DNA of 64,000 nucleotides, taken from assembly GCF_019703855.1 (NCBI RefSeq), contig NZ_AP024086.1, forward strand, positions 620,001-684,000, read 5' to 3'. A program made the position numbers and the translations under genes. Below, one piece after another: positions 1 to 64,000 of this stretch; the stretch's first letter is position 1, and every line of letters begins with the position of its first letter. The notes under the pieces are model-generated. The model was not told where the DNA came from. It did not search any database and worked only from the letters and a program-made list of their open reading frames with translations. The stretch is from Desulfomarina profundi. Its GTDB lineage: Bacteria; Desulfobacterota; Desulfobulbia; Desulfobulbales; Desulfocapsaceae.

Positions 1-1149
1 CTTAAAATAAGTAGATGGCAGGGAGGCTATTGCCCTTCTGATGCTTTTTGTGTTTGGCAACCTGAGCGGGTAACCCTTGGGAATGAGTTTCTCTCCAGTG
101 AAGACAGAGGGACGAAGAGCCGGGTTGAGTGCTTTTATCTTTGCGTGGCTGAGATGAAAATGGCTGCTTATCCGGTCGATATGAATAAATCCTTTGAGTT
201 TGAGGTACCGCGTCGCAGGATACCGCTTTTTTCGAATACGGCTCGTTTTCTCGAGTTTTTCTGCAACTTCCAGGGCCGCAAGAAATTCGGAGTAGAAATT
301 TTTTGAGGCGAATTTAAAATGGCCGCTGTCATATCCGGAAAAAATTTTCTGATAATTCTCCTTTGCGACCACAGCCCTTACCATGCCCGCCAGACCATAA
401 TTATAGGACGTTATGGCCAGAGGCCAGTTATGCAGAGTCTGGTAACTATTTTTAAGGTAACGGGCGGCAGCCCGTGTTGAGATAATGGGATCCAGGCGTT
501 CATCGATTGTATAGTTGATAGCAAGATACTGTCTGCCGGTTCCCCTGGTGAATTGCCACATACCTGCAGCCCCGAATTTTGAATAGGCCCTGGTGTTGAA
601 CGATGATTCAACATGGGGAATATAGGCGAGTTCTTCCGGCAGTTTCATGGATCGAAATATTCTTTTCATTTCTTCCATGTAGGCTCCGGCCCTGATTACA
701 CCCTGGAGAAAACGTTCACGCTGTCCAGTCTGAATACGAACATTTTCTGCGGCTTTGGCCATGATCCTGAATTTATTGGGTCCCTTGAAAAGGGCAAGAA
801 TTTTTCTTTCCCGGGACGTGGTGGCCTTTTTCTTTTTGGCAATTTTCCTTAAAAGATGTGAGTAATGTTTCAGGGCCTGTTTGCGGGCGAGCCTGTTTAC
901 GCGGTCAGCCCCTGGAAGTTCGGAGTCGAGCAGGGGAATTACTTCGTAAATAATGGACAAATTATCTGAGTCATGTATAACTGCATCGTTCAGGGAATAA
1001 GTGGAATAGATTTTTTTCCAGAAGGCGATATTTTTCTTTATTTCGGGATAATGGGGGAACAGTTGTCCGGAAAATCCAGTTACGGGACAAGAGATGCCCA
1101 GGGTCATTATGAAAAAAATGATTGTCCGAAATAAAACCAAAATGGTCAC
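1..1149 (-). CDS. MltD-like membrane-bound lytic murein transglycosylase, partial
   Basis: Read by hand on the minus strand: an open frame of 383 codons from a GTG at 1149 runs off the left edge, so the C-terminus is missing. The N-terminus is a hydrophobic export signal (about residues 2-20). An SLT (lysozyme-like) domain spans about residues 165-270. It has the catalytic glutamate in HVESSFN (Glu181), then GMWQF (196-200) and SYNYG (248-252), the standard motif order of the MltD/Slt family. The segment after about 310 (HIDRISSHF, then KALNP) looks like the start of a LysM-type wall-binding module. The family cleaves peptidoglycan glycan strands to anhydromuropeptides in the periplasm. The start is uncertain because no strong Shine-Dalgarno is visible; an ATG 14 codons further in is an alternative. 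Confidence 0.88.
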   Translation of the reverse strand, partial: MTILVLFRTIIFFIMTLGISCPVTGFSGQLFPHYPEIKKNIAFWKKIYSTYSLNDAVIHDSDNLSIIYEVIPLLDSELPGADRVNRLARKQALKHYSHLLRKIAKKKKATTSRERKILALFKGPNKFRIMAKAAENVRIQTGQRERFLQGVIRAGAYMEEMKRIFRSMKLPEELAYIPHVESSFNTRAYSKFGAAGMWQFTRGTGRQYLAINYTIDERLDPIISTRAAARYLKNSYQTLHNWPLAITSYNYGLAGMVRAVVAKENYQKIFSGYDSGHFKFASKNFYSEFLAALEVAEKLEKTSRIRKKRYPATRYLKLKGFIHIDRISSHFHLSHAKIKALNPALRPSVFTGEKLIPKGYPLRLPNTKSIRRAIASLPSTYFK

Positions 1150-1368
1150 TTGGAAAAATTATTGATCACCCATGAATTCGGTCTGAGCTCTTTGCTGTTC
1201 AGATGCTGCAGTCATGCCGGGTTTCAGGTGTAATCAGAAATGTTTACAATCTCTGCAGGAAAATCCTGTAATAATGATAGCATGTCACCTGAAATTTGCA
1301 ATTGCCATTTTCCCGCAGCCTTTTCAGGATCACCCACAACAAATCAGAAGGAAGGTGTTTGAAAAACC

Positions 1369-1854
1369 ATGTATACTCCTATAGTTGCGACTCTTGGTTA
1401 TATAATGTCTCCCGATGGCCGGCAGACGCTGCTGGTTCATCGCAATAAAAGAAAAGATGATCAGCATCTCGGCAAATATAATGGCCTGGGAGGCAAGATG
1501 ATGCCGGAAGAGGATATTCATACATGTCTGCTTCGGGAAATACGGGAAGAGGCCGGTATTATTTGTGAAAATGTTGTACTGCGGGGAACCGTCAACTGGA
1601 CGGGTTTTGGCCCGAAGGGGGAAAACTGGTTTGGTTTCATCTACAGAATAGACAGTTTCCTGGGAACTCCGAAGATGACCAATGAAGAGGGAGATCTCTG
1701 TTGGGTCAATGTTGCTGATATCCTGGATCTTCCAATGTGGGAGGGGGACCGATTTTTTCTTCCTCTGGTTTTTGACGATGATCCACGGGTGTTTCACGGG
1801 TATATGCCGTATGATAATGGACGGCCACTGGACTGGAAGTATTCCCGGATCTGA
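1369..1854 (+). CDS. NUDIX hydrolase, MTH1/8-oxo-dGTPase-like
   Basis: A 161-residue single-domain protein. The full Nudix box GX5EX7REUXEEXGU is present at residues 42-64 (Gly42, Glu48, Arg56-Glu57, Glu60-Glu61, Gly63), preceded by KYNGLGGK, which is typical of MTH1-like 8-oxo-dGTP diphosphatases. The family hydrolyses nucleoside diphosphates linked to another group; oxidised dNTP cleaning is the likely role here but the substrate is inferred. GGAAGG lies upstream of the ATG at rather long spacing. It is a single gene, diverging from the lytic transglycosylase across a 219-base gap in which I saw nothing specific. Confidence 0.85.
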   Translation: MYTPIVATLGYIMSPDGRQTLLVHRNKRKDDQHLGKYNGLGGKMMPEEDIHTCLLREIREEAGIICENVVLRGTVNWTGFGPKGENWFGFIYRIDSFLGTPKMTNEEGDLCWVNVADILDLPMWEGDRFFLPLVFDDDPRVFHGYMPYDNGRPLDWKYSRI

Positions 1855-2192
1855 TCGGTCACTGCCTTTTTAGGGAAATGAATTTCTGAAGCCTGATGTT
1901 GACCATTTGTAAATTATAAATTCATGAAAACAGACAGTTAAAAACCTCGTGATCAGTTACGTACCATGGTATACTCCAACATGGTTTTTCTGCTCGTTAA
2001 TATTTCAACTCAGTCTGGTTTCCGTGCACAGCGGATATGGTTGTATGCCTTGGGCATATCTTGAAACAGGTTGGGTTTCACATGCAAAATTACAATAAAA
2101 ATTCCGGCAGTTACATTGTTGACTGGTTCTGTTTTCCATAAGAAAACGACAGATCGGGGAATTGCCGGAAAAGAAATAAAGGGGGTTTCATT
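1855..2192 (+). other. Intergenic region, no gene
   Basis: The 338 bases between the NUDIX gene and zapB hold no convincing reading frame. A near-palindrome GTACCATGGTAT lies around 1960-1971. No terminator with a U tract and no clear promoter was found. The ribosome binding site of the next gene (GGGGG before ATG at 2193) is at the right end. Confidence 0.5.
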
Positions 2193-2618
2193 ATGGAACA
2201 GGAAAGTGAACTTCAGCGTCTTGAACAGTTCGTGGAGAGCCTGCTGCTCCGTTTTACGCGACTACGCGAGGAAAACAGGAAATTGCAGGGAGAACTGGCT
2301 GAACGGGATGAGGAAATTCAAAATCTTCGCTCAAACCTTTCTTCCAGTGATGTAGAGAGAAATGAGATCAGCCTGAGGGTTAATCGACTTGTTGCTCAGA
2401 TTGAGGAATGGGAGCGGAATCTGGGTGAAGAAGAGATCACAGGGCCTGAGATGACCGAGAACGATGAAGATTCTGCCGGGGAGGAAATGGCCGGAGAGGG
2501 GGCTGGTGTCAATGCCACTGAAACTGGTGAATTTTCTTCAGTTGCAGAGGAAAACGAGGAGGAGAGAAGGGTACAGCATAATCTGTTTTCCATGGGAACA
2601 TCTTCTCCTGAAGAATAA
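2193..2618 (+). CDS. zapB: ZapB-like coiled-coil cell division protein
   Basis: A 141-residue acidic protein. Residues about 5-80 form a continuous heptad-rich coiled coil (QRLEQFVESLLLRF, then EENRKLQ and NEISLRVNRL), as in ZapB, which bundles at the division septum through ZapA and FtsZ. The last 60 residues are a low-complexity Glu/Asp/Ser tail not found in E. coli ZapB (about 80 residues). A GGGGG Shine-Dalgarno precedes the ATG. The next gene, 44 bases downstream, is zapA, which supports the call; the coiled coil alone would be weak evidence. Confidence 0.7.
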   Translation: MEQESELQRLEQFVESLLLRFTRLREENRKLQGELAERDEEIQNLRSNLSSSDVERNEISLRVNRLVAQIEEWERNLGEEEITGPEMTENDEDSAGEEMAGEGAGVNATETGEFSSVAEENEEERRVQHNLFSMGTSSPEE

Positions 2619-2662
2619 TAACCGATTTTAATGCTGGAAAAAGTGACGGGGGCTGAGCCGGA

Positions 2663-2977
2663 ATGTCGGAAAAAGAAAGGCTTGTGCGGTTTGAACTCAT
2701 GGGGCAGGAGTATGCTTTTTATACAGGTGCCTCGGAAGAGGAGATGGAGTCTATTCTCAGTCTTGTCCGCAGTCTTGTCAAGCCCGGTCCAGCCGGTGGT
2801 TCCGGAACCCTGCCCGTAAGCAAGATTGCCATACTGGCATGCCTGAATATTGCTTCACGTTATGTGAAACTGAAACAGGAATTCAAAGATTACAGGGAGG
2901 ATTCTGAACAGCGTATAGCCCGTTTGAATAAGAAAATCGGTGCAGGGCTGGCTGGAGATGATACTGAAACCATGTAG
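2663..2977 (+). CDS. zapA: Cell division protein ZapA
   Basis: 104 residues, the normal ZapA length. It has the N-terminal FtsZ-binding beta module (LVRFELMGQEYAF, then ASEEEMESI) and a C-terminal coiled-coil helix (ILACLNIASRYVKLKQEF to about residue 95). ZapA crosslinks FtsZ protofilaments in the cytoplasmic Z ring and recruits ZapB, whose candidate gene is immediately upstream. The 6S RNA candidate directly downstream reproduces the zapA-ssrS order common in Proteobacteria. It is probably co-transcribed with the upstream coiled-coil gene. Confidence 0.88.
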   Translation: MSEKERLVRFELMGQEYAFYTGASEEEMESILSLVRSLVKPGPAGGSGTLPVSKIAILACLNIASRYVKLKQEFKDYREDSEQRIARLNKKIGAGLAGDDTETM

Positions 2978-3070
2978 CCGGTGCGGCAGGATTTTCAGAT
3001 AAACTGTTTTCGTTTATTGGAAAGTCTGCTATAGTTACAGATAAAGACATGAAATGAAATACGGGTCTTT

Positions 3071-3235
3071 CCCTGCACTGTTGGTGATCCTCAGTGTTTG
3101 TTGAGCCAACTCTCATGAAAAGGGTACCTCCGCTGGTATCTTAAGGAAGATCGCTTGCGAATTTCCTGACGTTGTTATGAGGATGCCCACCTATTAACTT
3201 AGGTTTAACTGTCCTGGTGACACGGCAGTGTGGGG
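3071..3235 (+). ncRNA. ssrS: 6S RNA candidate
   Basis: No frame is coded here, but the sequence folds like 6S RNA. The ends CCCTGCACTGTTG (3071-3083) and CGGCAGTGTGGGG (3223-3235) pair over 13 positions with G-U wobbles. CTCAT near 3112 pairs with ATGAG near 3178 to close an inner helix. Apical hairpins form from GGTACC/GGTATC and AGGAA/TTCCT with a TCGC-tt-GCGA tip. A small hairpin ACCTA/TAGGT (about 3189-3203) lies where the 3' side of the 6S central bubble has one. Length (165) and position just after zapA fit. 6S RNA binds RNA polymerase holoenzyme by mimicking an open promoter. Exact ends are estimates. Confidence 0.78.
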
Positions 3236-3706
3236 AAGATGTTTTTATTTTTATATAATGTGTTGTGGATGTAATTTTAACGATCCGGTGGGTTTCTGCT
3301 TACATTGAGAGGCAAAAAAAGAAAAAGAAAACCTTCCGGTTAATTATATTTTAACAAGATTGACTTCAGCAGAAAGGTGCTGTCGGAACAAATTAGAATA
3401 TTGGAAAGCGACAATTGCTTTTTTAAAATAATCTTTCGGATATTTTCATTGACGTGAGGTGTCGGGAATTATATTTTTTGAATTACTCTGGACTAATGCC
3501 GGATAATTGGCTTATTGTTCTGTAATTACTGGAAATATATGGCATTTTGTTTGCTGCAATGGTGTAATGTATCTCCTTTGCCCGGTTTTGGATGGGAGAT
3601 TTTATTGAAGTCACCTCAAGAGTCCAGGTGGTAGTACGGGCTTTTCTCTTTTGTTCTTCTGGCTGTTCCTCTGTCCTGTCAGTCGTTTAAACGATAGGAT
3701 TTCCTT
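3236..3706 (+). other. Long untranslated region upstream of rny
   Basis: 471 A+T-rich bases between the 6S RNA candidate and ribonuclease Y. No reading frame is convincing. A weak promoter-like pair TTGACG (3449) and TATATT (3470) has a poor 15-base spacer. The segment likely contains the rny promoter and leader; I see no riboswitch fold. Confidence 0.45.
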
Positions 3707-5272
3707 ATGGATTTGTTCAATTCTCCCTATTTATTTCTTGCTTCGGGTCTGGTGGCTGGTCTGGTCATTGGATTTTTTCTGCGAAAACGGGTTGTTGAGG
3801 GAAACGAAAAAAATATTAAGGCCCAAAGTCGGCAGATAATTGAAACAGCTATTGTCGAGGCCGAACAGTTAAAAAAAGAGGCGTTGCTGCAAAGTAAGGA
3901 GGCGGCCTACAAGGTCAAGCAGGCACTTGAAGAAGAACTTCAGGCTGACCGTGATGAACTCAAAGACGAGAGAAGGCAGCTGAAACGGAAACGGGACGGT
4001 CTCAAAAGAGAGTGGGACAGTTACGACAGAAAACAGCTTGAGCTGTACAAAAATGAAAAACGATTAAAGCAGCTGAAGGATGAATGGCAGGAAAAGCATA
4101 AGGAAATCGATAATCTGATTGGGAAGCAGCGATATGAACTGTCCCGTCTTGCAGGTATCAGTCAGGAGGAGGCAAAAAAACTCCTGATGGATTCTCTGGA
4201 GAGTGAGGCGAGGATGGATGCAGCCAAAAGGCTTGCCAAAATAGAAAATGAAATGAAAGTTGAGGCGGACCGGAAAGCGAAAAATATTCTGGCCCTTGCT
4301 ATTTCCAGGTACGCTGGGGATTACGTGGCCGATCGGACCGTTTCGGTTGTTCCTCTGCCAAGCGATGAAATGAAGGGTCGGATAATTGGTCGCGAAGGAA
4401 GAAATATCCGGGCCATTGAAGCCGCAACCGGAATAGACATCATCATAGATGATACCCCGGAGGCGGTTATACTTTCAGGTTTTAATCCGGTTCGCCGGGA
4501 GGTTGCCCGTCTGGCCCTGCTGCAGCTTATCAATGACGGCAGAATTCACCCAGGCCGAATTGAAGAAGTTGTGGAGAAAGTTACCAGGGAACTTGAGGTG
4601 ACCATGAGGGAAGCTGGGGAGCAGTCGACCTTTGATGTGGGCGTCCATGGAGTTCATGTGGAGCTGATGAACCTGCTTGGTCGTTTGAAATACAGAACAA
4701 GTTATGGGCAGAATGTTCTGCAGCATTCCCTGGAAGTCTCTTTTCTCTGCGGTATTATGGCATCGGAACTGGGTGTCGATGTAAAGATTGCCAAACGCGC
4801 CGGTCTTCTTCATGATATCGGTAAGGCTGTGGATCATGAAGTCGAAGGGTCCCATGCCATAATCGGGCGGGATCTGGCAAAGAAATACGGTGAGGCGGAA
4901 GAAGTGGTGTACGCTATTGGTGCCCACCATGAAGATCAGCCTCCCCAGAGTGTTATTGATGTACTGGTGCAGTCTGCTGATGCACTGTCGGGAGCCCGGC
5001 CGGGGGCCAGAAAAGAGATGCTTGAGAGCTATGTCAAGCGGCTTGAAGATCTGGAAGCCATCGCCAACGGATACGAGGGTGTGGAAAAATCGTATGCCAT
5101 TCAGGCCGGTCGTGACCTGCGGATCATAGTGGATTCGAACAAGGTGAAGGATGAAGAGGCCACTCTGCTCAGCCTGGATATTGCTAAATCCATTGAGGAT
5201 AAATTGACCTATCCCGGGCAAATTCGAATTACCGTTATTCGGGAAACACGGGCCGTGGAATATGCCAGGTAG
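3707..5272 (+). CDS. rny: Ribonuclease Y
   Basis: 521 residues, the standard RNase Y length and architecture. An N-terminal membrane helix (about 5-24) is followed by a long charged coiled coil (about 35-190), a KH RNA-binding domain with [10 protein letters not shown] (about 223) and an HD phosphohydrolase domain with the metal-binding His369-Asp370 in LLHDIGKA. The enzyme is a membrane-anchored endonuclease that initiates mRNA decay. It is common in Firmicutes and also known from Deltaproteobacteria-type genomes. An AGGA lies nine bases before the ATG. tyrS follows after 31 bases, probably in the same transcript. Confidence 0.95.
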
Positions 5273-5303
5273 GTAAAAACAACGTATTTGAACAGGTTTG
5301 GAA

Positions 5304-6515
5304 ATGGTTTCGATAGAAAAGCAGCTTGAACTGATAGAGCGGGGAACAGTGGATTGTATATCCCGTGAGGAACTCATCAAGAAATTGAAGAAGTCAGAAG
5401 AGACAGGTGTGCCGTTGAAGGTGAAAGCCGGTTTTGACCCCACCGCACCCGATCTGCATCTTGGTCACACTGTCCTTTTGCAGAAATTAAAACATTTCCA
5501 GGATCTGGGGCATGACATCTATTTTCTGATAGGTGATTTTACCGGAATGATAGGTGATCCCACCGGCAAGTCCGATACGAGAAAAGCGCTGACTGTGGCA
5601 CAGGTTGCGGAAAATGCAGAGAGTTATAAAAGTCAGGTGTTTAAAATTCTGGATCCGGAAAAAACGCGTGTGGTTTTTAACAGCACCTGGCTCGGAAAGC
5701 TTACTTCTTATGATATGATCAAGCTTGCCTCTCAGCTGACAGTGGCCAGAATGCTTGAACGGGATGATTTTAAAAAGAGATTTGACAGCGGGAAACCCAT
5801 CTCCATTCATGAGTTTCTCTATCCACTTATCCAGGGATATGATTCTGTGGCCATGGAGGCAGACGTTGAGCTGGGAGGGACGGATCAACTTTTTAACCTG
5901 CTCATGGGCAGAGACCTTCAGCGTTCCCGGGGACAGGAACCACAGATCGTACTGACCATGCCGCTTCTTGAAGGTCTGGATGGTGTTAATAAGATGTCGA
6001 AATCACTCGGTAATTATATTGGCATTACCGAATCAGCCGATAATATTTACGGCAAGGTTCTTTCTGTTTCCGATGATCTGATGTTTCGTTACTATGAACT
6101 TCTCAGTGATCTGGACAGCAGAGACATTGAAGAACTTGCAGACAAAGTGAAGGATGGGACACTCCATCCAAAAGAGGTAAAGAAACAGCTGGCCCGTGAA
6201 TTGACGGCCCGGTTTCATTCATCCGAGACGGCACTTGCTGCAGAAGAAAACTTTGAGAAGGTCTTTAAGAAAGGTGGAGTTCCAGATGAGATAGAAGAAT
6301 TTATCTGTTCCGTATCTGAACCTGTGTGGCTACCTCAGCTTCTTGTGGATGCAGCGCTTGTCAAATCAACGTCAGAGGGAAGACGGTTGATCAAACAGAA
6401 TGCGGTCTCCATAGACGGGGAAAAAGTTATGGATGTGAACAGGATGGTGGCTCCGGAAGGAACACCGTTGCTCAAGGTCGGCAAACGACGATTCTGCAAG
6501 GTTGTTTTTCGCTGA
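5304..6515 (+). CDS. tyrS: Tyrosyl-tRNA synthetase
   Basis: 403 residues from the ATG at 5304, chosen over a TTG two codons upstream because AGG at 5294 and the ATG fit better. It is a class I synthetase: the HIGH motif appears as HLGH (52-55), the KMSKS loop is intact (230-234), and the C-terminal 60 residues are an S4-like RNA-binding domain (about 340-400). It charges tRNA-Tyr in the cytoplasm. No T-box or other leader was seen in the short gap after rny. Its 3' end faces the Fur-family gene. Confidence 0.95.
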
Positions 6516-6610
6516 ATTCTTACACTATCTGACAACTTCACACCGCAGGCGTTTTTTCCACAGTGCAGGTTGTCATTGCCTGTTGTGGTAGACGCAATTT
6601 TATATTCCCT

Positions 6611-6647
6611 CCCCTGGATAAATAAAGACAGAACAACCCTCCAGGGG
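6611..6647. terminator. Inverted repeat between convergent tyrS and fur-like gene
   Basis: CCCCTGG (6611-6617) and CCAGGGG (6641-6647) form a seven-pair stem with a 23-base loop. The loop is long and there is no strong U tract, so terminator function is only suggested by the convergent position. Confidence 0.35.
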
Positions 6648-6681
6648 AAGAGAAAGGAGAAGAACTACTGCTGTCAGCATC

Positions 6682-7098
6682 TCAGTTCAGCAGTTGTTCG
6701 CCATTTTTTTCAAGGCATTCACTGCAGATTCCTGAAAATTCAATATGATGTCCCAGGATCTTGTAGTTGCATGTTTTTGCTGCAGCTTCATTAATTTCCT
6801 GCTGTACTTCCAGATCGATATCGTCAACTTTACCACAGCTGCTGCACCTGATATGGTAGTGGGGAGTGACAGTTGCGTCGAATCTTTTCTGGGTGCCTCC
6901 TACTTCCAGTTTTAAAATGATACCGCTTTCGGCCATTAATTCAAGATTCCTGTAAACAGTCCCAAGGCCGATACGGGGAAGTCTCTTTCGGACCATATCG
7001 TATACTTCATTGGCAGTGGGATGTGAGGTAACCTTACCCAGTTCTTCCAAAATAATCTGTCGTTGCGTCGTTAGTCGCATGTTTGGCAAATCTTCCAT
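6682..7098 (-). CDS. Fur/PerR-family metal-dependent repressor
   Basis: 138 residues from the ATG at 7098; another ATG six codons in is also possible. The N-terminal winged helix contains RLTTQRQIIL and the recognition-helix signature GLGTVYRNLELM. The C-terminal dimerisation domain has HYHIRCSSC and CSEC, two CxxC pairs that hold the structural zinc in Fur, PerR and Zur proteins. It acts as a cytoplasmic DNA-binding repressor responding to metal or peroxide. The small size and H-rich linker fit PerR, but the sensor ligand cannot be fixed from sequence alone. A Fur/PerR-like box lies upstream. Confidence 0.85.
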   Translation of the reverse strand: MEDLPNMRLTTQRQIILEELGKVTSHPTANEVYDMVRKRLPRIGLGTVYRNLELMAESGIILKLEVGGTQKRFDATVTPHYHIRCSSCGKVDDIDLEVQQEINEAAAKTCNYKILGHHIEFSGICSECLEKNGEQLLN

Positions 7099-7135
7099 AA
7101 TCAAATCAGTACCTTTAAAAGTTTTTGAGAAAATT

Positions 7136-7150
7136 TATCAATTATTATAT
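7136..7150 (-). promoter_or_regulatory. Possible Fur/PerR box upstream of the regulator gene
   Basis: On the minus strand ATATAATAATTGATA matches about 11 of 15 positions of the PerR consensus TTATAATNATTATAA and sits about 40 bases before the start codon, amid TATACT/TATAAT promoter-like sequence. Autorepression would be typical of the family. This is an A+T-rich region, so a chance match is possible. Confidence 0.3.
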
Positions 7151-7173
7151 AGTATAAAAAATTACATGAAAAA

Positions 7174-8475
7174 TCAACAATAATCATCAGCAGTGTTCAC
7201 CTGGGGATTAAAATAGCCGAAACGAAGCAACGGGAATCGAGCTTTCAGCTCTTTTAACCAGGTCCTCATGCCCATTGATTGTGAATCATGAGGGAAGTGC
7301 AGGGCCTGAAGATACCATTCCGGGTCCATGTTAAGGTTACGCAACTGGATAAAGTCTGGAGAATGGGATTCGATAAATCGGCACAGGGATACAAACTCCA
7401 CCTTCGAGTCAGTAAAACCGGGCAGGATGAAATAGTTGAGTGAGACAAACCGTCCGGCATCTTTCATGTTATCAATTGATTTTTTTACGTCGGTGAAACA
7501 ATACCCCTTCGGTCTGTAATAACGGTTATAGTATTTTTCGACAGTAGAGTTCAGGCTGACTCTTATACTGTCCAGGCCTGCATCAGCGAGTTGCGCTACG
7601 GCCCCGGGTCTGCTCGAGTTTGAGTTGAGGTTGATTGTGCCTCTGTCGGTTTTGTGCCTGATCAGGGCAATTGCCTGTTGCAGCACATCGGCCTGCAACA
7701 GGGGTTCCCCTTCACATCCCTGGCCAAAGCTGACGATGGGATTTTCTGCTGTCTGCAGATGAATTACGGCCATTTCGGCAATTTCTTCAGGGGTGGGGAC
7801 AAAGGTAATTCTGTCCTGGGTAGCAGGGCAGCATCCTGACGGCTGAAGGGAGATACAACCGAGGCAGCGGGCATTGCATTCCGGAGAAGTGGGGAGAGGC
7901 GCTTCCCATCGACCAAGAAAAAAATTGCGCGCCGCAGGGCAGCCATAGGTGAGACAACATTTGCCGAGATGCTGAACCAGCCGGTTATTTCTGTAATGTT
8001 TCAATTTCTTTCTGGTCCTTTGCTCGACCGTCTGCTGGCTGAACTGGTCAAAATCCTGTCTCCTGTCCGGATCACTTCTGAAGGCAGTCACCCAGAAACG
8101 GCCGTCCTGCCAACCAACCGCGGTATAGGCAAAGAGAGGGAGGGTTGGTCCATTCTTCTCAGTCTGGTAGCTGCTGGTGTAAATGGCAGTATGGGCCGGT
8201 GCCATGAATGCGGCTACGGCCCGTATCTGTTCCCCTGGTCTGTCAGGATCTTCGGTGAGGAGAACAGGTTCATGTTCAACCGGGTCCCAGCCAACCGGCA
8301 GCCGCCCGGGAAGACCAAAGAGTTCGCTGCCTTCCGGCAGGGGAATATAATCTTCAAGGGCCGGTTTTTCAAAGTGTCCATTACTCATGCCCACTGCTTC
8401 CAGTTCAGGGAAGTCCGTGATGTTGCCGGCAGAATCTGCCAGGAGCAGGACCGGGTGGGCAGATGGCTTGAACAT
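7174..8475 (-). CDS. Radical SAM protein, function unknown
   Basis: 433 residues. The radical SAM cluster motif CNARCLGC (Cys200, Cys204, Cys207) begins a TIM-barrel region extending to about 400, with GQGCEGEPLL as the SAM-binding glycine/glutamate element. The first 190 residues have no recognised fold; a further cysteine cluster (KCCLTYGCP, 172-180) precedes the SAM motif and might bind an extra metal cluster. The gene overlaps the upstream small gene by one base (TGATG), implying translational coupling. The reaction cannot be named. It resembles radical SAM proteins annotated as Fe-S oxidoreductases in sulfate reducers; that is memory, not a search. Confidence 0.75.
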   Translation of the reverse strand: MFKPSAHPVLLLADSAGNITDFPELEAVGMSNGHFEKPALEDYIPLPEGSELFGLPGRLPVGWDPVEHEPVLLTEDPDRPGEQIRAVAAFMAPAHTAIYTSSYQTEKNGPTLPLFAYTAVGWQDGRFWVTAFRSDPDRRQDFDQFSQQTVEQRTRKKLKHYRNNRLVQHLGKCCLTYGCPAARNFFLGRWEAPLPTSPECNARCLGCISLQPSGCCPATQDRITFVPTPEEIAEMAVIHLQTAENPIVSFGQGCEGEPLLQADVLQQAIALIRHKTDRGTINLNSNSSRPGAVAQLADAGLDSIRVSLNSTVEKYYNRYYRPKGYCFTDVKKSIDNMKDAGRFVSLNYFILPGFTDSKVEFVSLCRFIESHSPDFIQLRNLNMDPEWYLQALHFPHDSQSMGMRTWLKELKARFPLLRFGYFNPQVNTADDYC

Positions 8476-8897
8476 CAGGGTCTCAGTACCCTGAATACGG
8501 AATCGACAACCCGGTAAATATCTAGATCGTCGCCGAAGATATCCTGGATGGCCGGATTGTTAATTAAGTCTTCAATAATGTATTGCGTGAAATAGAGACT
8601 GACCACATTCGGGTCCTGGGCAATGGTGCGGATGGGGGCGATTTTCATCTGCAGTTCAAATTCGTCGATATAGCCAAGGGAATTAAGCTGTTTTTCAAAG
8701 GCTTCCCGTATGGCATCCGCAGAAGTCGTCTCGATAATTTTTCTGTCTATGATTCGCTGGGCCAGCTTTGCGGCAAACTCCGGGGCATGATCCTTGGCAA
8801 GATGGAACATTTTTCTCCGTTCCTGTTCACGTTTCCGGTCAATTTTTCGAATCGTTTTATCTGTGGTTCTATTGGGACTGATATTTACTTTAGCCAT
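8475..8897 (-). CDS. Conserved hypothetical protein coupled to radical SAM gene
   Basis: 140 residues with a basic N-terminal third (KTIRKIDRKREQERRK) and a predicted helical remainder. There is no signal peptide, membrane segment, cysteine or motif I recognise. Its stop codon overlaps the start of the radical SAM gene by one base, so the pair is probably translated together and may act together, for instance as substrate-binding partner and enzyme. I do not recognise the family. Confidence 0.65.
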   Translation of the reverse strand: MAKVNISPNRTTDKTIRKIDRKREQERRKMFHLAKDHAPEFAAKLAQRIIDRKIIETTSADAIREAFEKQLNSLGYIDEFELQMKIAPIRTIAQDPNVVSLYFTQYIIEDLINNPAIQDIFGDDLDIYRVVDSVFRVLRP

Positions 8898-9423
8898 TGA
8901 ACTCTCCCCGAAAAGGTCTCATCTGCTGAAGAAGAAAATAGAAGACCTGTTAATTACAAAAACTACTGAAAATCAATACCACCATTTTATAATCTGAAAG
9001 AATAAATATCACTAGCGGAAAGTGAACCCTGCCTGTACGAATATTTTCTCATGGGGGCCATCCCGGGTGAAAATTTTACCCTTTTCCGGCTTCTTAAAAG
9101 AAGAAAACTGAAATAGTCTGTAGCTTTTATAAAAGAATAGTGGTACACCGAAAAAAAAAGTTGAATTTGGTGTTCTTTCCTTTATATATATCCAATTGAC
9201 TCAAAGATATCTGTTTGTCTGATTGTTTTTAAAGCATACCTTCGGTCTTTTCGTCAGCAGCTGTGATCAGGCTGAACCAAAAAGTAAATTTGTGCCCCTG
9301 ATTCAGGGGGGATTTTCCGGGCATAAGTAAAGCATGAAAATTAAGAGTGGAAATGCCGTTTATTTCCCTGATCCCCAAATAATTTTCATATCAATAATAT
9401 AGGTACTTCTGGAGGTTCTGACT
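8898..9423. other. Divergent intergenic region with a perfect inverted repeat
   Basis: 526 bases between the hypothetical gene (minus) and pal (plus) hold no supported gene. CCCCTGA-T-TCAGGGG at 9295-9309 is a perfect 7+1+7 inverted repeat about 115 bases before pal and could be an operator or small hairpin. A Shine-Dalgarno GGAGG sits just before the pal ATG. Confidence 0.5.
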
Positions 9424-9936
9424 ATGTTAAAAAGCGTAAAAATTCTGTTGCCGGCCTTAATATGTGTTTCCGTCATGGTTCTTTCGGGTTGTGGCAAAAA
9501 AACTGATACGGAAAAAGCTGTAGCAGTGGAAACCAATAATGAGGCCATGGGAGCTGAAGAGTCTCTGGATTCCAAGCCGTTGGGAATCAGTGAAGGTCGC
9601 ACAACCGAAGGAATGTTGCCGGTCTACTTTAATTTTGATTCATCGGAGATTAAAGCTGACCAGGTACCCCGGATTGAAGTGAATGCTGAATTTATTAAAA
9701 AGACTGATATGAATGTCCGCATTGAAGGCAATTGTGACCCGCGTGGCACGAACGAATACAATATGGCACTGGGAGAGCGTCGGGCCCTGAGTGCAAAAAA
9801 ATATCTTGTTAATCTCGGAGTGGATGAGTCACGGTTGAGCACTGTATCCTACGGTGAAGAGAGGATGCTGCTCCACGGTCATGATGAGTTGTCCTGGTCC
9901 CAGAACAGAAGAGATGATTTTGTAGTTGTTCAATAA
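9424..9936 (+). CDS. pal: Peptidoglycan-associated lipoprotein Pal
   Basis: 170 residues. The type II signal peptide has lipobox LSGC with acylated Cys23, then a low-complexity linker. An OmpA-like peptidoglycan-binding domain spans about 65-170 (VYFNFDSSEI, GNCDPRGTNEYN, LGERRALSAKKYL, and the C-terminal SWSQNRRDDF). Pal tethers the outer membrane to the cell wall, normally with TolB; no tol genes are in view. GGAGG precedes the ATG. A strong terminator follows directly, so pal is probably a single transcript apart from read-through to the skp-like gene. Confidence 0.92.
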   Translation: MLKSVKILLPALICVSVMVLSGCGKKTDTEKAVAVETNNEAMGAEESLDSKPLGISEGRTTEGMLPVYFNFDSSEIKADQVPRIEVNAEFIKKTDMNVRIEGNCDPRGTNEYNMALGERRALSAKKYLVNLGVDESRLSTVSYGEERMLLHGHDELSWSQNRRDDFVVVQ

Positions 9937-9971
9937 TAATGAGTTATCAGGGGTGCCTGATCGAATTTTCC

Positions 9972-10004
9972 GAGTCTCCTTCAGGGGGAGGCTCTTTTTA
10001 TTTA
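9972..10004 (+). terminator. Rho-independent terminator after pal
   Basis: GAGTCTCC (9972-9979) pairs with GGAGGCTC (9987-9994) over eight positions with a seven-base loop, followed by TTTTTATTTATTTT. It lies between pal and the skp-like start codon. Confidence 0.85.
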
Positions 10005-10018
10005 TTTTGGAGACAAAT

Positions 10019-10549
10019 ATGGTCCTGCGCAAATTAACAATGCTTCTTGCCTTTTTTGCAGTTATCAGTTTTACAGTGCAAAACGGTTTCAGTGCCGATG
10101 TAAAGATCGGAGTGATGAATGTCCAGAAAGTAATTATTGGGTGCAGTGCGGGGAAAGCGGCCAAAATTCGTTTTGAAAAGAAAATGAAGGAACTGCAGGC
10201 CAAATTCAAGGAAGAGGAAAATTCCCTGCGGGCCCTGCAGGAAGAAATAAAGAAAAAAAGTTCTGCCTGGAGTGAGGAAAAAAAAGCTGAAAAAATCCGT
10301 GAGTTCAAAAAGAATGGTCGTGAACTGAAGGCCAAGACAGATGACGCCCGTTTTGAAATGAAGCAGATGCAGGATAAAGAGCTGGAACCAATTCTTAAGG
10401 CTCTGGAGAAAGTTGTCAAGAAATTTGGTAAGGAAAACGGGTATACTATAATCCTGGATTCAAAGAACGGTGTTATTTACTTCGCTGACAAGATAGATAT
10501 AAGTGATGCCATAATCAAAAAGCTGAATGAGGCTATGGCCAAGAAATAA
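10019..10549 (+). CDS. OmpH/Skp-family periplasmic chaperone
   Basis: 176 residues from the ATG at 10019, chosen because GGAG sits nine bases upstream and the residues that follow form a signal peptide (cleavage near FSA, residue 25). The mature part begins with the Skp-type strand KIGVMNVQKV. A long Lys/Glu-rich coiled coil (about 50-130) and a C-terminal strand segment (YTIILDSKNGVIYF) complete the OmpH fold. Skp trimers hold unfolded outer membrane proteins in the periplasm. Unlike many genomes there is no bamA or lpxD beside it; pal is upstream. Confidence 0.85.
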   Translation: MVLRKLTMLLAFFAVISFTVQNGFSADVKIGVMNVQKVIIGCSAGKAAKIRFEKKMKELQAKFKEEENSLRALQEEIKKKSSAWSEEKKAEKIREFKKNGRELKAKTDDARFEMKQMQDKELEPILKALEKVVKKFGKENGYTIILDSKNGVIYFADKIDISDAIIKKLNEAMAKK

Positions 10550-10591
10550 GTCTACCTTGGAAAAAAATGTAACGAGTTTATCGTATTGTCG

Positions 10592-10630
10592 AACGATGCG
10601 CGGGGTGGCTCTCTTGTGCATCGTTTTTTT
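10592..10630 (+). terminator. Rho-independent terminator after the skp-like gene
   Basis: AACGATGC (10592-10599) and GCATCGTT (10618-10625) form an eight-pair stem with an 18-base loop, followed by a run of T to 10630. Confidence 0.8.
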
Positions 10631-10758
10631 ATTGTCTATTCTGCGGTTCTATTAGATTATTCTGCTTTGGAAGGTGATTTTGCCGCAGTTGGAATTTTCT
10701 TGTCTGTTTGCTGCTGAGCCGTCAGTTCCAGCCAATGCGGGTTGAATTTGAGGTGTAT

Positions 10759-11639
10759 ATGGATGTGAAGAGTATGACCGGTTTTGGCCGGGGTGAGGGT
10801 GAAAGTAATGGTCGTATCTGGGTTGTGGAGATACGTTGTGTCAATCACAGGTTCCTTGACCTGAAGATAAAACTACCAAAAGGCTATGCGACGTTAGAAG
10901 AAAAGGTACGGAAGAAGGTTTCCACATTTCATCATCGGGGCGTGTCGATGTGTTTTTCAGCGTCAGTGGTGATTTCTCTGATCTGACCGAGGTCCGGGCG
11001 GATAGCAATCTTGCCCGTGAATATAGAAAGAGTCTGCAGATTCTCTCAAGAGAACTTGGCCTTGAAGAGGTTGGCCTCAGTACACTTCTGGCAACGTATC
11101 CTGAAATTCTTATCAGGGAACAGAAAAATGAAGACCCGGAGGCAATCTGGCCCGTTGTGGAAAGTGTCCTGGATGAAGCCCTGAACAGCTGTGATCTGAT
11201 GCGGCACCAGGAAGGAGAAAATCTTGCCGGTGACCTTCTGGGGAGGTTGACTGTTTTTAAAGGAATTCTTGACACTATTGAATCTGTCATTCCCGACCTT
11301 CTGCGGACAAGAGAGGAAAACCTGCGGGAGCGGCTGGAAAAGCTTCTTGGCAATGTTCAACTCGATCCGGCACGGCTGGCCCAGGAAGTTGTTGTTATGG
11401 CAGATAAAACAGATGTTACTGAGGAAATTGTCCGTCTCCACTGTCATATTCAGCAATTTGAGCTCTTTTTAAAAGAAGGTGGTGGAGTGGGCAGAAAACT
11501 TGATTTTCTGATCCAGGAGTTTCTTCGGGAAGTGAATACCCTGGCATCAAAAATAAATGATGCCGCCATTGCTCATCATACAGTGGATTTGAAAAGCGAG
11601 CTTGAGAAAATGCGTGAACAGGTCCAGAACATTGAATGA
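10759..11639 (+). CDS. yicC: YicC-family endoribonuclease, frameshifted
   Basis: The N-terminal part (VKSMTGFGRGEG, EIRCVNHRFLDLKIKLP) and the C-terminal part (VFFSVSGDF, then REVNTLASKINDA and VDLKSELEKMREQVQN) are both clear YicC sequence but lie in different frames. The shift falls at a G4 run (10937-10940). One extra G restores HHRGRVDVFFSV and a 293-residue protein, close to the usual 287-295. GAGGTG precedes the ATG. YicC proteins act on RNA in stress responses. The gene heads a yicC-remA-gmk-rlmB series as in Bacillus (yloC-ylzA-gmk). Loss of one base in a G run points to a sequence error first, a true pseudogene second. Confidence 0.85.
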
Positions 11640-11640
11640 T

Positions 11641-11816
11641 AATTTTGATGGACTCGTAAAAACTCCGATCTACTGCGTTGTGGGGTGATCGTGTAATGTG
11701 CTCGACGTACCATATGTACGCCTGCGCTTACACGACACCGCCACGCCTTGTATATCGAAGTTTTTCCAGAGTCCATCTGGGAATGTTGAACGACTTTTTA
11801 CGAGATCATCAATTTT
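11641..11816. repeat. MITE-like long imperfect palindrome between yicC and remA
   Basis: Outer arms TTGATGGACTCGTAAAAACT (from 11645) and, read on the other strand from 11812, TTGATGATCTCGTAAAAAGT match at most positions. An inner arm pair GATGGACTC (11647) and GAGTCCATC (to 11777) closes a 131-base palindrome centred on CGTACCATATGTACG. There is no coding capacity. It separates yicC from remA inside what is elsewhere a compact operon, so it looks like a small non-autonomous insertion. Confidence 0.65.
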
Positions 11817-11841
11817 GAAAACACATGATTTTTTTTAGAAA

Positions 11842-12141
11842 ATGCAGTTATTGAATATTGGTTTTGGCAACACGGTGATGGTGAACCGAATTATAGCGGT
11901 AATCAACACGGGCTCCTCACCCGCCCGGAAACTCAAGGATGTTGCCAAAAAAGCAGGTAAGTTAATCGATGTAACAGAAGGACGACGGACCCGGTCCATT
12001 CTTGTGATGGATTCAAACCATGTGGTTCTCTCCTCTGTTCAGCCAGATACGATAAATCAGAGGATGCAGGCTCTTGAACCCCAATATCACCTGGGTGAGT
12101 ATTTCGCAAAAGAGAGGGAATTAACAGGAGATAACTCATGA
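11842..12141 (+). CDS. remA: DUF370/RemA-family regulator
   Basis: 99 residues with the hallmark start LLNIGFGNTVM, then RIIAVINTGSSPARKL and GRRTRSILVMDSNHVVLS, the RemA (YlzA) core. RemA oligomers bind DNA and activate biofilm matrix genes in Bacillus; the role here is unknown. The position between yicC and gmk is the same as in Firmicutes. It overlaps gmk by four bases (ATGA). The last 20 residues extend beyond the usual RemA end. Confidence 0.88.
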   Translation: MQLLNIGFGNTVMVNRIIAVINTGSSPARKLKDVAKKAGKLIDVTEGRRTRSILVMDSNHVVLSSVQPDTINQRMQALEPQYHLGEYFAKERELTGDNS

Positions 12142-12749
12142 AAAAGGGGAGGTTGTTTGTGATTTCAGCTCCTTCCGGGGCCGGCAAGACAACAATTCTA
12201 AAACGGGTGATAACACGCATCCCTCGCCTTGTGTTTTCCATTTCACACACTACGCGCAGGCCCAGACCGGGGGAAGTGGATGGCAGAGATTATTATTTTA
12301 CGGACCGGACCCGGTTTCTTGAAATGGTGGAGCAGAATCGTTTCCTTGAATATGCGGAGGTGCATGCCAATCATTACGGAACCAGTCGGGAAGGTGTTGA
12401 TGAACAGTTGGGAAAGGGTATGGATGTGATTCTGGATATTGATGTTCAGGGGGCGGCAATACTGAGAAAATCCGGATCAGTGGACGGTGCCCATGTGTTT
12501 ATTGCTCCGCCCGGGCTTGCTGAACTCGAAAGAAGATTGCGCTCACGGGGAACGGAAAGTGAGGAGCAGCTCCTGGTGAGACTGGCCAATGCAGAAAAAG
12601 AGATGCGGGCCGCAGGTGAGTATGACTACCTGATTGTCAATAATCAACTGGATGAAGCCGTCGATCTGCTCTGTTCCATTATTGTAGCCGAGCGGGCACG
12701 TTTTTTTCGCCTCCCATCGGGGGAAGCGGTAAAAGGAATTTTGGAGTAA
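12138..12749 (+). CDS. gmk: Guanylate kinase
   Basis: 203 residues, the normal length. P-loop SAPSGAGKTT (about 10-19) and the GMP-binding SHTTRRPRPGEVDGRDYYF are followed by the lid region and IVNNQLDEAV near the end. It phosphorylates GMP to GDP in the cytoplasm. Its start overlaps remA by four bases and its stop overlaps the rlmB start by one, so it is part of a tight operon. Confidence 0.96.
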   Translation: MKKGRLFVISAPSGAGKTTILKRVITRIPRLVFSISHTTRRPRPGEVDGRDYYFTDRTRFLEMVEQNRFLEYAEVHANHYGTSREGVDEQLGKGMDVILDIDVQGAAILRKSGSVDGAHVFIAPPGLAELERRLRSRGTESEEQLLVRLANAEKEMRAAGEYDYLIVNNQLDEAVDLLCSIIVAERARFFRLPSGEAVKGILE

Positions 12750-13567
12750 TGGTTGAAATGCCCGGACGAAAGAAAAAAAATGGCCAGGAAAAAAGAATCC
12801 GTTTCAGTGATGATCTGCTCTGGGGTGTTCATCCGGTCTTTGAGGCCCTGCAGGAGAAAAAGGGATATTTTTCTGAGATTATCATCCAGAAAGACAGGCA
12901 GGGGGCCAGGATCGAAGAAATTATTGCCATGGCCCGGTCCCGTCAAATCAAGCTCACCTTTGTATCTTCGATTCGTCTTACCGGCGATGGTGCCTCCCGG
13001 GTTCGTCACCAGGGGATTATCGCCCGCACAAGTGAAACAGAGCTTCTTTCTCTTGAGGAGTTTCTTCAAAAGCATCCATCAAAACGTGAAGATGGTACCA
13101 ATACCAGGTTGATGATATGCGATTCCCTGCAGGACCCCCATAATCTCGGGGCCATTATCCGTTCGGCCCTTGCCTCGGGAGCAGGAGGAGTGATCATTAC
13201 AAGGGAGCGTTCCGTTTCCCCTGGTGGGACAGTTGCGAAAAGTTCAGCAGGAGCTCTCTCCCATATCGATATCTGCCAGGTCACTAATCTTGTTTCTGCG
13301 CTTAAGGTACTGAAGAAGGCAGGGTATTGGGTGTTTGGAGCCGTAAAGGACGATGATGCCTCTTCCCTCTATGACACTGATCTTGCAGTTCCCGCCTGTT
13401 TCATAGTGGGCAGCGAAGGACGGGGGATCCGTTCCCTTGTCCGGAAAGAATGTGATATGCTGCTCTCCATACCCATGGAGGGACGGCTGGATTCTCTGAA
13501 CAGTTCTGTGGCCGCTGCTGTTATCCTTTTTGAAGCAATGAGACAGAACGTAAGTGCTCATGGGTAA
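12749..13567 (+). CDS. rlmB: 23S rRNA (guanosine-2'-O-)-methyltransferase RlmB
   Basis: 272 residues. The N-terminal substrate-binding domain begins with LLWGVHPVFEAL. The SpoU/TrmH knot domain has the three motifs: DSLQDPHNLGAIIRSA (motif 1), IVGSEGRGI (motif 2) and IPMEGRLDSLNSSVAAAVILFE (motif 3, catalytic region). It methylates the ribose of a 23S rRNA guanosine; the exact target (G2251 in E. coli) is family knowledge. It is the last gene of the yicC-remA-gmk-rlmB series and faces the response regulator gene; no obvious terminator was seen in the 78-base gap. Confidence 0.9.
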   Translation: MVEMPGRKKKNGQEKRIRFSDDLLWGVHPVFEALQEKKGYFSEIIIQKDRQGARIEEIIAMARSRQIKLTFVSSIRLTGDGASRVRHQGIIARTSETELLSLEEFLQKHPSKREDGTNTRLMICDSLQDPHNLGAIIRSALASGAGGVIITRERSVSPGGTVAKSSAGALSHIDICQVTNLVSALKVLKKAGYWVFGAVKDDDASSLYDTDLAVPACFIVGSEGRGIRSLVRKECDMLLSIPMEGRLDSLNSSVAAAVILFEAMRQNVSAHG

Positions 13568-13645
13568 TAAAGTAGATGAAAACAAATAGTTGCAAATCCT
13601 GTGACTTGTTACGACAGAACAGGACGAAGTGAACGAATTCCGGTA

Positions 13646-14989
13646 CTACTGGAGGTTGTAGTTTTTCATCTTCTCCCATAGGTTCTTCCTGCTTATTCCA
13701 AGAAGTTTTGCCGTTTTGGTGCGATTTCCACCACTCTTTTTCAACGCCCGCAAAAGACAGTTCTTTTCGGCAACAGCTATGTTTTTTGCAAGATTATAGC
13801 CCACATCTTCCGATTCTCCCTGGAGCCCGGCGATGTCCGTGGGCAGATCGGCGGGGGTGATTTCCGGGCCCTGACACAATACGGATGCCCGTTCCATCAG
13901 GTTTCTCAACTCCCGGGCATTGCCGGGAAAATCATAGTTTTTCAGGCATTCGATGGCCTCCCTTGTGATTGTAACTGATCTTCCGTGCATGGAGTTGAAT
14001 TCTTTTAAAAAGACATTGCAGAGGAGTTCGATGTCTTCCTTGTGTTCCCTCAGGGGAGGCATTTTTAATGGAATGACCTGTAGCCTGTAAAGAAGATCCT
14101 GCCGGAATCTGCCAGCTTCCACTTCTTTTTGCAGATCTTTGGAGGTGCAGGCAAGAATACGGACATCAACACTGATGTTTTTGCTGCCGCCAACCCGTTC
14201 AAACCGGCTTTCCTGAAGGACTCTGAGAAGTTTGGCCTGGAGAGGGCCGGGCAGGTCTCCAAGTTCGTCCAGAAGCAGGGTCCCCTTGTTGGCCAGCTCA
14301 AATTTTCCTTTACGTTTTTGGTCGGCTCCGGTAAATGCACCCCTTTCATGACCGAAAAGCTCGGATTCCATGAGGCCGTCTGGAATGGCGGCGCAGTTAA
14401 TGGAGACAAAGGGCTGGTTGCGGCGGTTGCTGGCCATATGGATGGCCCTGGCTGCCAGCTCCTTGCCGGTCCCGGATTCTCCGGTGACAAGAATTGTTGC
14501 CTTGGTGGGTGCAGCCTGCCTGATGAGTTCATACACCTGCTGCATGGCAGGAGAATCCCCGAAAAGCCTGGTACCGGATTCCCGCTGTTTGCAGCTTTCC
14601 TCCAGTGCCTCACATTTAGTTTTGACAGCCTGTGCATCGAGCAGTCGGTTAACCCGGATGATAAGATCATCCATGTCAAAGGGTTTGAGGATATAATCAG
14701 CGGCACCTTTTCTCAGGCAGTCAATGGCGTTGTCAACTGAGCCGTAGGCGGTCATCATGATGATATCCGTTTCCGGACTGTTCGTGTGGACATGCCCGAG
14801 AAGGGAGAGGCCATCCAGTCCCGGCATACGGATATCCGAGATAATCAGGTTATAATGATGACGTTCACTGAGGCTGAGGGCCTTGAGGCCGTCATCAACC
14901 TCATCAACCTGCCAGTTGCACTGCTTTAATCTGTCGGAAACAGAGATCCTCATGATTTCGTCATCTTCCGCTAATAGAATCTTCGGCAT
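13646..14989 (-). CDS. NtrC-family sigma-54-dependent response regulator
   Basis: 447 residues in three domains. The receiver (1-120) has phosphoacceptor Asp52 in ISDIRMPG. The AAA+ activator domain (about 140-370) has Walker A GESGTGKE (168-175) and the sigma-54 contact loop GAFTGA (215-220). A C-terminal Fis-type helix-turn-helix ends in [20 protein letters not shown]. It follows the sensor kinase by three bases, so they form one operon. Divergent from it, the nap promoter is a -24/-12 type with paired upstream dyads, and the same arrangement recurs before the Hao operon. The inference is that this protein binds those dyads and activates both. Alternative targets outside the window cannot be excluded. 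Confidence 0.93.
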
Positions 14990-14992
14990 TGT

Positions 14993-16564
14993 CTACTCTG
15001 GTTTTTTCGGGGTTATGGGTAAGGTTATGATAAAGACCGTACCTTCATTCTCTCTACTTTTCACGGTAATTTCCCCTTCCATTCGCTGTACAAGTGAAAA
15101 TGTTACGGCCAGTCCGAGTCCTGTCCCTTCGCCCACATCCTTGGTCGTGAAAAAGGGATCAAAAATATGGGGCAGGTCATTTTCAGGAATTCCCATCCCC
15201 GAATCACGGAAGAGAAAGATAAGATTGTCATTTTCCCTCTTACACTCGATAAGCAGCCAGCCACCATCCGGCATGGCCTGAATAGCGTTGAGACCTATGT
15301 TGATAATGATCTGCTTGAGTGCTTCCGCATCAAGCATATAAGTGGTCGTGACAAGAACGCGTATGTCGAAGTCGATATTTTTATGTTTAAAGGACAACAA
15401 TTCAGTACATTGCATGATTAAGGTCTGCAGGTCCACCTCCCGCAGGGTGAGGGGCTCGGTTCGGCCGAAGTTGAGGAGCTGGCGCATGGTCTGTTCGATT
15501 TGCCTGAGTCCCTTGTCAATCAACGGCAGGTAGCGTTGAATCATTTCCTTGTCATCCTGATTCTCACGTATTGATTTCACACAGTTTAACATGCCGCCCA
15601 ATGGATTGTTGACCTCATGGGCGATTCCGGCTGTAAGGATACCGAGGGAGGCCATTTTTTCGTTGAGATGGGCTTGGTTTCTGGCCTGAATTAATTCATT
15701 CTGTGATTTTTTCAACCGGTTGCAGAAATGGACAAAATTATCATTGACACTGTCCAGTTCATCCCTGAAGACCGAAGGGAGCAGGTGCTGTTCAGGGAGA
15801 TCATCGGGAAAGGCGTCCATTGCCTGGGATAACCGGTTGATTCTATGAACAATGAGAGATTCAAACATGAGAAAAAGGGCAATGGTGACTAGAAAAATCG
15901 AAACCACTCCTATGAAAATAAGGGAGTGGGTATTGCGTCTGATAAGGTCGTCAGCCCAGTTGATGGGAATGGTAATGGAGAGTCCACCCCTGATGTCCCC
16001 ATAGCTGTAACCGTGACTTGCATGGCAGTGGAGACAGGATTCCGTGACCCGGAGGGGGGCAATAAAACGGACGACCCTTCCCATATCATTGTTTTCCACA
16101 GCAATTACTTCATCTACTCCTTTCTGGAACGAAATGAGTGAGTTCCTTTCAAATTCATCGGGCTCATTACCTGGGTTGATCGGGTTCAGGCTCGTTACAC
16201 CAAAATATCCAAGACCATCCCGTTTTGCATAGATTGAAAGTTCCCTTGTTATCATGGCCGGATTTCGCATATAATAGGTGTGTCCGGCACTGTCCCGCAC
16301 CATGGGGAGATCAAGGTACGGATTCGGTTTTACACCCCTTCTTTTCAAAATAAACAGACCATTATGATCAGAAGCCCACTGTCTGGTCAGCAGTATCTGT
16401 TTATAGAGCATGCGCGCCTGCTGTTCAGCCTGGCGGAGAATCATCGATTCATCAAAGACCGAAGTGCGATAAAGCATGAACAGGTAGGATGCCGAGATGA
16501 TAGCCCCGATAAAAATAATAAATTTTGTTCGTAATGAAATATGGGCTGCTGATTTCCAGTGCAT
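14993..16564 (-). CDS. Haem-c (Tll0287-like) periplasmic sensor histidine kinase
   Basis: 523 residues. Membrane helices at about 14-31 and 214-234 bracket a periplasmic domain of the DUF3365/Tll0287 type with a covalent haem motif CLHCH (177-181) followed by GDIRGGLSITIPI. A HAMP-like stretch is followed by the HisKA box GIAHEVNNPLGG with phospho-accepting His316, and a HATPase domain with FRDSGMGIPENDL and GTGLGLAV. The haem suggests sensing of redox state or a nitrogen oxide in the periplasm; the ligand is inferred from the neighbouring nap and hao operons, not shown. It is co-transcribed with the downstream regulator. Confidence 0.93.
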   Translation of the reverse strand: MHWKSAAHISLRTKFIIFIGAIISASYLFMLYRTSVFDESMILRQAEQQARMLYKQILLTRQWASDHNGLFILKRRGVKPNPYLDLPMVRDSAGHTYYMRNPAMITRELSIYAKRDGLGYFGVTSLNPINPGNEPDEFERNSLISFQKGVDEVIAVENNDMGRVVRFIAPLRVTESCLHCHASHGYSYGDIRGGLSITIPINWADDLIRRNTHSLIFIGVVSIFLVTIALFLMFESLIVHRINRLSQAMDAFPDDLPEQHLLPSVFRDELDSVNDNFVHFCNRLKKSQNELIQARNQAHLNEKMASLGILTAGIAHEVNNPLGGMLNCVKSIRENQDDKEMIQRYLPLIDKGLRQIEQTMRQLLNFGRTEPLTLREVDLQTLIMQCTELLSFKHKNIDFDIRVLVTTTYMLDAEALKQIIINIGLNAIQAMPDGGWLLIECKRENDNLIFLFRDSGMGIPENDLPHIFDPFFTTKDVGEGTGLGLAVTFSLVQRMEGEITVKSRENEGTVFIITLPITPKKPE

Positions 16565-16590
16565 GATATTCTTCCGGGTCAGTTGCGAGT

Positions 16591-16753
16591 TAGTGTTCGT
16601 CTCAAAATGGCTTTTTACCCGATTTCTGGGTCGCTACGAAGAAAAAAATGCTCACATATGTCTAATATGCTGCCACTTTTAATTTCTTCATGCTCCTCGG
16701 AGCTTACGCTTACCTGAACTCGAACGAAAGATCTTGTTTCCGGACGGACACTA
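16591..16753. repeat. MITE-like element, copy 1
   Basis: 163 bases bounded by TAGTGTTCGTC (16591) and GACGGACACTA (to 16753), an imperfect terminal inverted repeat. The interior shares long stretches with the element at 34527 (CCCGATTTC, GGTCGCTACGAA, ATGCTCACATATGT, CTTACCTGAACTCGAAC). It has no coding capacity and sits just upstream of the sensor kinase start, between the kinase and the nap control region. Confidence 0.75.
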
Positions 16754-16848
16754 GTGAAATCTCAATGCAGCATGAGATGGACTCTCGTGAGTTCTTTCGA
16801 TTCTACATGATAATTTTTCGGGAGAAAACGAAAATCCTTCTTTCAGGC

Positions 16849-16896
16849 ATTACCAATTGGTGCCGTTGCCGGGATGAAATGTTACCGGGAGGTATC
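16849..16896 (+). promoter_or_regulatory. Tandem activator sites upstream of the nap promoter
   Basis: Two 16-base dyads, ATTACCAATTGGTGCC (16849-16864) and GTTACCGGGAGGTATC (16881-16896), have starts 32 bp apart, three helical turns. The same pair with the same 32-bp spacing lies before the Hao operon. The second site begins 69 bases before the GG of the -24 element, a normal distance for a sigma-54 activator. Confidence 0.75.
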
Positions 16897-16947
16897 ATTT
16901 CCTGGGGAAGTCGGCAATAAGTCCCTAACAATACATAAAAAGAGAAA

Positions 16948-16965
16948 TTGGAATGCTCCTTGCTA
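16948..16965 (+). promoter_or_regulatory. Sigma-54 (-24/-12) promoter of the nap operon
   Basis: TTGGAATGCTCCTTGCTA has the invariant GG and GC separated by exactly ten bases and the typical TTGC at -12. It lies about 70 bases before the first nap-operon start codon, downstream of two activator dyads and beside a gene for a sigma-54 activator. Confidence 0.78.
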
Positions 16966-17037
16966 ACCCTTACTGAATAACAGTGTGAAATACGGGTGAA
17001 ACAAGGGAAAACCATAACTTGAAAAAGAGGTGACATT

Positions 17038-17622
17038 ATGGAGCGAAGTCTAATGAGAGTTATGCACGGAGTTGTGTCAGCTGTCGTAACCTACCTGTTG
17101 GTTGGATGGGGAACAGCGTTTGCCGGGGATCGTCCTGTTGCGGAGGAATGCATGCGATGTCACGATGTCAGGACGTATGAGTATGAACTGAGCTATTCTG
17201 TTCATGCAAAGGATAAGGACGGTAAAAAGATAAGCTGTGATCAGTGCCATACTCCTCATTTTAATCCAGTGACAAGTTATTATGCACGGGATGAGTATTA
17301 CGACAAGAAAATTTTCAAACCTGAAGATTTTGACAGAAGAGCAATGCAGAAAAACGTGCAGCAATCAGTTCCGGCAAAAAAATGCCAGGTCTGTCATGAA
17401 GATCTGTCAAAGGATGCCCGGGGAAAGAAGATTTCCGAGATCGGCAGGCTCAGTCATGATGCATTTCTTGGGAAAAATGGTTCCACCAGGAAAAACTGTG
17501 CAGGCTGTCACCGGAATGTTGCTCACCTTCCGGAATTTGACAGGGATCTTCTCATCAATGCTGAATTTGCAAAAAATCTTGCCGATCATCCAATGGTTAA
17601 AGCACTCAAGGAGGGGAACTGA
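17038..17622 (+). CDS. Periplasmic tetrahaem cytochrome c, NapC/NrfH-like haem pattern
   Basis: 194 residues. A signal peptide is likely cleaved after GTAFA (residue 29). Four CxxCH haem sites are visible: CMRCH (38-42), CDQCH (67-71), CQVCH (116-120) and CAGCH (154-158). The spacing of the first two and the C-terminal HRNVAH resemble the NapC/NrfH fold, but no membrane anchor remains after cleavage, so it may be soluble like NapM of Desulfovibrio desulfuricans. It is the first gene of the nap operon, with GAGGTG before the ATG, and would carry electrons toward NapA. Its one-base overlap with the next cytochrome gene suggests the two act in sequence. Confidence 0.88.
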   Translation: MERSLMRVMHGVVSAVVTYLLVGWGTAFAGDRPVAEECMRCHDVRTYEYELSYSVHAKDKDGKKISCDQCHTPHFNPVTSYYARDEYYDKKIFKPEDFDRRAMQKNVQQSVPAKKCQVCHEDLSKDARGKKISEIGRLSHDAFLGKNGSTRKNCAGCHRNVAHLPEFDRDLLINAEFAKNLADHPMVKALKEGN

Positions 17623-18059
17623 TGAAGCTGATCAAAACAGTATTACGGATTTCTGGCAACATGATGCTCTGGCTGTCTGCCGTCAGCCTTGTTTTCTGCG
17701 TGGTTTCCCTTGCCCAGGGTAGAACCATAAAACATCTGGTGGCAACGGATAATGCCGCTGATTGTTATGAATGCCATAAATACGTCACTCCCAGGGTGGC
17801 ACAGAACTGGCTGGAGAGTAAACACGGAGTTCAGCTGATGAAATGTTTTGTCTGTCATGGTCAGCCTGACGGCAAAGGATCTGTACCTTTCAGGGTGGTT
17901 CCCGATCCGGGGGCGGTTTGCGTCAAATGTCATGATCCGGCCATGAAACGGATGGCTGAAAAATTCGGCACAAAGAAGAGTTGTTATGAGTGCCATCCGT
18001 TCCATCAGAATTCCCTGCACCATGATGCCTATCAGAAATCTGCAAGTAAAACGCAATAA
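17622..18059 (+). CDS. Periplasmic tetrahaem cytochrome c
   Basis: 145 residues with an N-terminal signal or anchor (about 12-31) and four CxxCH sites: CYECH (48-52), CFVCH (75-79), CVKCH (100-104) and CYECH (121-125). ESKHG and the following short haem spacing resemble small multihaem proteins of the NapM/cytochrome c3-like group. It starts on the last base of the previous cytochrome gene and precedes napA by 57 bases. No napB (dihaem NapA partner) is present in this operon, so this protein or its neighbour is the likely direct donor to NapA. This is inference from context. Confidence 0.85.
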   Translation: MKLIKTVLRISGNMMLWLSAVSLVFCVVSLAQGRTIKHLVATDNAADCYECHKYVTPRVAQNWLESKHGVQLMKCFVCHGQPDGKGSVPFRVVPDPGAVCVKCHDPAMKRMAEKFGTKKSCYECHPFHQNSLHHDAYQKSASKTQ

Positions 18060-18116
18060 TATTGATATCTTTGATCAATGACGGGTGAATATTAATATCT
18101 TAAAGAGGAGTACGGT

Positions 18117-20375
18117 ATGAAGTTATCCAGACGTGAAGTGCTGAAGGCGGCAGCCGCGAGTTCCGCCATGATGGCTATCAGTGGACCGTTTTCCATGGTT
18201 AGGGAAGCGGCAGCAGATGAGCCGGATCAGTGGGTGAAGTCAGTCTGTCGGTTCTGCGGTACAGGTTGTGGTGTTATGGTTGGTATAAAAAACGGTAAAT
18301 GTGTGACGGTCAAGGGAGATCCCAATAATCACAACCGTGGTTTTCTCTGCCTGAAAGGGGCTCTGATGCCGCCAATCGTCTATTCAAAAGAACGGGTGAC
18401 CCGACCATATATCCGCAGGAACGGGAAACTTGAGCCTGCCAGCTGGGACGAGGCCATGGGTCTGGTTGAAAAGAAGTTCAAGGAAGCACTGGCCGAAGGG
18501 GGACCGACAGCCATAGGTTACTATGGTTCCGGTCAGGCTCTGACCGAGGAGACCTACCTGGCTTCTAAGATATTCAAGGCCGGACTGGGATCAAACAATG
18601 TGGAAGGGAATCCACGTCTCTGTATGGCCTCCGCTGTTGGCGGTTATGTGACCACCTTCGGAAAAGATGAGCCCTGCGGAAGTTACAGCGATATTGATGC
18701 GGCCACCTGTATCATGATTATTGGATCCAATATGTCCGAGTGTCATCCCGTTCTTTTTAAACGGGTTGCCTCAAGAAAACAGGCCGATCCCAATGTAAAA
18801 ATTATCGTTATTGATCCACGTAGAACCAATACGGCAAGGATTGCGGATGAACATGTTTCTTTCAAGCCCGGTACGGATCTGGCGATACTGAACAGTATGG
18901 CATGGGTGATTATCAATGAGGAGCTGGACAGCCCGCGTTTTCACGGGAAATATGTCAACTTCATGACCAATGACAAGAAAAAGGTCGATTTTGACGCTTA
19001 TATGAAATTCCTCGAAGATTATACACCTGAAAAGGTCGAGAAAATATCGGGTGTATCAGCGGCGCAGATCCGTAAAATTGCCAAAATGTTCGGTGAGGCA
19101 TCGGCCACCACCTCCTTCTGGTGCATGGGGCTGAACCAGCGAATCCGCGGAGTATGGGCCAACAACCTGGTCTCTAACCTTCATCTGCTCACCGGCCATA
19201 TCGGCAAACCAGGGGCCACTCCCTTTTCGCTTACCGGCCAGCCCAATGCCTGTGGCGGTGTAAGAGATACCGGGGGGCTCTGTCATCTGCTGCCCGCCGG
19301 ACGTCTCATCAAGAAGGAAGCCCATCGAAATGCCCTGGAAAAGCAGTGGGGAATCCCAAAGGGAACTATCAACCCCAAGCCGGGGTTGCATACGATAGCT
19401 CTCTGGAATGCATTTTCCGAAGCCAAAGTCAAAGCGATGTTTGTTCTCTGTACAAACCCGGCTCACTCTCTGCCTAATGTGAATATCTATACTGAAGGAA
19501 TGAAACGAAAAGATAATTTCATGGTCCTGAGTGAACCGTTTATGGATGCGGAGAGTGTCAAATATTGTGATGTTCTCCTGCCTGCGGCATTCTGGTGCGA
19601 AAAGCGTGGTACATACGGTTGTTCGGAAAGGCGCTATTCCCTGCTGAAAAAATCTACTGAACCGCTGGGTGAATGCAAGCCGGATTTCGAGATTTTAATG
19701 GATTTTGCCAAAAGAATGGGAGTCGATTCCAGGGTCATTCCCTATGAGAACATCGATGATGTCTGGAATGAATGGAGAATGGTAAGTGCTGCAACACCCT
19801 ACAATTTTTCAGGTATGACCAGGGAGAGGATGGAAAAAGCCTCCGGTATTCTCTGGCCCTGTCCAACAGAAGATCATCCCGGAACCAAGATCCGCTATGT
19901 TCGTGGGGAAGATCCCAATATTCCAAAGGATTATCCGAAAAAATATAATTTTTACGGTAAACCTGACGGTCGGGCGGTCATCTGGTTCAGGCCCTATAAG
20001 GGTGCTGCGGAAGAGCCCAATGAAGAATATCCGATGGTGCTCACCACCGGCCGGGTCATAGATCACTGGCATACCGGTACAATGACCATGAAGGTTCCGG
20101 AGCTGAGGCGCTCTTTTCCTGCAGCCTACGTGGAAGTCAATATTGAAGACGCGAAGGCTAAAGGGATACAAAACGGAGACAATGTCCTTCTTGAGACCAA
20201 AAGGGATAAAATGGTATTTCGGGCAAAGGTCAGTGATGTATGCCGGCCCGGCCTGATTTTTGTTCCCTGGTATGATGCGAACCTGATGATCAATAAATTA
20301 ACCTTGAACGCCATAGACAAGGGTTCCAAGCAACCGGAATTCAAGATCTGTGCGGTCAGAATCAGCAAGGCTTGA
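18117..20375 (+). CDS. napA: Periplasmic nitrate reductase catalytic subunit NapA
   Basis: 752 residues, the length of the monomeric Desulfovibrio-type NapA rather than the 828-residue NapAB type. The Tat signal SRREVLK (4-10) is followed by the [4Fe-4S] ligands Cys44, Cys47, Cys51 and Cys78 (CRFCGTGCGVM, then FLCLK). Cys169 in NPRLCMASAV is the expected molybdenum ligand. Downstream come the bis-MGD binding segments and a C-terminal dinucleotide-binding domain (LTTGRVIDHWHTGTMT). It reduces nitrate to nitrite in the periplasm. GAGGAG precedes the ATG. Other periplasmic DMSO-reductase family roles are possible, but napD, napG and napH in the same operon make nitrate the best reading. Confidence 0.93.
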   Translation: MKLSRREVLKAAAASSAMMAISGPFSMVREAAADEPDQWVKSVCRFCGTGCGVMVGIKNGKCVTVKGDPNNHNRGFLCLKGALMPPIVYSKERVTRPYIRRNGKLEPASWDEAMGLVEKKFKEALAEGGPTAIGYYGSGQALTEETYLASKIFKAGLGSNNVEGNPRLCMASAVGGYVTTFGKDEPCGSYSDIDAATCIMIIGSNMSECHPVLFKRVASRKQADPNVKIIVIDPRRTNTARIADEHVSFKPGTDLAILNSMAWVIINEELDSPRFHGKYVNFMTNDKKKVDFDAYMKFLEDYTPEKVEKISGVSAAQIRKIAKMFGEASATTSFWCMGLNQRIRGVWANNLVSNLHLLTGHIGKPGATPFSLTGQPNACGGVRDTGGLCHLLPAGRLIKKEAHRNALEKQWGIPKGTINPKPGLHTIALWNAFSEAKVKAMFVLCTNPAHSLPNVNIYTEGMKRKDNFMVLSEPFMDAESVKYCDVLLPAAFWCEKRGTYGCSERRYSLLKKSTEPLGECKPDFEILMDFAKRMGVDSRVIPYENIDDVWNEWRMVSAATPYNFSGMTRERMEKASGILWPCPTEDHPGTKIRYVRGEDPNIPKDYPKKYNFYGKPDGRAVIWFRPYKGAAEEPNEEYPMVLTTGRVIDHWHTGTMTMKVPELRRSFPAAYVEVNIEDAKAKGIQNGDNVLLETKRDKMVFRAKVSDVCRPGLIFVPWYDANLMINKLTLNAIDKGSKQPEFKICAVRISKA

Positions 20376-20377
20376 TC

Positions 20378-20686
20378 ATGGCAATTACTGGATTGCTGGT
20401 GCATGCATTAAAAAACGATGTGGAAGCTGTGGAAAGGGCGATTGTTGCCATGCCTGGGATGACAAGTTACGGTATTCACCAGGAACAGTATGTGGTAGTA
20501 GTGGCGGAAGCTCCGTCCGATAGAGTTGAAAAGGTTGTGGAGCAACTGGATACTATTGAAGGTGTTCTCGCCGTCTACACAACATACCTGACGGTTGAGG
20601 ATGAAATTGACGAAGACGGGAACCTGAAAACGAATCTCAGTCTGAAAGAACTCTGCAGGCAGCCACCACAGAACAAGATACCCTGA
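20378..20686 (+). CDS. napD: NapD chaperone for NapA
   Basis: 102 residues from the ATG at 20378, just after the napA stop. The ferredoxin-like NapD fold is suggested by ITGLLVHALK, MTSYGIHQEQYVVV and VEQLDTIEGVLAVYTTY. NapD binds the NapA Tat signal and prevents export before cofactor insertion. The position directly after napA is typical. A long hairpin follows its stop codon. Confidence 0.88.
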   Translation: MAITGLLVHALKNDVEAVERAIVAMPGMTSYGIHQEQYVVVVAEAPSDRVEKVVEQLDTIEGVLAVYTTYLTVEDEIDEDGNLKTNLSLKELCRQPPQNKIP

Positions 20687-20700
20687 ACCCTGATGAACGA

Positions 20701-20745
20701 GAAGAGCCGTCCGACTTGATGCCGGACGGCTCTTCTTCTGTTTAT
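20701..20745 (+). terminator. Strong hairpin between napD and napG
   Basis: GAAGAGCCGTCCG (20701-20713) pairs perfectly with CGGACGGCTCTTC (20723-20735) over 13 pairs, followed by TTCTGTTTATTTT. This is terminator-like but lies inside the nap operon, so partial termination or mRNA stabilisation of napA-napD over napGH is likely. Confidence 0.75.
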
Positions 20746-20804
20746 TTTGAGTATATGTTCACAATGTGGTAGGATGATGGCAAAAGGATGAATGGAGCAG
20801 GGTT

Positions 20805-21317
20805 GTGTTAAAGAAAAAGAAAAGATTTTTACGACCGCCAGGTGCACGGACTGAAAAGGAATTTCTCTCCCGTTGCCTGCAGTGCGGACAGTGTGCACAG
20901 GTCTGTATTTACGACTGTATTGTCATGCGTACCGGCTTTAATCCGTTTGTTGCCGGAACGCCTGAGATAAACCCGAGGGTTGCCGCCTGCCACCTCTGCA
21001 TGCGCTGCAGCGCCATCTGTCCATCTGATGCACTCCATGATATTCCCATTGAAGAGGTGCGCATGGGGTTTGCAGTTATTGATCGGGAGAAATGTTTTCA
21101 ATGGGCAGGAACACTGCTCTGCAGAAGCTGTTATGAACGTTGTCCTGTGAAATGGGTGGCCATGAAGCTTGAACGGGGGGAATATCCTGTAATTACAGAA
21201 AAATGTGCAGGATGTGGGCTCTGTGAGCACGTCTGTCCAGCCCATGCCATAACCATAACACCCACCCGGTTTGTTGAGGAGGGAGGAGAGAAAACAGACG
21301 ATGGAGGTAAAGGATGA
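20805..21317 (+). CDS. napG: NapG-like ferredoxin lacking a Tat leader
   Basis: 170 residues from a GTG start. It aligns by eye with the mature part of NapG: RFLRPPGA, RCLQCGQCAQVC, CHLCMRCSAICPSDAL, an irregular third site CFQWAGTLLCRSCYERCP, and CAGCGLCEHVCPAHA, giving up to four [4Fe-4S] clusters. Known NapG proteins begin with a Tat signal; here the protein begins just before the mature segment, and the upstream bases hold a hairpin rather than leader code. It overlaps napH by four bases. NapGH passes electrons from quinol toward NapA. Whether this copy is exported, for example through a partner, is open. Confidence 0.82.
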   Translation: MLKKKKRFLRPPGARTEKEFLSRCLQCGQCAQVCIYDCIVMRTGFNPFVAGTPEINPRVAACHLCMRCSAICPSDALHDIPIEEVRMGFAVIDREKCFQWAGTLLCRSCYERCPVKWVAMKLERGEYPVITEKCAGCGLCEHVCPAHAITITPTRFVEEGGEKTDDGGKG

Positions 21318-22180
21318 GAAAACCGTCCATCAAAATGACCAGGCGCTCATGTCAGCTTTTTATTATTGTACTTTTTATTGCCATTCCAATTCTCAATAAA
21401 AATCGTTACAGTCTGTTTTACGGCAACCTGCTTTCCTTTCATTTCTGGATTATTCCCCTGGCTGACCCCCTGGCAGTTCTACAGCTGATATTAAAAAATC
21501 TTTCCATTACTCTGGACAGTCTTGTTGGCGCACTGCTTGTTCTTTCGGTTGCATTTTTTCTTGGAACAGTTTTCTGCTCATGGATCTGCCCCTATGGTTT
21601 TTTCTCGGAACTTGCGGTCAATTTTGGCAAAAAGATACTTGGCAGAAGGAGCAATGATACTGTCAAAGGTAGAGCCGGATTCCGTTGTAAACTTGTAATT
21701 TTTATGGCCGGTATTGTGTTGTTTCTGGTTTTTTCCACAACACCGGTACTGAATCAGCTTTCCATGCCCGCCTGGTATACACGTTTTTTCCAGTATCTGT
21801 TCGGGCAGGGGTATGTTTCTCTCTCCATTCTCGTGATCCTGGCATTACTCGTGATGGAATTTTTTGTTCGCGAGAGGTTGTGGTGTCGTTATATCTGTCC
21901 GCAGTCTGTGCTTATATCACTTGTAAAGCGGTTGAACAGGAAACGGTTGAGGGTGGTCTTTGATCAACAAAGATGCAAATGTAAAGGTTCCCGTGATCCC
22001 TGCGCTATTGCCTGTACTTTGTCCCTGAAACCGAAAATGGTAGGCAATGTGAGTGAAATTGAGTGTACAAACTGCGGAGATTGTGTTGTAACCTGCTCAA
22101 AAATCGGTCAGGCATTAACATTTGCCAGGGGGACTGACCGGAGAGAGGATGACGAAAATCAGCAGGGAGAAAAATCATGA
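21314..22180 (+). CDS. napH: NapH-like membrane ferredoxin
   Basis: 288 residues with four to five membrane helices (about 12-30, 45-65, 72-92, 125-145, 165-182). The NapH/NosR-type motifs CSWICPYGFF and CRYICPQSVL lie at membrane boundaries, and a C-terminal cytoplasmic ferredoxin domain has CKCKGSRDPCAIAC and CTNCGDCVVTC. It oxidises menaquinol in the inner membrane and partners with NapG, whose gene it overlaps. It also overlaps the following lipoprotein gene by four bases. Confidence 0.9.
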   Translation: MRKPSIKMTRRSCQLFIIVLFIAIPILNKNRYSLFYGNLLSFHFWIIPLADPLAVLQLILKNLSITLDSLVGALLVLSVAFFLGTVFCSWICPYGFFSELAVNFGKKILGRRSNDTVKGRAGFRCKLVIFMAGIVLFLVFSTTPVLNQLSMPAWYTRFFQYLFGQGYVSLSILVILALLVMEFFVRERLWCRYICPQSVLISLVKRLNRKRLRVVFDQQRCKCKGSRDPCAIACTLSLKPKMVGNVSEIECTNCGDCVVTCSKIGQALTFARGTDRREDDENQQGEKS

Positions 22181-22920
22181 AACTGGTGCGATTGTTCATT
22201 CCGATACTGGTCGTTCTGATGGCGGGATGTTCCGGCGATAATCCGAAAACCGCCAACCCGCTGTTAAGAGATAAAAAAATCGGATGGCAGGGGAGTAATG
22301 GAGCATATTATGAATTTCTTGCCAGTGGAAGGCTCCTTGGATGCGGGGGTGACTTTCCTGAAGAGTGCTGTGTCGCAGGACAGTGGGAAAGTCTCAGTGA
22401 TAATGGCAGTTTCAGGTATTTTGAACCCGATGACGGACGGAAAAACCGTGTGGATGTGACAGTGACCGGTACCCTCGCCTCTGGCGCTGTCCTGTCATTC
22501 AGCTCTGCTGGACGAAATGATGAGGTGCCTGAGAAAGCTGGGATTCAGGGCAAGGTGACTGTGTACGAAGATATCGCAAAATCACATGAAAAGACGGCTC
22601 TTTCAGACAAGGCCTCCGTCACCCTGACACGATATAGGGACAATGTTTTTGTCCTGGAACTGATGGTGGAGGATCCAGAGGGGGAAATCAAGAAAATTAA
22701 TTCCCGGGGAGACGAAATAACCACGGAAGTGATGGTCACCAACGGCAAGAGATGGACCAATAATCCGCCAATTATTCTATCCAGCAAATGGAACACTACA
22801 ACGCCGATTCGGACTGAAATGACACTTATTTTTCATGATGGAAAAAAGGAACATGGAGTTTTTTTCACAAGCAGGGCCAAGGATAAAAGTGAAGCGGAGT
22901 TTGAAGATGACTGGTTTTGA
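22177..22920 (+). CDS. Lipoprotein of unknown function, end of nap operon
   Basis: 247 residues. The lipobox LMAGC places the acylated cysteine at residue 18. The rest is mainly predicted beta strand, with a short Cys-rich patch (LLGCGGDFPEECC, about 52-64). No haem or Fe-S motif is present. It overlaps napH by four bases, so it is expressed with the nap operon and may help anchor or assemble the periplasmic complex. I do not recognise the family. Confidence 0.75.
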   Translation: MKLVRLFIPILVVLMAGCSGDNPKTANPLLRDKKIGWQGSNGAYYEFLASGRLLGCGGDFPEECCVAGQWESLSDNGSFRYFEPDDGRKNRVDVTVTGTLASGAVLSFSSAGRNDEVPEKAGIQGKVTVYEDIAKSHEKTALSDKASVTLTRYRDNVFVLELMVEDPEGEIKKINSRGDEITTEVMVTNGKRWTNNPPIILSSKWNTTTPIRTEMTLIFHDGKKEHGVFFTSRAKDKSEAEFEDDWF

Positions 22921-23009
22921 AAATTCCCTCTGGATTTTTGATACCTTTTTTTGATAGAATTCATCTAATTCCGGGTCACTGTAGACAGAAGGGAAACCAG
23001 TGGCTCTTT

Positions 23010-23057
23010 GTTACCGTCAGGTAGCTTGCGTCTTTCTTTTCGTTACCGGACGGTAAC
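23010..23057 (+). promoter_or_regulatory. Tandem activator sites upstream of the Hao operon promoter
   Basis: GTTACCGTCAGGTAGC (23010-23025) and GTTACCGGACGGTAAC (23042-23057, a perfect dyad) have starts exactly 32 bp apart. They match the two sites before the nap promoter in sequence and spacing. The second begins 68 bases before the GG of the -24 element, against 69 at nap. Confidence 0.8.
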
Positions 23058-23107
23058 TGTCTGAACCTTCTGTTCTCCGCATTCACTCTGTATACACGAT
23101 ATGTAAA

Positions 23108-23124
23108 ATGGAATTGATTTTGCA
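23108..23124 (+). promoter_or_regulatory. Sigma-54 (-24/-12) promoter of the Hao operon
   Basis: ATGGAATTGATTTTGCA has GG and GC separated by ten bases and TTGC at -12. It begins 119 bases before the GTG start of the tetrahaem cytochrome gene. The match at -24 (TGGAA) is shared with the nap promoter. Confidence 0.75.
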
Positions 23125-23226
23125 AAAGTCAGGTATCTTATCTTTTTATCTTTTGATTTTTTTAACGGGAAGGACGATTCGCATAAACAACCTGTTCTTC
23201 TTTAAACATTTTTAAGGAGGTCTTAC

Positions 23227-23772
23227 GTGCAATCGGAGTCGAGATCGAAGTACTACTCCCATCTGGTCAGGCTGATTATTGCCCTGGTCGTTGTCGGAGT
23301 TGCCGGATTTTTCGCCAGGAAGGTGTTCTCACCGGCCACAATGGGACAATATGGACACTATCGTGGTGCTGACATTGAGGATCAGAAAAACATACCCGTT
23401 CGGCTCCAGACCAATGAGTCGTGTTTTCAGTGTCATAAGCCCATCAGGAGGATTCATAGGAAAGGTGTGCATAAGACGGTTTCCTGTGAGATCTGTCACG
23501 GTCCGTACGCAGATCATGTAAAAGATGGTAAAAAGACAGGTACCCTGCCGGTGCGAAGGGGCAAGGAAATAACCCATCTCTGCCTGCGGTGTCACAATAA
23601 AATTATCCAGGCACGTCCCAGGAAATCAATCAAAATGGTGGGGATGCCGCAACATCTTGAAGAAAAAAAGGTTCGGATTGAACATACATGTGATCAGTGC
23701 CACATGGTGCATGATCCTCTTCTTTGGATCAATCAGGCCAAGGAAATGATTGGTATAAAGGAGGAAATGTAA
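23227..23772 (+). CDS. Membrane-anchored tetrahaem cytochrome c
   Basis: 181 residues from a GTG start, supported by AAGGAGG nine bases upstream. A single N-terminal membrane helix (about 12-31) leaves the domain in the periplasm. Haem sites are CFQCH (66-70), CEICH (87-91), CLRCH (119-123) and CDQCH (155-159). The anchored tetrahaem layout resembles NrfH/NapC in function, although the sequence looks more like small cytochromes paired with NrfCD modules. It starts the operon that encodes an Fe-S protein, NrfD and Hao, and would link the membrane module to the octahaem enzyme. Confidence 0.88.
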   Translation: MQSESRSKYYSHLVRLIIALVVVGVAGFFARKVFSPATMGQYGHYRGADIEDQKNIPVRLQTNESCFQCHKPIRRIHRKGVHKTVSCEICHGPYADHVKDGKKTGTLPVRRGKEITHLCLRCHNKIIQARPRKSIKMVGMPQHLEEKKVRIEHTCDQCHMVHDPLLWINQAKEMIGIKEEM

Positions 23773-23774
23773 CG

Positions 23775-24569
23775 ATGATTGACATTAAAAAAGAGATTGA
23801 ACAGGATCGCCGTGCATTTATTAAAAAGGTGCTGGGTGGGACCATCGCCGGTTCCCTGCTCCTGGTAATTCCGGCAAACAGTGTGGAAATTGCCGAACAG
23901 ATTCCAGGTATGAGGGCCGAGGATTCCGTGTTTACCAAAAAACAGTTTGCCTTCGTTGTGGATATTACTGCCTGTATCGGTTGTGGCTCCTGCTGTGTTG
24001 CCGACAAGGCTGAATATAATGTTCCGGACGGAAACTACCGGACATGGGTGGAGCGGTATATCATAGACGACAACGATGATGTCTATGTGGACTCACCGAA
24101 CGGGGGACTGGACGGATATACTAAACCCCGGGAAGGGTTACCTCATCCGACAAGGGATACATTTTTTGTTCCCAAGCTCTGTAACATGTGTAAAAAACCC
24201 TCCTGTGTCCAGGTTTGCCCTGTCGGGGCCACCTATCAGACAAAGGACGGTTTTGTCTTGATTGATAAGACCCGCTGTGTCGGTTGTTCATACTGCATTC
24301 AGGCCTGTCCCTATTCCGTTCGGTTTATAAATCCAAAAACCCGGACTGCTGAAAAATGTACCTGGTGCTATCACCGGGTCCGCAAGGGGCTTTTGCCGGC
24401 ATGCGTGGAAGTCTGCCCGGTCCACGCAAGGAAATTCGGTGATCTGTCTGATAAAAATTCAGAAGTCTGGAAGATTCTCCATGAACCCCATGTTATCTCG
24501 GTATTGAAACCGGCCATGGGCAATGAACCGGCCCTTCACTATGTAGGGTTAAGAAGGGAGGTGGTCTAA
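23775..24569 (+). CDS. Tat-exported four-cluster ferredoxin subunit (NrfC/DsrO-like)
   Basis: 264 residues from the ATG at 23775, which has GGAGG ten bases upstream. The Tat signal DRRAFIK (11-17) has a hydrophobic stretch after it. Cysteine groups CIGCGSCC, CNMCKKPSCVQVC, CVGCSYCIQACP and CTWCYHRV with CVEVCP form the four [4Fe-4S] sites of the NrfC/DmsB/HybA family. It overlaps the nrfD gene start by one base. It should sit on the periplasmic side and pass electrons between NrfD-bound menaquinol and the cytochromes encoded beside it. Confidence 0.9.
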   Translation: MIDIKKEIEQDRRAFIKKVLGGTIAGSLLLVIPANSVEIAEQIPGMRAEDSVFTKKQFAFVVDITACIGCGSCCVADKAEYNVPDGNYRTWVERYIIDDNDDVYVDSPNGGLDGYTKPREGLPHPTRDTFFVPKLCNMCKKPSCVQVCPVGATYQTKDGFVLIDKTRCVGCSYCIQACPYSVRFINPKTRTAEKCTWCYHRVRKGLLPACVEVCPVHARKFGDLSDKNSEVWKILHEPHVISVLKPAMGNEPALHYVGLRREVV

Positions 24570-25759
24570 TGAGCGGAGTAGCAGCCCACGGCGGCACGGT
24601 TGCCGCTTTATCCAACTATGTGTTTCCAAATGACTGGCATGTTCACTGGAGCCTTATGATTGTGCTCTATCCCTATATCACCGGTATTGTGGCAGGTGCT
24701 TTTATCGTTTCATCCCTCTATCACGTATTCGGCATAAAGGGGTTGAAACCCATTTCCAGGTTCTCCCTGGTTTTTGCTCTCGCTTTTCTAGCCTGCGCCA
24801 CATGGCCTCTGCTTCTGCACCTTGGTCACCCGGAAAGAAGCCTTTCCATGCTGCTGACACCGAATCCAACCTCGGCCATGGCAGGCTTCGGCTATATTTA
24901 TTCGGCATATTTTATCCTTCTGGTCCACGAGATACTTTTTATCTATCGGCCGACTACAGTAGTTCTTTGGAAGGAATCAACTGGCTTGAAGGCAAAAATG
25001 TATGCCATGCTTGCCTTTTTCAATGATAATGTTTCCGAAGAGGCTATGCAGCTGGATCATAAGATCATATCTTTTCTTGCTGCCGTTGGTATCCCCATGG
25101 CCTGTGTTCTCCATGGCTATGTCGGATTTATTTTCGGCGGGATCAAGGCAAACCCGCTCTGGGCCACGCCCCTGATGCCGGTAATTTTTCTTCTTTCCGC
25201 CTGCGTTTCCGGTATTGCCGGAATTGTATTTGCCTATATCCTGATCAAAAAGGTTACCGGCGGAGAAGTTGACGTGGACTGCATCCGTACAGCATTGAAG
25301 TTTCTCTGGGGCTTTTTTATCCTCGACTTTGTTTTTGAAATGCTGGAAGTTTTTACCCATTTCTACATGAGTACTCACCACTGGCATGTGCTGGAAAATC
25401 TGCTATGGGGTCCTCTGTACAACACTTACTGGCTCTACCAGGTAAAAATCTTTTCCGTGATTCCGTTTATTCTGCTGGGGGTTCTCAGTCTTGTGAAGTT
25501 GAAAGACAGGGTGGTCCTCTTTTTTGCTCCAATAGTTTCCTTCATGATCCTGATTCAGGTTCTGCTGATGCGCTGGAATGTCGTTATCGGAGGTCAGCTG
25601 ATGTCCAAAAGTACCAGAGGGCAGGTGACATTTGTTCCGGAATGGCTTGGCAGGGAAGGTATCCTGGTGGCTATCGGTATAATGATTGCCCCCATGGTAA
25701 TTCTCTTTATTCTCAGCAGAATTTTTCCACTCTGGGTGGAAAAGGAGGTTGCGGAGTAG
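24569..25759 (+). CDS. nrfD: NrfD/PsrC-family membrane quinone oxidoreductase subunit
   Basis: 396 residues with about nine to ten hydrophobic helices starting near residue 28. The typical early motif HWSLMIVLYPYITG and the HLGHPERS loop (about 87-94) identify the NrfD/PsrC family, which binds quinone and works with a four-cluster ferredoxin. The family member could be called NrfD, PsrC or DsrP; the partner octahaem cytochrome suggests a nitrogen-oxide role. It overlaps the ferredoxin gene by one base. The next gene, hao, is separated by 271 bases with two hairpins. Confidence 0.9.
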   Translation: MSGVAAHGGTVAALSNYVFPNDWHVHWSLMIVLYPYITGIVAGAFIVSSLYHVFGIKGLKPISRFSLVFALAFLACATWPLLLHLGHPERSLSMLLTPNPTSAMAGFGYIYSAYFILLVHEILFIYRPTTVVLWKESTGLKAKMYAMLAFFNDNVSEEAMQLDHKIISFLAAVGIPMACVLHGYVGFIFGGIKANPLWATPLMPVIFLLSACVSGIAGIVFAYILIKKVTGGEVDVDCIRTALKFLWGFFILDFVFEMLEVFTHFYMSTHHWHVLENLLWGPLYNTYWLYQVKIFSVIPFILLGVLSLVKLKDRVVLFFAPIVSFMILIQVLLMRWNVVIGGQLMSKSTRGQVTFVPEWLGREGILVAIGIMIAPMVILFILSRIFPLWVEKEVAE

Positions 25760-25807
25760 CTTAAATATTGGGCAGGTCTGTAATGTTCAGACAATTGAAA
25801 ATGTAAT

Positions 25808-25831
25808 ACCTGAATCCCGCAGGATTCAGGT
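25808..25831 (+). terminator. Hairpin after nrfD
   Basis: ACCTGAATCC (25808-25817) and GGATTCAGGT (25822-25831) form a perfect ten-pair stem with a four-base loop, followed by AATAAAAATT rather than a true U tract. It may act as a partial terminator or a 3' stabiliser. Confidence 0.55.
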
Positions 25832-25918
25832 AATAAAAATTCAGCAAGGGAGGTGGAATAGCAGGAGAAAAATCGGGTCTGACCGTTCTGCACATGAATC
25901 CTGCAGGCAGTAAATTCT

Positions 25919-25950
25919 GAATCTGTGTTTACCTGTCACAGATTCGGGGT
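25919..25950 (+). terminator. Second hairpin upstream of the hao gene
   Basis: GAATCTGTG (25919-25927) pairs with CACAGATTC (25937-25945), followed by GGGGTTTT. With the preceding hairpin it brackets the nrfD-hao junction. Confidence 0.5.
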
Positions 25951-26030
25951 TTTCAGGATGTCGAAGAGGAGGATTCAGGCCGGGCGGTCATGTAAAGAAT
26001 TTGAACAATTCTATTTCGGAGGAAAACAGT

Positions 26031-27608
26031 ATGCAACATTGGAAAAAAATGCTTTTGCTGGTACTTGCAGGGATCTTTATTTCGATTCCCGCCTTTGCCA
26101 CAACAAAGGCATCAATGGATGCGAATAATGAAAAGAATAAAGCGTTGAATGTAAAATGTGTTAACTGTCACCTGAAGGAAAACAAGTCCATGGTCAAGCA
26201 GTGGCAACATTCTCCCCATGCCGCGGCGAACGTGGCCTGCTATAACTGTCATGCGGCACAGAAGGATGATATTCTGGCCTATGAGCATGAAGGAGCAATT
26301 ATCAAGACCGTACAGTCTCCAAGGGATTGTGGTCTCTGTCACGCCAGGGAAGCAAAGGAAATGGAAAACTCCCATCATGCTTCCGCCGGGCAGATTATGG
26401 CTTCTCTGGACAACGTGCTGGGAGAGGTTATCTGTTCGCTCGAAGATAAGGCCGACGCGGTTAATGGTTGCTGGCAGTGTCATGGCTCCGTACTCAAGGT
26501 ACAAACTGACAAGGACGGTCAAACGCTGAAGAACGAGTTCCATGCGGTAATGCTTGATCCCATGACTTACCCGAATACCGGTATCGGTCGTATCAATCCC
26601 GATGGCTCCAAGGGTTCCTGTATGGCCTGTCACTCCAAGCATTCCTTCCGTTCCGCCGTTGCCCGCCAGCCTGAAAACTGCGGCAAGTGCCATCTCGGCC
26701 CGGATCATCCTCAGAAGGAAATCTACGAAGAATCCAAACATGGCATCGCCTACTATTCGGCAGACCGTGGTCGTGGTATGAATGGTATGAACATCCAGAA
26801 GGCTGGTACCTGGGTACTTGGCAAGGATTATTATACTGCTCCTACCTGCTCCACATGTCATATGGGATCTTATGAGAAGTCCAACGGTGCTGTTGTCCAG
26901 AATACCCATAATGTCGGTGACAGAATTTCCTGGACCCTGCGTCCCAAGGTTTCCGTCAAGCTGAACAGGGTTATTTTTGATGATGGTACTGTGGCTGATA
27001 TCCCTGGTGAAATTGCGCCTCAGGCCGGTACGGAAAAACAGTACAAGACCTTTGTTATCAAGGATGGCAAGTGGAAGAAAGTCACCGCCACCAAGGAAAT
27101 TGCTGAAGTTGTTTCCTGGGAAGAGCGTCGTGCAAACATGAAAGGTGTCTGTAAAAACTGTCATGGTATGCAGCAGATTGACAATTTTTACAAGCAGTTT
27201 GATGCGCTTGTTGTCACCTACAATGAGAAGTTTGCCAAGCCTGCCAAGAAGCTGTATGGTATGGCGAAGAAAGATGGTCTGATCAAGGGTTCAACTTTCC
27301 ATACCGATCTTGGATGGATCTGGTGGGAAATCTGGCATCATGAAGGTCGTCGTGCTCGTCACGGTGCTGCCATGCAGGGCCCGGATTATACCCATTGGCA
27401 TGGTCTCTATGACGTGGCAGAGAAGTTCTACTTCAAGTTTATTCCGGAACTTGTCCATCTGGCAGCCAAACATGACATGACCGAGAAGTACAAGAAGGAA
27501 ATTGATGCGATCCTCGCGCGTCCCGAACATAGATGGTATAAGGAAGGTTTTAACGCTGATGTTATGAAAGCGATTGAGGCCGAGCAGAAGGAACGCTACA
27601 AGCAGTAA
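26031..27608 (+). CDS. Octahaem cytochrome c, hydroxylamine oxidoreductase (Hao) family
   Basis: 525 residues from the ATG at 26031 (AGGA upstream). The signal peptide ends near PAFA (residue 23). Eight CxxCH sites lie at 43, 70, 100, 147, 197, 217, 273 and 374. The order and the C-terminal HHEGRRARHGAAM and PDYTHWHGLY (452-460) are those of the Hao family; the fourth haem would be the catalytic one. Reductive Hao proteins lack the tyrosine crosslink found in ammonia oxidisers. Whether it is present here needs an alignment. With nap upstream and no nrfA in view, reduction of nitrite or hydroxylamine to ammonium is the likely role. Confidence 0.92.
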   Translation: MQHWKKMLLLVLAGIFISIPAFATTKASMDANNEKNKALNVKCVNCHLKENKSMVKQWQHSPHAAANVACYNCHAAQKDDILAYEHEGAIIKTVQSPRDCGLCHAREAKEMENSHHASAGQIMASLDNVLGEVICSLEDKADAVNGCWQCHGSVLKVQTDKDGQTLKNEFHAVMLDPMTYPNTGIGRINPDGSKGSCMACHSKHSFRSAVARQPENCGKCHLGPDHPQKEIYEESKHGIAYYSADRGRGMNGMNIQKAGTWVLGKDYYTAPTCSTCHMGSYEKSNGAVVQNTHNVGDRISWTLRPKVSVKLNRVIFDDGTVADIPGEIAPQAGTEKQYKTFVIKDGKWKKVTATKEIAEVVSWEERRANMKGVCKNCHGMQQIDNFYKQFDALVVTYNEKFAKPAKKLYGMAKKDGLIKGSTFHTDLGWIWWEIWHHEGRRARHGAAMQGPDYTHWHGLYDVAEKFYFKFIPELVHLAAKHDMTEKYKKEIDAILARPEHRWYKEGFNADVMKAIEAEQKERYKQ

Positions 27609-27668
27609 ATTGTTAACCTGGAAAGCACTGTTTGCCTGTGCTTTCTCTGGAGATGTTTAATTTCAATT

Positions 27669-27703
27669 CCGCTCCGACCATTATGGCCGGGGCGGTTTTT
27701 TTT
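27669..27703 (+). terminator. Rho-independent terminator after hao
   Basis: CCGCTCCG (27669-27676) pairs with CGGGGCGG (27688-27695) with one G-U pair, and the loop contains a further CCAT/ATGG pairing. Eight T residues follow. It ends the Hao operon. Confidence 0.88.
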
Positions 27704-27713
27704 GGGAGGTTTC

Positions 27714-28319
27714 ATGGGATTGAAGAAGAAAAAATACAGAATCATGCTTCCATTGGTTTTGATGGTATTTATTCTGTTTGCATGCGGCCAGGCAATGTCG
27801 GAAGCAGTTGACAGTGCAACTCTTGAAAAGCAGGTTGCTGATTTGCAGCTTGGTGTAAACGGCTATTTTGTGGCCCATAAACTGAATGAGGAACAAAAGA
27901 TTCTGGCTGGCAAAAATATGGCAAAAAAATCCTATCCGGGAACATTTACTTTTACAGACGGTGATATCCATATCCTAGTGGACGGGAAAAGAGACATTAT
28001 TCTGGCCATATATCAGAAAAAAGAAAAGGTGACTGGTAAAGAGTTAAAAAACATGGTTGCGGACCTCATGATGTCCTTTGGTGACCCCACCAGTGAGGCC
28101 CATGATCAGATCATTTACTGGGCCTATAGTAAAAAAGGCAGGATTTCTGAAGATGATTATGTGGATTCAAAACAGGAGGGAACTGTACAGGTTATTGCAA
28201 CCGTCAAATTTAAATCCAAACTGACATTTACTGCTGCAACAGGTGAAAATGCACAGGAAAATGATATTCACTGGATTATTTCCTCTCCCCGTCTTCTGGA
28301 AAAATTTTATAATCGGTAG
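27714..28319 (+). CDS. Predicted lipoprotein, unknown function
   Basis: 201 residues from the ATG at 27714, chosen over a TTG four codons upstream because GGGAGG sits seven bases before it. The N-terminus has a positive stretch, a hydrophobic core and a probable lipobox LFAC. The body has no haem or metal motif; strands and a helix with LKNMVADLMMSFGDP are predicted. It follows the hao terminator, so it has its own or read-through expression. The family is not recognised. Confidence 0.7.
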   Translation: MGLKKKKYRIMLPLVLMVFILFACGQAMSEAVDSATLEKQVADLQLGVNGYFVAHKLNEEQKILAGKNMAKKSYPGTFTFTDGDIHILVDGKRDIILAIYQKKEKVTGKELKNMVADLMMSFGDPTSEAHDQIIYWAYSKKGRISEDDYVDSKQEGTVQVIATVKFKSKLTFTAATGENAQENDIHWIISSPRLLEKFYNR

Positions 28320-28442
28320 TTTTTTAATCTGACGCTGAGCTGCGGGACAGGAGCCAGGGTGAAAGGGGTGACAATTTATCAAGGATGCCTATAGTGCCTG
28401 GGGCATGTTCATTTTTTACCATCTGAATGCTTTGAGTTCCCC

Positions 28443-29624
28443 ATGAAAAACAATACCCTTGTAACCCTTCTTCTTTCCGTTTTTATTGCCCTGCTCGGAA
28501 TGGGCATAATTGTGCCGGTCATGCCTGTATTTGCCTCCGAGCTAGGTGCCGGTGGTCTTGGTCTCGGTATGATTATCGGTGTCTTTTCCATCAGCAGGGG
28601 GCTGCTGCAACCTGTGGTCGGCAGCCTGTCGGACAGGTGGGGGCGCAAACATTTCCTTGTTGCAGGGCTTCTTGTTTACGGGCTTGTGGGCCTTCTGATT
28701 CCCCAGGCGACCAATATCTTTCATCTCATTGTTATCCGGGCCTTTCATGGCGTGGGATCCGCCATGATAGTGCCCATCGGTATGGCGTATATGAGCATGC
28801 TTTCTCCCGCGGGGCAGGAAGGACGCTATATGAGTTATCTCAATATAGCCATTTTCTGCGGGATTGGCTGCGGCCCGATCATCGGTGGCCTCTTTTCCGA
28901 TCTGTTCGGATTTTTTTCCGTTTTCTACCTGATGGCGGGGATGAGTTTTTTTGCCTTCTTTCTCGTGATTGTCAATATGCCCCGTTACAGCCCAGGGGAA
29001 GGAAAGAAACCTGTCCCCCTGTTGAAAAGTGTTGCTGTTATGATTCGCTCAAGGCGTACCCTCGGGATTTTGCTGGCCAGGTATGCCACCATGATCGTCA
29101 TGGTGCCGACCATGGCCTTTCTTCCCCTTCTTATGTCTGAATGGCCAACACATACAGGGCTGCAGGTTGGTTTCGTCATTGCCTCCCGTACCCTGGTCAA
29201 TGCCATGCTGCAGCTTCCTTTTGGTCGGCTTGCTGACAAATACAGTAAAATCGTCCTTCTTCTGATCGGAGTATTCTGCATGATCCTGGCGATTTTGATC
29301 GTGCCGTCTATTAAAAAATTTCCCCTGATGGTGGGCTTATATATGCTGCTTGGTTGCGGGGAAGCCATTATCTGGCCGGTACTGGGTGCCTATGCCTCGG
29401 AAGAGGGGAAGAGGCTCTACGGCCATGGAACAATGATGGGGGTTTTCAGCTTTGCCATGAGCGGTGGTGTTCTCACAGGTGCGGTACTGGCAGGAACGTC
29501 CATGGATATACTGGGAATTCACTGGGCGTTTTATGTGTGTGCGGTAGCAGTAATGGTCCTGACTCTACTGGCGACCTGGATGATCTCTTCTGGTAATGGA
29601 CAAGAAGCAAAAATGGTTGTTTAG
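28443..29624 (+). CDS. MFS transporter, drug efflux type
   Basis: 393 residues and about twelve membrane helices. The loop 2-3 signature GSLSDRWGRKHFLVAGL matches motif A of the major facilitator superfamily, with a second degenerate copy FGRLADKYSK in the other half. The N-terminus VTLLLSVFIALLGMGIIVPVMP resembles the DHA1 (TetA/Bcr-like) drug:proton antiporters. The substrate is unknown. It appears monocistronic. Confidence 0.85.
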   Translation: MKNNTLVTLLLSVFIALLGMGIIVPVMPVFASELGAGGLGLGMIIGVFSISRGLLQPVVGSLSDRWGRKHFLVAGLLVYGLVGLLIPQATNIFHLIVIRAFHGVGSAMIVPIGMAYMSMLSPAGQEGRYMSYLNIAIFCGIGCGPIIGGLFSDLFGFFSVFYLMAGMSFFAFFLVIVNMPRYSPGEGKKPVPLLKSVAVMIRSRRTLGILLARYATMIVMVPTMAFLPLLMSEWPTHTGLQVGFVIASRTLVNAMLQLPFGRLADKYSKIVLLLIGVFCMILAILIVPSIKKFPLMVGLYMLLGCGEAIIWPVLGAYASEEGKRLYGHGTMMGVFSFAMSGGVLTGAVLAGTSMDILGIHWAFYVCAVAVMVLTLLATWMISSGNGQEAKMVV

Positions 29625-29648
29625 CCCGCATTTCTAATCAGTTCGAGC

Positions 29649-29765
29649 GGAGTCGCCTTCAAAGTTCCCGGAGTCTGAGCTTACCTGGCAGTAAATTATA
29701 GTGACTTGTATTTACTGCTGAAATACTGCAGAAGATGGTGTTTCCCGGACTGATAAGAACATGCG
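29649..29765. repeat. Degenerate repeat remnants between MFS and S1 genes
   Basis: CGGAGTCTGAGCTTACCTG (about 29670) resembles the right half of the 163-base MITE-like element. ACTGCTGAAATACTGCAGAA with CCCGGACTGA after it (about 29720-29750) resembles sequence at 59547-59590. Both matches are partial. The 168-base gap between these convergent genes holds no gene. Confidence 0.4.
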
Positions 29766-29792
29766 GGTTAAACCGCTATCAATAAAGCATTA

Positions 29793-30989
29793 TCAGTTTT
29801 TTTTCTTTTCCGACAGTTTGGCCTGGAGCAGGGCGCCGAAGCCACCCATGTTGCTGCTTTTCTTCTTTCTGTCTTTAGATATATAGGATCGATATTCATC
29901 CTTTTCTTTCTGTTCCTTGCCTTCCGGAGAGACATAATCGGCGGGAACAAGGCTTATTCGCCGTTCATCCAGGTCAATCTTTTCAACTTTTACATCGATA
30001 TTCTGTCCTTCTTCCAGCACTTCTCTCGGGTGGTGAATTCTCCGGCCGTTACCAAGCTTTGAAATATGGACAAGTCCATCAACTCCGGGTGCCAGGGTTA
30101 CAAAGGCACCGAACTGGGCAAGGCGGGCGACTGTCCCCGTGTGGGTCGATCCTTCAGGAAAGTTTTCCACAGCAGAGTCCCATGGGTTGGCGAGGGTTTC
30201 TTTGTAGCTGAGGGATATCCTGTTATTGTCCCAGTCAAGTTTTTTCACTATGACCTTGACCTTCTGACCGACAGTGAAGTAATCGTTAACATTCTCCACC
30301 CGGCTCCAGCCTATTTCGGAAATGGGAATGAGTCCGTCAACTCCACCGATATCCACAAAGGCACCGAAATCCCTGATGGAGCTGATTTCTCCCTCGACAC
30401 TTTGGCCCTCGGCAAGGGTTTCTTTCAGCTTTTCACGCATTTCTTCTCTTTCCGCTTCCTGGATGGCCCGTGCCGACAGAACGATATTGCGTCCCCCCTC
30501 TTCAAAGCGGCTGATCATGAATTTCATATGGGTTTCCAGGTATTCTCCTGCTGCATCATCCACTCGCCTGAGACCCATCTGGGAGTATGGACAGAACCCC
30601 CTGATATTGCCACCCAGGGTAATTTCAAAACCACCCTTTATCTCGGCCTTGACAAAACCTTCAACAGGGATCCCGCCATGGAAGGCTTCTTCAAGATGGG
30701 CTGCTGATGATCCGGATCCCAGGGAAGTGGTGAAGAGCATTTCTGATCCCTTTGACTGGAGAAAATAGACATCAACCGTATCGCCCGCTGATCTGGTAAA
30801 CTGGTTTTCTTCATTTTTGAGTTCAGAGCTGTTCAGAACACCTTCGCTTTTACCACCCACATCGAGAAAGGTTGTCTCTTCACCAAGGGAAACGATAGTA
30901 GCTGTTATTTTCTGACCGGGAGTCAGGTGTCGCAGCTTTTTTGTTTCTTCCACTTTGAACAAATCTTCAAAACTCTCATTATGGGACAT
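29793..30989 (-). CDS. S1 RNA-binding domain protein (ribosomal protein S1-like)
   Basis: 398 residues with four S1 domains: about 23-85, 105-175 (divergent), 190-262 (ISSIRDFGAFVDIGGVDGLIPISE) and 275-347 (ARLAQFGAFVTLAPGVDGLVHISK). The tail is basic (KDRKKKSSNMGGFGALLQAKLSEKKK). This is shorter than RpsA (six domains), so it is more likely an accessory S1 protein acting on mRNA or the ribosome. AGGA sits eight bases before the ATG. It overlaps the radical SAM gene by 11 bases, so translation is probably coupled. Confidence 0.88.
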   Translation of the reverse strand: MSHNESFEDLFKVEETKKLRHLTPGQKITATIVSLGEETTFLDVGGKSEGVLNSSELKNEENQFTRSAGDTVDVYFLQSKGSEMLFTTSLGSGSSAAHLEEAFHGGIPVEGFVKAEIKGGFEITLGGNIRGFCPYSQMGLRRVDDAAGEYLETHMKFMISRFEEGGRNIVLSARAIQEAEREEMREKLKETLAEGQSVEGEISSIRDFGAFVDIGGVDGLIPISEIGWSRVENVNDYFTVGQKVKVIVKKLDWDNNRISLSYKETLANPWDSAVENFPEGSTHTGTVARLAQFGAFVTLAPGVDGLVHISKLGNGRRIHHPREVLEEGQNIDVKVEKIDLDERRISLVPADYVSPEGKEQKEKDEYRSYISKDRKKKSSNMGGFGALLQAKLSEKKKN

Positions 30990-32805
30990 TGCTTTTTCCT
31001 GTGTTGATTTCCTGATGGTGATTTTTTTGAATAAAAGAGCCGGGCTGTCTGACTGCCAGGGACAGTGCAGTATCGTGCTCCAAGAAGACTATTTTTTTCA
31101 GGGTCAGTTCGTTGAGAAAGGTACGCAGTTGTTTTTCGTTAAGCGTTGTAAATTCACGTAAAATTTCTGAAATTGGTTTCGGAGTATGGCAGAAGAGGTA
31201 GATGGCACGGGAAAGTCCTCTCAGCCTGTGCTGCTGTACTCTGCCATCGGGAAACTCCTGGCGGATAATGAGAAATGTTCCACCATCTCTGAATGTCAGT
31301 ACTCCATTTTTTCTGTCTGCTCTCTTAGCATGAAAATGCTGCCAGCGCTCTATTTTTTTTATGACCGGCTGCCATAAGTGATGCTGAAGGCCGCGATCAC
31401 CCCGGTATCCAAGGATGAGATGCTGCAGGGATTGCTGGTGTATTTTCGGAAAGAGTTTTTTTACTTTATGGTGAACCATGGTGGAGCGGATGGCAAAATC
31501 GTGGCAGTTCCGATGCATAGGGGAGGAATGGCCGAGAAAAAAGCGGGCGGGACTGAGCGGGGAAAAGGGAAGAACAAAATCTAGGTTTTCCAGGGTTTCG
31601 TGGATCTCTTCAGGATTTGTTCCCGGAAATTCAACAATGAGATTACCCTCAACCCGGATACCGTTTTCACAGCATAACTTCATTGCAGCGATATTGTCCA
31701 TGACCGTTGTTCCCTTTCGCATCTTTTTGAGGAGTGAGCCGGAAAGGGATTCAATACCGATCTGGACCGTATCCAGCCCCCCCTGTCTGTAGGTCTGCAA
31801 TCGTTCAGGTCGGGAAATGGTTCTGATTTCTGCAAAAAAACTCAGATCGACAGGTTTTTCTGCAAGGCTGTGAAAAAAACTGTCGGCTTCCCTTACAGGG
31901 AGCGCATTGTCAGTGAAAGTGAAATTGAGACATTCATGAATTCGGGAAAGGTGTTCTGTTTCCGCCACCATTTTTACACTGTTTTTCCAGCGGTATTTCT
32001 TCCACTGGAGATTGAGGTTGCAGAACGAGCACTTGTTCCACCAGCAGCCCCTGGAAAATTCGATGGGCACCAGAGGGATAAACGGCTTATCGGGAAAAAG
32101 CGTGGATATTTCCTGAAAATATGGCGAGTAATCAGGCACGGGGAGTGCATTGAGATCCTGGATCTCTTCGCCATCACCGAGATAACTGGAATCCGGTTTT
32201 TCGTTGTTTTGTAGTGTTCTCACGAGAAAGAGCAGGGGATGTTCTCCCTCTCCGTCAATAAGGAAGTCGATCTGTGGAAAATGATCAAGCAACGATTTTC
32301 CAATTTCTCCATTGCAGGAAGAGCCGCCAAAAACTATGGGGATATGGCTGGCGATCTTTTTTATTTGTGAGGCCATATAGAGAGAGGGGAGGAGCTGGCT
32401 GAAACAGACTGAAAAACCTATAAGGTCATAATTGTTCCAGTTGATGGTATCCATCCACTGCCTGCAGCTTTTGCGGATCCGGTCTGCAAGTATATCAAAT
32501 TCCAGGCTGATTTGTTGAGTCTGCAGTTCAGAGGAAAAGAGCGTCCTCGCCCTCTCTTTCTGTGATTCGAAGAGCAGGGAAGAGAAAAGGGCCTCCCCCG
32601 CCCAGCTGCTGCCGGCGATTTCTCTGTATGTCTCTATACCTGTGGCTTTGGCGATATACAGATAGGGATGAAAGGTTTCAACAGTGCAGGTTTCCTGCTC
32701 CCTTTCCAGAAAGGCCTTGAGTGTCGCCAGTTGGATGGAGGGACGGTTGAAAATTGACCAGGGCATGGAGATCAGCGCCAGTCGAAATGGAGGCTTACCT
32801 GCCAT
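30979..32805 (-). CDS. B12-binding radical SAM protein, RiPP-maturase-like
   Basis: 608 residues from the ATG at 32805, two bases after the lolA stop. The N-terminal half (about 1-225) is a cobalamin-binding-like domain (LIGFSVCFSQLLPSLYMA, IVFGGSSCNG, FLIDGEGEHPLLFL). The radical SAM motif is CWWNKCSFC (Cys254, Cys259, Cys262), a Cx4CxxC variant of the usual Cx3CxxC, in the context SRGCWWxxCxFCNLN typical of RiPP C-methyltransferase proteins, which have an even longer first gap. The TIM barrel continues to about 440. A C-terminal winged-helix-like segment (about 520-590) is present. No precursor peptide gene was found nearby. Its substrate is unknown. Confidence 0.82.
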   Translation of the reverse strand: MAGKPPFRLALISMPWSIFNRPSIQLATLKAFLEREQETCTVETFHPYLYIAKATGIETYREIAGSSWAGEALFSSLLFESQKERARTLFSSELQTQQISLEFDILADRIRKSCRQWMDTINWNNYDLIGFSVCFSQLLPSLYMASQIKKIASHIPIVFGGSSCNGEIGKSLLDHFPQIDFLIDGEGEHPLLFLVRTLQNNEKPDSSYLGDGEEIQDLNALPVPDYSPYFQEISTLFPDKPFIPLVPIEFSRGCWWNKCSFCNLNLQWKKYRWKNSVKMVAETEHLSRIHECLNFTFTDNALPVREADSFFHSLAEKPVDLSFFAEIRTISRPERLQTYRQGGLDTVQIGIESLSGSLLKKMRKGTTVMDNIAAMKLCCENGIRVEGNLIVEFPGTNPEEIHETLENLDFVLPFSPLSPARFFLGHSSPMHRNCHDFAIRSTMVHHKVKKLFPKIHQQSLQHLILGYRGDRGLQHHLWQPVIKKIERWQHFHAKRADRKNGVLTFRDGGTFLIIRQEFPDGRVQQHRLRGLSRAIYLFCHTPKPISEILREFTTLNEKQLRTFLNELTLKKIVFLEHDTALSLAVRQPGSFIQKNHHQEINTGKSNVP

Positions 32806-32806
32806 G

Positions 32807-33501
32807 TTACTGTTCAATTATTTCCGTGTTTTCAGGTGGAGTAAAAGAGAATATCTTTCTTATCGCCTTCTCGTCCAGATCTTTCAGCGGATCAATTTTA
32901 ATATCGCTGAAACTGAGAACAGTTTCCGTGCCGAAATGATCAAGAAGGGTAATCCGGCGAATAAGAGAGTCCCCGGTGACCCATAGATGGATATTTTCAA
33001 TCTGGGCGTGGGGGATTTTGGGAACCAGCTTGATAACATTCATCCCCTCGCGGTTACCGCCGATATCAGGATCCGGTGTCAGGACATAAAAATCATCCAT
33101 CAGTTTGGAATGACCAATAAAAAATGAGTAGGTCAAATCATTCTTCAGTTTTTCGGCGGGGGTGACAATCATTTGATGCAGCTTTTCAAAATACATGGAA
33201 AAGAGTTTCCCGTCACTGATGAGTACCTGGCGGTCGGGACTGGTGTAATCCCATCGCATCAGCCCCCTTTTTTTATTTTTTAGAAAAATAGCCCTGCCGG
33301 ATCCTTTTCTGGGGCGTCCCGTGAGCTCCCCCTTGTCTGCTGGTAAAACTGGAACGAGAGACTTCTGATTGTGTCGATTTTGGCCTGGAGTCTTGCTGCT
33401 GTTTTTTCCGGTCCGGAAAGTGATTGTTCCGCGTAGAGCGGATAGGCCATGCTGAGAAGAAGCAGGAAAATGGCAGTGGCAAGGGAAGAAGTTTTACGCA
33501 T
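32807..33501 (-). CDS. lolA: Outer-membrane lipoprotein carrier LolA, frameshifted
   Basis: The signal peptide and first strand (MRKTSSLATAIFLLLLSMAY, then TIRSLSFQFYQQT) are in one frame. The rest (GRPRKGSGRAIFLKN, GLMRWDYTSPDRQVLISDGK, then DDFYVLTPDP) is in another. Adding one base in the C5 run at 33328-33332 (G5 on the coding strand) joins them as QQTRGELTGRPRKG and gives 231 residues, normal for LolA. LolA ferries lipoproteins across the periplasm. It lies between murI (8-base overlap) and the B12 radical SAM gene. A sequence error is more likely than a pseudogene for such an important gene, unless a second copy exists. Confidence 0.82.
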
Positions 33502-34282
33502 GATCTGTCCGGGCAAGTTGAAGATTGATGTTTTTTCGAAACAGGGAGGCAGCTGTCTGAATGCTTGCTTCGGTAAGGTCCGAAACATAGTAACTGCGCT
33601 TTTCATTTGTTTCCATGGCCAGTGCCGACTGTTCTTCAAGGTATTTCCTGAGCTGCATGGCCACTGCAATGGAGGAATCAATGAGTGTGACTTTTTTGCC
33701 GATTCTCGGCTGGATCAGGTGGCGGAGTAGAGGATAGTGGGTGCATCCGAGAACCAGGGTGTCCAACTGTCTGTTTTTCAGGCTGTGGAGATATCTTCGC
33801 AGGATCATTTTTGTTTCTCTCCTGTTTATCCAGCCTTCCTCCACCAGGGGGACGAGAAGAGGGCAGGGTTGCGAGAAAACACGGATGTCGGGATTCAGTT
33901 TTTTTATGGCCCTGTCATATGCTCCACTGCTGATTGTGGCCCTTGTGCCGATGATACCTGTTCGGCCGTTTTTGTTTGCTGCCACGGCCTGTTCCGCTGC
34001 CGGGGTGATGACCTCAAAGACGGGCATGTTAAATGTTTTTCGTATTTCATCTGTAGCCACGCTTGCTGCGGAATTACAGCCCACAACGATGATTTGTGCT
34101 CCTTTTTTCACGAGAAAATCTGTGTTTTCAAGAGCATAACGAACCAGGGTTTCTCTGCTTTTACCACCGTATGGTGTTCTGGCAATATCGCCAAAATAGA
34201 TGAGCGAGTGACGGGGCAGGAGGTGTTCGATGGCATGGGCGACCGTCAGCCCGCCGATGCCTGAATCAAAAATGCCGATCAT
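33494..34282 (-). CDS. murI: Glutamate racemase
   Basis: 262 residues from the ATG at 34282, at IGIFDSGIGGLTV, the canonical MurI start; an upstream GTG extension of 22 residues has no family match. Catalytic cysteines lie in GCNSAAS (about 72) and LGCTHYPLL (about 184). It makes D-glutamate for peptidoglycan in the cytoplasm. It overlaps lolA by eight bases. Confidence 0.93.
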   Translation of the reverse strand: MIGIFDSGIGGLTVAHAIEHLLPRHSLIYFGDIARTPYGGKSRETLVRYALENTDFLVKKGAQIIVVGCNSAASVATDEIRKTFNMPVFEVITPAAEQAVAANKNGRTGIIGTRATISSGAYDRAIKKLNPDIRVFSQPCPLLVPLVEEGWINRRETKMILRRYLHSLKNRQLDTLVLGCTHYPLLRHLIQPRIGKKVTLIDSSIAVAMQLRKYLEEQSALAMETNEKRSYYVSDLTEASIQTAASLFRKNINLQLARTDHA

Positions 34283-34766
34283 GGGGAGTCTGTTGCAAAA
34301 AAATGAATCGCTGTTTGAGCAGTGATCCCGGTAATAAGTGGTTCTCACCGGTCACGGGAGTTAATACTGTTCGACCTGATCTGCACATCTATACCAGAAA
34401 AAGCATAGTGTAACAAGCGGTCGGTTTTTCTGCCTGTGGAGTTTTCTGAAAAGTGTGTTTTTTATGTTAAAAAACAAAAAAGAGAGGTTGAGCAGATATT
34501 GACAGCGGCCTCAAGGAGAATTAAGTTAGTGCCTGTCCATAAATGGCCTTTTTGCCCGATTTCCAGGTCGCTACGAAAAATAAAAATGCTCACATATGTT
34601 TACTATGCTGCGCTTTTTATTTCCTGTGCTCTTCGGAGTCTACGCTTACCTGAACTCGAACAAAAAATCTCATTTCTGGACAGACACAGGTTAGTTTCCA
34701 GTTTAGGAAGAGATAAAAATTAATCAATTTTCAATTTAAGTAATAATACAAAATCAGGTGAATACA
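34283..34766. other. Divergent intergenic region murI / fmdB-like
   Basis: 484 bases with no supported gene. Bases 34527-34688 are a MITE-like element. The remainder is A+T-rich, with AGGTG just before the fmdB-like ATG. Confidence 0.55.
34527..34688. repeat. MITE-like element, copy 2
   Basis: 162 bases bounded by TAGTGCCTGTCCATAAATG (34527) and CATTTCTGGACAGACACA (to 34688), an imperfect terminal inverted repeat of about 18 bases. The interior is shared with the copy at 16591 (GGTCGCTACGAA, AATGCTCACATATGT, CTTACCTGAACTCGAAC). It is non-coding. Confidence 0.75.
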
Positions 34767-35042
34767 ATGCCGGTTTACGAGTATGAATGCAGGGAGTGTG
34801 AGAATGTTTTTGAAGTTCAGCAACGGATATCTGATGATCCGCTTACTCATTGTCCGGAGTGTGACGGACCGGTGAGAAAACTGGTTTCCATGAGCTCTTT
34901 TCAACTGAAAGGTGGTGGATGGTATGCAGATGGCTATTCCAGTGTAAGTGGTTCTGCAAAAAATTCCAAAAAAACCGAGAATCCGGCTCCCGCCTGCCAA
35001 AGTGGTGGAAGCTGTTCCTCATGTCCGGCTGCCGCTGGCTGA
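34767..35042 (+). CDS. FmdB-family zinc-ribbon protein
   Basis: 91 residues from the ATG at 34767 (AGGTG upstream). MPVYEYECRECENVFEVQQ, HCPECDGPVRKLVS and SSFQLKGGGWYADGY give the two CxxC knuckles of the FmdB/CxxC_CxxC_SSSS putative regulator family. The C-terminal tail has a further cysteine group (SGGSCSSCPAAAG). The function of the family is not established; it is often near formamidase or redox genes. It converges on queA across a shared hairpin. Confidence 0.88.
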   Translation: MPVYEYECRECENVFEVQQRISDDPLTHCPECDGPVRKLVSMSSFQLKGGGWYADGYSSVSGSAKNSKKTENPAPACQSGGSCSSCPAAAG

Positions 35043-35070
35043 TTATGCAGGGGAAGAGAGAGATGATCCT

Positions 35071-35107
35071 GAATCCGTAATAAAAAACGTATTTTTGTTA
35101 CGGATTC
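35071..35107. terminator. Bidirectional terminator between fmdB-like gene and queA
   Basis: GAATCCGTAA (35071-35080) and TTACGGATTC (35098-35107) form a ten-pair stem. The loop is A/T-rich. It lies between convergent genes. Confidence 0.6.
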
Positions 35108-35122
35108 GGGATTGGGCCTTTT

Positions 35123-36205
35123 TCAGGCGGTCACTATTGCCATGGCATCCCCGTAGGAATAAAATCGATAATCCTGCCGGATTGCTTCTTCATAGCATTT
35201 AAGCAATGTTTTGCGGCCGCAGAGCGCCGATACAAGAAACATAAGTGAAGAATCCGGGAGATGGAAGTTGGTGATAAGATTATCAATGACCTGGAACGCG
35301 AAGCCCGGGTAAATATAGAGATCACACCAGCCTTTCATTGCCTTTGGCGAGCCGGTTTTCTGCGCTGAAAACTCCAGGGCCCTGACCGTAGTTGTACCTA
35401 CTGCCCATATCCGACCCCCGTCTGCTTTTGTCTGGAGAATTTTTTTAACTGTTTCTTCGGGTACTTCAATATACTCACTGTGGATAGTGTGCTTCTCGAT
35501 GTTCTCTGTTCGTACGGGAGCAAAGGTCCCGTATCCCACGTGCAGAGTAATTGTTCCCATCTGGGTTCCCTGCTGTCTGATCATATCCAGAAGTTCATGG
35601 GTAAAATGCAACCCGGCGGTGGGGGCGGCCACTGCGCCTGCTTTTTCAGCATAAACTGTCTGGTATCGCCGAAGATCATCCGGAGTGGTTCCTTTTTCCC
35701 TGGAGATGTAGGGTGGGAGTGGAACCTGTCCTGAATCCTGAAGGATCTGTTCGAGTCTGTTTTCATCGGTACAGTTGATCTGGAGCTGTACCTTGCCGTC
35801 GGCAAGGAGTTTACTTACGGTACAGGAAAGAGTTGCATTGATGGTAATATTACTGCCGGGCCTGGGACGTTTGGAACTCTTGACCAGTGCCGTTGCCGTA
35901 TACTTTTCAGTCCTTCTGTCCAGTTTCGGATAATTCAGGAGAAAAACTTCTGCTTTTCCTCCTGTCTCCTTTTTTCCAAACAGTCTTGCGGGAAACACGC
36001 GGGTATTGTTCATCACCAGCATGTCCCTGGGGGCGATCAGATCTGTAATGGTATTGAAACGGCGATGTTCAATTGTTCCGGTTTTAGTTCGCAGGACCAG
36101 AAGCCTGGAATTGTCCCTTTTGTCGGCAGGAAACTGGGCAATGTTTTCAGGTGGCAGGTTATAATTATATCCTTTCAGAGTAAGGTCATTTTCGGTTATG
36201 TTCAT
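35123..36205 (-). CDS. queA: S-adenosylmethionine:tRNA ribosyltransferase-isomerase
   Basis: 360 residues from the ATG at 36205; a GTG four codons upstream is possible and neither has a strong ribosome site. QueA motifs are clear: YNLPPENIAQFP, DMLVMNNTRVFPARL, TAGLHFTHELL, LHVGYGTFAPVR, HSEYIEVPEE and NLITNFHLPDSSLMFLVSA. It adds the cyclopentenediol moiety from SAM to preQ1-modified tRNA in queuosine synthesis. No other que gene is nearby. Confidence 0.95.
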   Translation of the reverse strand: MNITENDLTLKGYNYNLPPENIAQFPADKRDNSRLLVLRTKTGTIEHRRFNTITDLIAPRDMLVMNNTRVFPARLFGKKETGGKAEVFLLNYPKLDRRTEKYTATALVKSSKRPRPGSNITINATLSCTVSKLLADGKVQLQINCTDENRLEQILQDSGQVPLPPYISREKGTTPDDLRRYQTVYAEKAGAVAAPTAGLHFTHELLDMIRQQGTQMGTITLHVGYGTFAPVRTENIEKHTIHSEYIEVPEETVKKILQTKADGGRIWAVGTTTVRALEFSAQKTGSPKAMKGWCDLYIYPGFAFQVIDNLITNFHLPDSSLMFLVSALCGRKTLLKCYEEAIRQDYRFYSYGDAMAIVTA

Positions 36206-36320
36206 GTTGACTTTCACTTTCGGTAGGGGTGTGGACCAGACAAGGGCATAAATACCCCAAAGGCATAAATGGCTGAGCCTTTTGATTCAGCTATGACGAT
36301 AAGACTGGCGTGTAGATACC

Positions 36321-36971
36321 ATGATTCTTGCTGTTGCTGCAACCAAATTAGAGATGGAGCCGTTTCTTCAGCTTGTTGAACGTGAAAAAACAGCGTGTTT
36401 ATCCCTGGTGACAGGAGTCGGTCCAGTGGAGACAGCCGTGCGGCTGGCACTTTTTCTGGCAGAGTGCGATGGAAAAATTAACCTTGTTCTTAATTTCGGG
36501 GTAGCGGGCGCTTACGTGGGAGAGCCCGGACACCCGGAATATCTTGATATCTGTTTGGCCGAGGAGGAGATTTTCGGGGATTTTGGTTTCTGTTCCGGGA
36601 ACGGGATTGAATATTTTAAAAGGGCCGAATTTGGAAAACCCCGTTATTCACTGGATCGGCAGTGGCTGAAGAGAGCAAAACAGATACTTGATAATAACAG
36701 GATTAATGCCTGGTCAGGTTCTTTTATTACCGTGAACTGCGCTTCTGCCACCCTGCGTCGTGGAAATATGCTTCAGCAGACCTGGAAAGGGCTCTGCGAA
36801 AACATGGAGGGCGCCGCTGTTGCCCGGGTCTGCCGTGAATTTAATATTTCCTGCCTGGAAATCCGGGCAATTTCAAACTATGTTGAAGACCGTGATCCCT
36901 CCACCTGGCAGCTGGCGGAGGCGTGTGAGAAGGCGGCCCACGCCACATATCTGATAATAAAAAACACCTGA
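36321..36971 (+). CDS. mqnB: Futalosine hydrolase MqnB
   Basis: 216 residues of the purine nucleoside phosphorylase-like fold. MILAVAATKLEMEPF, LVTGVGPVETA, LNFGVAGAY and CENMEGAAVARVC match MqnB, which splits futalosine to hypoxanthine and dehypoxanthine futalosine in the menaquinone pathway. mqnD follows after 15 bases. The gene identity would be less certain without that neighbour, since MTA/SAH nucleosidases share the fold. Confidence 0.9.
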   Translation: MILAVAATKLEMEPFLQLVEREKTACLSLVTGVGPVETAVRLALFLAECDGKINLVLNFGVAGAYVGEPGHPEYLDICLAEEEIFGDFGFCSGNGIEYFKRAEFGKPRYSLDRQWLKRAKQILDNNRINAWSGSFITVNCASATLRRGNMLQQTWKGLCENMEGAAVARVCREFNISCLEIRAISNYVEDRDPSTWQLAEACEKAAHATYLIIKNT

Positions 36972-36986
36972 ATTCGTGAGCGTTTA

Positions 36987-37826
36987 ATGACAATGCAGTC
37001 CCTCAGCCTGGGGTATTCCCCCTGTCCCAATGATACCTTTATTTTTTACGGTCTTGTTCATGGGAAGATTTCTTTTCCCGGATATGGTTTTCAGGACCCA
37101 GTTCTTGAAGATGTGGAGCAGCTGAATGTGCTGGCCTTTGAAGGGCGGCTCGATATAACCAAACTGTCTTTTCATGCCCTGGCCCATGTTCTGGATGACT
37201 ACTGCGTACTGACATCCGGCTCTGCTCTGGGCAGGGGATGTGGTCCTCTGCTCGTCAGCAGAAAACCCTTTGCCTTGTCTGACCTGAAAAAGAAAAGAAT
37301 TGCCATTCCCGGAAAGTTGACCACGGCGGCCCTGCTTTTTCGCATGTTTCTACCCGACTGTGTTGATCTGGTGGAGATACGTTTTGATTGTATTATGGAG
37401 TCCATTGAAAATGGCATGGTCGATGCCGGAGTAATTATTCACGAGTCCCGATTTACTTATGAAAAACATGGACTATATGCCCTTCAGGACCTGGGACAGT
37501 GGTGGGAAAATCTGACCGGCCTGCCACTTCCCCTGGGGTGTATTGCCATAAAAAGAAGCCTTGGTGAAAAAACTGCTGTCGAGGTGGATCAGGCCATCAG
37601 GAAAAGTGTACAGTATGGTTTTGCTCATCCTGATCATTGTCTGCCATATATTCGTCGCCACAGCCAGGAACTGGCTCCGGAAGTGGTGACGAACCACATT
37701 CATCTTTATGTGAATGACTATTCTGAGAATCTGGGTGAAGAAGGTGTTGCGGCTATATCCAGGTTTCTGCAACATGGCAGGGAGGCTGGTGTCCTGCCGG
37801 CGAACAGCATGCCTTTTATGGTGTAA
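36987..37826 (+). CDS. mqnD: 1,4-dihydroxy-6-naphthoate synthase MqnD
   Basis: 279 residues. The start LSLGYSPCPNDTFIFYGL is the MqnD signature; then ITKLSFHAL, SGSALGRGCGPLLV and DAGVIIHESRFTY follow. MqnD converts cyclic dehypoxanthine futalosine to dihydroxynaphthoate for menaquinone, the quinol used by the NapH and NrfD modules in this window. Its stop overlaps the start of the next gene by one base. Confidence 0.94.
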   Translation: MTMQSLSLGYSPCPNDTFIFYGLVHGKISFPGYGFQDPVLEDVEQLNVLAFEGRLDITKLSFHALAHVLDDYCVLTSGSALGRGCGPLLVSRKPFALSDLKKKRIAIPGKLTTAALLFRMFLPDCVDLVEIRFDCIMESIENGMVDAGVIIHESRFTYEKHGLYALQDLGQWWENLTGLPLPLGCIAIKRSLGEKTAVEVDQAIRKSVQYGFAHPDHCLPYIRRHSQELAPEVVTNHIHLYVNDYSENLGEEGVAAISRFLQHGREAGVLPANSMPFMV

Positions 37827-38742
37827 TGAATATGAAATTAACAGATTTGCCGGTATTTGCCATTGTCGGCGTGGATGGGGAGGAAACAATTCTTTTTACC
37901 CGTTGGCTGCTTTCGAGTCTGGAGGCAAACAATCTTGAGACTCTTGTCCTTGTTGAAGGTGAAACAGGGGGGAACGGGACCTGTATTCTCTTTCGACCAG
38001 GACCGATGTTGTTCTGGTTACGGGGAAAACAGATTTTGATCTACAGGAAATCAGGGTGAACTGTCACCGGGAAAAAAAGGGTGACCTGTGTTGTACCGGT
38101 ATGGATCCGGTGAAACGGGAAATTTTTCTGGCAGAATTTTTGAGACATCTGGATAACCTTGTGTATCGCGTTCCCCTGTGGGCCTGTATTCTTATCGGAG
38201 GGAAAAGCTCCAGAATGGGCAGTCCGAAGCATTTGCTGCGAGGACCCGATGGCAGATCCTGGCTTGAACGCACCGTTGAAACTCTGCGTCCTTTTGTGAC
38301 TGACATTATTATTTCAGGTGCGGGAGAGGTGCCCCGGAGTTTAAGTACACTGCGGCGGTTACCCGATGCAGCCGGTACGGTTGGGCCTCTGGCGGGTATT
38401 CTGTCTGCTTCCGGATGGCAGCCAATGGTTGGCTGGATCCTTGTCGCCTGCGATATGCCTGATATCCAGAGCGGGGCACTGGAATGGTTGGCTGGACAAC
38501 GCGCTGCCGGTCGCTGGGGGATTGTTCCCAGGTTGTCTGAGGACGGTTTCCTGGAACCGTTACTGGCCTGTTATGATATGCGGGCGGCAACAGTTTTTAA
38601 AGAGCTGCGGACACGAAATATTATGAAGATAAGCAGGGTGGGAGTTCATCCGAAAATATATAATCCTGTGATTCCCGGTGAACTGAGCGGGAGCTGGCGG
38701 AATATCAACACTCCTGAGCAGCTAGATGAATATGAGAACTGA
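37826..38742 (+). CDS. MobB-like/MobA fusion for molybdenum cofactor, frameshifted
   Basis: Two frames form one 305-residue protein if one G is added to the G6 run at 37967-37972: ...LVEGETGG + ERDLYSLSTRTDVVLVTGK. The C-terminal 200 residues are MobA (ACILIGGKSSRMGSPKHLL, AGTVGPLAGILSA, WILVACDMPDIQ), which adds GMP to molybdopterin. The first 95 residues look like a degenerate MobB-type P-loop domain (FAIVGVDGEET, lacking GKT). The downstream frame alone could start at GTG 38056, giving MobA without the N-terminal part. It is coupled to mqnD by a one-base overlap. bis-MGD made here would serve NapA. Confidence 0.75.
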
Positions 38743-38822
38743 TTGAGATCTGCCCACATTTCTTCCACAAGTATTGTTGTCAAATACTGACTCCCTTTGA
38801 AACTCAGCCAGTCCGGCCGGAT

Positions 38823-39197
38823 TCAGGTAATATGTTTCATTACAATGCAGTCTTTACAGACTTCTATCTTTTCCTTCCAGGTTTTCTTTGCGGCGCATTC
38901 ACAGACAGTACCGTTAATGAACCAGCAGAACTCACCTGAATCAAACTCCCAGGCGGGACACTTTATCTTTTTCTCTTCCGGACATTTTTTCAGATCCCAG
39001 CAGTTCAGTTTGGCAATTGTTTTTCTTCTTTTACGAAAGAGCAGAAAGAGTAGTTGTCGCTCTACATGTCCGGGAATACTTCTCCAACCCTGCTCGTAGC
39101 TGCAGACAGCCTTAAGGGAAATGCCGAGAAGTGTGGCGATTTCTTTCTGTGTCTTTTTTAATTTCTTTCTTATGGTTGAAAAATCATTGCTTTCCAT
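38823..39197 (-). CDS. XRE-type HTH regulator with two-CW cysteine domain
   Basis: 124 residues. A helix-turn-helix spans about 8-60 (TQKEIATLLGISLKAVCSYEQGWRSIP). The C-terminal half holds paired Cys-Trp elements NCWDLKKCP, KCPAWEFDSGEFCW, GTVCECA and CKDCIV, the two-CW domain that probably binds metal or an Fe-S cluster. It is likely a redox- or metal-responsive DNA-binding protein. It diverges from the large receiver-PPDK gene and has a small palindrome upstream. Confidence 0.82.
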   Translation of the reverse strand: MESNDFSTIRKKLKKTQKEIATLLGISLKAVCSYEQGWRSIPGHVERQLLFLLFRKRRKTIAKLNCWDLKKCPEEKKIKCPAWEFDSGEFCWFINGTVCECAAKKTWKEKIEVCKDCIVMKHIT

Positions 39198-39503
39198 GGG
39201 GACCCTGTAGGTTTACATTGAAAAAATACTGCACTGAAGTGCTACACTGTAACACATTAAACTGGTGGCTGCAATCATGAGAAACGGGGGTTAATAATCG
39301 ACTTTTTGTAACCTGGATACCCCATAAATTCAGCCAGGATCCAAATGCACCCGATAAGATCGGTATTTTCCCAGGTACATATGTGTCAGGCCGGGTAGAA
39401 TGATGAGTCAGATTTTCTTTTTAATTTCGGGAAAAGAAGGATACAATTCTTATTATCATCTTAAGCCTTTGAAAAAGACTCATTATTTTTGGGAGAATGT
39501 AGA
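39198..39503. other. Divergent control region with candidate operator
   Basis: 306 non-coding bases between the two-CW regulator and the receiver-PPDK gene. GCACT-GA-AGTGC at 39231-39242 is a short inverted repeat about 34 bases before the regulator start and may be its own operator. GGGAG before the GTG at 39504 sets the start of the downstream gene. Confidence 0.45.
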
Positions 39504-42500
39504 GTGATAAACTTTGGAAACGAGATTACCGATTTTGATCCGCATTTTAAAATTTTTCACGATCTCATGCCATTCAAGGTCCAGGAGATTCTGCTTGTAT
39601 CCAGTCTCTATGATGCCTTTATCATGGAAGAGGATGGCAGTCTGGCTATCAGGCTTATCCATGAATATCACGGATTAAACCTGAGTAAAGCCCCCAAGAT
39701 CACCAGGGTGTCCTCTGCCGTGGAGGCTCTTGAAAGTATTGAGAAGAAGAATTTTGACATGGTCATCACCATGCCCTACGCTGGCGGTATGAATGCCTTT
39801 GATCTCGGCGCTGCCATCAAGCAGATAAAACCTGATCTGGCAGTCATCATGGTGGCCCATAATATCCGTTCCACTTTTCCCGACAAGGCTGGTAGTGATG
39901 GCGTAGACAAGATATTTCTCTGGTGCTGTGAGGCGGATCTTCTGCTGGCTATTATCAAAAATGTGGAAGATCATCTTAATGTTGATGCCGATACGGGGAG
40001 GGCCATGGTGCGGGTTATTATTTATGTGGAGGATTCCCCGCTTTACCGTTCCCTCTTTCTCCCCCTGATATATAACGAAGTGGTACGACAGACCCAGTCG
40101 GTGCTTGATGAAAGTCTCAACGAGCGGCATCGACTGCTGCGAATGCGGGCCAGACCCCGTATTCTCATGGCTACCGATTATGAAGAGGCAATGGAGCTGT
40201 ATAAAAAATATAAACCCTATGTTTTTGGGGTCATTTCCGATGCTCGTTATAAAAAGGACGGCGAGGCAAATCCCGATGCTGGATTTGAGTTTCTTGAATA
40301 TGTGCGTGGGGAAATCCCAGATCTTCCCCTGCTGATGGTCTCGACAGAACAGAATAACAGGGAGCGGGCGGAGAGGATTCCTGCTGTTTTCATTGATAAG
40401 AATTCCCCGCTCATTCGCGATGAACTGCATGACTTTTTTTTGAAATACCTGGGGTTTGGAGATTTTATTTTTCGTCTCCCGGATGAAACACCTATAGGTC
40501 ATGCGGCTAATCTTCATGAGTTTGAGCAGCAGTTGCGGACGATTCCCGATGAGTCATTGAGGTACCATACCCAGAGAAATCATTTCTCGAACTGGGTCAT
40601 GGCCCGGGCCGAGGTTATCCTGGCCAGGAGGTTGCACAAGGATTATATCCTGGATATTGAAGATCTTGACAGTATTAGAAATGACCTGGTCTATAAGGTT
40701 CATTCTTTACGCAAATTACGGCAGCAGGGTGTGGTAGTGAAGTTTTCCGCCGATGATTATGATCCGGAAATAATGGATTTTGTCAAAATCGGTGATGGCT
40801 CCATGGGTGGAAAAGGGAGGGGACTGGCCTTCATGTGGGCCTGTCTGCAGGGCGCCTCCCGTGAGAATTCGGTGCTCTCTGAATACACTGTTACAATCCC
40901 GAAAACCTGCGTGATTACTGCCGATGGTTTTGACGCTTTTGTTGCTGAAAATAATCTGGCCTGGCATGAAGACATGACCGATGAGCAGATTGCCGACATC
41001 TTCCTTGATGCATCCCTTCCTGCCTGGCTCCGTCAGGAGTTGAGGGCATTTTTGAAAAGCTGTGATAGACCCCTGTCCGTCCGTTCGTCCAGCCTGCTGG
41101 AGGATGCCCAGTTCAGACCCTATGCCGGACTGTATTCCACCTATTTTCTGACGAATAATCACGCCGATTTTTCTGAACGGCTGGCACAGCTTGAGAGTGC
41201 AATAAAACTGGTCTATGCGTCCACATGGTTTGAAGGGCCGCGCTCTTTTTCCCGGACTTCCAGCCAGAGTGTTGATGATTCAATGGCGGTTATTGTTCAG
41301 CAACTGGCGGGAGAGCAGTATGGTAATTTCTGGTATCCGGCGGTTTCTGGCGTGGCGCAGTCCCATAATTTTTATCCGGTCATGGATATGAAGGCCGATG
41401 AAGGGATTGCCCATATAGCCCTGGGGGTTGGCAAAACAGTTGTTGAGGGAGAAAAATCTCTCTGGTTCTCACCTGCTCATCCAAAGAAACTGGTCCAGTT
41501 CTCTTCGGTTGAGAATATGCTTGAGTACAGTCAGAGACAGTTTTATGCACTGGATATGAATACAGGGGATTGCCTGCATCGGGAAAAATCCAATCTTGTC
41601 CTGCGTACCGTACAGGGTGCAGAAAAGGAACTGCCGGTTATTATGCTTTCTTCCACCTATATAGCCAATGAACACCGGGTGCGGGATGCGAATATGCCCG
41701 GCCTGAAGATCATGACCTTTGCGCAGCTTCTCAAGTATTCAAAATATCCATTACCTGAAATTTTGACCGAACTGCTGCGAATAGGCAAGGATGGCATGGG
41801 TTGTGATGTGGAAATTGAGTTTGCCGTCAATATCCACAAGGAAATTGAAAAGTCAGACTTTTATTTTCTGCAGATTCGTCCCATGGTGACTGGTGGCGAG
41901 ATGGTTGATGTCCAGATATGTGACCATGAAATTGAAAATGCATTTGCCTATTCCACCCAATCCCTTGGTCACGGCAGTTTTGAGGACATTGCCGATATAC
42001 TCTTCGTGGATCCCGAGAGTTTTGACGGGGCAAAAACAGGAGTTATGGCAACACAGATCGGTGAAATAAACAGAAGCCTGCAACGGGAAAAACGGCCATA
42101 TCTGTTGATTGGACCCGGAAGATGGGGGTCATCTGATCCGTGGCTCGGCATCCCTGTGCAGTGGAGTGATATTTCCAGGGTTGCAGCCATCATAGAAGTT
42201 CGGAACGGTACAATCAGGGCAGATCCTTCCCAGGGATCTCACTTTTTCCAGAATATCACGTCCCTGGGTATTCCGTACCTGACTCTGACTGAGGAGGAGG
42301 GAGCAGTGATCGGCGAGAGAAGGGACTTTATGGACTGGAACTGGCTCAAAGAGCAGTCCCTCGTGCAAAAGACAACCTATATACGTCATGTCCGGCTGGA
42401 AAAACCGTTTGTATTGAAATGTGACGGGGCCAAGTCCGAAAGTGTTTTGTACAGTAAAAAATGCGACTGTGAGCAACGCTGTTCAGTTAACGGAAAAGAG

Positions 42501-42581
42501 ATATGGAACCAGAGTCTGCTCCTGCGTGAAGAATGCTTTGATGACTATGAAAACGGCAGAAGTTCAGGCTTTGATGAATAA
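39504..42581 (+). CDS. Large receiver-like plus PEP/pyruvate-binding (PPDK-N) protein
   Basis: 1025 residues from the GTG at 39504 (GGGAG ten bases upstream). The first 330 residues hold two response-regulator-like domains: ILLVSSLYDAF...FDMVITMPYAGG, then VIIYVEDSPLYRSL...VISDARY. A PPDK N-terminal ATP-grasp region follows (about 430-850): GDGSMGGKGRGLAFM, PLSVRSSSLLEDAQ, YAGLYSTYF, FYFLQIRPM and later LLIGPGRWGSSDPW. There is no swivelling His domain or PEP-binding barrel, so it is not a PEP synthase. Such proteins occur in Deltaproteobacteria-type genomes with unknown role, perhaps signal-controlled phosphotransfer. Confidence 0.85.
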   Translation: MINFGNEITDFDPHFKIFHDLMPFKVQEILLVSSLYDAFIMEEDGSLAIRLIHEYHGLNLSKAPKITRVSSAVEALESIEKKNFDMVITMPYAGGMNAFDLGAAIKQIKPDLAVIMVAHNIRSTFPDKAGSDGVDKIFLWCCEADLLLAIIKNVEDHLNVDADTGRAMVRVIIYVEDSPLYRSLFLPLIYNEVVRQTQSVLDESLNERHRLLRMRARPRILMATDYEEAMELYKKYKPYVFGVISDARYKKDGEANPDAGFEFLEYVRGEIPDLPLLMVSTEQNNRERAERIPAVFIDKNSPLIRDELHDFFLKYLGFGDFIFRLPDETPIGHAANLHEFEQQLRTIPDESLRYHTQRNHFSNWVMARAEVILARRLHKDYILDIEDLDSIRNDLVYKVHSLRKLRQQGVVVKFSADDYDPEIMDFVKIGDGSMGGKGRGLAFMWACLQGASRENSVLSEYTVTIPKTCVITADGFDAFVAENNLAWHEDMTDEQIADIFLDASLPAWLRQELRAFLKSCDRPLSVRSSSLLEDAQFRPYAGLYSTYFLTNNHADFSERLAQLESAIKLVYASTWFEGPRSFSRTSSQSVDDSMAVIVQQLAGEQYGNFWYPAVSGVAQSHNFYPVMDMKADEGIAHIALGVGKTVVEGEKSLWFSPAHPKKLVQFSSVENMLEYSQRQFYALDMNTGDCLHREKSNLVLRTVQGAEKELPVIMLSSTYIANEHRVRDANMPGLKIMTFAQLLKYSKYPLPEILTELLRIGKDGMGCDVEIEFAVNIHKEIEKSDFYFLQIRPMVTGGEMVDVQICDHEIENAFAYSTQSLGHGSFEDIADILFVDPESFDGAKTGVMATQIGEINRSLQREKRPYLLIGPGRWGSSDPWLGIPVQWSDISRVAAIIEVRNGTIRADPSQGSHFFQNITSLGIPYLTLTEEEGAVIGERRDFMDWNWLKEQSLVQKTTYIRHVRLEKPFVLKCDGAKSESVLYSKKCDCEQRCSVNGKEIWNQSLLLREECFDDYENGRSSGFDE

Positions 42582-43333
42582 TGAAAGGATCGGAATTCAC
42601 ATATGATGAGATCTGCAGGGCGGAGTTTTGTCTGCTGCAGTCAAGAATCGAACACCTGTTTGTTGATATTGAAATTGCCTGTCCCTACGGTCTGCCCCAT
42701 GGTGCTGTTTTTCATCAGGCGACCTTTGCTCCACTCAATGATCGTGCCATGGAACTTTTTCTTGCGGCAGGGTATCGGCGAAATGGAAATTGTCTGTACA
42801 GCATGCACTGCAGGGATTGTCAGGCCTGTATTCCCATCCGCCTGCATCCCCAGGAGTTTCAGCCAAACCGCAATCAGAAAAGGGCGAAGAAAAAAAATCA
42901 GGATATTGAAGGGACCGTTTCAATCTTGAGCGGAGGAGCAGAGGATCTTGAACTTTGTGAACTGTTTCTGCAAAAAAGGTATCCTGGAAGAACAAACAGC
43001 GCCGGCGGATACTACCGTGATTTTTTTCTGAATAACATTGTGAACTCAGTGCAGATCCATTACCGGGTAAAAGGGCGTCTGGTGGGAACTTCCATTCTTG
43101 ATATCGGTGTGAACTGGGTCAATGCCGTCTATTTTTTCTTTGATCCGCAGGAGTCGTGGAGGAGTCTCGGGACATACAATATCGTCCACCTGGTTGAGCT
43201 TTGTCGGAAATGGGGTGTCGGGTATCTCTACCTGGGATATTTGATCAGAGAGGTTTCAGCCATGAATTACAAGGAAAGGTTTCTTCCCCACTATCTCCTG
43301 CTTGAAAAGAAATGGAGGAAAATTGAAAAATGA
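42581..43333 (+). CDS. bpt: Aspartate/glutamate leucyltransferase (Bpt/ATE family)
   Basis: 250 residues. The N-terminal domain has CPYGLPHGAVF and the conserved NGNCLYSMHCRDCQACIPIRL; the C-terminal GNAT-like half has NAVYFFFDPQESWRSLGTYNI and YLYLGYLI. The family adds Leu or Arg to N-terminal residues for ClpS/ClpAP degradation. The start overlaps the previous stop by one base and the end overlaps the next gene by four, so it is translationally coupled on both sides. Confidence 0.9.
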   Translation: MKGSEFTYDEICRAEFCLLQSRIEHLFVDIEIACPYGLPHGAVFHQATFAPLNDRAMELFLAAGYRRNGNCLYSMHCRDCQACIPIRLHPQEFQPNRNQKRAKKKNQDIEGTVSILSGGAEDLELCELFLQKRYPGRTNSAGGYYRDFFLNNIVNSVQIHYRVKGRLVGTSILDIGVNWVNAVYFFFDPQESWRSLGTYNIVHLVELCRKWGVGYLYLGYLIREVSAMNYKERFLPHYLLLEKKWRKIEK

Positions 43334-44349
43334 GTAAATCCGCAGGACTCAGACTTTTTCGATGTCATGATGATAGCTCTGTTACCTGCCTGCTGTGCAG
43401 TCATTACTGCAGGCTGCAGGAGGGGGAGAGGGGGCGCTGCGGTGTCCGCCGGAATGATGGCGGTCGTATTGTCAGCCTGGTATATGGAAAACTTGTGGCT
43501 GAAAGTGTCGATCCCATCGAAAAGAAACCCCTGTTCCATCTGCTCCCCGGAAGTCTGTCCTATTCAATTGCAACCCGGGGATGCAATTTTCATTGTGCTC
43601 ATTGCCAGAACAGTCATATTTCCCAGGTTGAGAGAGGGGAACATTTTTCTTCAACTATTGTAAAGAATCCTGAAGAAGTTGTTGCTGCCGCGGTATCTTC
43701 GGGTTGTGCTTCCATCAGCTATACCTATGTGGAGCCAACTGTCTTTTTCGAATTTGCCTACGATTGTTCTGTTCTGGCTGTTGAGCAGGGAATTAAAACT
43801 ATTTTTGTTTCAAATGGATTCATGAGTCAGCAACTGCTTGAAGTTCTGGTTCCTGTCCTCAGTGCGGCCAATATTGACCTGAAATCTTTCAATGACTCCT
43901 TTTACAGGAAGCAGTGTGGTGGACGGCTTCAGCCGGTTCTGGAGACTATCCGTTTTCTGAAAGAAAAAGGTGTCTGGGTTGAGGTGACGACACTGGTGAT
44001 TCCAGGGTACAATGATTCAGACAGGGAACTTAATGAAATTGCAGCCTTTATTGCTTCGGTTGATGCCTCTATTCCGTGGCATGTGACCGGTTTTTATCCG
44101 GCATGGAAAATGAATAATGTGGCGCCGACACCGGTGAGTTCTCTTGTAAGGGCGAGGGAGGCCGGATCAGGAAATGGTCTTCATTTTGTTTATACGGGAA
44201 ATCGGCCGGGATCAGGGGAGGAAAGCAGTTTCTGTCCGGGTTGCGGAAATGAAATTATCACCCGCTGCGGGTTCAGAGTGGAGAGGAATTCTCTTGTCAG
44301 GGGGTGTTGCCCGTCATGTGGAAGAAGGGTCCCGGGAGTCTGGGAGTAA
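43330..44349 (+). CDS. amrS: AmmeMemoRadiSam-type radical SAM enzyme
   Basis: 339 residues. An N-terminal CLLCSHYCRLQEGERGRCGVRRN zinc-like motif precedes the radical SAM motif CNFHCAHC (about 85-92), then NIDLKSFNDSFYRK, VTTLVIPGYND and WHVTGFYPAWKM. This pattern is that of the PflA-like AmrS proteins, named for their frequent linkage to AMMECR1 and Memo genes, neither of which is here. The C-terminus has two further CxxC knuckles (FCPGCGNEI, CCPSCGRR). It overlaps bpt by four bases. Substrate unknown. Confidence 0.88.
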   Translation: MSKSAGLRLFRCHDDSSVTCLLCSHYCRLQEGERGRCGVRRNDGGRIVSLVYGKLVAESVDPIEKKPLFHLLPGSLSYSIATRGCNFHCAHCQNSHISQVERGEHFSSTIVKNPEEVVAAAVSSGCASISYTYVEPTVFFEFAYDCSVLAVEQGIKTIFVSNGFMSQQLLEVLVPVLSAANIDLKSFNDSFYRKQCGGRLQPVLETIRFLKEKGVWVEVTTLVIPGYNDSDRELNEIAAFIASVDASIPWHVTGFYPAWKMNNVAPTPVSSLVRAREAGSGNGLHFVYTGNRPGSGEESSFCPGCGNEIITRCGFRVERNSLVRGCCPSCGRRVPGVWE

Positions 44350-44414
44350 ACATTCTCTGTATATATTTACCCCAAAGTCATAATCGGCTGAGTCTTTCGG
44401 TTCAGTCCTGCTGA

Positions 44415-45281
44415 TTATCCGGAACTATTTCTGTGAGCTCCGGCGAAGAGTTTCTGGCTGGTTATGGTTAGAAAAATAGCAAAGAGTGCAGCTGCAAGGC
44501 CGAGCAGGACATTATAGAATGGCGGGGCAGCCAGAGCCAGGCGGATTATCAGGGTCGAGAGAGCATAGCCCGAGTTTCTGAAAACCGCATAAAATGAAGG
44601 CTGGTAGCACTGTGAAAAAAGAACAACGAGAATGTCTGTTAAAATGAGAATGGTATAAAAACTGTGCAGGAAATCTGTGTGTTCAACTCCTGTAATGGCT
44701 GCCAGGGCACTCTGTATTCCCATAAACGTGAAAGTGAGCAGCAGAAGGAGGGCAATAGCTTTCTTGGCAGCGACAAAACTGTAGAGATCAACAGGTTTCA
44801 TCTTATCGTCCTGGGTGTGAGTCTGGACCATGTAATAGAATCCCAGGAGCACAAAAATCAGCAATGCTCCAAAGCCGTCCGAAAGAATATTAAGGATTGC
44901 CTGTGAATTGCCTTCAAAACTGACTGGTTCGGAAAAACCGGTCAGTTCTTTAAAGGCATTTCTCATGAGAATAAGGGATAATATTTCAAACTGTTTGCCT
45001 ACTGACCTGCTGAAGGAACAGGGGATGGTGAAAATAAGGCTGATGACTTCCAGAACAAGTACCACGGTGAAGGCAGCCTGCACCGCGTAGAAATGATTGC
45101 GGGGAACAAATGAGGAGAATTGTCCGGGGAGGAGGTTCTGGCGATTGAGTTCAATGATGACCAGACTGGCGAGAAAAAAGATAACCAGGGCGAAAGAGAT
45201 CTTTCGATGCATCCTTTCGTGTTCCCAGACATGGTGCAGCGGGTCAAAGATATAGTTAATTTTGTCGTAGAGAAAATGCAT
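44415..45281 (-). CDS. Integral membrane protein, unknown function
   Basis: 288 residues with about six hydrophobic helices (about 28-46, 66-88, 138-158, 172-196, 206-226, 242-278). No catalytic or transport motif is recognised. A conserved-looking opening DKINYIFDPLHHVWEHERMHR may lie in the cytoplasm. It faces amrS with a 65-base gap. Confidence 0.65.
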   Translation of the reverse strand: MHFLYDKINYIFDPLHHVWEHERMHRKISFALVIFFLASLVIIELNRQNLLPGQFSSFVPRNHFYAVQAAFTVVLVLEVISLIFTIPCSFSRSVGKQFEILSLILMRNAFKELTGFSEPVSFEGNSQAILNILSDGFGALLIFVLLGFYYMVQTHTQDDKMKPVDLYSFVAAKKAIALLLLLTFTFMGIQSALAAITGVEHTDFLHSFYTILILTDILVVLFSQCYQPSFYAVFRNSGYALSTLIIRLALAAPPFYNVLLGLAAALFAIFLTITSQKLFAGAHRNSSG

Positions 45282-45722
45282 GGCAGGGTGTGATTTATTG
45301 GAAAATTAGAACCTGAATCTTGCAATTGGCAAGTTTACCGGAGATGCGAGGCATCAAGGGCGCACGTATTAACATACTTCAAGCCCTTGATAACGAGGCA
45401 GATTCGGTAAAATTACCAATCCCGCAGGGCAAGGGAGTAAAGAAAAAACAATCTCACTCGGATAGTGATAATACAGTCCTTACTGCGATATGATAATTAT
45501 TTGTTTATACAGTATAAATATTTTTTTCTTCCCGAAGTGCAGGATTTAGGTAGAAATATTTTTATAATTCACGGTTCTACCATACTTGCCGCACTAAGGC
45601 AATTGACAGGCGACGAGAAAATATAACCTGAATCCTGTAACCTGTTACAAATATGATAATTGATACAACGAAGTTGCATGCCCTGTGATATTTACGAATT
45701 CAGGTGGTATTTTTCTGATATC
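45282..45722. other. Intergenic region with hairpin element
   Basis: 441 bases without a supported gene between two minus-strand genes. It contains the inverted-repeat element at 45325-45420 and A+T-rich sequence. Short copies of ACCTGAATC appear at 45311 and 45627, also found in hairpins near 25808 and 35070. Confidence 0.45.
45325..45420. repeat. Long imperfect inverted repeat
   Basis: The arms ATTGGCAAGTTTACCG...ATCAAGGGC (left) and GCCCTTGAT...CGGTAAAATTACCAAT (right) are each about 37 bases, with a loop of about 22. The perfect inner stem ATCAAGGGC/GCCCTTGAT is nine pairs. It may be a REP/MITE-like element or a stable hairpin at the 5' side of the membrane protein gene. Confidence 0.6.
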
Positions 45723-46064
45723 TCAGAGTGCTATTGTACCCCAGACATCTTTTTTTTTCGGCTCAAAATCCATGACAAATTCGGTCCAGCCAAAAGGGGC
45801 GTTGAGAATCTCTACTCCCAGGTTTTTCGAATATGTCTGTTTTTGTGTCCAGCGGGGACGGGCTTTCATTTTAAAATTTTTGCCACGACCCGAAACAACA
45901 ATGGAAAGATGTTTTGCCCTGTCATCAAGTTTGAGCGGGATACTGTCCAGTTTCAGACCAAAACGGGAGACATCTGTTATTTCACCTGAAAAGAAGCCGT
46001 TCCCATCGGAGATATCCACGCTCATCTGATTGATTTTCATTCGTTGAAAACGTCTGTTTTCCAT
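45723..46064 (-). CDS. PilZ-domain c-di-GMP-binding protein
   Basis: 113 residues from the ATG at 46064, which has AGGAGG eight bases upstream; longer starts have no ribosome site. NRRFQRMKIN and a following DVSRFGLKLDS are the PilZ RxxxR and [D/N]xSxxG motifs (the second appears as DVSRFG). The domain binds cyclic di-GMP and regulates motility or surface polymers. No partner is adjacent; the candidate surface-fibre locus begins 2.1 kb away. Confidence 0.75.
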   Translation of the reverse strand: MENRRFQRMKINQMSVDISDGNGFFSGEITDVSRFGLKLDSIPLKLDDRAKHLSIVVSGRGKNFKMKARPRWTQKQTYSKNLGVEILNAPFGWTEFVMDFEPKKKDVWGTIAL

Positions 46065-46274
46065 TTTTCCTCCTGTGCAGTTAAGGTTAAACGAGAAAAA
46101 TGGGAGTAACAATCCACTTACTCTGTAATCATATACTCTGAGCTGTTGGAAAATGTGGGCGCTTTCTTTTACAATAGAGTCATTTCCAGAAAAAGCAAGT
46201 GAAAAAAGCACAAACAAGAGGTCAGGCATTAAGAAGTGTGCCGAAGAGCCGGACAATACAAAAAATGTCGTCTG

Positions 46275-46338
46275 ATTTTTTCTACTCCCCGGAGTCTATG
46301 CTTACCTGAATTCGAACAAAAATATCATGTCTGGACAG
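46275..46338. repeat. Half copy of the MITE-like element, overlapping the rarA end
   Basis: CCCGGAGTCTATGCTTACCTG, then TTCGAACAAAAATATCATG and TCTGGACAG, match the right half of the elements at 16591 and 34527 (CGGAGTCTACGCTTACC, TCGAACAAAAAATCTCAT, TCTGGACAG). The left half is absent. The last codons and stop of rarA (VQT-stop) lie within its terminal repeat. Confidence 0.65.
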
Positions 46339-47647
46339 CCTCCTGGTTTTTTCTGAGTTTTTCCCACCAAGCCAGTCGTTTCTCTATTTCTTTTTCAAAA
46401 CCGAATTTCGAGGGTGTGTAATATGTTTTTTCCTCCATGTCTTCCGGGAAATAGTTCTGGTAGCTGTAATTGTTGTCATAATCGTGGGAATATCGGTATC
46501 CATTTCCATATCCCAGGTCTTTCATCATTTTTGTAGGGGCATTGCGGATTGACAGGGGAACTTTGAGATGCCCTGTGGTAAGGGCGTCTTTTTTTGCATT
46601 GTTATAGGCCGTTTCGGTTGAATTGCTTTTCGGTGCGGTTGCCAGGTAGATTGTCAGCTGGCTGAGGGCCGTATTGGCTTCCGGTATTCCGAGGAAATGA
46701 ACAGCGTCTTTGATGGCAACAGCCTGAACAATGGCCTGGGGGTCGGCAAGACCGATGTCTTCCGTAGCTATTCTCACAAGTCTTCGAGTTATATACATGG
46801 GGTCCTCCCCACCTTCAATCATTCTTGCCAGCCAGTAGAGCGCAGCCTGGGGATCGCTGCCCCTGACTGATTTCTGAAAGGCGGAGATGAGGTTGAAATG
46901 CTCTTCTCCCCTCTTGTCATAAAAAGGGATGGGGTTGTTCAGGGCACCTTTTATACTTTCAAGGGTGATTGTATCGCCGTTTTCAGCGTGTCGGCTTATG
47001 AGTTCAAGGAGATTCAATCCTTTTCTGGCATCTCCCCCTGCCTTTCGACAGAGACAGGACAGGGCGTCGTCGTCAAAAGAGAGGTTTTTTGACAGGTTTG
47101 AAAGCGCTTTTGTGAGAATGATCCGCAGGTGCTTCTCCTCCAGGGGGTCAAGAACGAACAGGTGGCACCTGGAAAGCAGGGCCGGGATGATTTCAAAGGA
47201 GGGATTTTCCGTTGTGGCCCCAATGAGAACAATTGCACCGGATTCAACATAGGGGAGGAAGGCGTCCTGTTGTGATTTGTTAAACCTGTGGATTTCATCT
47301 ATAAAGACAAGGGTTTTTCTGTTTTCATTGTTATAGAGAAATCGGGTGCGTTCCATCAGTTTTTTCACTTCCGCAATTTTACTGAGAACTCCACTGAAGG
47401 GGCAGAATGCGTGGTTGGTGTTTTCCTGAATCAACCTGGCAATGGTAGTTTTGCCACATCCGGGAGGGCCCCAGAGGACAAAGGAAGAGTATTCATCTTT
47501 TTCTATCATCAACCGCAAGGGAGAGTTTTCCGCCAGAAGCTTTTCCTGCCCTTCTATCCGGTTAATACAGGAAGGGCGGCATATTTCAGCAAGTGGTCGA
47601 TCTGCCGGCAGTTTTGTTTTTTCCAGCAAAGAGCGTTGTCTGGTCAT
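46325..47647 (-). CDS. rarA: Replication-associated recombination AAA ATPase RarA/MgsA
   Basis: 440 residues from the ATG at 47647 (MTRQRSLLEK); an upstream extension seen in the open frame has no family match. RarA begins with RPLAEICRPSCINRIEGQEKLL, Walker A GPPGCGKTT and Walker B LVFIDEIHRFNKSQQDAFLP, arginine finger region ATTENPSFE, and the C-terminal MgsA domain (FHLISAFQKSVRGSDPQAALYW appears as FNLISAFQ...). It acts on stalled replication forks. Its final codons are supplied by a truncated repeat element. Confidence 0.93.
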   Translation of the reverse strand: MTRQRSLLEKTKLPADRPLAEICRPSCINRIEGQEKLLAENSPLRLMIEKDEYSSFVLWGPPGCGKTTIARLIQENTNHAFCPFSGVLSKIAEVKKLMERTRFLYNNENRKTLVFIDEIHRFNKSQQDAFLPYVESGAIVLIGATTENPSFEIIPALLSRCHLFVLDPLEEKHLRIILTKALSNLSKNLSFDDDALSCLCRKAGGDARKGLNLLELISRHAENGDTITLESIKGALNNPIPFYDKRGEEHFNLISAFQKSVRGSDPQAALYWLARMIEGGEDPMYITRRLVRIATEDIGLADPQAIVQAVAIKDAVHFLGIPEANTALSQLTIYLATAPKSNSTETAYNNAKKDALTTGHLKVPLSIRNAPTKMMKDLGYGNGYRYSHDYDNNYSYQNYFPEDMEEKTYYTPSKFGFEKEIEKRLAWWEKLRKNQEAVQT

Positions 47648-48216
47648 CTGTTTCTCAATTCTAAGGCTGTCGTTAGGATGGATTAAAAAACTTCGGAAAC
47701 AGGTTACATGTTTTTTAAAAAAAATGAACCTTTTTGATGTTGCAGTGTACTCATGAACAGAAAGGCGAAAAACACACCGGTTCAATTCATGAAATGGTGA
47801 GTGGAAAAAAGCCTGATGAAGTGAGCAAGAGTTTACAGTAGAAAGTCATAACACAATAATGGAGTATTTCGGTAAGTAATAAATCAGTTTTGTGTTTTGT
47901 TGGGAAATTTGTAAGATTTTGCTGGTACAATTGTAATTAAGAAGAAGCAATGATACGATTTCTGTAAAAGAGCATTAACAACTGGGTCTGTATAAGGGGT
48001 TGGGATAATGTGTTCAGACAAAAAAACGAGTAAAACATGCAAAGTAAAGGAAGGTCAAAACCGTCTGAACAGCTGGGGAATCAAAGAGTTTTTTGACGTG
48101 GTTTCCTTGTTCTTGCCCAACTTATGCGTTATACTTAAAATATCTATTTTTAAAAAAGCATCACAAGCAGACCAGTCGAGTCTAACTAAACAAAATACAT
48201 ACACTTTGGTGAAATC
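47648..48216 (+). other. Control region upstream of the giant repeat-protein gene
   Basis: 569 bases, mostly A+T-rich and without a supported gene; a 72-codon frame at 48008-48226 overlaps the next start and has no family match. A sigma-70-like promoter is listed separately. The divergent rarA promoter must also lie here. Confidence 0.5.
48107..48135 (+). promoter_or_regulatory. Sigma-70-like promoter for the repeat-protein operon
   Basis: TTGTTC (48107-48112) and TATACT (48130-48135) are separated by an ideal 17 bases and lie about 80 bases before the start codon. The -10 is good and the -35 has three mismatches. Confidence 0.45.
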
Positions 48217-51200
48217 ATGTTGTTAATTTCCTCTCTTCGAGAAAACAGGAAAAAGTTCCCGGTTGGGCCATTGGTTGTAGTTTTTCTGGTCCATTTCTTT
48301 TCATCTTCAGCAATTGCAGGGTCAAGTATCAAGGGGGCCGTTCTGAACATCCCCACCAAAATGGATCGTGATGTCAATATTGCCATCGGTAAAAACAATA
48401 AAGCCAATATGAATTCTATTGTTTTGAAAAATATTGATGTCACCGGAGTTATCAGAAACAAGGTGAAGAGCGGGACAAGTGTGAATGTGGCCATCGGAAA
48501 TAAAAATACGGCCAATCAGGACTCGGTAACAGCTGAAGGTGGCATAGTTCGCGGTGCTGTAATGAATGACACTGATACCAAGACACCAATCAACGTGGTT
48601 ATCGGCAGTGAAAACAGTGCCAACCAGTCATCAGTCGCCTTGAAGGACAGCACGGTGAATGGTGCTGTATATAATAAGTCCAGGGGGAAAAACCTGGTCA
48701 ACGTCGGTATCGGAAGCAAGAATAAACTGGATCAGGCTTCCGTCAGGGTTGAGGGGAGCACAGTCAACGGTGGTATTCTTAATTCATCTGACTCTAAAAA
48801 TCTTGTAAACGTGGCAATTGGCAAGGGAAATGAGGCTGTACAGGCGTCAACGGCAGTAAAGGATTCCCGGATAAACGGAGCACTTATCAACTCCTCCAAG
48901 GGAGACAACCTGATCAATGTGGCCATCGGCAGCGATAACAGGGCAGACCAGGCTACCGTCAGGGTTGAAGGCAGTACGATCAACGGGGTTGTTTTAAACA
49001 ATTCCGACTCCAAGAATCTTGTAAATGCTGCTATCGGCAATGAAAATACAGCGGTTCAGGCCTCCACCACTGTCAAGGATTCCACGGTGAACGGATTTAC
49101 CGTTAACACTTCCCGCAGTGAAAATGCAGTTAATGTGGCTATAGGAAACAAGAACACAGCCATTCAGAATTCCATCAGTCTTGAAGGGAGTAAGGTAAAT
49201 GGCGGGATTGTGAACACCACTACAAGCAAAAACCTGGTCAACGCAGCCATCGGAAATGAAAATACTGCGGAGCAGAGTTCTGTACTGATGAAGAACTCGA
49301 CACTGAACGGCATCGTAGTCAACAGTACGCTTGGCCAGAACGGGATTAACGTGGCTGTCGGTAATAAAAATACGGCTCAACAGTCTATCGTTAAGATGGA
49401 AGGGAGTACCGTCAATGGTGCAGTGATCAATACCACTACTTCCAAGAATCTTGTAAATGCAGCAATTGGCAACGAAAACAGGGCAACTCAGGCCTCTACC
49501 ATCATCAAGGGTTCAAAGGTAAACGGGGTTGTTGTTAATTCTGCTGTCGGTCAGACCGGTATAAACGTGGCCATAGGTAACAGGAGCACTGCAGATCAGT
49601 CGGTCGTAAGGATTGAAAACAGTAAGGTCAATGGCGCCGTGATTAATACATCCGCTGTTCAAAATTCAATTAATGCCGCCATCGGTAACGACAGCCATGC
49701 CGCCCAGGCATCGACTATTATCAAGAACACGGAACTGGACGGGGCAACAATTAATACTGTAACCGGCCAGAATGCAGTTAATGTGGCCATAGGTAATAAA
49801 ACAACAGCCGATCAATCGGTGATACGTCTGGAAGACAGCAAGGTGAAAGGGGTGATTGTCAATACTTCAGCTCTCCAGAATGCGGTCAATGCAGCAATTG
49901 GCAACGAAAGTTCAGCAACCCAGGCATCGACAGTTCTTGAGGGATCAGAGCTGAGAGGTGTGGCGGTCAATACGGCGGTCGGTCAGAATGCTGTCAATGT
50001 GGCCATAGGTAACAAGACCCATGCCACCCAGTCTTCAATCAAGATGAAAAGGACCAAGGTGGATGGTGCCATCATCAATACCTCTATCATGCAGAATGCT
50101 GTGAACGCGGCTATCGGCAACAAGAGCTCGGCTACCCAGGGTTCAACAGTATTGACTGATTCCGAGATAAAGGGAGTGACAATTAATACAGCTGTTGCTC
50201 AGAACGCAGTCAATGCCGCCATTGGTAATAAGACCCACGCGACCCAGTCTTCAATTGTCCTGGACAGGACCAAGGTTAAGGGGGCGGTTATCAATACATC
50301 AGTCATGCAGAATGCTGTGAACGTGGCCATTGGCAACGAGAGTTCGGCTACCCAGGTTTCCACGGTTATGAAAGACTCAGAACTGAAAGGCGTAACCGTC
50401 AATACCGCGATCAGTCAGAATGCTGTTAATGCTGCCATCGGCAATAAAACTCATGCGACCCAGTCTTCAATCGTTCTTGACAGGACGAAAGTCAAAGGGG
50501 CAATCATAAATACATCTGTTGCTCAGAATGCCATAAACGCGGCCATTGGCAACGAGAGTTCAGCTACCCAGGCGTCAACCATAATGAAAGATTCGGAGCT
50601 CAAGGGTGCTATCGTGAACACCTCCGGTGGTCAGAACGTGATCAATGCTGCTTTTGGCAACAGAACTGAAGCCAACCAGGTTGCAGCCAAAATTACGGAC
50701 AGCAAGATCGAGGGTGCGGTTGTCAATACAGGGATCAGCCAGAATGCTGTAAATGTGGCCATCGGTAATGAAAGCTCTGCATCACAGACCACAACAATCA
50801 TGAAGGGCTCTGAGTTAAAGGGAGCGGTGGTAAATACATCGCTTGGTCTGAACAATGTGAATGCAGCGCTGGGAAACAGGGTGGAGGCCAACCAGGCAAC
50901 CACAAAACTGACAGACACCAAGGTCAAGGGAGCGATTGTCAATACTTCAATCGGTCACAGTATGCTGAATGCCGGAATCGGGAATAACATGAAACTGAAC
51001 CAGATCAGCTCTGTTCTGGAGAAAAGTACCGTTGAGGGTGCAGTTGTCAATACCGGAATCGGCATCGGGGCAATCAATGTGGGAGCAGGTAACGCCATAG
51101 AAGCCAATCAGGCAGCTCTCCAGGCCAGGGAAACCAATATTAAGGGTGCTGTAATCAATACAGTTGGTGGCGGAGCCGCCAACCTGGCCTTTGGAAACAG

Positions 51201-52743
51201 AATAGAAGCCAATCAGGCAGCAGTAAAGGCAGAAAAAAGCAAAATTGAAGGTACTGTTGTCAACACCGTTATCGGAGCAGGTGTGAACCTTGCTGCCGGC
51301 AACAGAATAAAAGCCAATCAGGCAGCCGTAACCATGAAGGATTCCACGCTCAGGGGAACAGCGGTCAACACTCTTGCAGGAGCCGGGGTTAATATCGCCA
51401 TAGGTAACGAAGTGAATGCCAATCAGGCTGCTGTCAGCATGGAAGGGTCAACCCTGGAGGGAACAACTGTAAATACCGCTGCGGGCGCTGCAGCCAACCT
51501 GGCCTTCGGGAGCAAGATTAACGCTAACCAGGCAGCGGTGAGTATGAAGAATTCCACCCTGAAGGGAAATGCCATTAATACTGCAGGAGGTGCTGTCGTC
51601 AACCTCGCCGCAGGAAACAGAATTGAGGCTAATCAGGCGGCAGTCAGTATGAAGGGTTCCCATCTGGAAGGTACTGTAGTGAACACGGCAGCCGGTGCTG
51701 CAGCTAACCTGGCATTCGGTAATAAGATAACCGCTAACCAGGCGGCTGTGAATATGAAAAATTCGACCCTGAAGGGTGGTAATATTATCAATACCGTTGG
51801 TGGTGCTGCAGTAAACCTGGCCGCAGGGAGCAATGTAGAGGCCAATCAGGCTGCAGTCAGCATGAATAATTCTACACTCCAGGGATCTGTAGTGAACACG
51901 GCAGCCGGTGCGGCAGCCAACCTCGCCTTTGGCAGCAATGTTGAGGCGAACCAGGCGGCTGTCAGTATGAAAAACTCAACCCTGAAAGGGAATGTCACGA
52001 ACACTGTAGCAGGTGGTGCTATCAACCTTGCTGCGGGAAGTGGAGCCAAGGCCAACCAAGGTGCCATCGTGATGAAAAACAGTACCGTTAAAGGTAATGT
52101 ACATAACAGGGTAGCCGGAGTTGCAGCTAACCTCGCCTTTGGAAGTGGTGCGGAGGCCAATCAGGCTGCAGCCAGTCTGTCGAACACTACAATTGGGGGC
52201 AATATTACAAACAAGGTAACCGGTGCTGCTGTGAACCTGGCGGGCGGTGGAGGTGCTGTTGCCAATCAGGGTGCCATCAAGGCGAATAACAGTACAGTTA
52301 GAGGAAGTGTTACCAATAAGGTTAGTGGAGCTGGTGTGAACCTGGCTCTTGGAAGTGGAGCCCATGCGAATCAGGGAGCAACTGAACTGAAAGGTGCTAC
52401 TGTTCGGGGAAGTGTTTCCAACAGTGTGGGTGGTGGAGCTTTGAATCTGGCTCTTGGCCGTGGAACAGAAGCCAACATGGGGGCGACCGTGATCAGAAAT
52501 GCGAGTGTCGGCTCTGTTTCCACAAGAGTCAGAGGAGGAGCTCTTAATCTGGCATTAGGCAGCGGAGCCCAGGCCAATTCGGGTACTGTTGCTGTTAATA
52601 GCGGAAGTGTAGGCAATGCGCATGTTTATTCTGGAACAGGAATTGTGGTGAATGACGTCAAATCACCACTCAGTTTTGGCCAAAACATCAACATCGCAAC
52701 GGGAGGGCAAGTTTCGAATAAAAACTCTGTAATTATCAAGTAG
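48217..52743 (+). CDS. Giant secreted repeat protein, curlin-like (candidate amyloid subunit)
   Basis: 1508 residues. A signal peptide is likely cleaved after SAIA (residue 34). The rest is 40 tandem units of 36 residues (units 1-25) then 35 residues (units 26-40), core VNxAIGNxxxAxQ plus a segment like STxxxxStVNGaVINTs. Regular Gln, Asn and Ala positions recall curlin repeats (NxAxxxQxGxxNxA), predicting a stacked beta-solenoid or amyloid. Units 1-25 alternate in two subtypes. From unit 26 polar linkers become Gly/Ala/Val-rich (GAAVNLAA). No Cys after the signal. The end (about 1470-1508) is non-repetitive. A smaller repeat protein, a third small protein and a CsgG-like gene follow. A surface fibre or coat is the likely product, inferred. 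Confidence 0.8.
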   Translation: MLLISSLRENRKKFPVGPLVVVFLVHFFSSSAIAGSSIKGAVLNIPTKMDRDVNIAIGKNNKANMNSIVLKNIDVTGVIRNKVKSGTSVNVAIGNKNTANQDSVTAEGGIVRGAVMNDTDTKTPINVVIGSENSANQSSVALKDSTVNGAVYNKSRGKNLVNVGIGSKNKLDQASVRVEGSTVNGGILNSSDSKNLVNVAIGKGNEAVQASTAVKDSRINGALINSSKGDNLINVAIGSDNRADQATVRVEGSTINGVVLNNSDSKNLVNAAIGNENTAVQASTTVKDSTVNGFTVNTSRSENAVNVAIGNKNTAIQNSISLEGSKVNGGIVNTTTSKNLVNAAIGNENTAEQSSVLMKNSTLNGIVVNSTLGQNGINVAVGNKNTAQQSIVKMEGSTVNGAVINTTTSKNLVNAAIGNENRATQASTIIKGSKVNGVVVNSAVGQTGINVAIGNRSTADQSVVRIENSKVNGAVINTSAVQNSINAAIGNDSHAAQASTIIKNTELDGATINTVTGQNAVNVAIGNKTTADQSVIRLEDSKVKGVIVNTSALQNAVNAAIGNESSATQASTVLEGSELRGVAVNTAVGQNAVNVAIGNKTHATQSSIKMKRTKVDGAIINTSIMQNAVNAAIGNKSSATQGSTVLTDSEIKGVTINTAVAQNAVNAAIGNKTHATQSSIVLDRTKVKGAVINTSVMQNAVNVAIGNESSATQVSTVMKDSELKGVTVNTAISQNAVNAAIGNKTHATQSSIVLDRTKVKGAIINTSVAQNAINAAIGNESSATQASTIMKDSELKGAIVNTSGGQNVINAAFGNRTEANQVAAKITDSKIEGAVVNTGISQNAVNVAIGNESSASQTTTIMKGSELKGAVVNTSLGLNNVNAALGNRVEANQATTKLTDTKVKGAIVNTSIGHSMLNAGIGNNMKLNQISSVLEKSTVEGAVVNTGIGIGAINVGAGNAIEANQAALQARETNIKGAVINTVGGGAANLAFGNRIEANQAAVKAEKSKIEGTVVNTVIGAGVNLAAGNRIKANQAAVTMKDSTLRGTAVNTLAGAGVNIAIGNEVNANQAAVSMEGSTLEGTTVNTAAGAAANLAFGSKINANQAAVSMKNSTLKGNAINTAGGAVVNLAAGNRIEANQAAVSMKGSHLEGTVVNTAAGAAANLAFGNKITANQAAVNMKNSTLKGGNIINTVGGAAVNLAAGSNVEANQAAVSMNNSTLQGSVVNTAAGAAANLAFGSNVEANQAAVSMKNSTLKGNVTNTVAGGAINLAAGSGAKANQGAIVMKNSTVKGNVHNRVAGVAANLAFGSGAEANQAAASLSNTTIGGNITNKVTGAAVNLAGGGGAVANQGAIKANNSTVRGSVTNKVSGAGVNLALGSGAHANQGATELKGATVRGSVSNSVGGGALNLALGRGTEANMGATVIRNASVGSVSTRVRGGALNLALGSGAQANSGTVAVNSGSVGNAHVYSGTGIVVNDVKSPLSFGQNINIATGGQVSNKNSVIIK
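48388..52665 (+). repeat. Tandem 108/105-bp coding repeats, 40 units
   Basis: DNA-level tandem array encoding the repeats above. Unit phase begins at GGNAA (Gly-Lys/Asn) and recurs every 108 bases until about 51088, then mostly every 105. Units 15-21 are most alike (GNESSATQ and GNKTHATQ alternate), suggesting recent duplication there. This array is prone to assembly collapse. Confidence 0.85.
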
Positions 52744-52795
52744 TAGTAACGTTGTTGTAATCAACCAAGAATAAATCAAAATGAGGGCACAAATT

Positions 52796-53755
52796 ATGAA
52801 AAAGAAGATCTTAGTTAGCGTTATTGGAATGGCACTGGCAATGAGCGTATCAAACGGAATGGCAGGCTCAAAAATCGACGGAAAAGTGTCCAACAAGAGC
52901 AAAGTCAAAAAATCGATCAACATGGCCATTGGCAAAAACAACAAGGCCCGGATGGGATCAATCAGCATGAAGGGTACCACCATCAGTAAGACCGGTGTAG
53001 TAACAAACGATTCCAAGGTGAAGAAATCCATTAATATGGCCATAGGCAAGAACAATACTGCCAATATGGGTTCCATTAGCATGCAGAACACGAAAATCGC
53101 CGGTAAGGTGTCCAACAAGAGTTCCGTCAAGAAATCCATCAATATGGCAATAGGTAAGAACAATACTGCCAATATGGGTTCCATTAACATCAAAGGTGGA
53201 TCAGTTGGAAAAACTGGTGTAGTAACCAACAATTCCAAAGTTAAGAAGTCCATCAATATGGCAATCGGTAAAGGAAACACTGCCAATATGGGTACCATTA
53301 ACATGAAGAATGCCAAGGTTAATGGAAAAATGTCCAACAAGAGTACCGTGAAGAAATCCATCAACATGGCAATCGGTAAAAACAACACCGCCAATATGGG
53401 TACCATTAACATGAAAGGTGGATCCATCACCAAAACCGGTGTAGTAACCAACGATTCCAAAGTTAAAAAGTCCATCAATATGGCAATTGGTAAAGGGAAC
53501 ACCGCCAATATGGGTACTGTTAATCTGCAGAATTCAAAAATTGCCGGGAAGGTTTCCAACAAGAGTTCTGTTAAGAAGTCCATCAACATGGCCATTGGTA
53601 AAAACAACACCGCCAACATGGGGACTGTTAATATCAAAGGCAGCACTGTTGGAAAAACCGGTGTGATTACCAACAATTCCAAGGTTGAGAAATCCATCAA
53701 CATGGCAATTGGTAAAGGTAACGAATCCAGCATGGGTTCAGTTTCTGTAGAATAA
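52796..53755 (+). CDS. Second secreted repeat protein with Met-ladder repeats
   Basis: 319 residues from the ATG at 52796 (GAGGG eight bases upstream; an upstream in-frame ATG is less well placed). The signal peptide ends at GMA (residue 23). Eight units alternate at 36 and 38 residues, core KKSINMAIGKxNTANMGSI, with either GKVSNKSSV or GKTGVVTNNSKV linkers. The position of Gln in the giant protein is Met here, and units are strongly basic (KVKK). It lies 52 bases after the giant gene, presumably in the same operon, and may be a second fibre subunit or a cap. Confidence 0.78.
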   Translation: MKKKILVSVIGMALAMSVSNGMAGSKIDGKVSNKSKVKKSINMAIGKNNKARMGSISMKGTTISKTGVVTNDSKVKKSINMAIGKNNTANMGSISMQNTKIAGKVSNKSSVKKSINMAIGKNNTANMGSINIKGGSVGKTGVVTNNSKVKKSINMAIGKGNTANMGTINMKNAKVNGKMSNKSTVKKSINMAIGKNNTANMGTINMKGGSITKTGVVTNDSKVKKSINMAIGKGNTANMGTVNLQNSKIAGKVSNKSSVKKSINMAIGKNNTANMGTVNIKGSTVGKTGVITNNSKVEKSINMAIGKGNESSMGSVSVE

Positions 53756-53774
53756 ATAGTACGAAGTAGTTGTC

Positions 53775-53811
53775 AGGGACCCTGCTTTGCGAAAAGCCGG
53801 GCAGGATCCCT
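53775..53811 (+). terminator. Hairpin after the second repeat protein gene
   Basis: AGGGACCCTGC (53775-53785) and GCAGGATCCCT (53801-53811) pair at ten of eleven positions. GTTACTGTTT follows, a weak U tract. It may reduce transcription of the downstream genes relative to the two repeat proteins. Confidence 0.5.
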
Positions 53812-53862
53812 GTTACTGTTTCACCTCCAGATGAGACTGTTGTCAGATATGAGAGACGGATC

Positions 53863-54204
53863 ATGAGATTACGATATGTAGTGATATTTATATTCTTGCT
53901 TTTGCCGCTTATGGCAGGTGGTTCTGTCCTGGCCGGTGACCTGGATGATGGTATTTCCAAGTTCACTGATGACGGGATGTCCAAATACGATGACTTGGGT
54001 AAAGCTGATAAAAACGTCAAGTTCATTGTTATAAACGCCAAAAGCAAGGCGAACATGATGAAGGGTAAAAAAGGCAAGAACGGCAAGGGTAAGAAGGGCG
54101 ACGCCAATATGAACAGTGTTGTTCTTGGTGCCGGGAGCCGGGTCAAAGGTGATATTTATATCATAGACCAGAGTAGAGGCCCGAAAACGAATGTTGCCGA
54201 TTAA
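53863..54204 (+). CDS. Small secreted protein related to the repeat proteins
   Basis: 113 residues from the ATG at 53863; upstream codons in frame read through the hairpin and are unlikely. The signal peptide ends at VLA (about 24). After an Asp-rich stretch (GDLDDGISKFTDDGMSKYDDLG) comes VKFIVINAKSKANMM, a lysine/glycine block KGKKGKNGKGKKG, and DANMNSVVLGAGSRVKGDIYIID, which is a single divergent copy of the ANM/ANQ repeat. By position and size it could be a minor or nucleating subunit, as CsgB is in curli. That role is inferred. Confidence 0.65.
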   Translation: MRLRYVVIFIFLLLPLMAGGSVLAGDLDDGISKFTDDGMSKYDDLGKADKNVKFIVINAKSKANMMKGKKGKNGKGKKGDANMNSVVLGAGSRVKGDIYIIDQSRGPKTNVAD

Positions 54205-54431
54205 ACTCTGAATCCCGGATTTTCTGCCTCTGGCAGTTTATTGTGGAAAATAATCCTGGAAGGTTTTATTCTTACTACTTTCCAGCTATCATGGGGCAGT
54301 GGCCTGAAACAGTCACTTTTTTGGGGCCTGTTTCAACACCCTAGTTTTGCGTGGTGGTTCTTGTATTGGGCGGGCATCGTAAGATATCTGTAAATTGTCT
54401 TTACTGTAATTTCTAAATTGGATTGTTAGAT

Positions 54432-55870
54432 ATGATACTAAACAAGACTGCAACCGTCAGTTCTTCCAGGGTCAGCTGTTTATCCTCACGGAACGTACTC
54501 ACTGTGCTTTTTCTCAGTCTGGCTTTTTTGCTGTTGTCTGCATGTGGGGACATGAACCCCATAACGTAGATGTGGAACTCCAGAAAAGTGCCCCGGTTGA
54601 GAAAATTACCTCATATAGCCAGGCGCTTCTCGATCTCGGTCTCATGACAGAGATCTATGATACCGGGTATATGAAAGTTCAGAGTCAGGACATTGCGGAT
54701 GAAACCGGTACTTCTGTTACTACCGGAGGAGAGATTCAGAGAAATATTACGGAAATAATGAAAAGTACCCTGAATTCCATCGGGGGTAATGTTCTCTTTA
54801 TCGAATATGATCCTGCATACATACAGAACCAGATGGTTTCCGGATACAGCAATTTTGAAGATAAGGTTGTTCCCGATGTGGTGATAACCGGCGGTATTAC
54901 TGAATTTGATCGTGGACTTGAAACAAGAGGTGAAGGGACAAACGTCGATGCCGAATTTGACGTGAACGGTGTACCCAGCTGGTTTCCTAATAAAACAGTC
55001 GGGGGAAGTTTTGGCGATACTTCAAAATATGGGAAGGCAAGGATTACCCTGGATTTCAATCTGAAAGATTTTCAGACGCTGGCAGGTATTCCCAGGATGA
55101 CTACAACCAACAGCATGGAGGTATATAAAGGACTCCGTGAGAAAGAATTGGCCATAACTCTTTTTGGTCCGAGTTTTGGATCTAAAGGAACGATTAAAAA
55201 GGTTCAGGGCAGGCATGAAGCCGTTCGGGTTCTGGTCCAGGTCAGTATGATGCAGTTGATAGGACGTTATCTTGCTGTTCCTTACTGGCGTCTAATGGGC
55301 GAGGGCTCTGAGCCGGATAAAATTGTTCTGGATTCCATTTCCGGAACGTATTATCGCATGTCAAAGGAAGACAGGATCGGAGCAGTACAGCAATGGTTGA
55401 TTCTGCATGGGTATGATGTGGATATAACCAATAAAATTGATGGAAAAACCCGTGAAGCTCTTCAGAAGTTTGATCCTGCTTTCAGCGCCACAGCAGACGA
55501 GGTGAGTGAGAAACTATTTACTGATATTTATATTTCTATTCCCATTACCAGGGCAACTCTTGCCCGAAGGGATATCATCAATAAATATTATGCCAGCCTG
55601 CAGGAAACGCAGGAAGAACCGGCAGTGCAGGAAGCAGCACCAGCGGTTCAGCAGGCTCCAGCTCAGCAGGCGCCGGCTCAGCAGCAGGTGGCAGAGCAAC
55701 CAGCTCAGCAGCCGCAGGAAGCTGCTCCTGTACAGGCAGCTGCACCAGTTCAGGAGGTAGCACAGGCACAGTCTGTTCAACAACCTGCACCTGAACCGGT
55801 AAAAAAAGCTGCTCCTGCCCGTAAGAAGCCGAAAAAATTCGGCAGGAAGCTGTCAGCGGATGATTGGTAA
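54432..55870 (+). CDS. CsgG-like secretion lipoprotein, frameshifted
   Basis: A 38-residue lipoprotein signal with lipobox LLSAC starts at ATG 54432. It is one frame away from the body, which begins near 54560 (NVDVELQKSAPV). One added base in the G4 (54546) or C4 (54557) run joins them into 479 residues. The body (about 45-290) has the CsgG pattern: SYSQALLDLGLM..., DVVITGGITEFDR, ARITLDFNLKDFQT and HEAVRVLVQVSMMQLIGRY. A peptidoglycan-binding-like segment follows (RIGAVQQWLILHGYDVDITNKIDG), then an Ala/Gln/Pro tail (about 380-460) and a basic end. CsgG forms the outer membrane pore for curli subunits, so this is the likely exporter. Confidence 0.75.
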
Positions 55871-55930
55871 TAAAACTTTCACCAAATTTGAAGATTTTTA
55901 ATCTGTATTACAGGAAGGAGAAATACGGCC

Positions 55931-56668
55931 ATGTTGTTAAAAAGAACTGCAGTCAGCTATGTTCTGGTCATGATGTTTGTTGGCACAACCATTGCGGTTG
56001 CGGGAAATAAAAAAATCATGTCAACCCGTGCTGCGAGGGTACTGGCGGAACGGGCCATTGTTGAATCCGTATATGGTTTGAAGATCAGATCGACGGAAGA
56101 GGTCGTCGATATGGTTGCCGCAAATTTTGTTGGTAAAACTGAGTCAAAAACGTCTGCAGAAATTCAGGGGATCAAGATTGATGAGGTTGTCTACGATGCT
56201 GAAAAAGACATCGCCCAGGCAACAGCCTCTATCAGTATTGACACGATAACCAATATTGATGGCCAGGAATTGGATTTAAAAGGGAAGACCTTTAAAAGAG
56301 TTGCTTTTGCAACTTCAACTCCTGCCAATGCCGGACCTCTCAGGGCATTACGGGCGGCAGAGTTGGACGGGTACAAAAACCTGGTCAAGACCATTGTTGG
56401 TTTTACCCTGGAGAGTAAAACCACTGTTGAAAACTATATCCTGACTTCTGACATTGTCAAAGTGAAGGTTATGGCTACAACTTACCTGGCTGATCTTGTT
56501 GATTATGGCTGGGACGAAGAAGGTAATGCCTTTGTGAAATTCAAGGTGACCAAAAAAGATATTGAAGATATTCTCGGTGCTTCAATTCCTGGTGTCGATG
56601 ACGTGATAGAAGTAGAAGGTCACGGTGCCCAGGTTGATGATTACTCTGCTGCTAAGGCTCAATCTTAA
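55931..56668 (+). CDS. LPP20/FlgP-like secreted protein
   Basis: 245 residues. GGAAGGAG precedes the ATG. The signal peptide ends near TIAVA (about 24). The body starts with STRAARVLAERAIVESVYGLKI and later RALRAAELDGYKNLVKTIVGFTLESKTTVENYI, resembling the LPP20 lipoprotein family seen in surface and flagellar envelope proteins. There is no lipobox Cys. It lies 60 bases after the csgG-like gene and may help secretion or anchoring. Family assignment is by pattern and moderately sure. Confidence 0.6.
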   Translation: MLLKRTAVSYVLVMMFVGTTIAVAGNKKIMSTRAARVLAERAIVESVYGLKIRSTEEVVDMVAANFVGKTESKTSAEIQGIKIDEVVYDAEKDIAQATASISIDTITNIDGQELDLKGKTFKRVAFATSTPANAGPLRALRAAELDGYKNLVKTIVGFTLESKTTVENYILTSDIVKVKVMATTYLADLVDYGWDEEGNAFVKFKVTKKDIEDILGASIPGVDDVIEVEGHGAQVDDYSAAKAQS

Positions 56669-56701
56669 AATGAGAGCCATTACAACCTGGCTGTCTGTTT
56701 G

Positions 56702-56781
56702 ATTCTCATGGTCAGGTGAAGTGAAACGGCGCTTCGCCTGACGTGAGAATGCATTAAAACTTTCCGGTCTGTATCCGGAAA
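56702..56781 (+). terminator. Two hairpins after the LPP20-like gene
   Basis: ATTCTCA (56702) with TGAGAAT (to 56750) and GTCAGGTGAAG (56711-56721) with CTTCGCCTGAC (56732-56742) form one interrupted stem. TTTCCGG (56761-56767) and CCGGAAA (56775-56781) form a second. No strong U tract follows, so these may be partial terminators. Confidence 0.5.
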
Positions 56782-56950
56782 TCCGAAAATGGCTGAGCCA
56801 TTACACATCCCGGCTTTCTACCTGGTCAGGCCAGCCGATTCTGTAGAGGCTGTTCTTTATTCATTCATAAAGAATTAAGTTTTCAATTATTATCATTTAA
56901 GAGCGGTATTGTCTGTACTTCCTGAATGAAGGTTTGGAGGCCGGACAGTA

Positions 56951-57271
56951 TTGAAATTGATCATGGATAAGAAAATAAATATTTGGCGGGAAAGGATTGT
57001 TTCTTTCACAATAGGTGCGCTGTGTCTGTTTGTTGTCTCTTTACTGATGGGGGCGGCTTCTGATTATCAGAATTCAACACTGAACTACGGGAGATACCAG
57101 ATTTCCTCCTGGGCTACTCAGCTTAATCGTGGAAGTGGTGCTGTTGGGGCGTTTGTTCTGGATACTGTATCCGGAGAAACGAGGACAGTGTATATGCGTA
57201 CTTATGGAGATCCTGGTGATACAAGGGTAGTGAAAAATAACCTGAAAAAATCATTCAGCGCCATGAGGTGA
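56951..57271 (+). CDS. Small exported protein of unknown function
   Basis: 106 residues from TTG 56951, chosen because GGAGG (56936-56940) is ten bases upstream; the next ATG (56963) is 22 bases from it. One hydrophobic segment (about 18-36) is a signal or anchor. The rest is short and has no motif (SSWATQLNRGSGAVGAFVLD, RTVYMRTYGD). Its stop lies seven bases before the DUF2807 gene start. I do not recognise it. Confidence 0.6.
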   Translation: MKLIMDKKINIWRERIVSFTIGALCLFVVSLLMGAASDYQNSTLNYGRYQISSWATQLNRGSGAVGAFVLDTVSGETRTVYMRTYGDPGDTRVVKNNLKKSFSAMR

Positions 57272-57278
57272 TGAAAAA

Positions 57279-58004
57279 ATGACATTTTTCAAAAGGGTTT
57301 TTCGATTGCGGTATGGTTTGGTACTGCTTTGTCTGTTCTTTTTATTTGGATTTCAAAATATTAATATCGGTGTGAATAACCAGGTGAATACAGGTGGTAT
57401 TGTCGGAGGTGACTGCATCCAGGGAAATGGCAGGATGACAGAAGAGGTGCGCCATACGGAACCTTTCAGTGAAATACATGTTGAAGGTGTTCTCGATGTA
57501 CACCTTTCCTGCGGTGACAGGCAGCATGTTGAAATAACGGCCGATTCGAATCTTCATTCAAAAATAATTACCACAGTGAAAAACGGTAGATTGACGGTTT
57601 ACGCGAAGGGTTCCGTCTGTACACAGAATCCGATGGCCGTTAAAATCACAACCAGGAAAGCATTGCGGAAAATAGCAGCTGATGGCAGCAGTGATCTGGT
57701 TGGTCTGTTGAATAGCTGTTCTTCAAAAGAATTGTCAGTTGACCTGCAGGGTGCCTGTACCTTGAAGCTTGTCGGTTCCACCCAAAATCTTGAGCTGCGG
57801 CTGCAGGGATCATCTGAGTTTGATGGGGAGGCATTTCATGCGCAGAATGTAAAAGTCATCACTGAAGATGCTACTGAGGCAAAGATTTATGTTACCGATA
57901 CACTCTCCGGCAGTGCCGGTGGTACCAGCGAGGTTCAGTATGGCGGGAATCCACCACATGTGCAGGTTGATACATCAGATATTGGTGAAGTAAGTCCATT
58001 ATGA
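57279..58004 (+). CDS. DUF2807 (GIN-domain) secreted protein
   Basis: 241 residues. GAGGTG at 57265-57270 supports the ATG. After a hydrophobic N-terminus (about 10-27), residues about 45-230 repeat short strands: FSEIHVEGVLDVHLSCGDRQ, VEITADSNL, LTVYAKGSV, KIAADGSSDLVG, LSVDLQGACTLKL and LELRLQGSSEFDG. This matches DUF2807, a beta-solenoid-like putative adhesin head domain. Its stop overlaps the protease start by four bases (ATGA). A surface or periplasmic role is likely. Confidence 0.78.
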   Translation: MTFFKRVFRLRYGLVLLCLFFLFGFQNINIGVNNQVNTGGIVGGDCIQGNGRMTEEVRHTEPFSEIHVEGVLDVHLSCGDRQHVEITADSNLHSKIITTVKNGRLTVYAKGSVCTQNPMAVKITTRKALRKIAADGSSDLVGLLNSCSSKELSVDLQGACTLKLVGSTQNLELRLQGSSEFDGEAFHAQNVKVITEDATEAKIYVTDTLSGSAGGTSEVQYGGNPPHVQVDTSDIGEVSPL

Positions 58005-59482
58005 CAGGTTCCAGGTTTCTAAAATTGTTTTTTTTCTCTGTTCTTGTTCTGTGTTTTTTCCTTCCGACCGAGGGAAATACCACTTCCCCGGCAGAAATTG
58101 TTGTTAAAATTCAAACGGTAAGAAATTCTCCAAATTTCCAGCAACCGTGGCAGCATGTCGGCCAGCTCACGACCCATGGAACCGGCTTCATAATTGATGG
58201 CAATATGATATTGACCAATGCGCATGTGGTCAGCGACAGCGTCTTTATCCATGTTCGACGGGCTGGGAGAACTGAGAAATATTCAGCTGAAGTTAAATAT
58301 TTTGATCATGAGAGTGATCTTGCTCTCCTCGAAGTTGCTGAAAAAAAATTTTTTAAAGGAGTATCAACTCTAAAAATCGGTGATTTGCCGGATGTACGGG
58401 ATAAAGTCGCTGTATATGGCTTTCCGGACGGAGGAGACAAACTATCCATCACTGAGGGTGTTGTATCGAGAATAGAGCACATAAATTACGCTTACAGTGG
58501 ATCATTTCTTCTATCCTGCCAGATCGATGCGTCAATCAATGCCGGTAATTCCGGCGGCCCCGTAATTTTCAACGGGAAAATTGCCGGTGTTGCATTTCAA
58601 GGAATGCACAGCGGCTACGACAATATCGGATATATGATTCCGGCTCCTGTCATTCAGCAGTTTTTGAAGGATACAGAGGATGGCTCCATTGAGGGAATTC
58701 CTGATCTTGGAATATCCATGCAGAAGCTGGAAAGTCCGTATTTAAGAAATTATTACAAACTTGAAGATGGCGAAAATGGAGCTCTGATCAACAATATTTC
58801 CCCAGGCTCACCTTCCCGGATGCTGTTAAAAAAAGAAGATGTAATCCTGTCCGTTGAAAATGAAGATGTTGCCTATGACGGGACGATAGAATTCCGAAAA
58901 GGGCAGAGAACTTTTTTTGGTTATATTATCCAGGGAAAACAGATCGGTGAAACGATAACTCTTGGTCTGAAAAGAGATGGGAAAAAGATCAGTATAGAGG
59001 TGCCGTTGCAGCGCTCAGTCGGTTTTGATCGATTGGTTCCCTATAAACATGAAGTACTGCCCCGTTACTACATTTTCGGTGGAGTTGTCTTTCAACCCCT
59101 TACGCTGAATTATCTCATGGAGTACGGGAGCGTAGCGGACTGGTATCAATCTGCTCCGGTTGAACTCATGGATTATTATCTGAACGGGGATCTAGAGTTT
59201 CAGACACAGGAGATTGTAATTCTTTCACAGGTTTTAGCTGACAAGGTTAATATCGGCTACCATGAACTGGCTGACAATGTCATTAAAACGGTGAATGGGG
59301 TGGCAGTCAGGAATTTTGCTCACCTTGTTACTTTGCTAGAAAACAGCCGGGAGAAATATCTGATTATTATGGATACCCAGGGAACAAAAATTGTTTTTGA
59401 CAAAGAGAAAATGCTGAAAGGTACGAACAATATAATTAGAAAATATATGATCAAATCTGCAAAACACTTCTGGTCACCTTGA
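58001..59482 (+). CDS. HtrA-like trypsin-family serine protease with PDZ region
   Basis: 493 residues with a signal peptide. The catalytic triad is visible: His75 in LTNAHVVSD, Asp106 in HESDLALLEV and Ser184 in NAGNSGGPV. A PDZ-like domain follows (about 225-320; NNISPGSPSRMLLKKEDVILSVE) and a second one may lie at about 395-460 (DNVIKTVNGVAVRNF). This is a Deg/HtrA-type periplasmic quality-control or processing protease. It is coupled to the DUF2807 gene by a four-base overlap, so it may process or guard proteins of this locus. Confidence 0.88.
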   Translation: MTGSRFLKLFFFSVLVLCFFLPTEGNTTSPAEIVVKIQTVRNSPNFQQPWQHVGQLTTHGTGFIIDGNMILTNAHVVSDSVFIHVRRAGRTEKYSAEVKYFDHESDLALLEVAEKKFFKGVSTLKIGDLPDVRDKVAVYGFPDGGDKLSITEGVVSRIEHINYAYSGSFLLSCQIDASINAGNSGGPVIFNGKIAGVAFQGMHSGYDNIGYMIPAPVIQQFLKDTEDGSIEGIPDLGISMQKLESPYLRNYYKLEDGENGALINNISPGSPSRMLLKKEDVILSVENEDVAYDGTIEFRKGQRTFFGYIIQGKQIGETITLGLKRDGKKISIEVPLQRSVGFDRLVPYKHEVLPRYYIFGGVVFQPLTLNYLMEYGSVADWYQSAPVELMDYYLNGDLEFQTQEIVILSQVLADKVNIGYHELADNVIKTVNGVAVRNFAHLVTLLENSREKYLIIMDTQGTKIVFDKEKMLKGTNNIIRKYMIKSAKHFWSP

Positions 59483-59556
59483 AAATTGCCTTTTTGCCCG
59501 ATCCCTGCGTCACAGGAAAATGAACAATGCTTACATATATGACCTATGTTCACTGC
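59480..59556. repeat. Degenerate left half of the MITE-like element
   Basis: TTGCCTTTTTGCCCGATCCCT, then AATGCTTACATATATGACC, resemble the left half of the element at 34527 (TGGCCTTTTTGCCCGATTTCC, AATGCTCACATATGTTTAC). It starts at the protease stop. Similarity decays after about 59556; sequence at 59547-59590 recalls that at 29720. Confidence 0.5.
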
Positions 59557-59695
59557 CGAAATAGTGCAGAAAATGGGGTCACCTGGACTGACCTTGGTGA
59601 ACACTACCGTAAATTTTGTTCAATCACTGAGATTTGGCGATTGTTTGTATTCTACAGTCATTCTCAAAATTGACACAATGTTCATGAGTTACGGG

Positions 59696-60085
59696 TTAAG
59701 TCTGGGTGAAATCGACACTTATTGATGCAATCTTGTCAATATTACTTATTTTTGCTGTTGATTCAAAAGTAACGGATACTCCGTGATCAAACGGCTCACC
59801 TTCATTGACTTCTTCTTCATAAGAATAAATTTCCTGACCTTCTGCTGACAGATAATAGATCGTTGCATATCCTTTAATTTTTGAACGAGAAACATTTCTG
59901 ATCAGTGCAGTTACTGTTATTGTACCTGTATCTTTATGGAATTCCGCATTGAGTTCGTCGACTACTATGAACCTTGCCTGGACATCAACGGAAGGAAGAT
60001 GTCCGGATTGTCCCGCCTGCCCAGTCACTCCTGAGAGGAAGAAAATGGCGGAGAAAAAAAGAGTACACAAAACTGATCTGCTCAT
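59696..60085 (-). CDS. Secreted hypothetical protein
   Basis: 129 residues from the ATG at 60085 (GGAG upstream), which begins a typical signal peptide (SRSVLCTLFFSAIFFLSG). The mature part is a single small beta-sandwich-like domain (VDVQARFIVVDELNAEF, GTITVTALIRNVSRSKIKGYATIYYL, GVSVTFESTAKI) resembling FxLYD-type or DUF-level extracytoplasmic domains. It is on the opposite strand to its neighbours. Function unknown. The 309 bases between it and the next gene hold nothing recognised. Confidence 0.62.
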   Translation of the reverse strand: MSRSVLCTLFFSAIFFLSGVTGQAGQSGHLPSVDVQARFIVVDELNAEFHKDTGTITVTALIRNVSRSKIKGYATIYYLSAEGQEIYSYEEEVNEGEPFDHGVSVTFESTAKISNIDKIASISVDFTQT

Positions 60086-60394
60086 AATTATTGAACTCCA
60101 TAGGATCAAAAATTTGGATAAAGTGGAACAATTCATTATGAATTCGAATGAAAAAAACTTCCGCACACAAATATCAGTGCGCAATGAATCAATGTATTGA
60201 GAAATGTACCACATAAAACCTGACAAATTCATGCTGACAATGGTTTGAAATTGCCTGTTTGAATCGTACAGGGTGTATGTAAATACCATCCCAAGGGCTT
60301 GATTATCGCAACTGATTGCTATACAACTTTCATTCATGCTTATTGATATTATCATTCGAAAAAAAGAAACTGTCAAGTATTCAGGGCGTTAAAC

Positions 60395-61870
60395 ATGCAA
60401 CTTGCAAATTATTATCAATGGATTGTTGTGTTAAAAAAAGTGAGTTCTGTTTTTCTGCTTTTTTTTCTCTTTTTCCCACCATTGTATGCAAGGGGATCAG
60501 AACTGACAGCTATTATAAAAACGGCCCTTGAGCGGAGTGATTTTTCCTATGATCTTCAGGACAGTCTGCAGCTCAGCAAAATGGATATTGCCAGTGCCGA
60601 ACACAGGTTTGAGACGAAGATTGTTCCATTGACGACCCTCGGATTTACAAGGGGGACAGGTTCCCAGCGCCTTGGCCTGGAATTTCGCAGGGAAACTGAG
60701 ACGGGAGCCGCTATTTCGTATGGTGCTGTTGGTAACCGGCTGGATGCGAACAGTGACTACGTGATCACTCACTCTCGTACAGCCCGGGCATATATACGGG
60801 TTTCCCAGGGATTGTTCAGGCGTTGGGGCAGGGAATATAACCTGACAGAATTGACCAGGGCCCAATTGAAGGCAAAAAGAGAGGAAATACTGGCAGAGAG
60901 AGCCCGGCAGACTTTTATTTTTTCAACTGTACAGAAATACTATAATCTTCTTCTGGCAGAGAGACTGCTGATGAAATCGAGGGAAGCGAGGGAACGCAGT
61001 CTCGCGCATCTTGAATCTGCCAGATCCAAACAGAATGTTGGCCTGGTTTCCAAGGTGGATGTTTATCGGGCGGAACTTGCAGCCCTTGATGCGGAAAAAA
61101 TTGTACAGAATCAGATTCTGCAGAAAGACAGAGCTCTTGATGCCTTGAGGGAACTTTTGCAGCTTGAGGAAAATGAAACCATACAGGTTGAACCGGTTAT
61201 CAGGAAAATGAAACCGGTCGTTCCCCCTGACTGGAAAAAGAGGCTTTTTTCGGCACGTCTTGACTGGCAGGCACACCGGGTAGATATAGAAATTAGCAGG
61301 ATTGAACTCAAAAAGGCGAAAAAAGATATGTCTCCTGATGTGGGTCTCAGTCTGACAGTGGAACGAAAAGGGGAGGGAGATACTACAGGACAAGCTCTGG
61401 AACTTGATCAGACAAACTGGTCTGTTCAGGTGGAAATGCTTTCCACCCTGGACCGTTTTAATGAAGAAAGTGCACTTGTACGTAAGAAAATGGAGATGGC
61501 AAAACTTCGTCGGATGGGAGATACCATGCGAAGAAAAATAATTCGGGAAGCGGAAGATGCATTCTCCGATCTGGAAAATGAGGAAAATAATTATCAGATC
61601 AGCCTGAAAAGATATCATCAGGCCGGTCTGGCCCTGGATCTTGCAAAAACCAGGTATGAAAGGGGGCTTTCCAACAACATGGATGTACTGGATGCTGAAA
61701 GTTCTTTCTCGGCGGCGGAGCTTGGAACGGTGAGTTCATTGACCGCTTATAATATTGCTGCCGTGAAACTGGCTAACAGCCTGGGATTACTTAACCTGTC
61801 ATGGATTGAGCTGGCAGAAAAACCCAACCCTGATGACAGTCGATTCAAAATGGAAGAGAACGGGGATTGA
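60395..61870 (+). CDS. TolC-family outer membrane efflux protein
   Basis: 491 residues with a signal peptide ending near YARG (about 33). Long amphipathic helical repeats typical of TolC are seen in two halves: RAQLKAKREEILAERARQTFIFSTVQKYYNLLLAERLL...SLAHLESARSKQNVGLVSKVDVYRAEL and AEDAFSDLENEENNYQISLKRY...TRYERGLSNNMDVLDAESSFSAAE. It forms the outer membrane channel for a tripartite exporter whose adaptor and ABC ATPase genes follow. It overlaps the adaptor gene by four bases. Confidence 0.9.
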   Translation: MQLANYYQWIVVLKKVSSVFLLFFLFFPPLYARGSELTAIIKTALERSDFSYDLQDSLQLSKMDIASAEHRFETKIVPLTTLGFTRGTGSQRLGLEFRRETETGAAISYGAVGNRLDANSDYVITHSRTARAYIRVSQGLFRRWGREYNLTELTRAQLKAKREEILAERARQTFIFSTVQKYYNLLLAERLLMKSREARERSLAHLESARSKQNVGLVSKVDVYRAELAALDAEKIVQNQILQKDRALDALRELLQLEENETIQVEPVIRKMKPVVPPDWKKRLFSARLDWQAHRVDIEISRIELKKAKKDMSPDVGLSLTVERKGEGDTTGQALELDQTNWSVQVEMLSTLDRFNEESALVRKKMEMAKLRRMGDTMRRKIIREAEDAFSDLENEENNYQISLKRYHQAGLALDLAKTRYERGLSNNMDVLDAESSFSAAELGTVSSLTAYNIAAVKLANSLGLLNLSWIELAEKPNPDDSRFKMEENGD

Positions 61871-63327
61871 TGAAAATGAACCTTTCCGGTTTTATGACGA
61901 GAAACAGATTACTTCTATTTGGAGGAGTGTTCTTTGTCTTCTTGATATGGTTTGGTGCAGGATTTTTTTTCAGTTCCGAGTCGGGCATGGAAAAAGGGGG
62001 AGAAAGGTTTGTCCCTGTGGAGACAAAGAGTTTTCGCCTGAGTATCCTGGAACGGGGAGTAGTTATTCCGGCAAAGGTTTCCCCGGTCAGTTCCAAAATA
62101 TCAAGTAATCAGGCAAAAATCGTCTGGTTGATCAAAGAAGGTACAAGGGTGAAGAAGGGAACCCTGATTGCCAGGTTTGACACCAAGCCCTTTCTGGACA
62201 AGCTGCTCAAGGCGGAACAGCTCTCTGCTGATGCGGAAGCAACTCTTCATGCAACTGAAAAATTGCTGTCTCTGCAGAAAGAAGAGGAAAACGGAAAGAT
62301 CGAAGAGGCTGTCCGGAAACTTGAGATAGCCAAAATCCAGGCAAACAATATAGAAAACGGAACAGGCCCGTTGAAGAGGAAAATATTTGAACAAAAGTTC
62401 CATCAATCTGAGAGGGTTCTGGCGCTGGACAGGAATGAACTTGCTGATCTCGATGTGTTGTTGAAGAAAGGGCATATCAGTGTCCGGGAAAGAGACAGAA
62501 GTGCGGAAAAAGTCAAAACGGCTGAGGAGCAGGTTCAAGTTGCCCGGGCAGAGCTGAAAAACTTTAACAGGTACACCTGGCCCAAGCTGCTGCGGGAGGC
62601 GGAATTGCTGGTCACGGGTGCTGAAAGTAATCTGCAGCGGGTCAGAAGGACTGCTGATTTACAGATACAGAACTGGAATGCCAAGGTGGAAAAGGCAAGG
62701 CGCGCACTGGTAAATCGGAGAAAAATTCTCAAAAAAGCTCAAATGGATGTGGTGAACTGTGATATCTATTCTCCCACCGGAGGACTGCTTCTTTACGCTG
62801 AGCTCCCCAGGGAAAACGGGAGAAGGAAGATACAGATCGGAGATTCAGTGTGGGAAGGGCAAACATTTCTAAAAGTGCCTGATACACGGGATCTTGTGGC
62901 TGAAATCCGGGTTCGGGAAATTGATGTGGCAAAAATCGGAAACGGTATGGAGGCGGAAATTGAACTTGACGCTTTTCCGGGAAAGCTCTTTCCCGGCCGT
63001 GTTGAATCCATCGCATCCCTGGCAAGGGAAGACAGGAAGCACAGGGGAGTGCGTCGTTTTTACACCAGGATACGCTTTACTGGTGATACCGACAAGGTGC
63101 ATGTGGGTATGTCTGTTACCACAAGAATCATTTATCGTCTGGTGGAGGCCGTTCCCGCGATCCCGCAGGATGCTGTCGTGTATCATGGCGGCAGCACTTA
63201 CGTGAAGAGACTGGGAAACGAAGGGGTGGAACTGGTACCGGTCTCACTCGGCGCCCGGGGAGAAGAGTGGGTTGAAGTGATGAGTGGTTTACAGGCGGGA
63301 GACAAGATTTTCCGACGGGAGGAGTAG
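61867..63327 (+). CDS. HlyD/MFP-family periplasmic adaptor
   Basis: 486 residues. A single membrane helix (about 14-34) is followed by a lipoyl-like half motif (VIPAKVSPVSSKISSNQAKIVWLIKEGTRVKKGTLIARFD), a long helical hairpin (about 110-290) and a C-terminal beta-barrel and lipoyl half (IYSPTGGLLLYAE, VGMSVTTRIIYR, AVPAIPQDAVVY). It bridges the inner membrane ABC transporter to TolC. The ABC ATPase gene starts just after its stop. The cargo is unknown. Confidence 0.9.
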   Translation: MMKMNLSGFMTRNRLLLFGGVFFVFLIWFGAGFFFSSESGMEKGGERFVPVETKSFRLSILERGVVIPAKVSPVSSKISSNQAKIVWLIKEGTRVKKGTLIARFDTKPFLDKLLKAEQLSADAEATLHATEKLLSLQKEEENGKIEEAVRKLEIAKIQANNIENGTGPLKRKIFEQKFHQSERVLALDRNELADLDVLLKKGHISVRERDRSAEKVKTAEEQVQVARAELKNFNRYTWPKLLREAELLVTGAESNLQRVRRTADLQIQNWNAKVEKARRALVNRRKILKKAQMDVVNCDIYSPTGGLLLYAELPRENGRRKIQIGDSVWEGQTFLKVPDTRDLVAEIRVREIDVAKIGNGMEAEIELDAFPGKLFPGRVESIASLAREDRKHRGVRRFYTRIRFTGDTDKVHVGMSVTTRIIYRLVEAVPAIPQDAVVYHGGSTYVKRLGNEGVELVPVSLGARGEEWVEVMSGLQAGDKIFRREE

Positions 63328-64000
63328 ATGTCTGTCCTTCTGGAAGCCGTAAATATTTCGAGATCTTTCATTTCAGGGGACAGTCCATGCCTTGCGCTTG
63401 CACCCCTTTCTCTGGTTGTGGAAAAAGGGGAGTTTCTCGTCGTTACCGGACGCTCAGGTGCTGGAAAATCAACGCTTCTTCACCTTCTCAGTGGGCTGGA
63501 TCTTCCGTCACAAGGAGAAATCTTTTTTAAAAACAGATCACTTTCCAGGATGAATGAAATGGAAATAGCCCGGTTGCGTAACAGTTCTTTCGGATTTATT
63601 TTCCAGACACCTCATCTGTTATCCGACAGGACAATCCTTGAAAATGTGGCTATGCCGTTTTCCTACGGCGAACCGGTGGCACATGGAACTGTGGATAAAC
63701 GTTGTCGGGAACTTCTTGCTTACGCAGGTCTGGAAGAATTGATCCACCGTTTTCCCGGTACACTTTCAGGCGGAGAAATGCAACGCGTTGTTTTTGCCAG
63801 GGCACTGGTAAGAGAGCCGGAAATAATCTTTGCCGATGAACCAACCGGCAGTCTGGATGGAGGAAATTCCAGGAAGATAATGGAACTCCTGGCGAGACAG
63901 GTGAATAAAGGATGCACAGTTGTCATGGTGAGTCATGATCCGGAGGCTGGTTCTTTTGGAACCCGAACACTTCATCTTGAAAAAGTTGAATCAGCGGAAG
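63328..64000 (+). CDS. ABC transporter ATP-binding protein (LolD/MacB-type), partial
   Basis: 224 codons, open at the right edge. It has Walker A GRSGAGKS (41-48), the Q-loop FIFQTPHLL, the signature LSGGEMQR, Walker [10 protein letters not shown] and the switch His in MVSHDP. These are the motifs of the LolD/MacB/FtsE group, which work with a permease. The MacB-type membrane subunit is expected just beyond the window. It starts immediately after the adaptor stop, completing a TolC-HlyD-ABC operon. Confidence 0.93.

Follow-up and report, generated by a model that had tools for sequence, protein, structure and literature searches.

A conserved gene module encoding repeat proteins and a candidate CsgG/HfaB-like exporter, most likely for a beta-solenoid fibre, in Desulfomarina profundi

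Genes of the locus

The window analysed here is a stretch of 64,000 nucleotides from Desulfomarina profundi, a bacterium of the sulfate-reducer type. At positions 48217-52743 of its forward strand lies an open reading frame for a secreted protein, designated GIANT, with 40 imperfect repeats of 34-36 residues. The initial annotation had described a protein of 1508 residues and 40 repeats, and this count was confirmed. The 40 repeat starts are spaced by 36 residues in 26 cases, by 35 in 12 and by 34 in one, and the core motif is present 39 times; in 1000 shuffled versions of the protein it appeared 0.04 times on average and never more than twice. The unit reads N-x-A-I-G-N-x3-A-x-Q ... S ... G-A-V-x-N-T, and the conserved C-terminal signature of the protein reads ...SPLSFGQNINIATGGQVSNKNSVIIK. 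Among 38 aligned repeats of 35 or 36 residues, N1, G5 and G24 were invariant and A10, Q12 and N28 nearly so; the Gly, Asn and Gln positions were also invariant across 50 repeat pairs from six proteins. Hydrophobic positions are regularly placed along the repeats, which form ladders of Asn and Gln; the protein contains no Cys and few aromatic residues. A rule-based assessment found its N-terminus to be signal-peptide-like. A cytoplasmic location for these proteins was dropped, since their N-termini are signal-peptide-like by rule.

Within GIANT, the repeats share a mean identity of 41%. When the best repeat matches between GIANT and its orthologues were compared, both ends proved to be colinear and the middle rearranged. 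GIANT is thus, judging from its repeats, an old and maintained array, and recent tandem amplification was dropped in view of this mean identity and of the colinear ends across species. Tandem Repeats Finder reported a two-repeat period of 213-222 bases in this region. No Pfam or NCBIfam model matched GIANT, REP2 or SMALL (the latter two described below) over its cut-off. A PDB sequence search returned a designed PPR protein for GIANT (5e-7), which was rejected as an artefact of the 35-residue periodicity, as PPRs are helical. YadA-head-like repeats were dropped as well, having no Pfam match, and PDB searches with the repeat and exporter profiles gave chance matches only.

The second gene, REP2 (52796..53755, +), encodes a secreted repeat protein of 319 residues with 8 repeat starts spaced by 36 or 38 residues. 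Its open frame extends from 52781 to 53755, with the best start at 52796. A 356-residue open frame runs antisense to it (52663-53733, -); this frame is an artefact of repeat composition. Antisense frames also shadow the repeat genes of relatives and could mislead annotation. The third gene, SMALL (53863..54204, +), encodes a secreted protein of 113 residues from its best start, whereas a listed TTG start at 53770 would give 144 residues. Homologues aligned from 14 other loci share its N-terminus, DLDDGISKFTDD...NVKFI..AKSKA, and its C-terminal part contains a repeat-like stretch, NMNSVVLGAGSRVKGDIYIIDQS, of about one repeat. Between SMALL and the following gene, a terminator-like hairpin with a T-run is present at 54298-54322, in a gap longer than the corresponding one at locus L031 (about 54 bases). 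The hairpin could lower expression of the exporter relative to the subunits. Terminator-like sites in general were about twofold more frequent than in shuffles. A promoter scan performed no better than on shuffled sequence, and no RNA element was found with Rfam at E <= 0.5 between 44000 and 60500.

Concerning the CsgG-like gene (CSGG), the initial annotation had proposed an outer-membrane lipoprotein. The body (54542..55870, +) is predicted to be a CsgG/HfaB-like outer-membrane protein on the basis of profile matches and an alignment, and includes a peptidoglycan-binding-like domain at about residues 260-350, followed by a Gln/Ala/Pro-rich tail. A lipoprotein signal peptide with a lipobox (LLLSAC) is encoded at 54432..54569 (+; MILNK...LLLSACGDMNPIT*), but in a frame different from that of the body. 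The lipobox and body do not form one open frame here. In five of seven aligned relatives (L031, L032, L034, L036 and L037) signal peptide and body share one frame; the other two, L033 and L035, entered the alignment from partial starts. The split suggests that the gene may be broken in this strain, or misassembled.

The Pfam CsgG model (PF03783) matched CSGG with an E-value of 0.054, below the cut-off, and the best members of its family reached 0.0016-0.0018, the lowest value among close relatives being 0.0018. A profile of CSGG aligned with the true CsgG profile with a score of 51.6 (Prob 86%); with a larger template the score was 35.7, against 9-20 for reversed or column-shuffled controls. 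Cousins of CSGG at L053 and L054 (29-32% identity), which also stand beside repeat proteins, match the NCBIfam HfaB model partially and far below the cut-off (7.5e-8 and 3.4e-5). By these comparisons the exporter is a remote relative of CsgG and HfaB that matches CsgG weakly. An AlphaFold2 (AF2) model of the protein from 8 sequences had a pLDDT of 39, the peptidoglycan-binding-like part excepted. With the Pfam match below cut-off and this low pLDDT, the role of CSGG as a pore is one that we infer.

The initial annotation had ended the locus at 55870. The module in fact runs on to about 59482, with four further genes on the same strand. The first (55931..56668) encodes a secreted protein of 245 residues that shows 55-82% identity in most linked relatives and 50% at L081. 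We call it LPP20-like after its L043 orthologue, which matches LPP20 (PF02169) over the cut-off (E 6.7e-6); the L037 orthologue matches with E 0.016, and Pfam gave no LPP20 match for the protein of the window itself. It is followed by a conserved protein of 102-106 residues (56951..57271), syntenic in most relatives, and by a secreted DUF2807 (head GIN domain) protein (57279..58004; Pfam E 5.3e-28), also syntenic. The last gene (58001..59482) encodes an HtrA/DegP-like periplasmic protease with PDZ domains (Pfam Trypsin_2, 8.7e-24; PDZ_3, 2.5e-41) and is syntenic at L034, L035, L036, L044, L082 and L083. Elsewhere in the window, a respiratory module with no relation to this locus occupies positions 17038-27608; its products are cytochromes, a molybdopterin oxidoreductase, FeS and NrfD-like proteins and a multihaem cytochrome.

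Predicted fold and chain ends

The C-terminal third of GIANT (residues 1055-1508) was modelled with AF2. The result was a parallel beta-solenoid with a pLDDT of 90.7 and a pTM of 0.90, the five models ranging from 73 to 91, in agreement with the solenoid suggested initially. DSSP assigned an all-beta structure to the model, with about 4 short strands per repeat. The nearest solved folds found with VIA-align were those of Vag8 (Z 26.2 over 324 residues, rmsd 3.6) and pertactin (Z 22.7), and EtpA was also among them; Foldseek gave no match in PDB or BFVD at E <= 0.001. AF2 is known to assign high confidence to incorrect beta-solenoids when given random perfect repeats (PMC11795689). As the repeats of GIANT are imperfect and conserved, this risk of overcalling is lowered, though still present. 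We regard a parallel beta-solenoid with one rung per repeat as the predicted fold of GIANT.

The ends of the repeat proteins were then compared among loci. Mature REP2 consists of an N-terminal part of 18 residues, the repeats, and a C-terminal part of 18 residues, the former counted from the predicted signal cleavage to the first motif and the latter from the start of the last motif. The sum of 36 was found in 16/16 loci, in proteins with 2-13 repeats, although these loci represent few independent events because the ends are inherited by descent. Two of the 16 were read by eye, as the regular expression had missed the start at L043 and the end at L044; both obey the 18 + 18 rule. In those GIANT proteins whose two ends could be identified by the common form, these ends comprise 19 + 17 residues. 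Chains made up in this way of a whole number of repeats are what head-to-tail stacking of a solenoid needs.

Conservation and composition of the module

Gene order around the CsgG-like gene was compared at 26 loci and then at further loci. The order originally described, with GIANT followed by the second repeat protein, the small protein and the CsgG-like gene, was confirmed and recurs in relatives, and a search of other Desulfobacterota showed that the module recurs there. The CsgG-like gene was detected in 25 of 144 relatives, 19 of them with strong matches, and adjoins repeat and small proteins in at least 20 loci; at L043 the same module genes are present in a different order. Named hosts are Desulfobulbaceae, Desulforhopalus and Desulfobacterales MAGs. 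Neither the repeat genes nor the CsgG-like gene was found in the other six genomes of the window's genus (assemblies 72-88% complete), and the plasmid collection contained no exporter homologue. The distribution of the module is patchy.

The repeat proteins and the CsgG-like gene nevertheless form a conserved unit, as indicated by synteny and by their co-occurrence. Among the 144 relatives, the repeat profile was found in 19 genomes, a strong exporter in 19 and both in 17 (p about 5e-18, kinship ignored). One of the exporter-side exceptions, G101, has its exporter gene at a contig edge; in the other, G137, the exporter nevertheless follows a SMALL homologue and two repeat proteins that have diverged. 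In two genomes with repeats, the exporter was not detected. A phylum-wide sample of 395 genomes gave an exporter in 5/5 repeat-bearing genomes (p 5e-9 without the window's own genome, kinship ignored).

The initial annotation had also likened the gene order to that of curli, with a giant major subunit in first place. This did not hold, as the core is composed of REP2, SMALL and CSGG, and GIANT is optional and movable: it is intact elsewhere, decayed at its home site, or absent. The minimal unit, at L084, contains only these three genes, with a REP2 of 93 residues, 72 of them in the mature chain, and two repeats. At four loci (L031:6960-8200, L032:7200-8200, L038:7650-8850 and L040:12040-13050), the syntenic site upstream of REP2 contains decayed fragments of the GIANT ends that have lost most of the repeats, and the genome of L031, G080, harbours an intact giant of 1366 residues elsewhere. 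Giants in relatives range from 768 to 1863 residues, and some are far from the exporter.

Additional CsgG-N-domain proteins were observed in some genomes. At L087:9937-12600, about 2-5 kb past the right end of the window, genes for a SPOR-domain protein and for a protein with FlgO/CsgG-N and FGE-sulfatase domains are present, and in G077 and G080 similar CsgG-N-domain matches are found at a distance of about 10 kb from the exporter.

Comparison with known systems and interpretation

The main known examples of CsgG-type export are curli and the holdfast anchor; a third subunit family, as yet unnamed and with partner genes of its own, would broaden this class. A literature search combining CsgG with Desulfobulbaceae found no paper. 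As in curli, the subunits here are secreted proteins with a Gly/Asn/Ala/Gln repeat grammar (many repeats contain the curlin string N-x-psi-x-A-x-Q; PMC10192328), a CsgG-related gene lies alongside, and the chains end in half-repeats. On the other hand, the repeat comprises 35-36 residues against about 23 in curlin, the exporter is a distant relative that carries both a peptidoglycan-binding-like domain and a Gln-rich tail, and LPP20-like, DUF2807 and HtrA-like partners are extra. The initial annotation had set the subunit apart from CsgA by its length; length alone is insufficient, as some known curlins have as many as 62 repeats (PMC10192328). It had also recognised no CsgE or CsgF, an absence that extends to the whole genome, as does that of Curlin_rpt (PF07012), which was likewise not found in the window proteins. 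PF07012 did match in 2 of the 144 relatives and in the E. coli control. Absence of CsgE and CsgF is a weak criterion, since CsgE is also missing from alphaproteobacterial curli, as CsgF often is (PMC3521004). True curli genes were found in the relatives G019 and G120, with CsgE only in G019. The G019 locus (L088), from a member of the same family that lacks the giant-repeat module, is a genuine curli operon with curlin genes, CsgE, CsgF and CsgG.

Resemblance to the Fap system of Pseudomonas (FapB/FapC) is found in the FapC core string, GN-psi-G-psi-N-psi-a-a-G-x-g-N-q-Q-N (PMC12392863), which is similar to NVAIGNxxxAxQ here, in the repeat length (38-39 residues against 35-36) and in the several short strands per repeat. 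FapC, however, usually contains 3 repeats separated by long linkers. Genes of the fap type were not recognised here, a search of PDB sequences (including FapC 9nqd and 9u4u) with repeat profile A1 gave no FapC match up to E 10, and FapC was not among the structural-comparison matches listed for the GIANT model. Despite the similar core strings, no profile links the repeat core to curlin or FapC. With HfaABD, the holdfast anchor of Caulobacter, the locus shares a CsgG-type outer-membrane protein accompanied by a small protein of curlin-like type and by a larger adhesin; its subunits, in contrast, are long regular repeats, and the partner genes differ. As for the beta-helix adhesins Vag8, pertactin and EtpA, a parallel beta-helix is predicted here too, with one rung per repeat, but the regular 35-36-residue unit and the CsgG-like exporter are particular to this locus. 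By the comparisons made, the unit belongs to none of the curli, Fap and HfaABD systems, and seems to resemble a CsgG-dependent fibre in its working.

Taken as a whole, the locus is most likely a conserved, unnamed export-and-assembly unit for a beta-solenoid fibre, and we consider it probable that the unit is dedicated to a fibre assembled outside the cell. Sec would carry REP2, GIANT and SMALL across the inner membrane. The CsgG/HfaB-type lipoprotein would form an outer-membrane pore, held to peptidoglycan by its extra domain, through which the repeat proteins would leave unfolded, while the LPP20-like protein and the HtrA-like protease may have periplasmic roles in pore assembly and quality control. 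Once outside the cell, each repeat would fold into one solenoid rung, and the chains would stack head to tail. GIANT, with its matching 19 + 17 ends, could insert as a roughly 40-rung segment of about 20 nm, and SMALL, with its stretch of about one repeat, would be a likely nucleator or pore adaptor. The fibre may serve in adhesion or as biofilm matrix.

A holdfast-anchor-like complex, in which the CsgG/HfaB-like protein would set the repeat proteins on the surface as an anchor or adhesin for polysaccharide and no long fibre would form, is an unlikely alternative but the strongest one. Among curated families, HfaB comes closest to the cousins of the exporter, and HfaA is curlin-like and HfaD adhesin-like, both depending on HfaB (PMC6707917). 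The HfaA, HfaB and HfaD models, however, gave no match at E <= 1 among the window proteins, no holdfast polysaccharide genes were seen beside the module, and chain ends that add up to a whole repeat speak for polymerisation. In this genome REP2 carries a strong positive charge (54 K+R against 6 D+E), as would suit such an anchor, yet such a charge is not general among the sequences of relatives.

We think it less probable still that the products are monomeric, rod-like surface adhesins that leave through the CsgG-like exporter, with GIANT a single long stalk rather than a polymer subunit. Such a stalk would by itself span about 20 nm; the nearest folds of the model are the beta-helix adhesins, and the repeats are fused to a subtilase in related loci. 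Against this, REP2 ends in half-repeats with no cap, the 93-residue REP2 of L084 is too short for a stalk, and Pfam detected neither an autotransporter barrel nor a TPS domain in the window proteins. That the repeats are a low-complexity or disordered secreted polymer, the AF2 model being an artefact of repetition, is very improbable: AF2 can be wrongly confident on perfect repeats and Foldseek found no PDB match, but the GIANT repeats are imperfect and largely colinear between species, and their invariant Gly, Asn and Gln and regular hydrophobic positions are unlike disorder.

Returning to the exported solenoid fibre, we tentatively raise the possibility that it represents a separate class, exported by a CsgG/HfaB-type protein and anchored to peptidoglycan. 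Its core subunit would contain a whole number of repeats, from 2 upwards, with optional single-chain segments of about 720-1840 residues, and gain, relocation and decay of giants would change its composition. It would provide a natural length series, in which chains with identical ends have between 2 and about 50 repeats, for studying how repeat number sets fibre growth and mechanics.

Repeats of the same kind are also found with a subtilase-type C-terminal region at L039:12335-14221, L099:1978-4041 and L100:8824-10953; Peptidase_S8 was confirmed for the L039 fusion, and those at L099 and L100 are preceded by an apparent ECF sigma factor and a second small regulator-like gene. At L052-L055, L085 and L086, distant CsgG/HfaB-like genes (25-32% identity) lie beside other, unrelated-looking short repeat proteins, and judging from their sequences these are possibly further exporter-fibre families.
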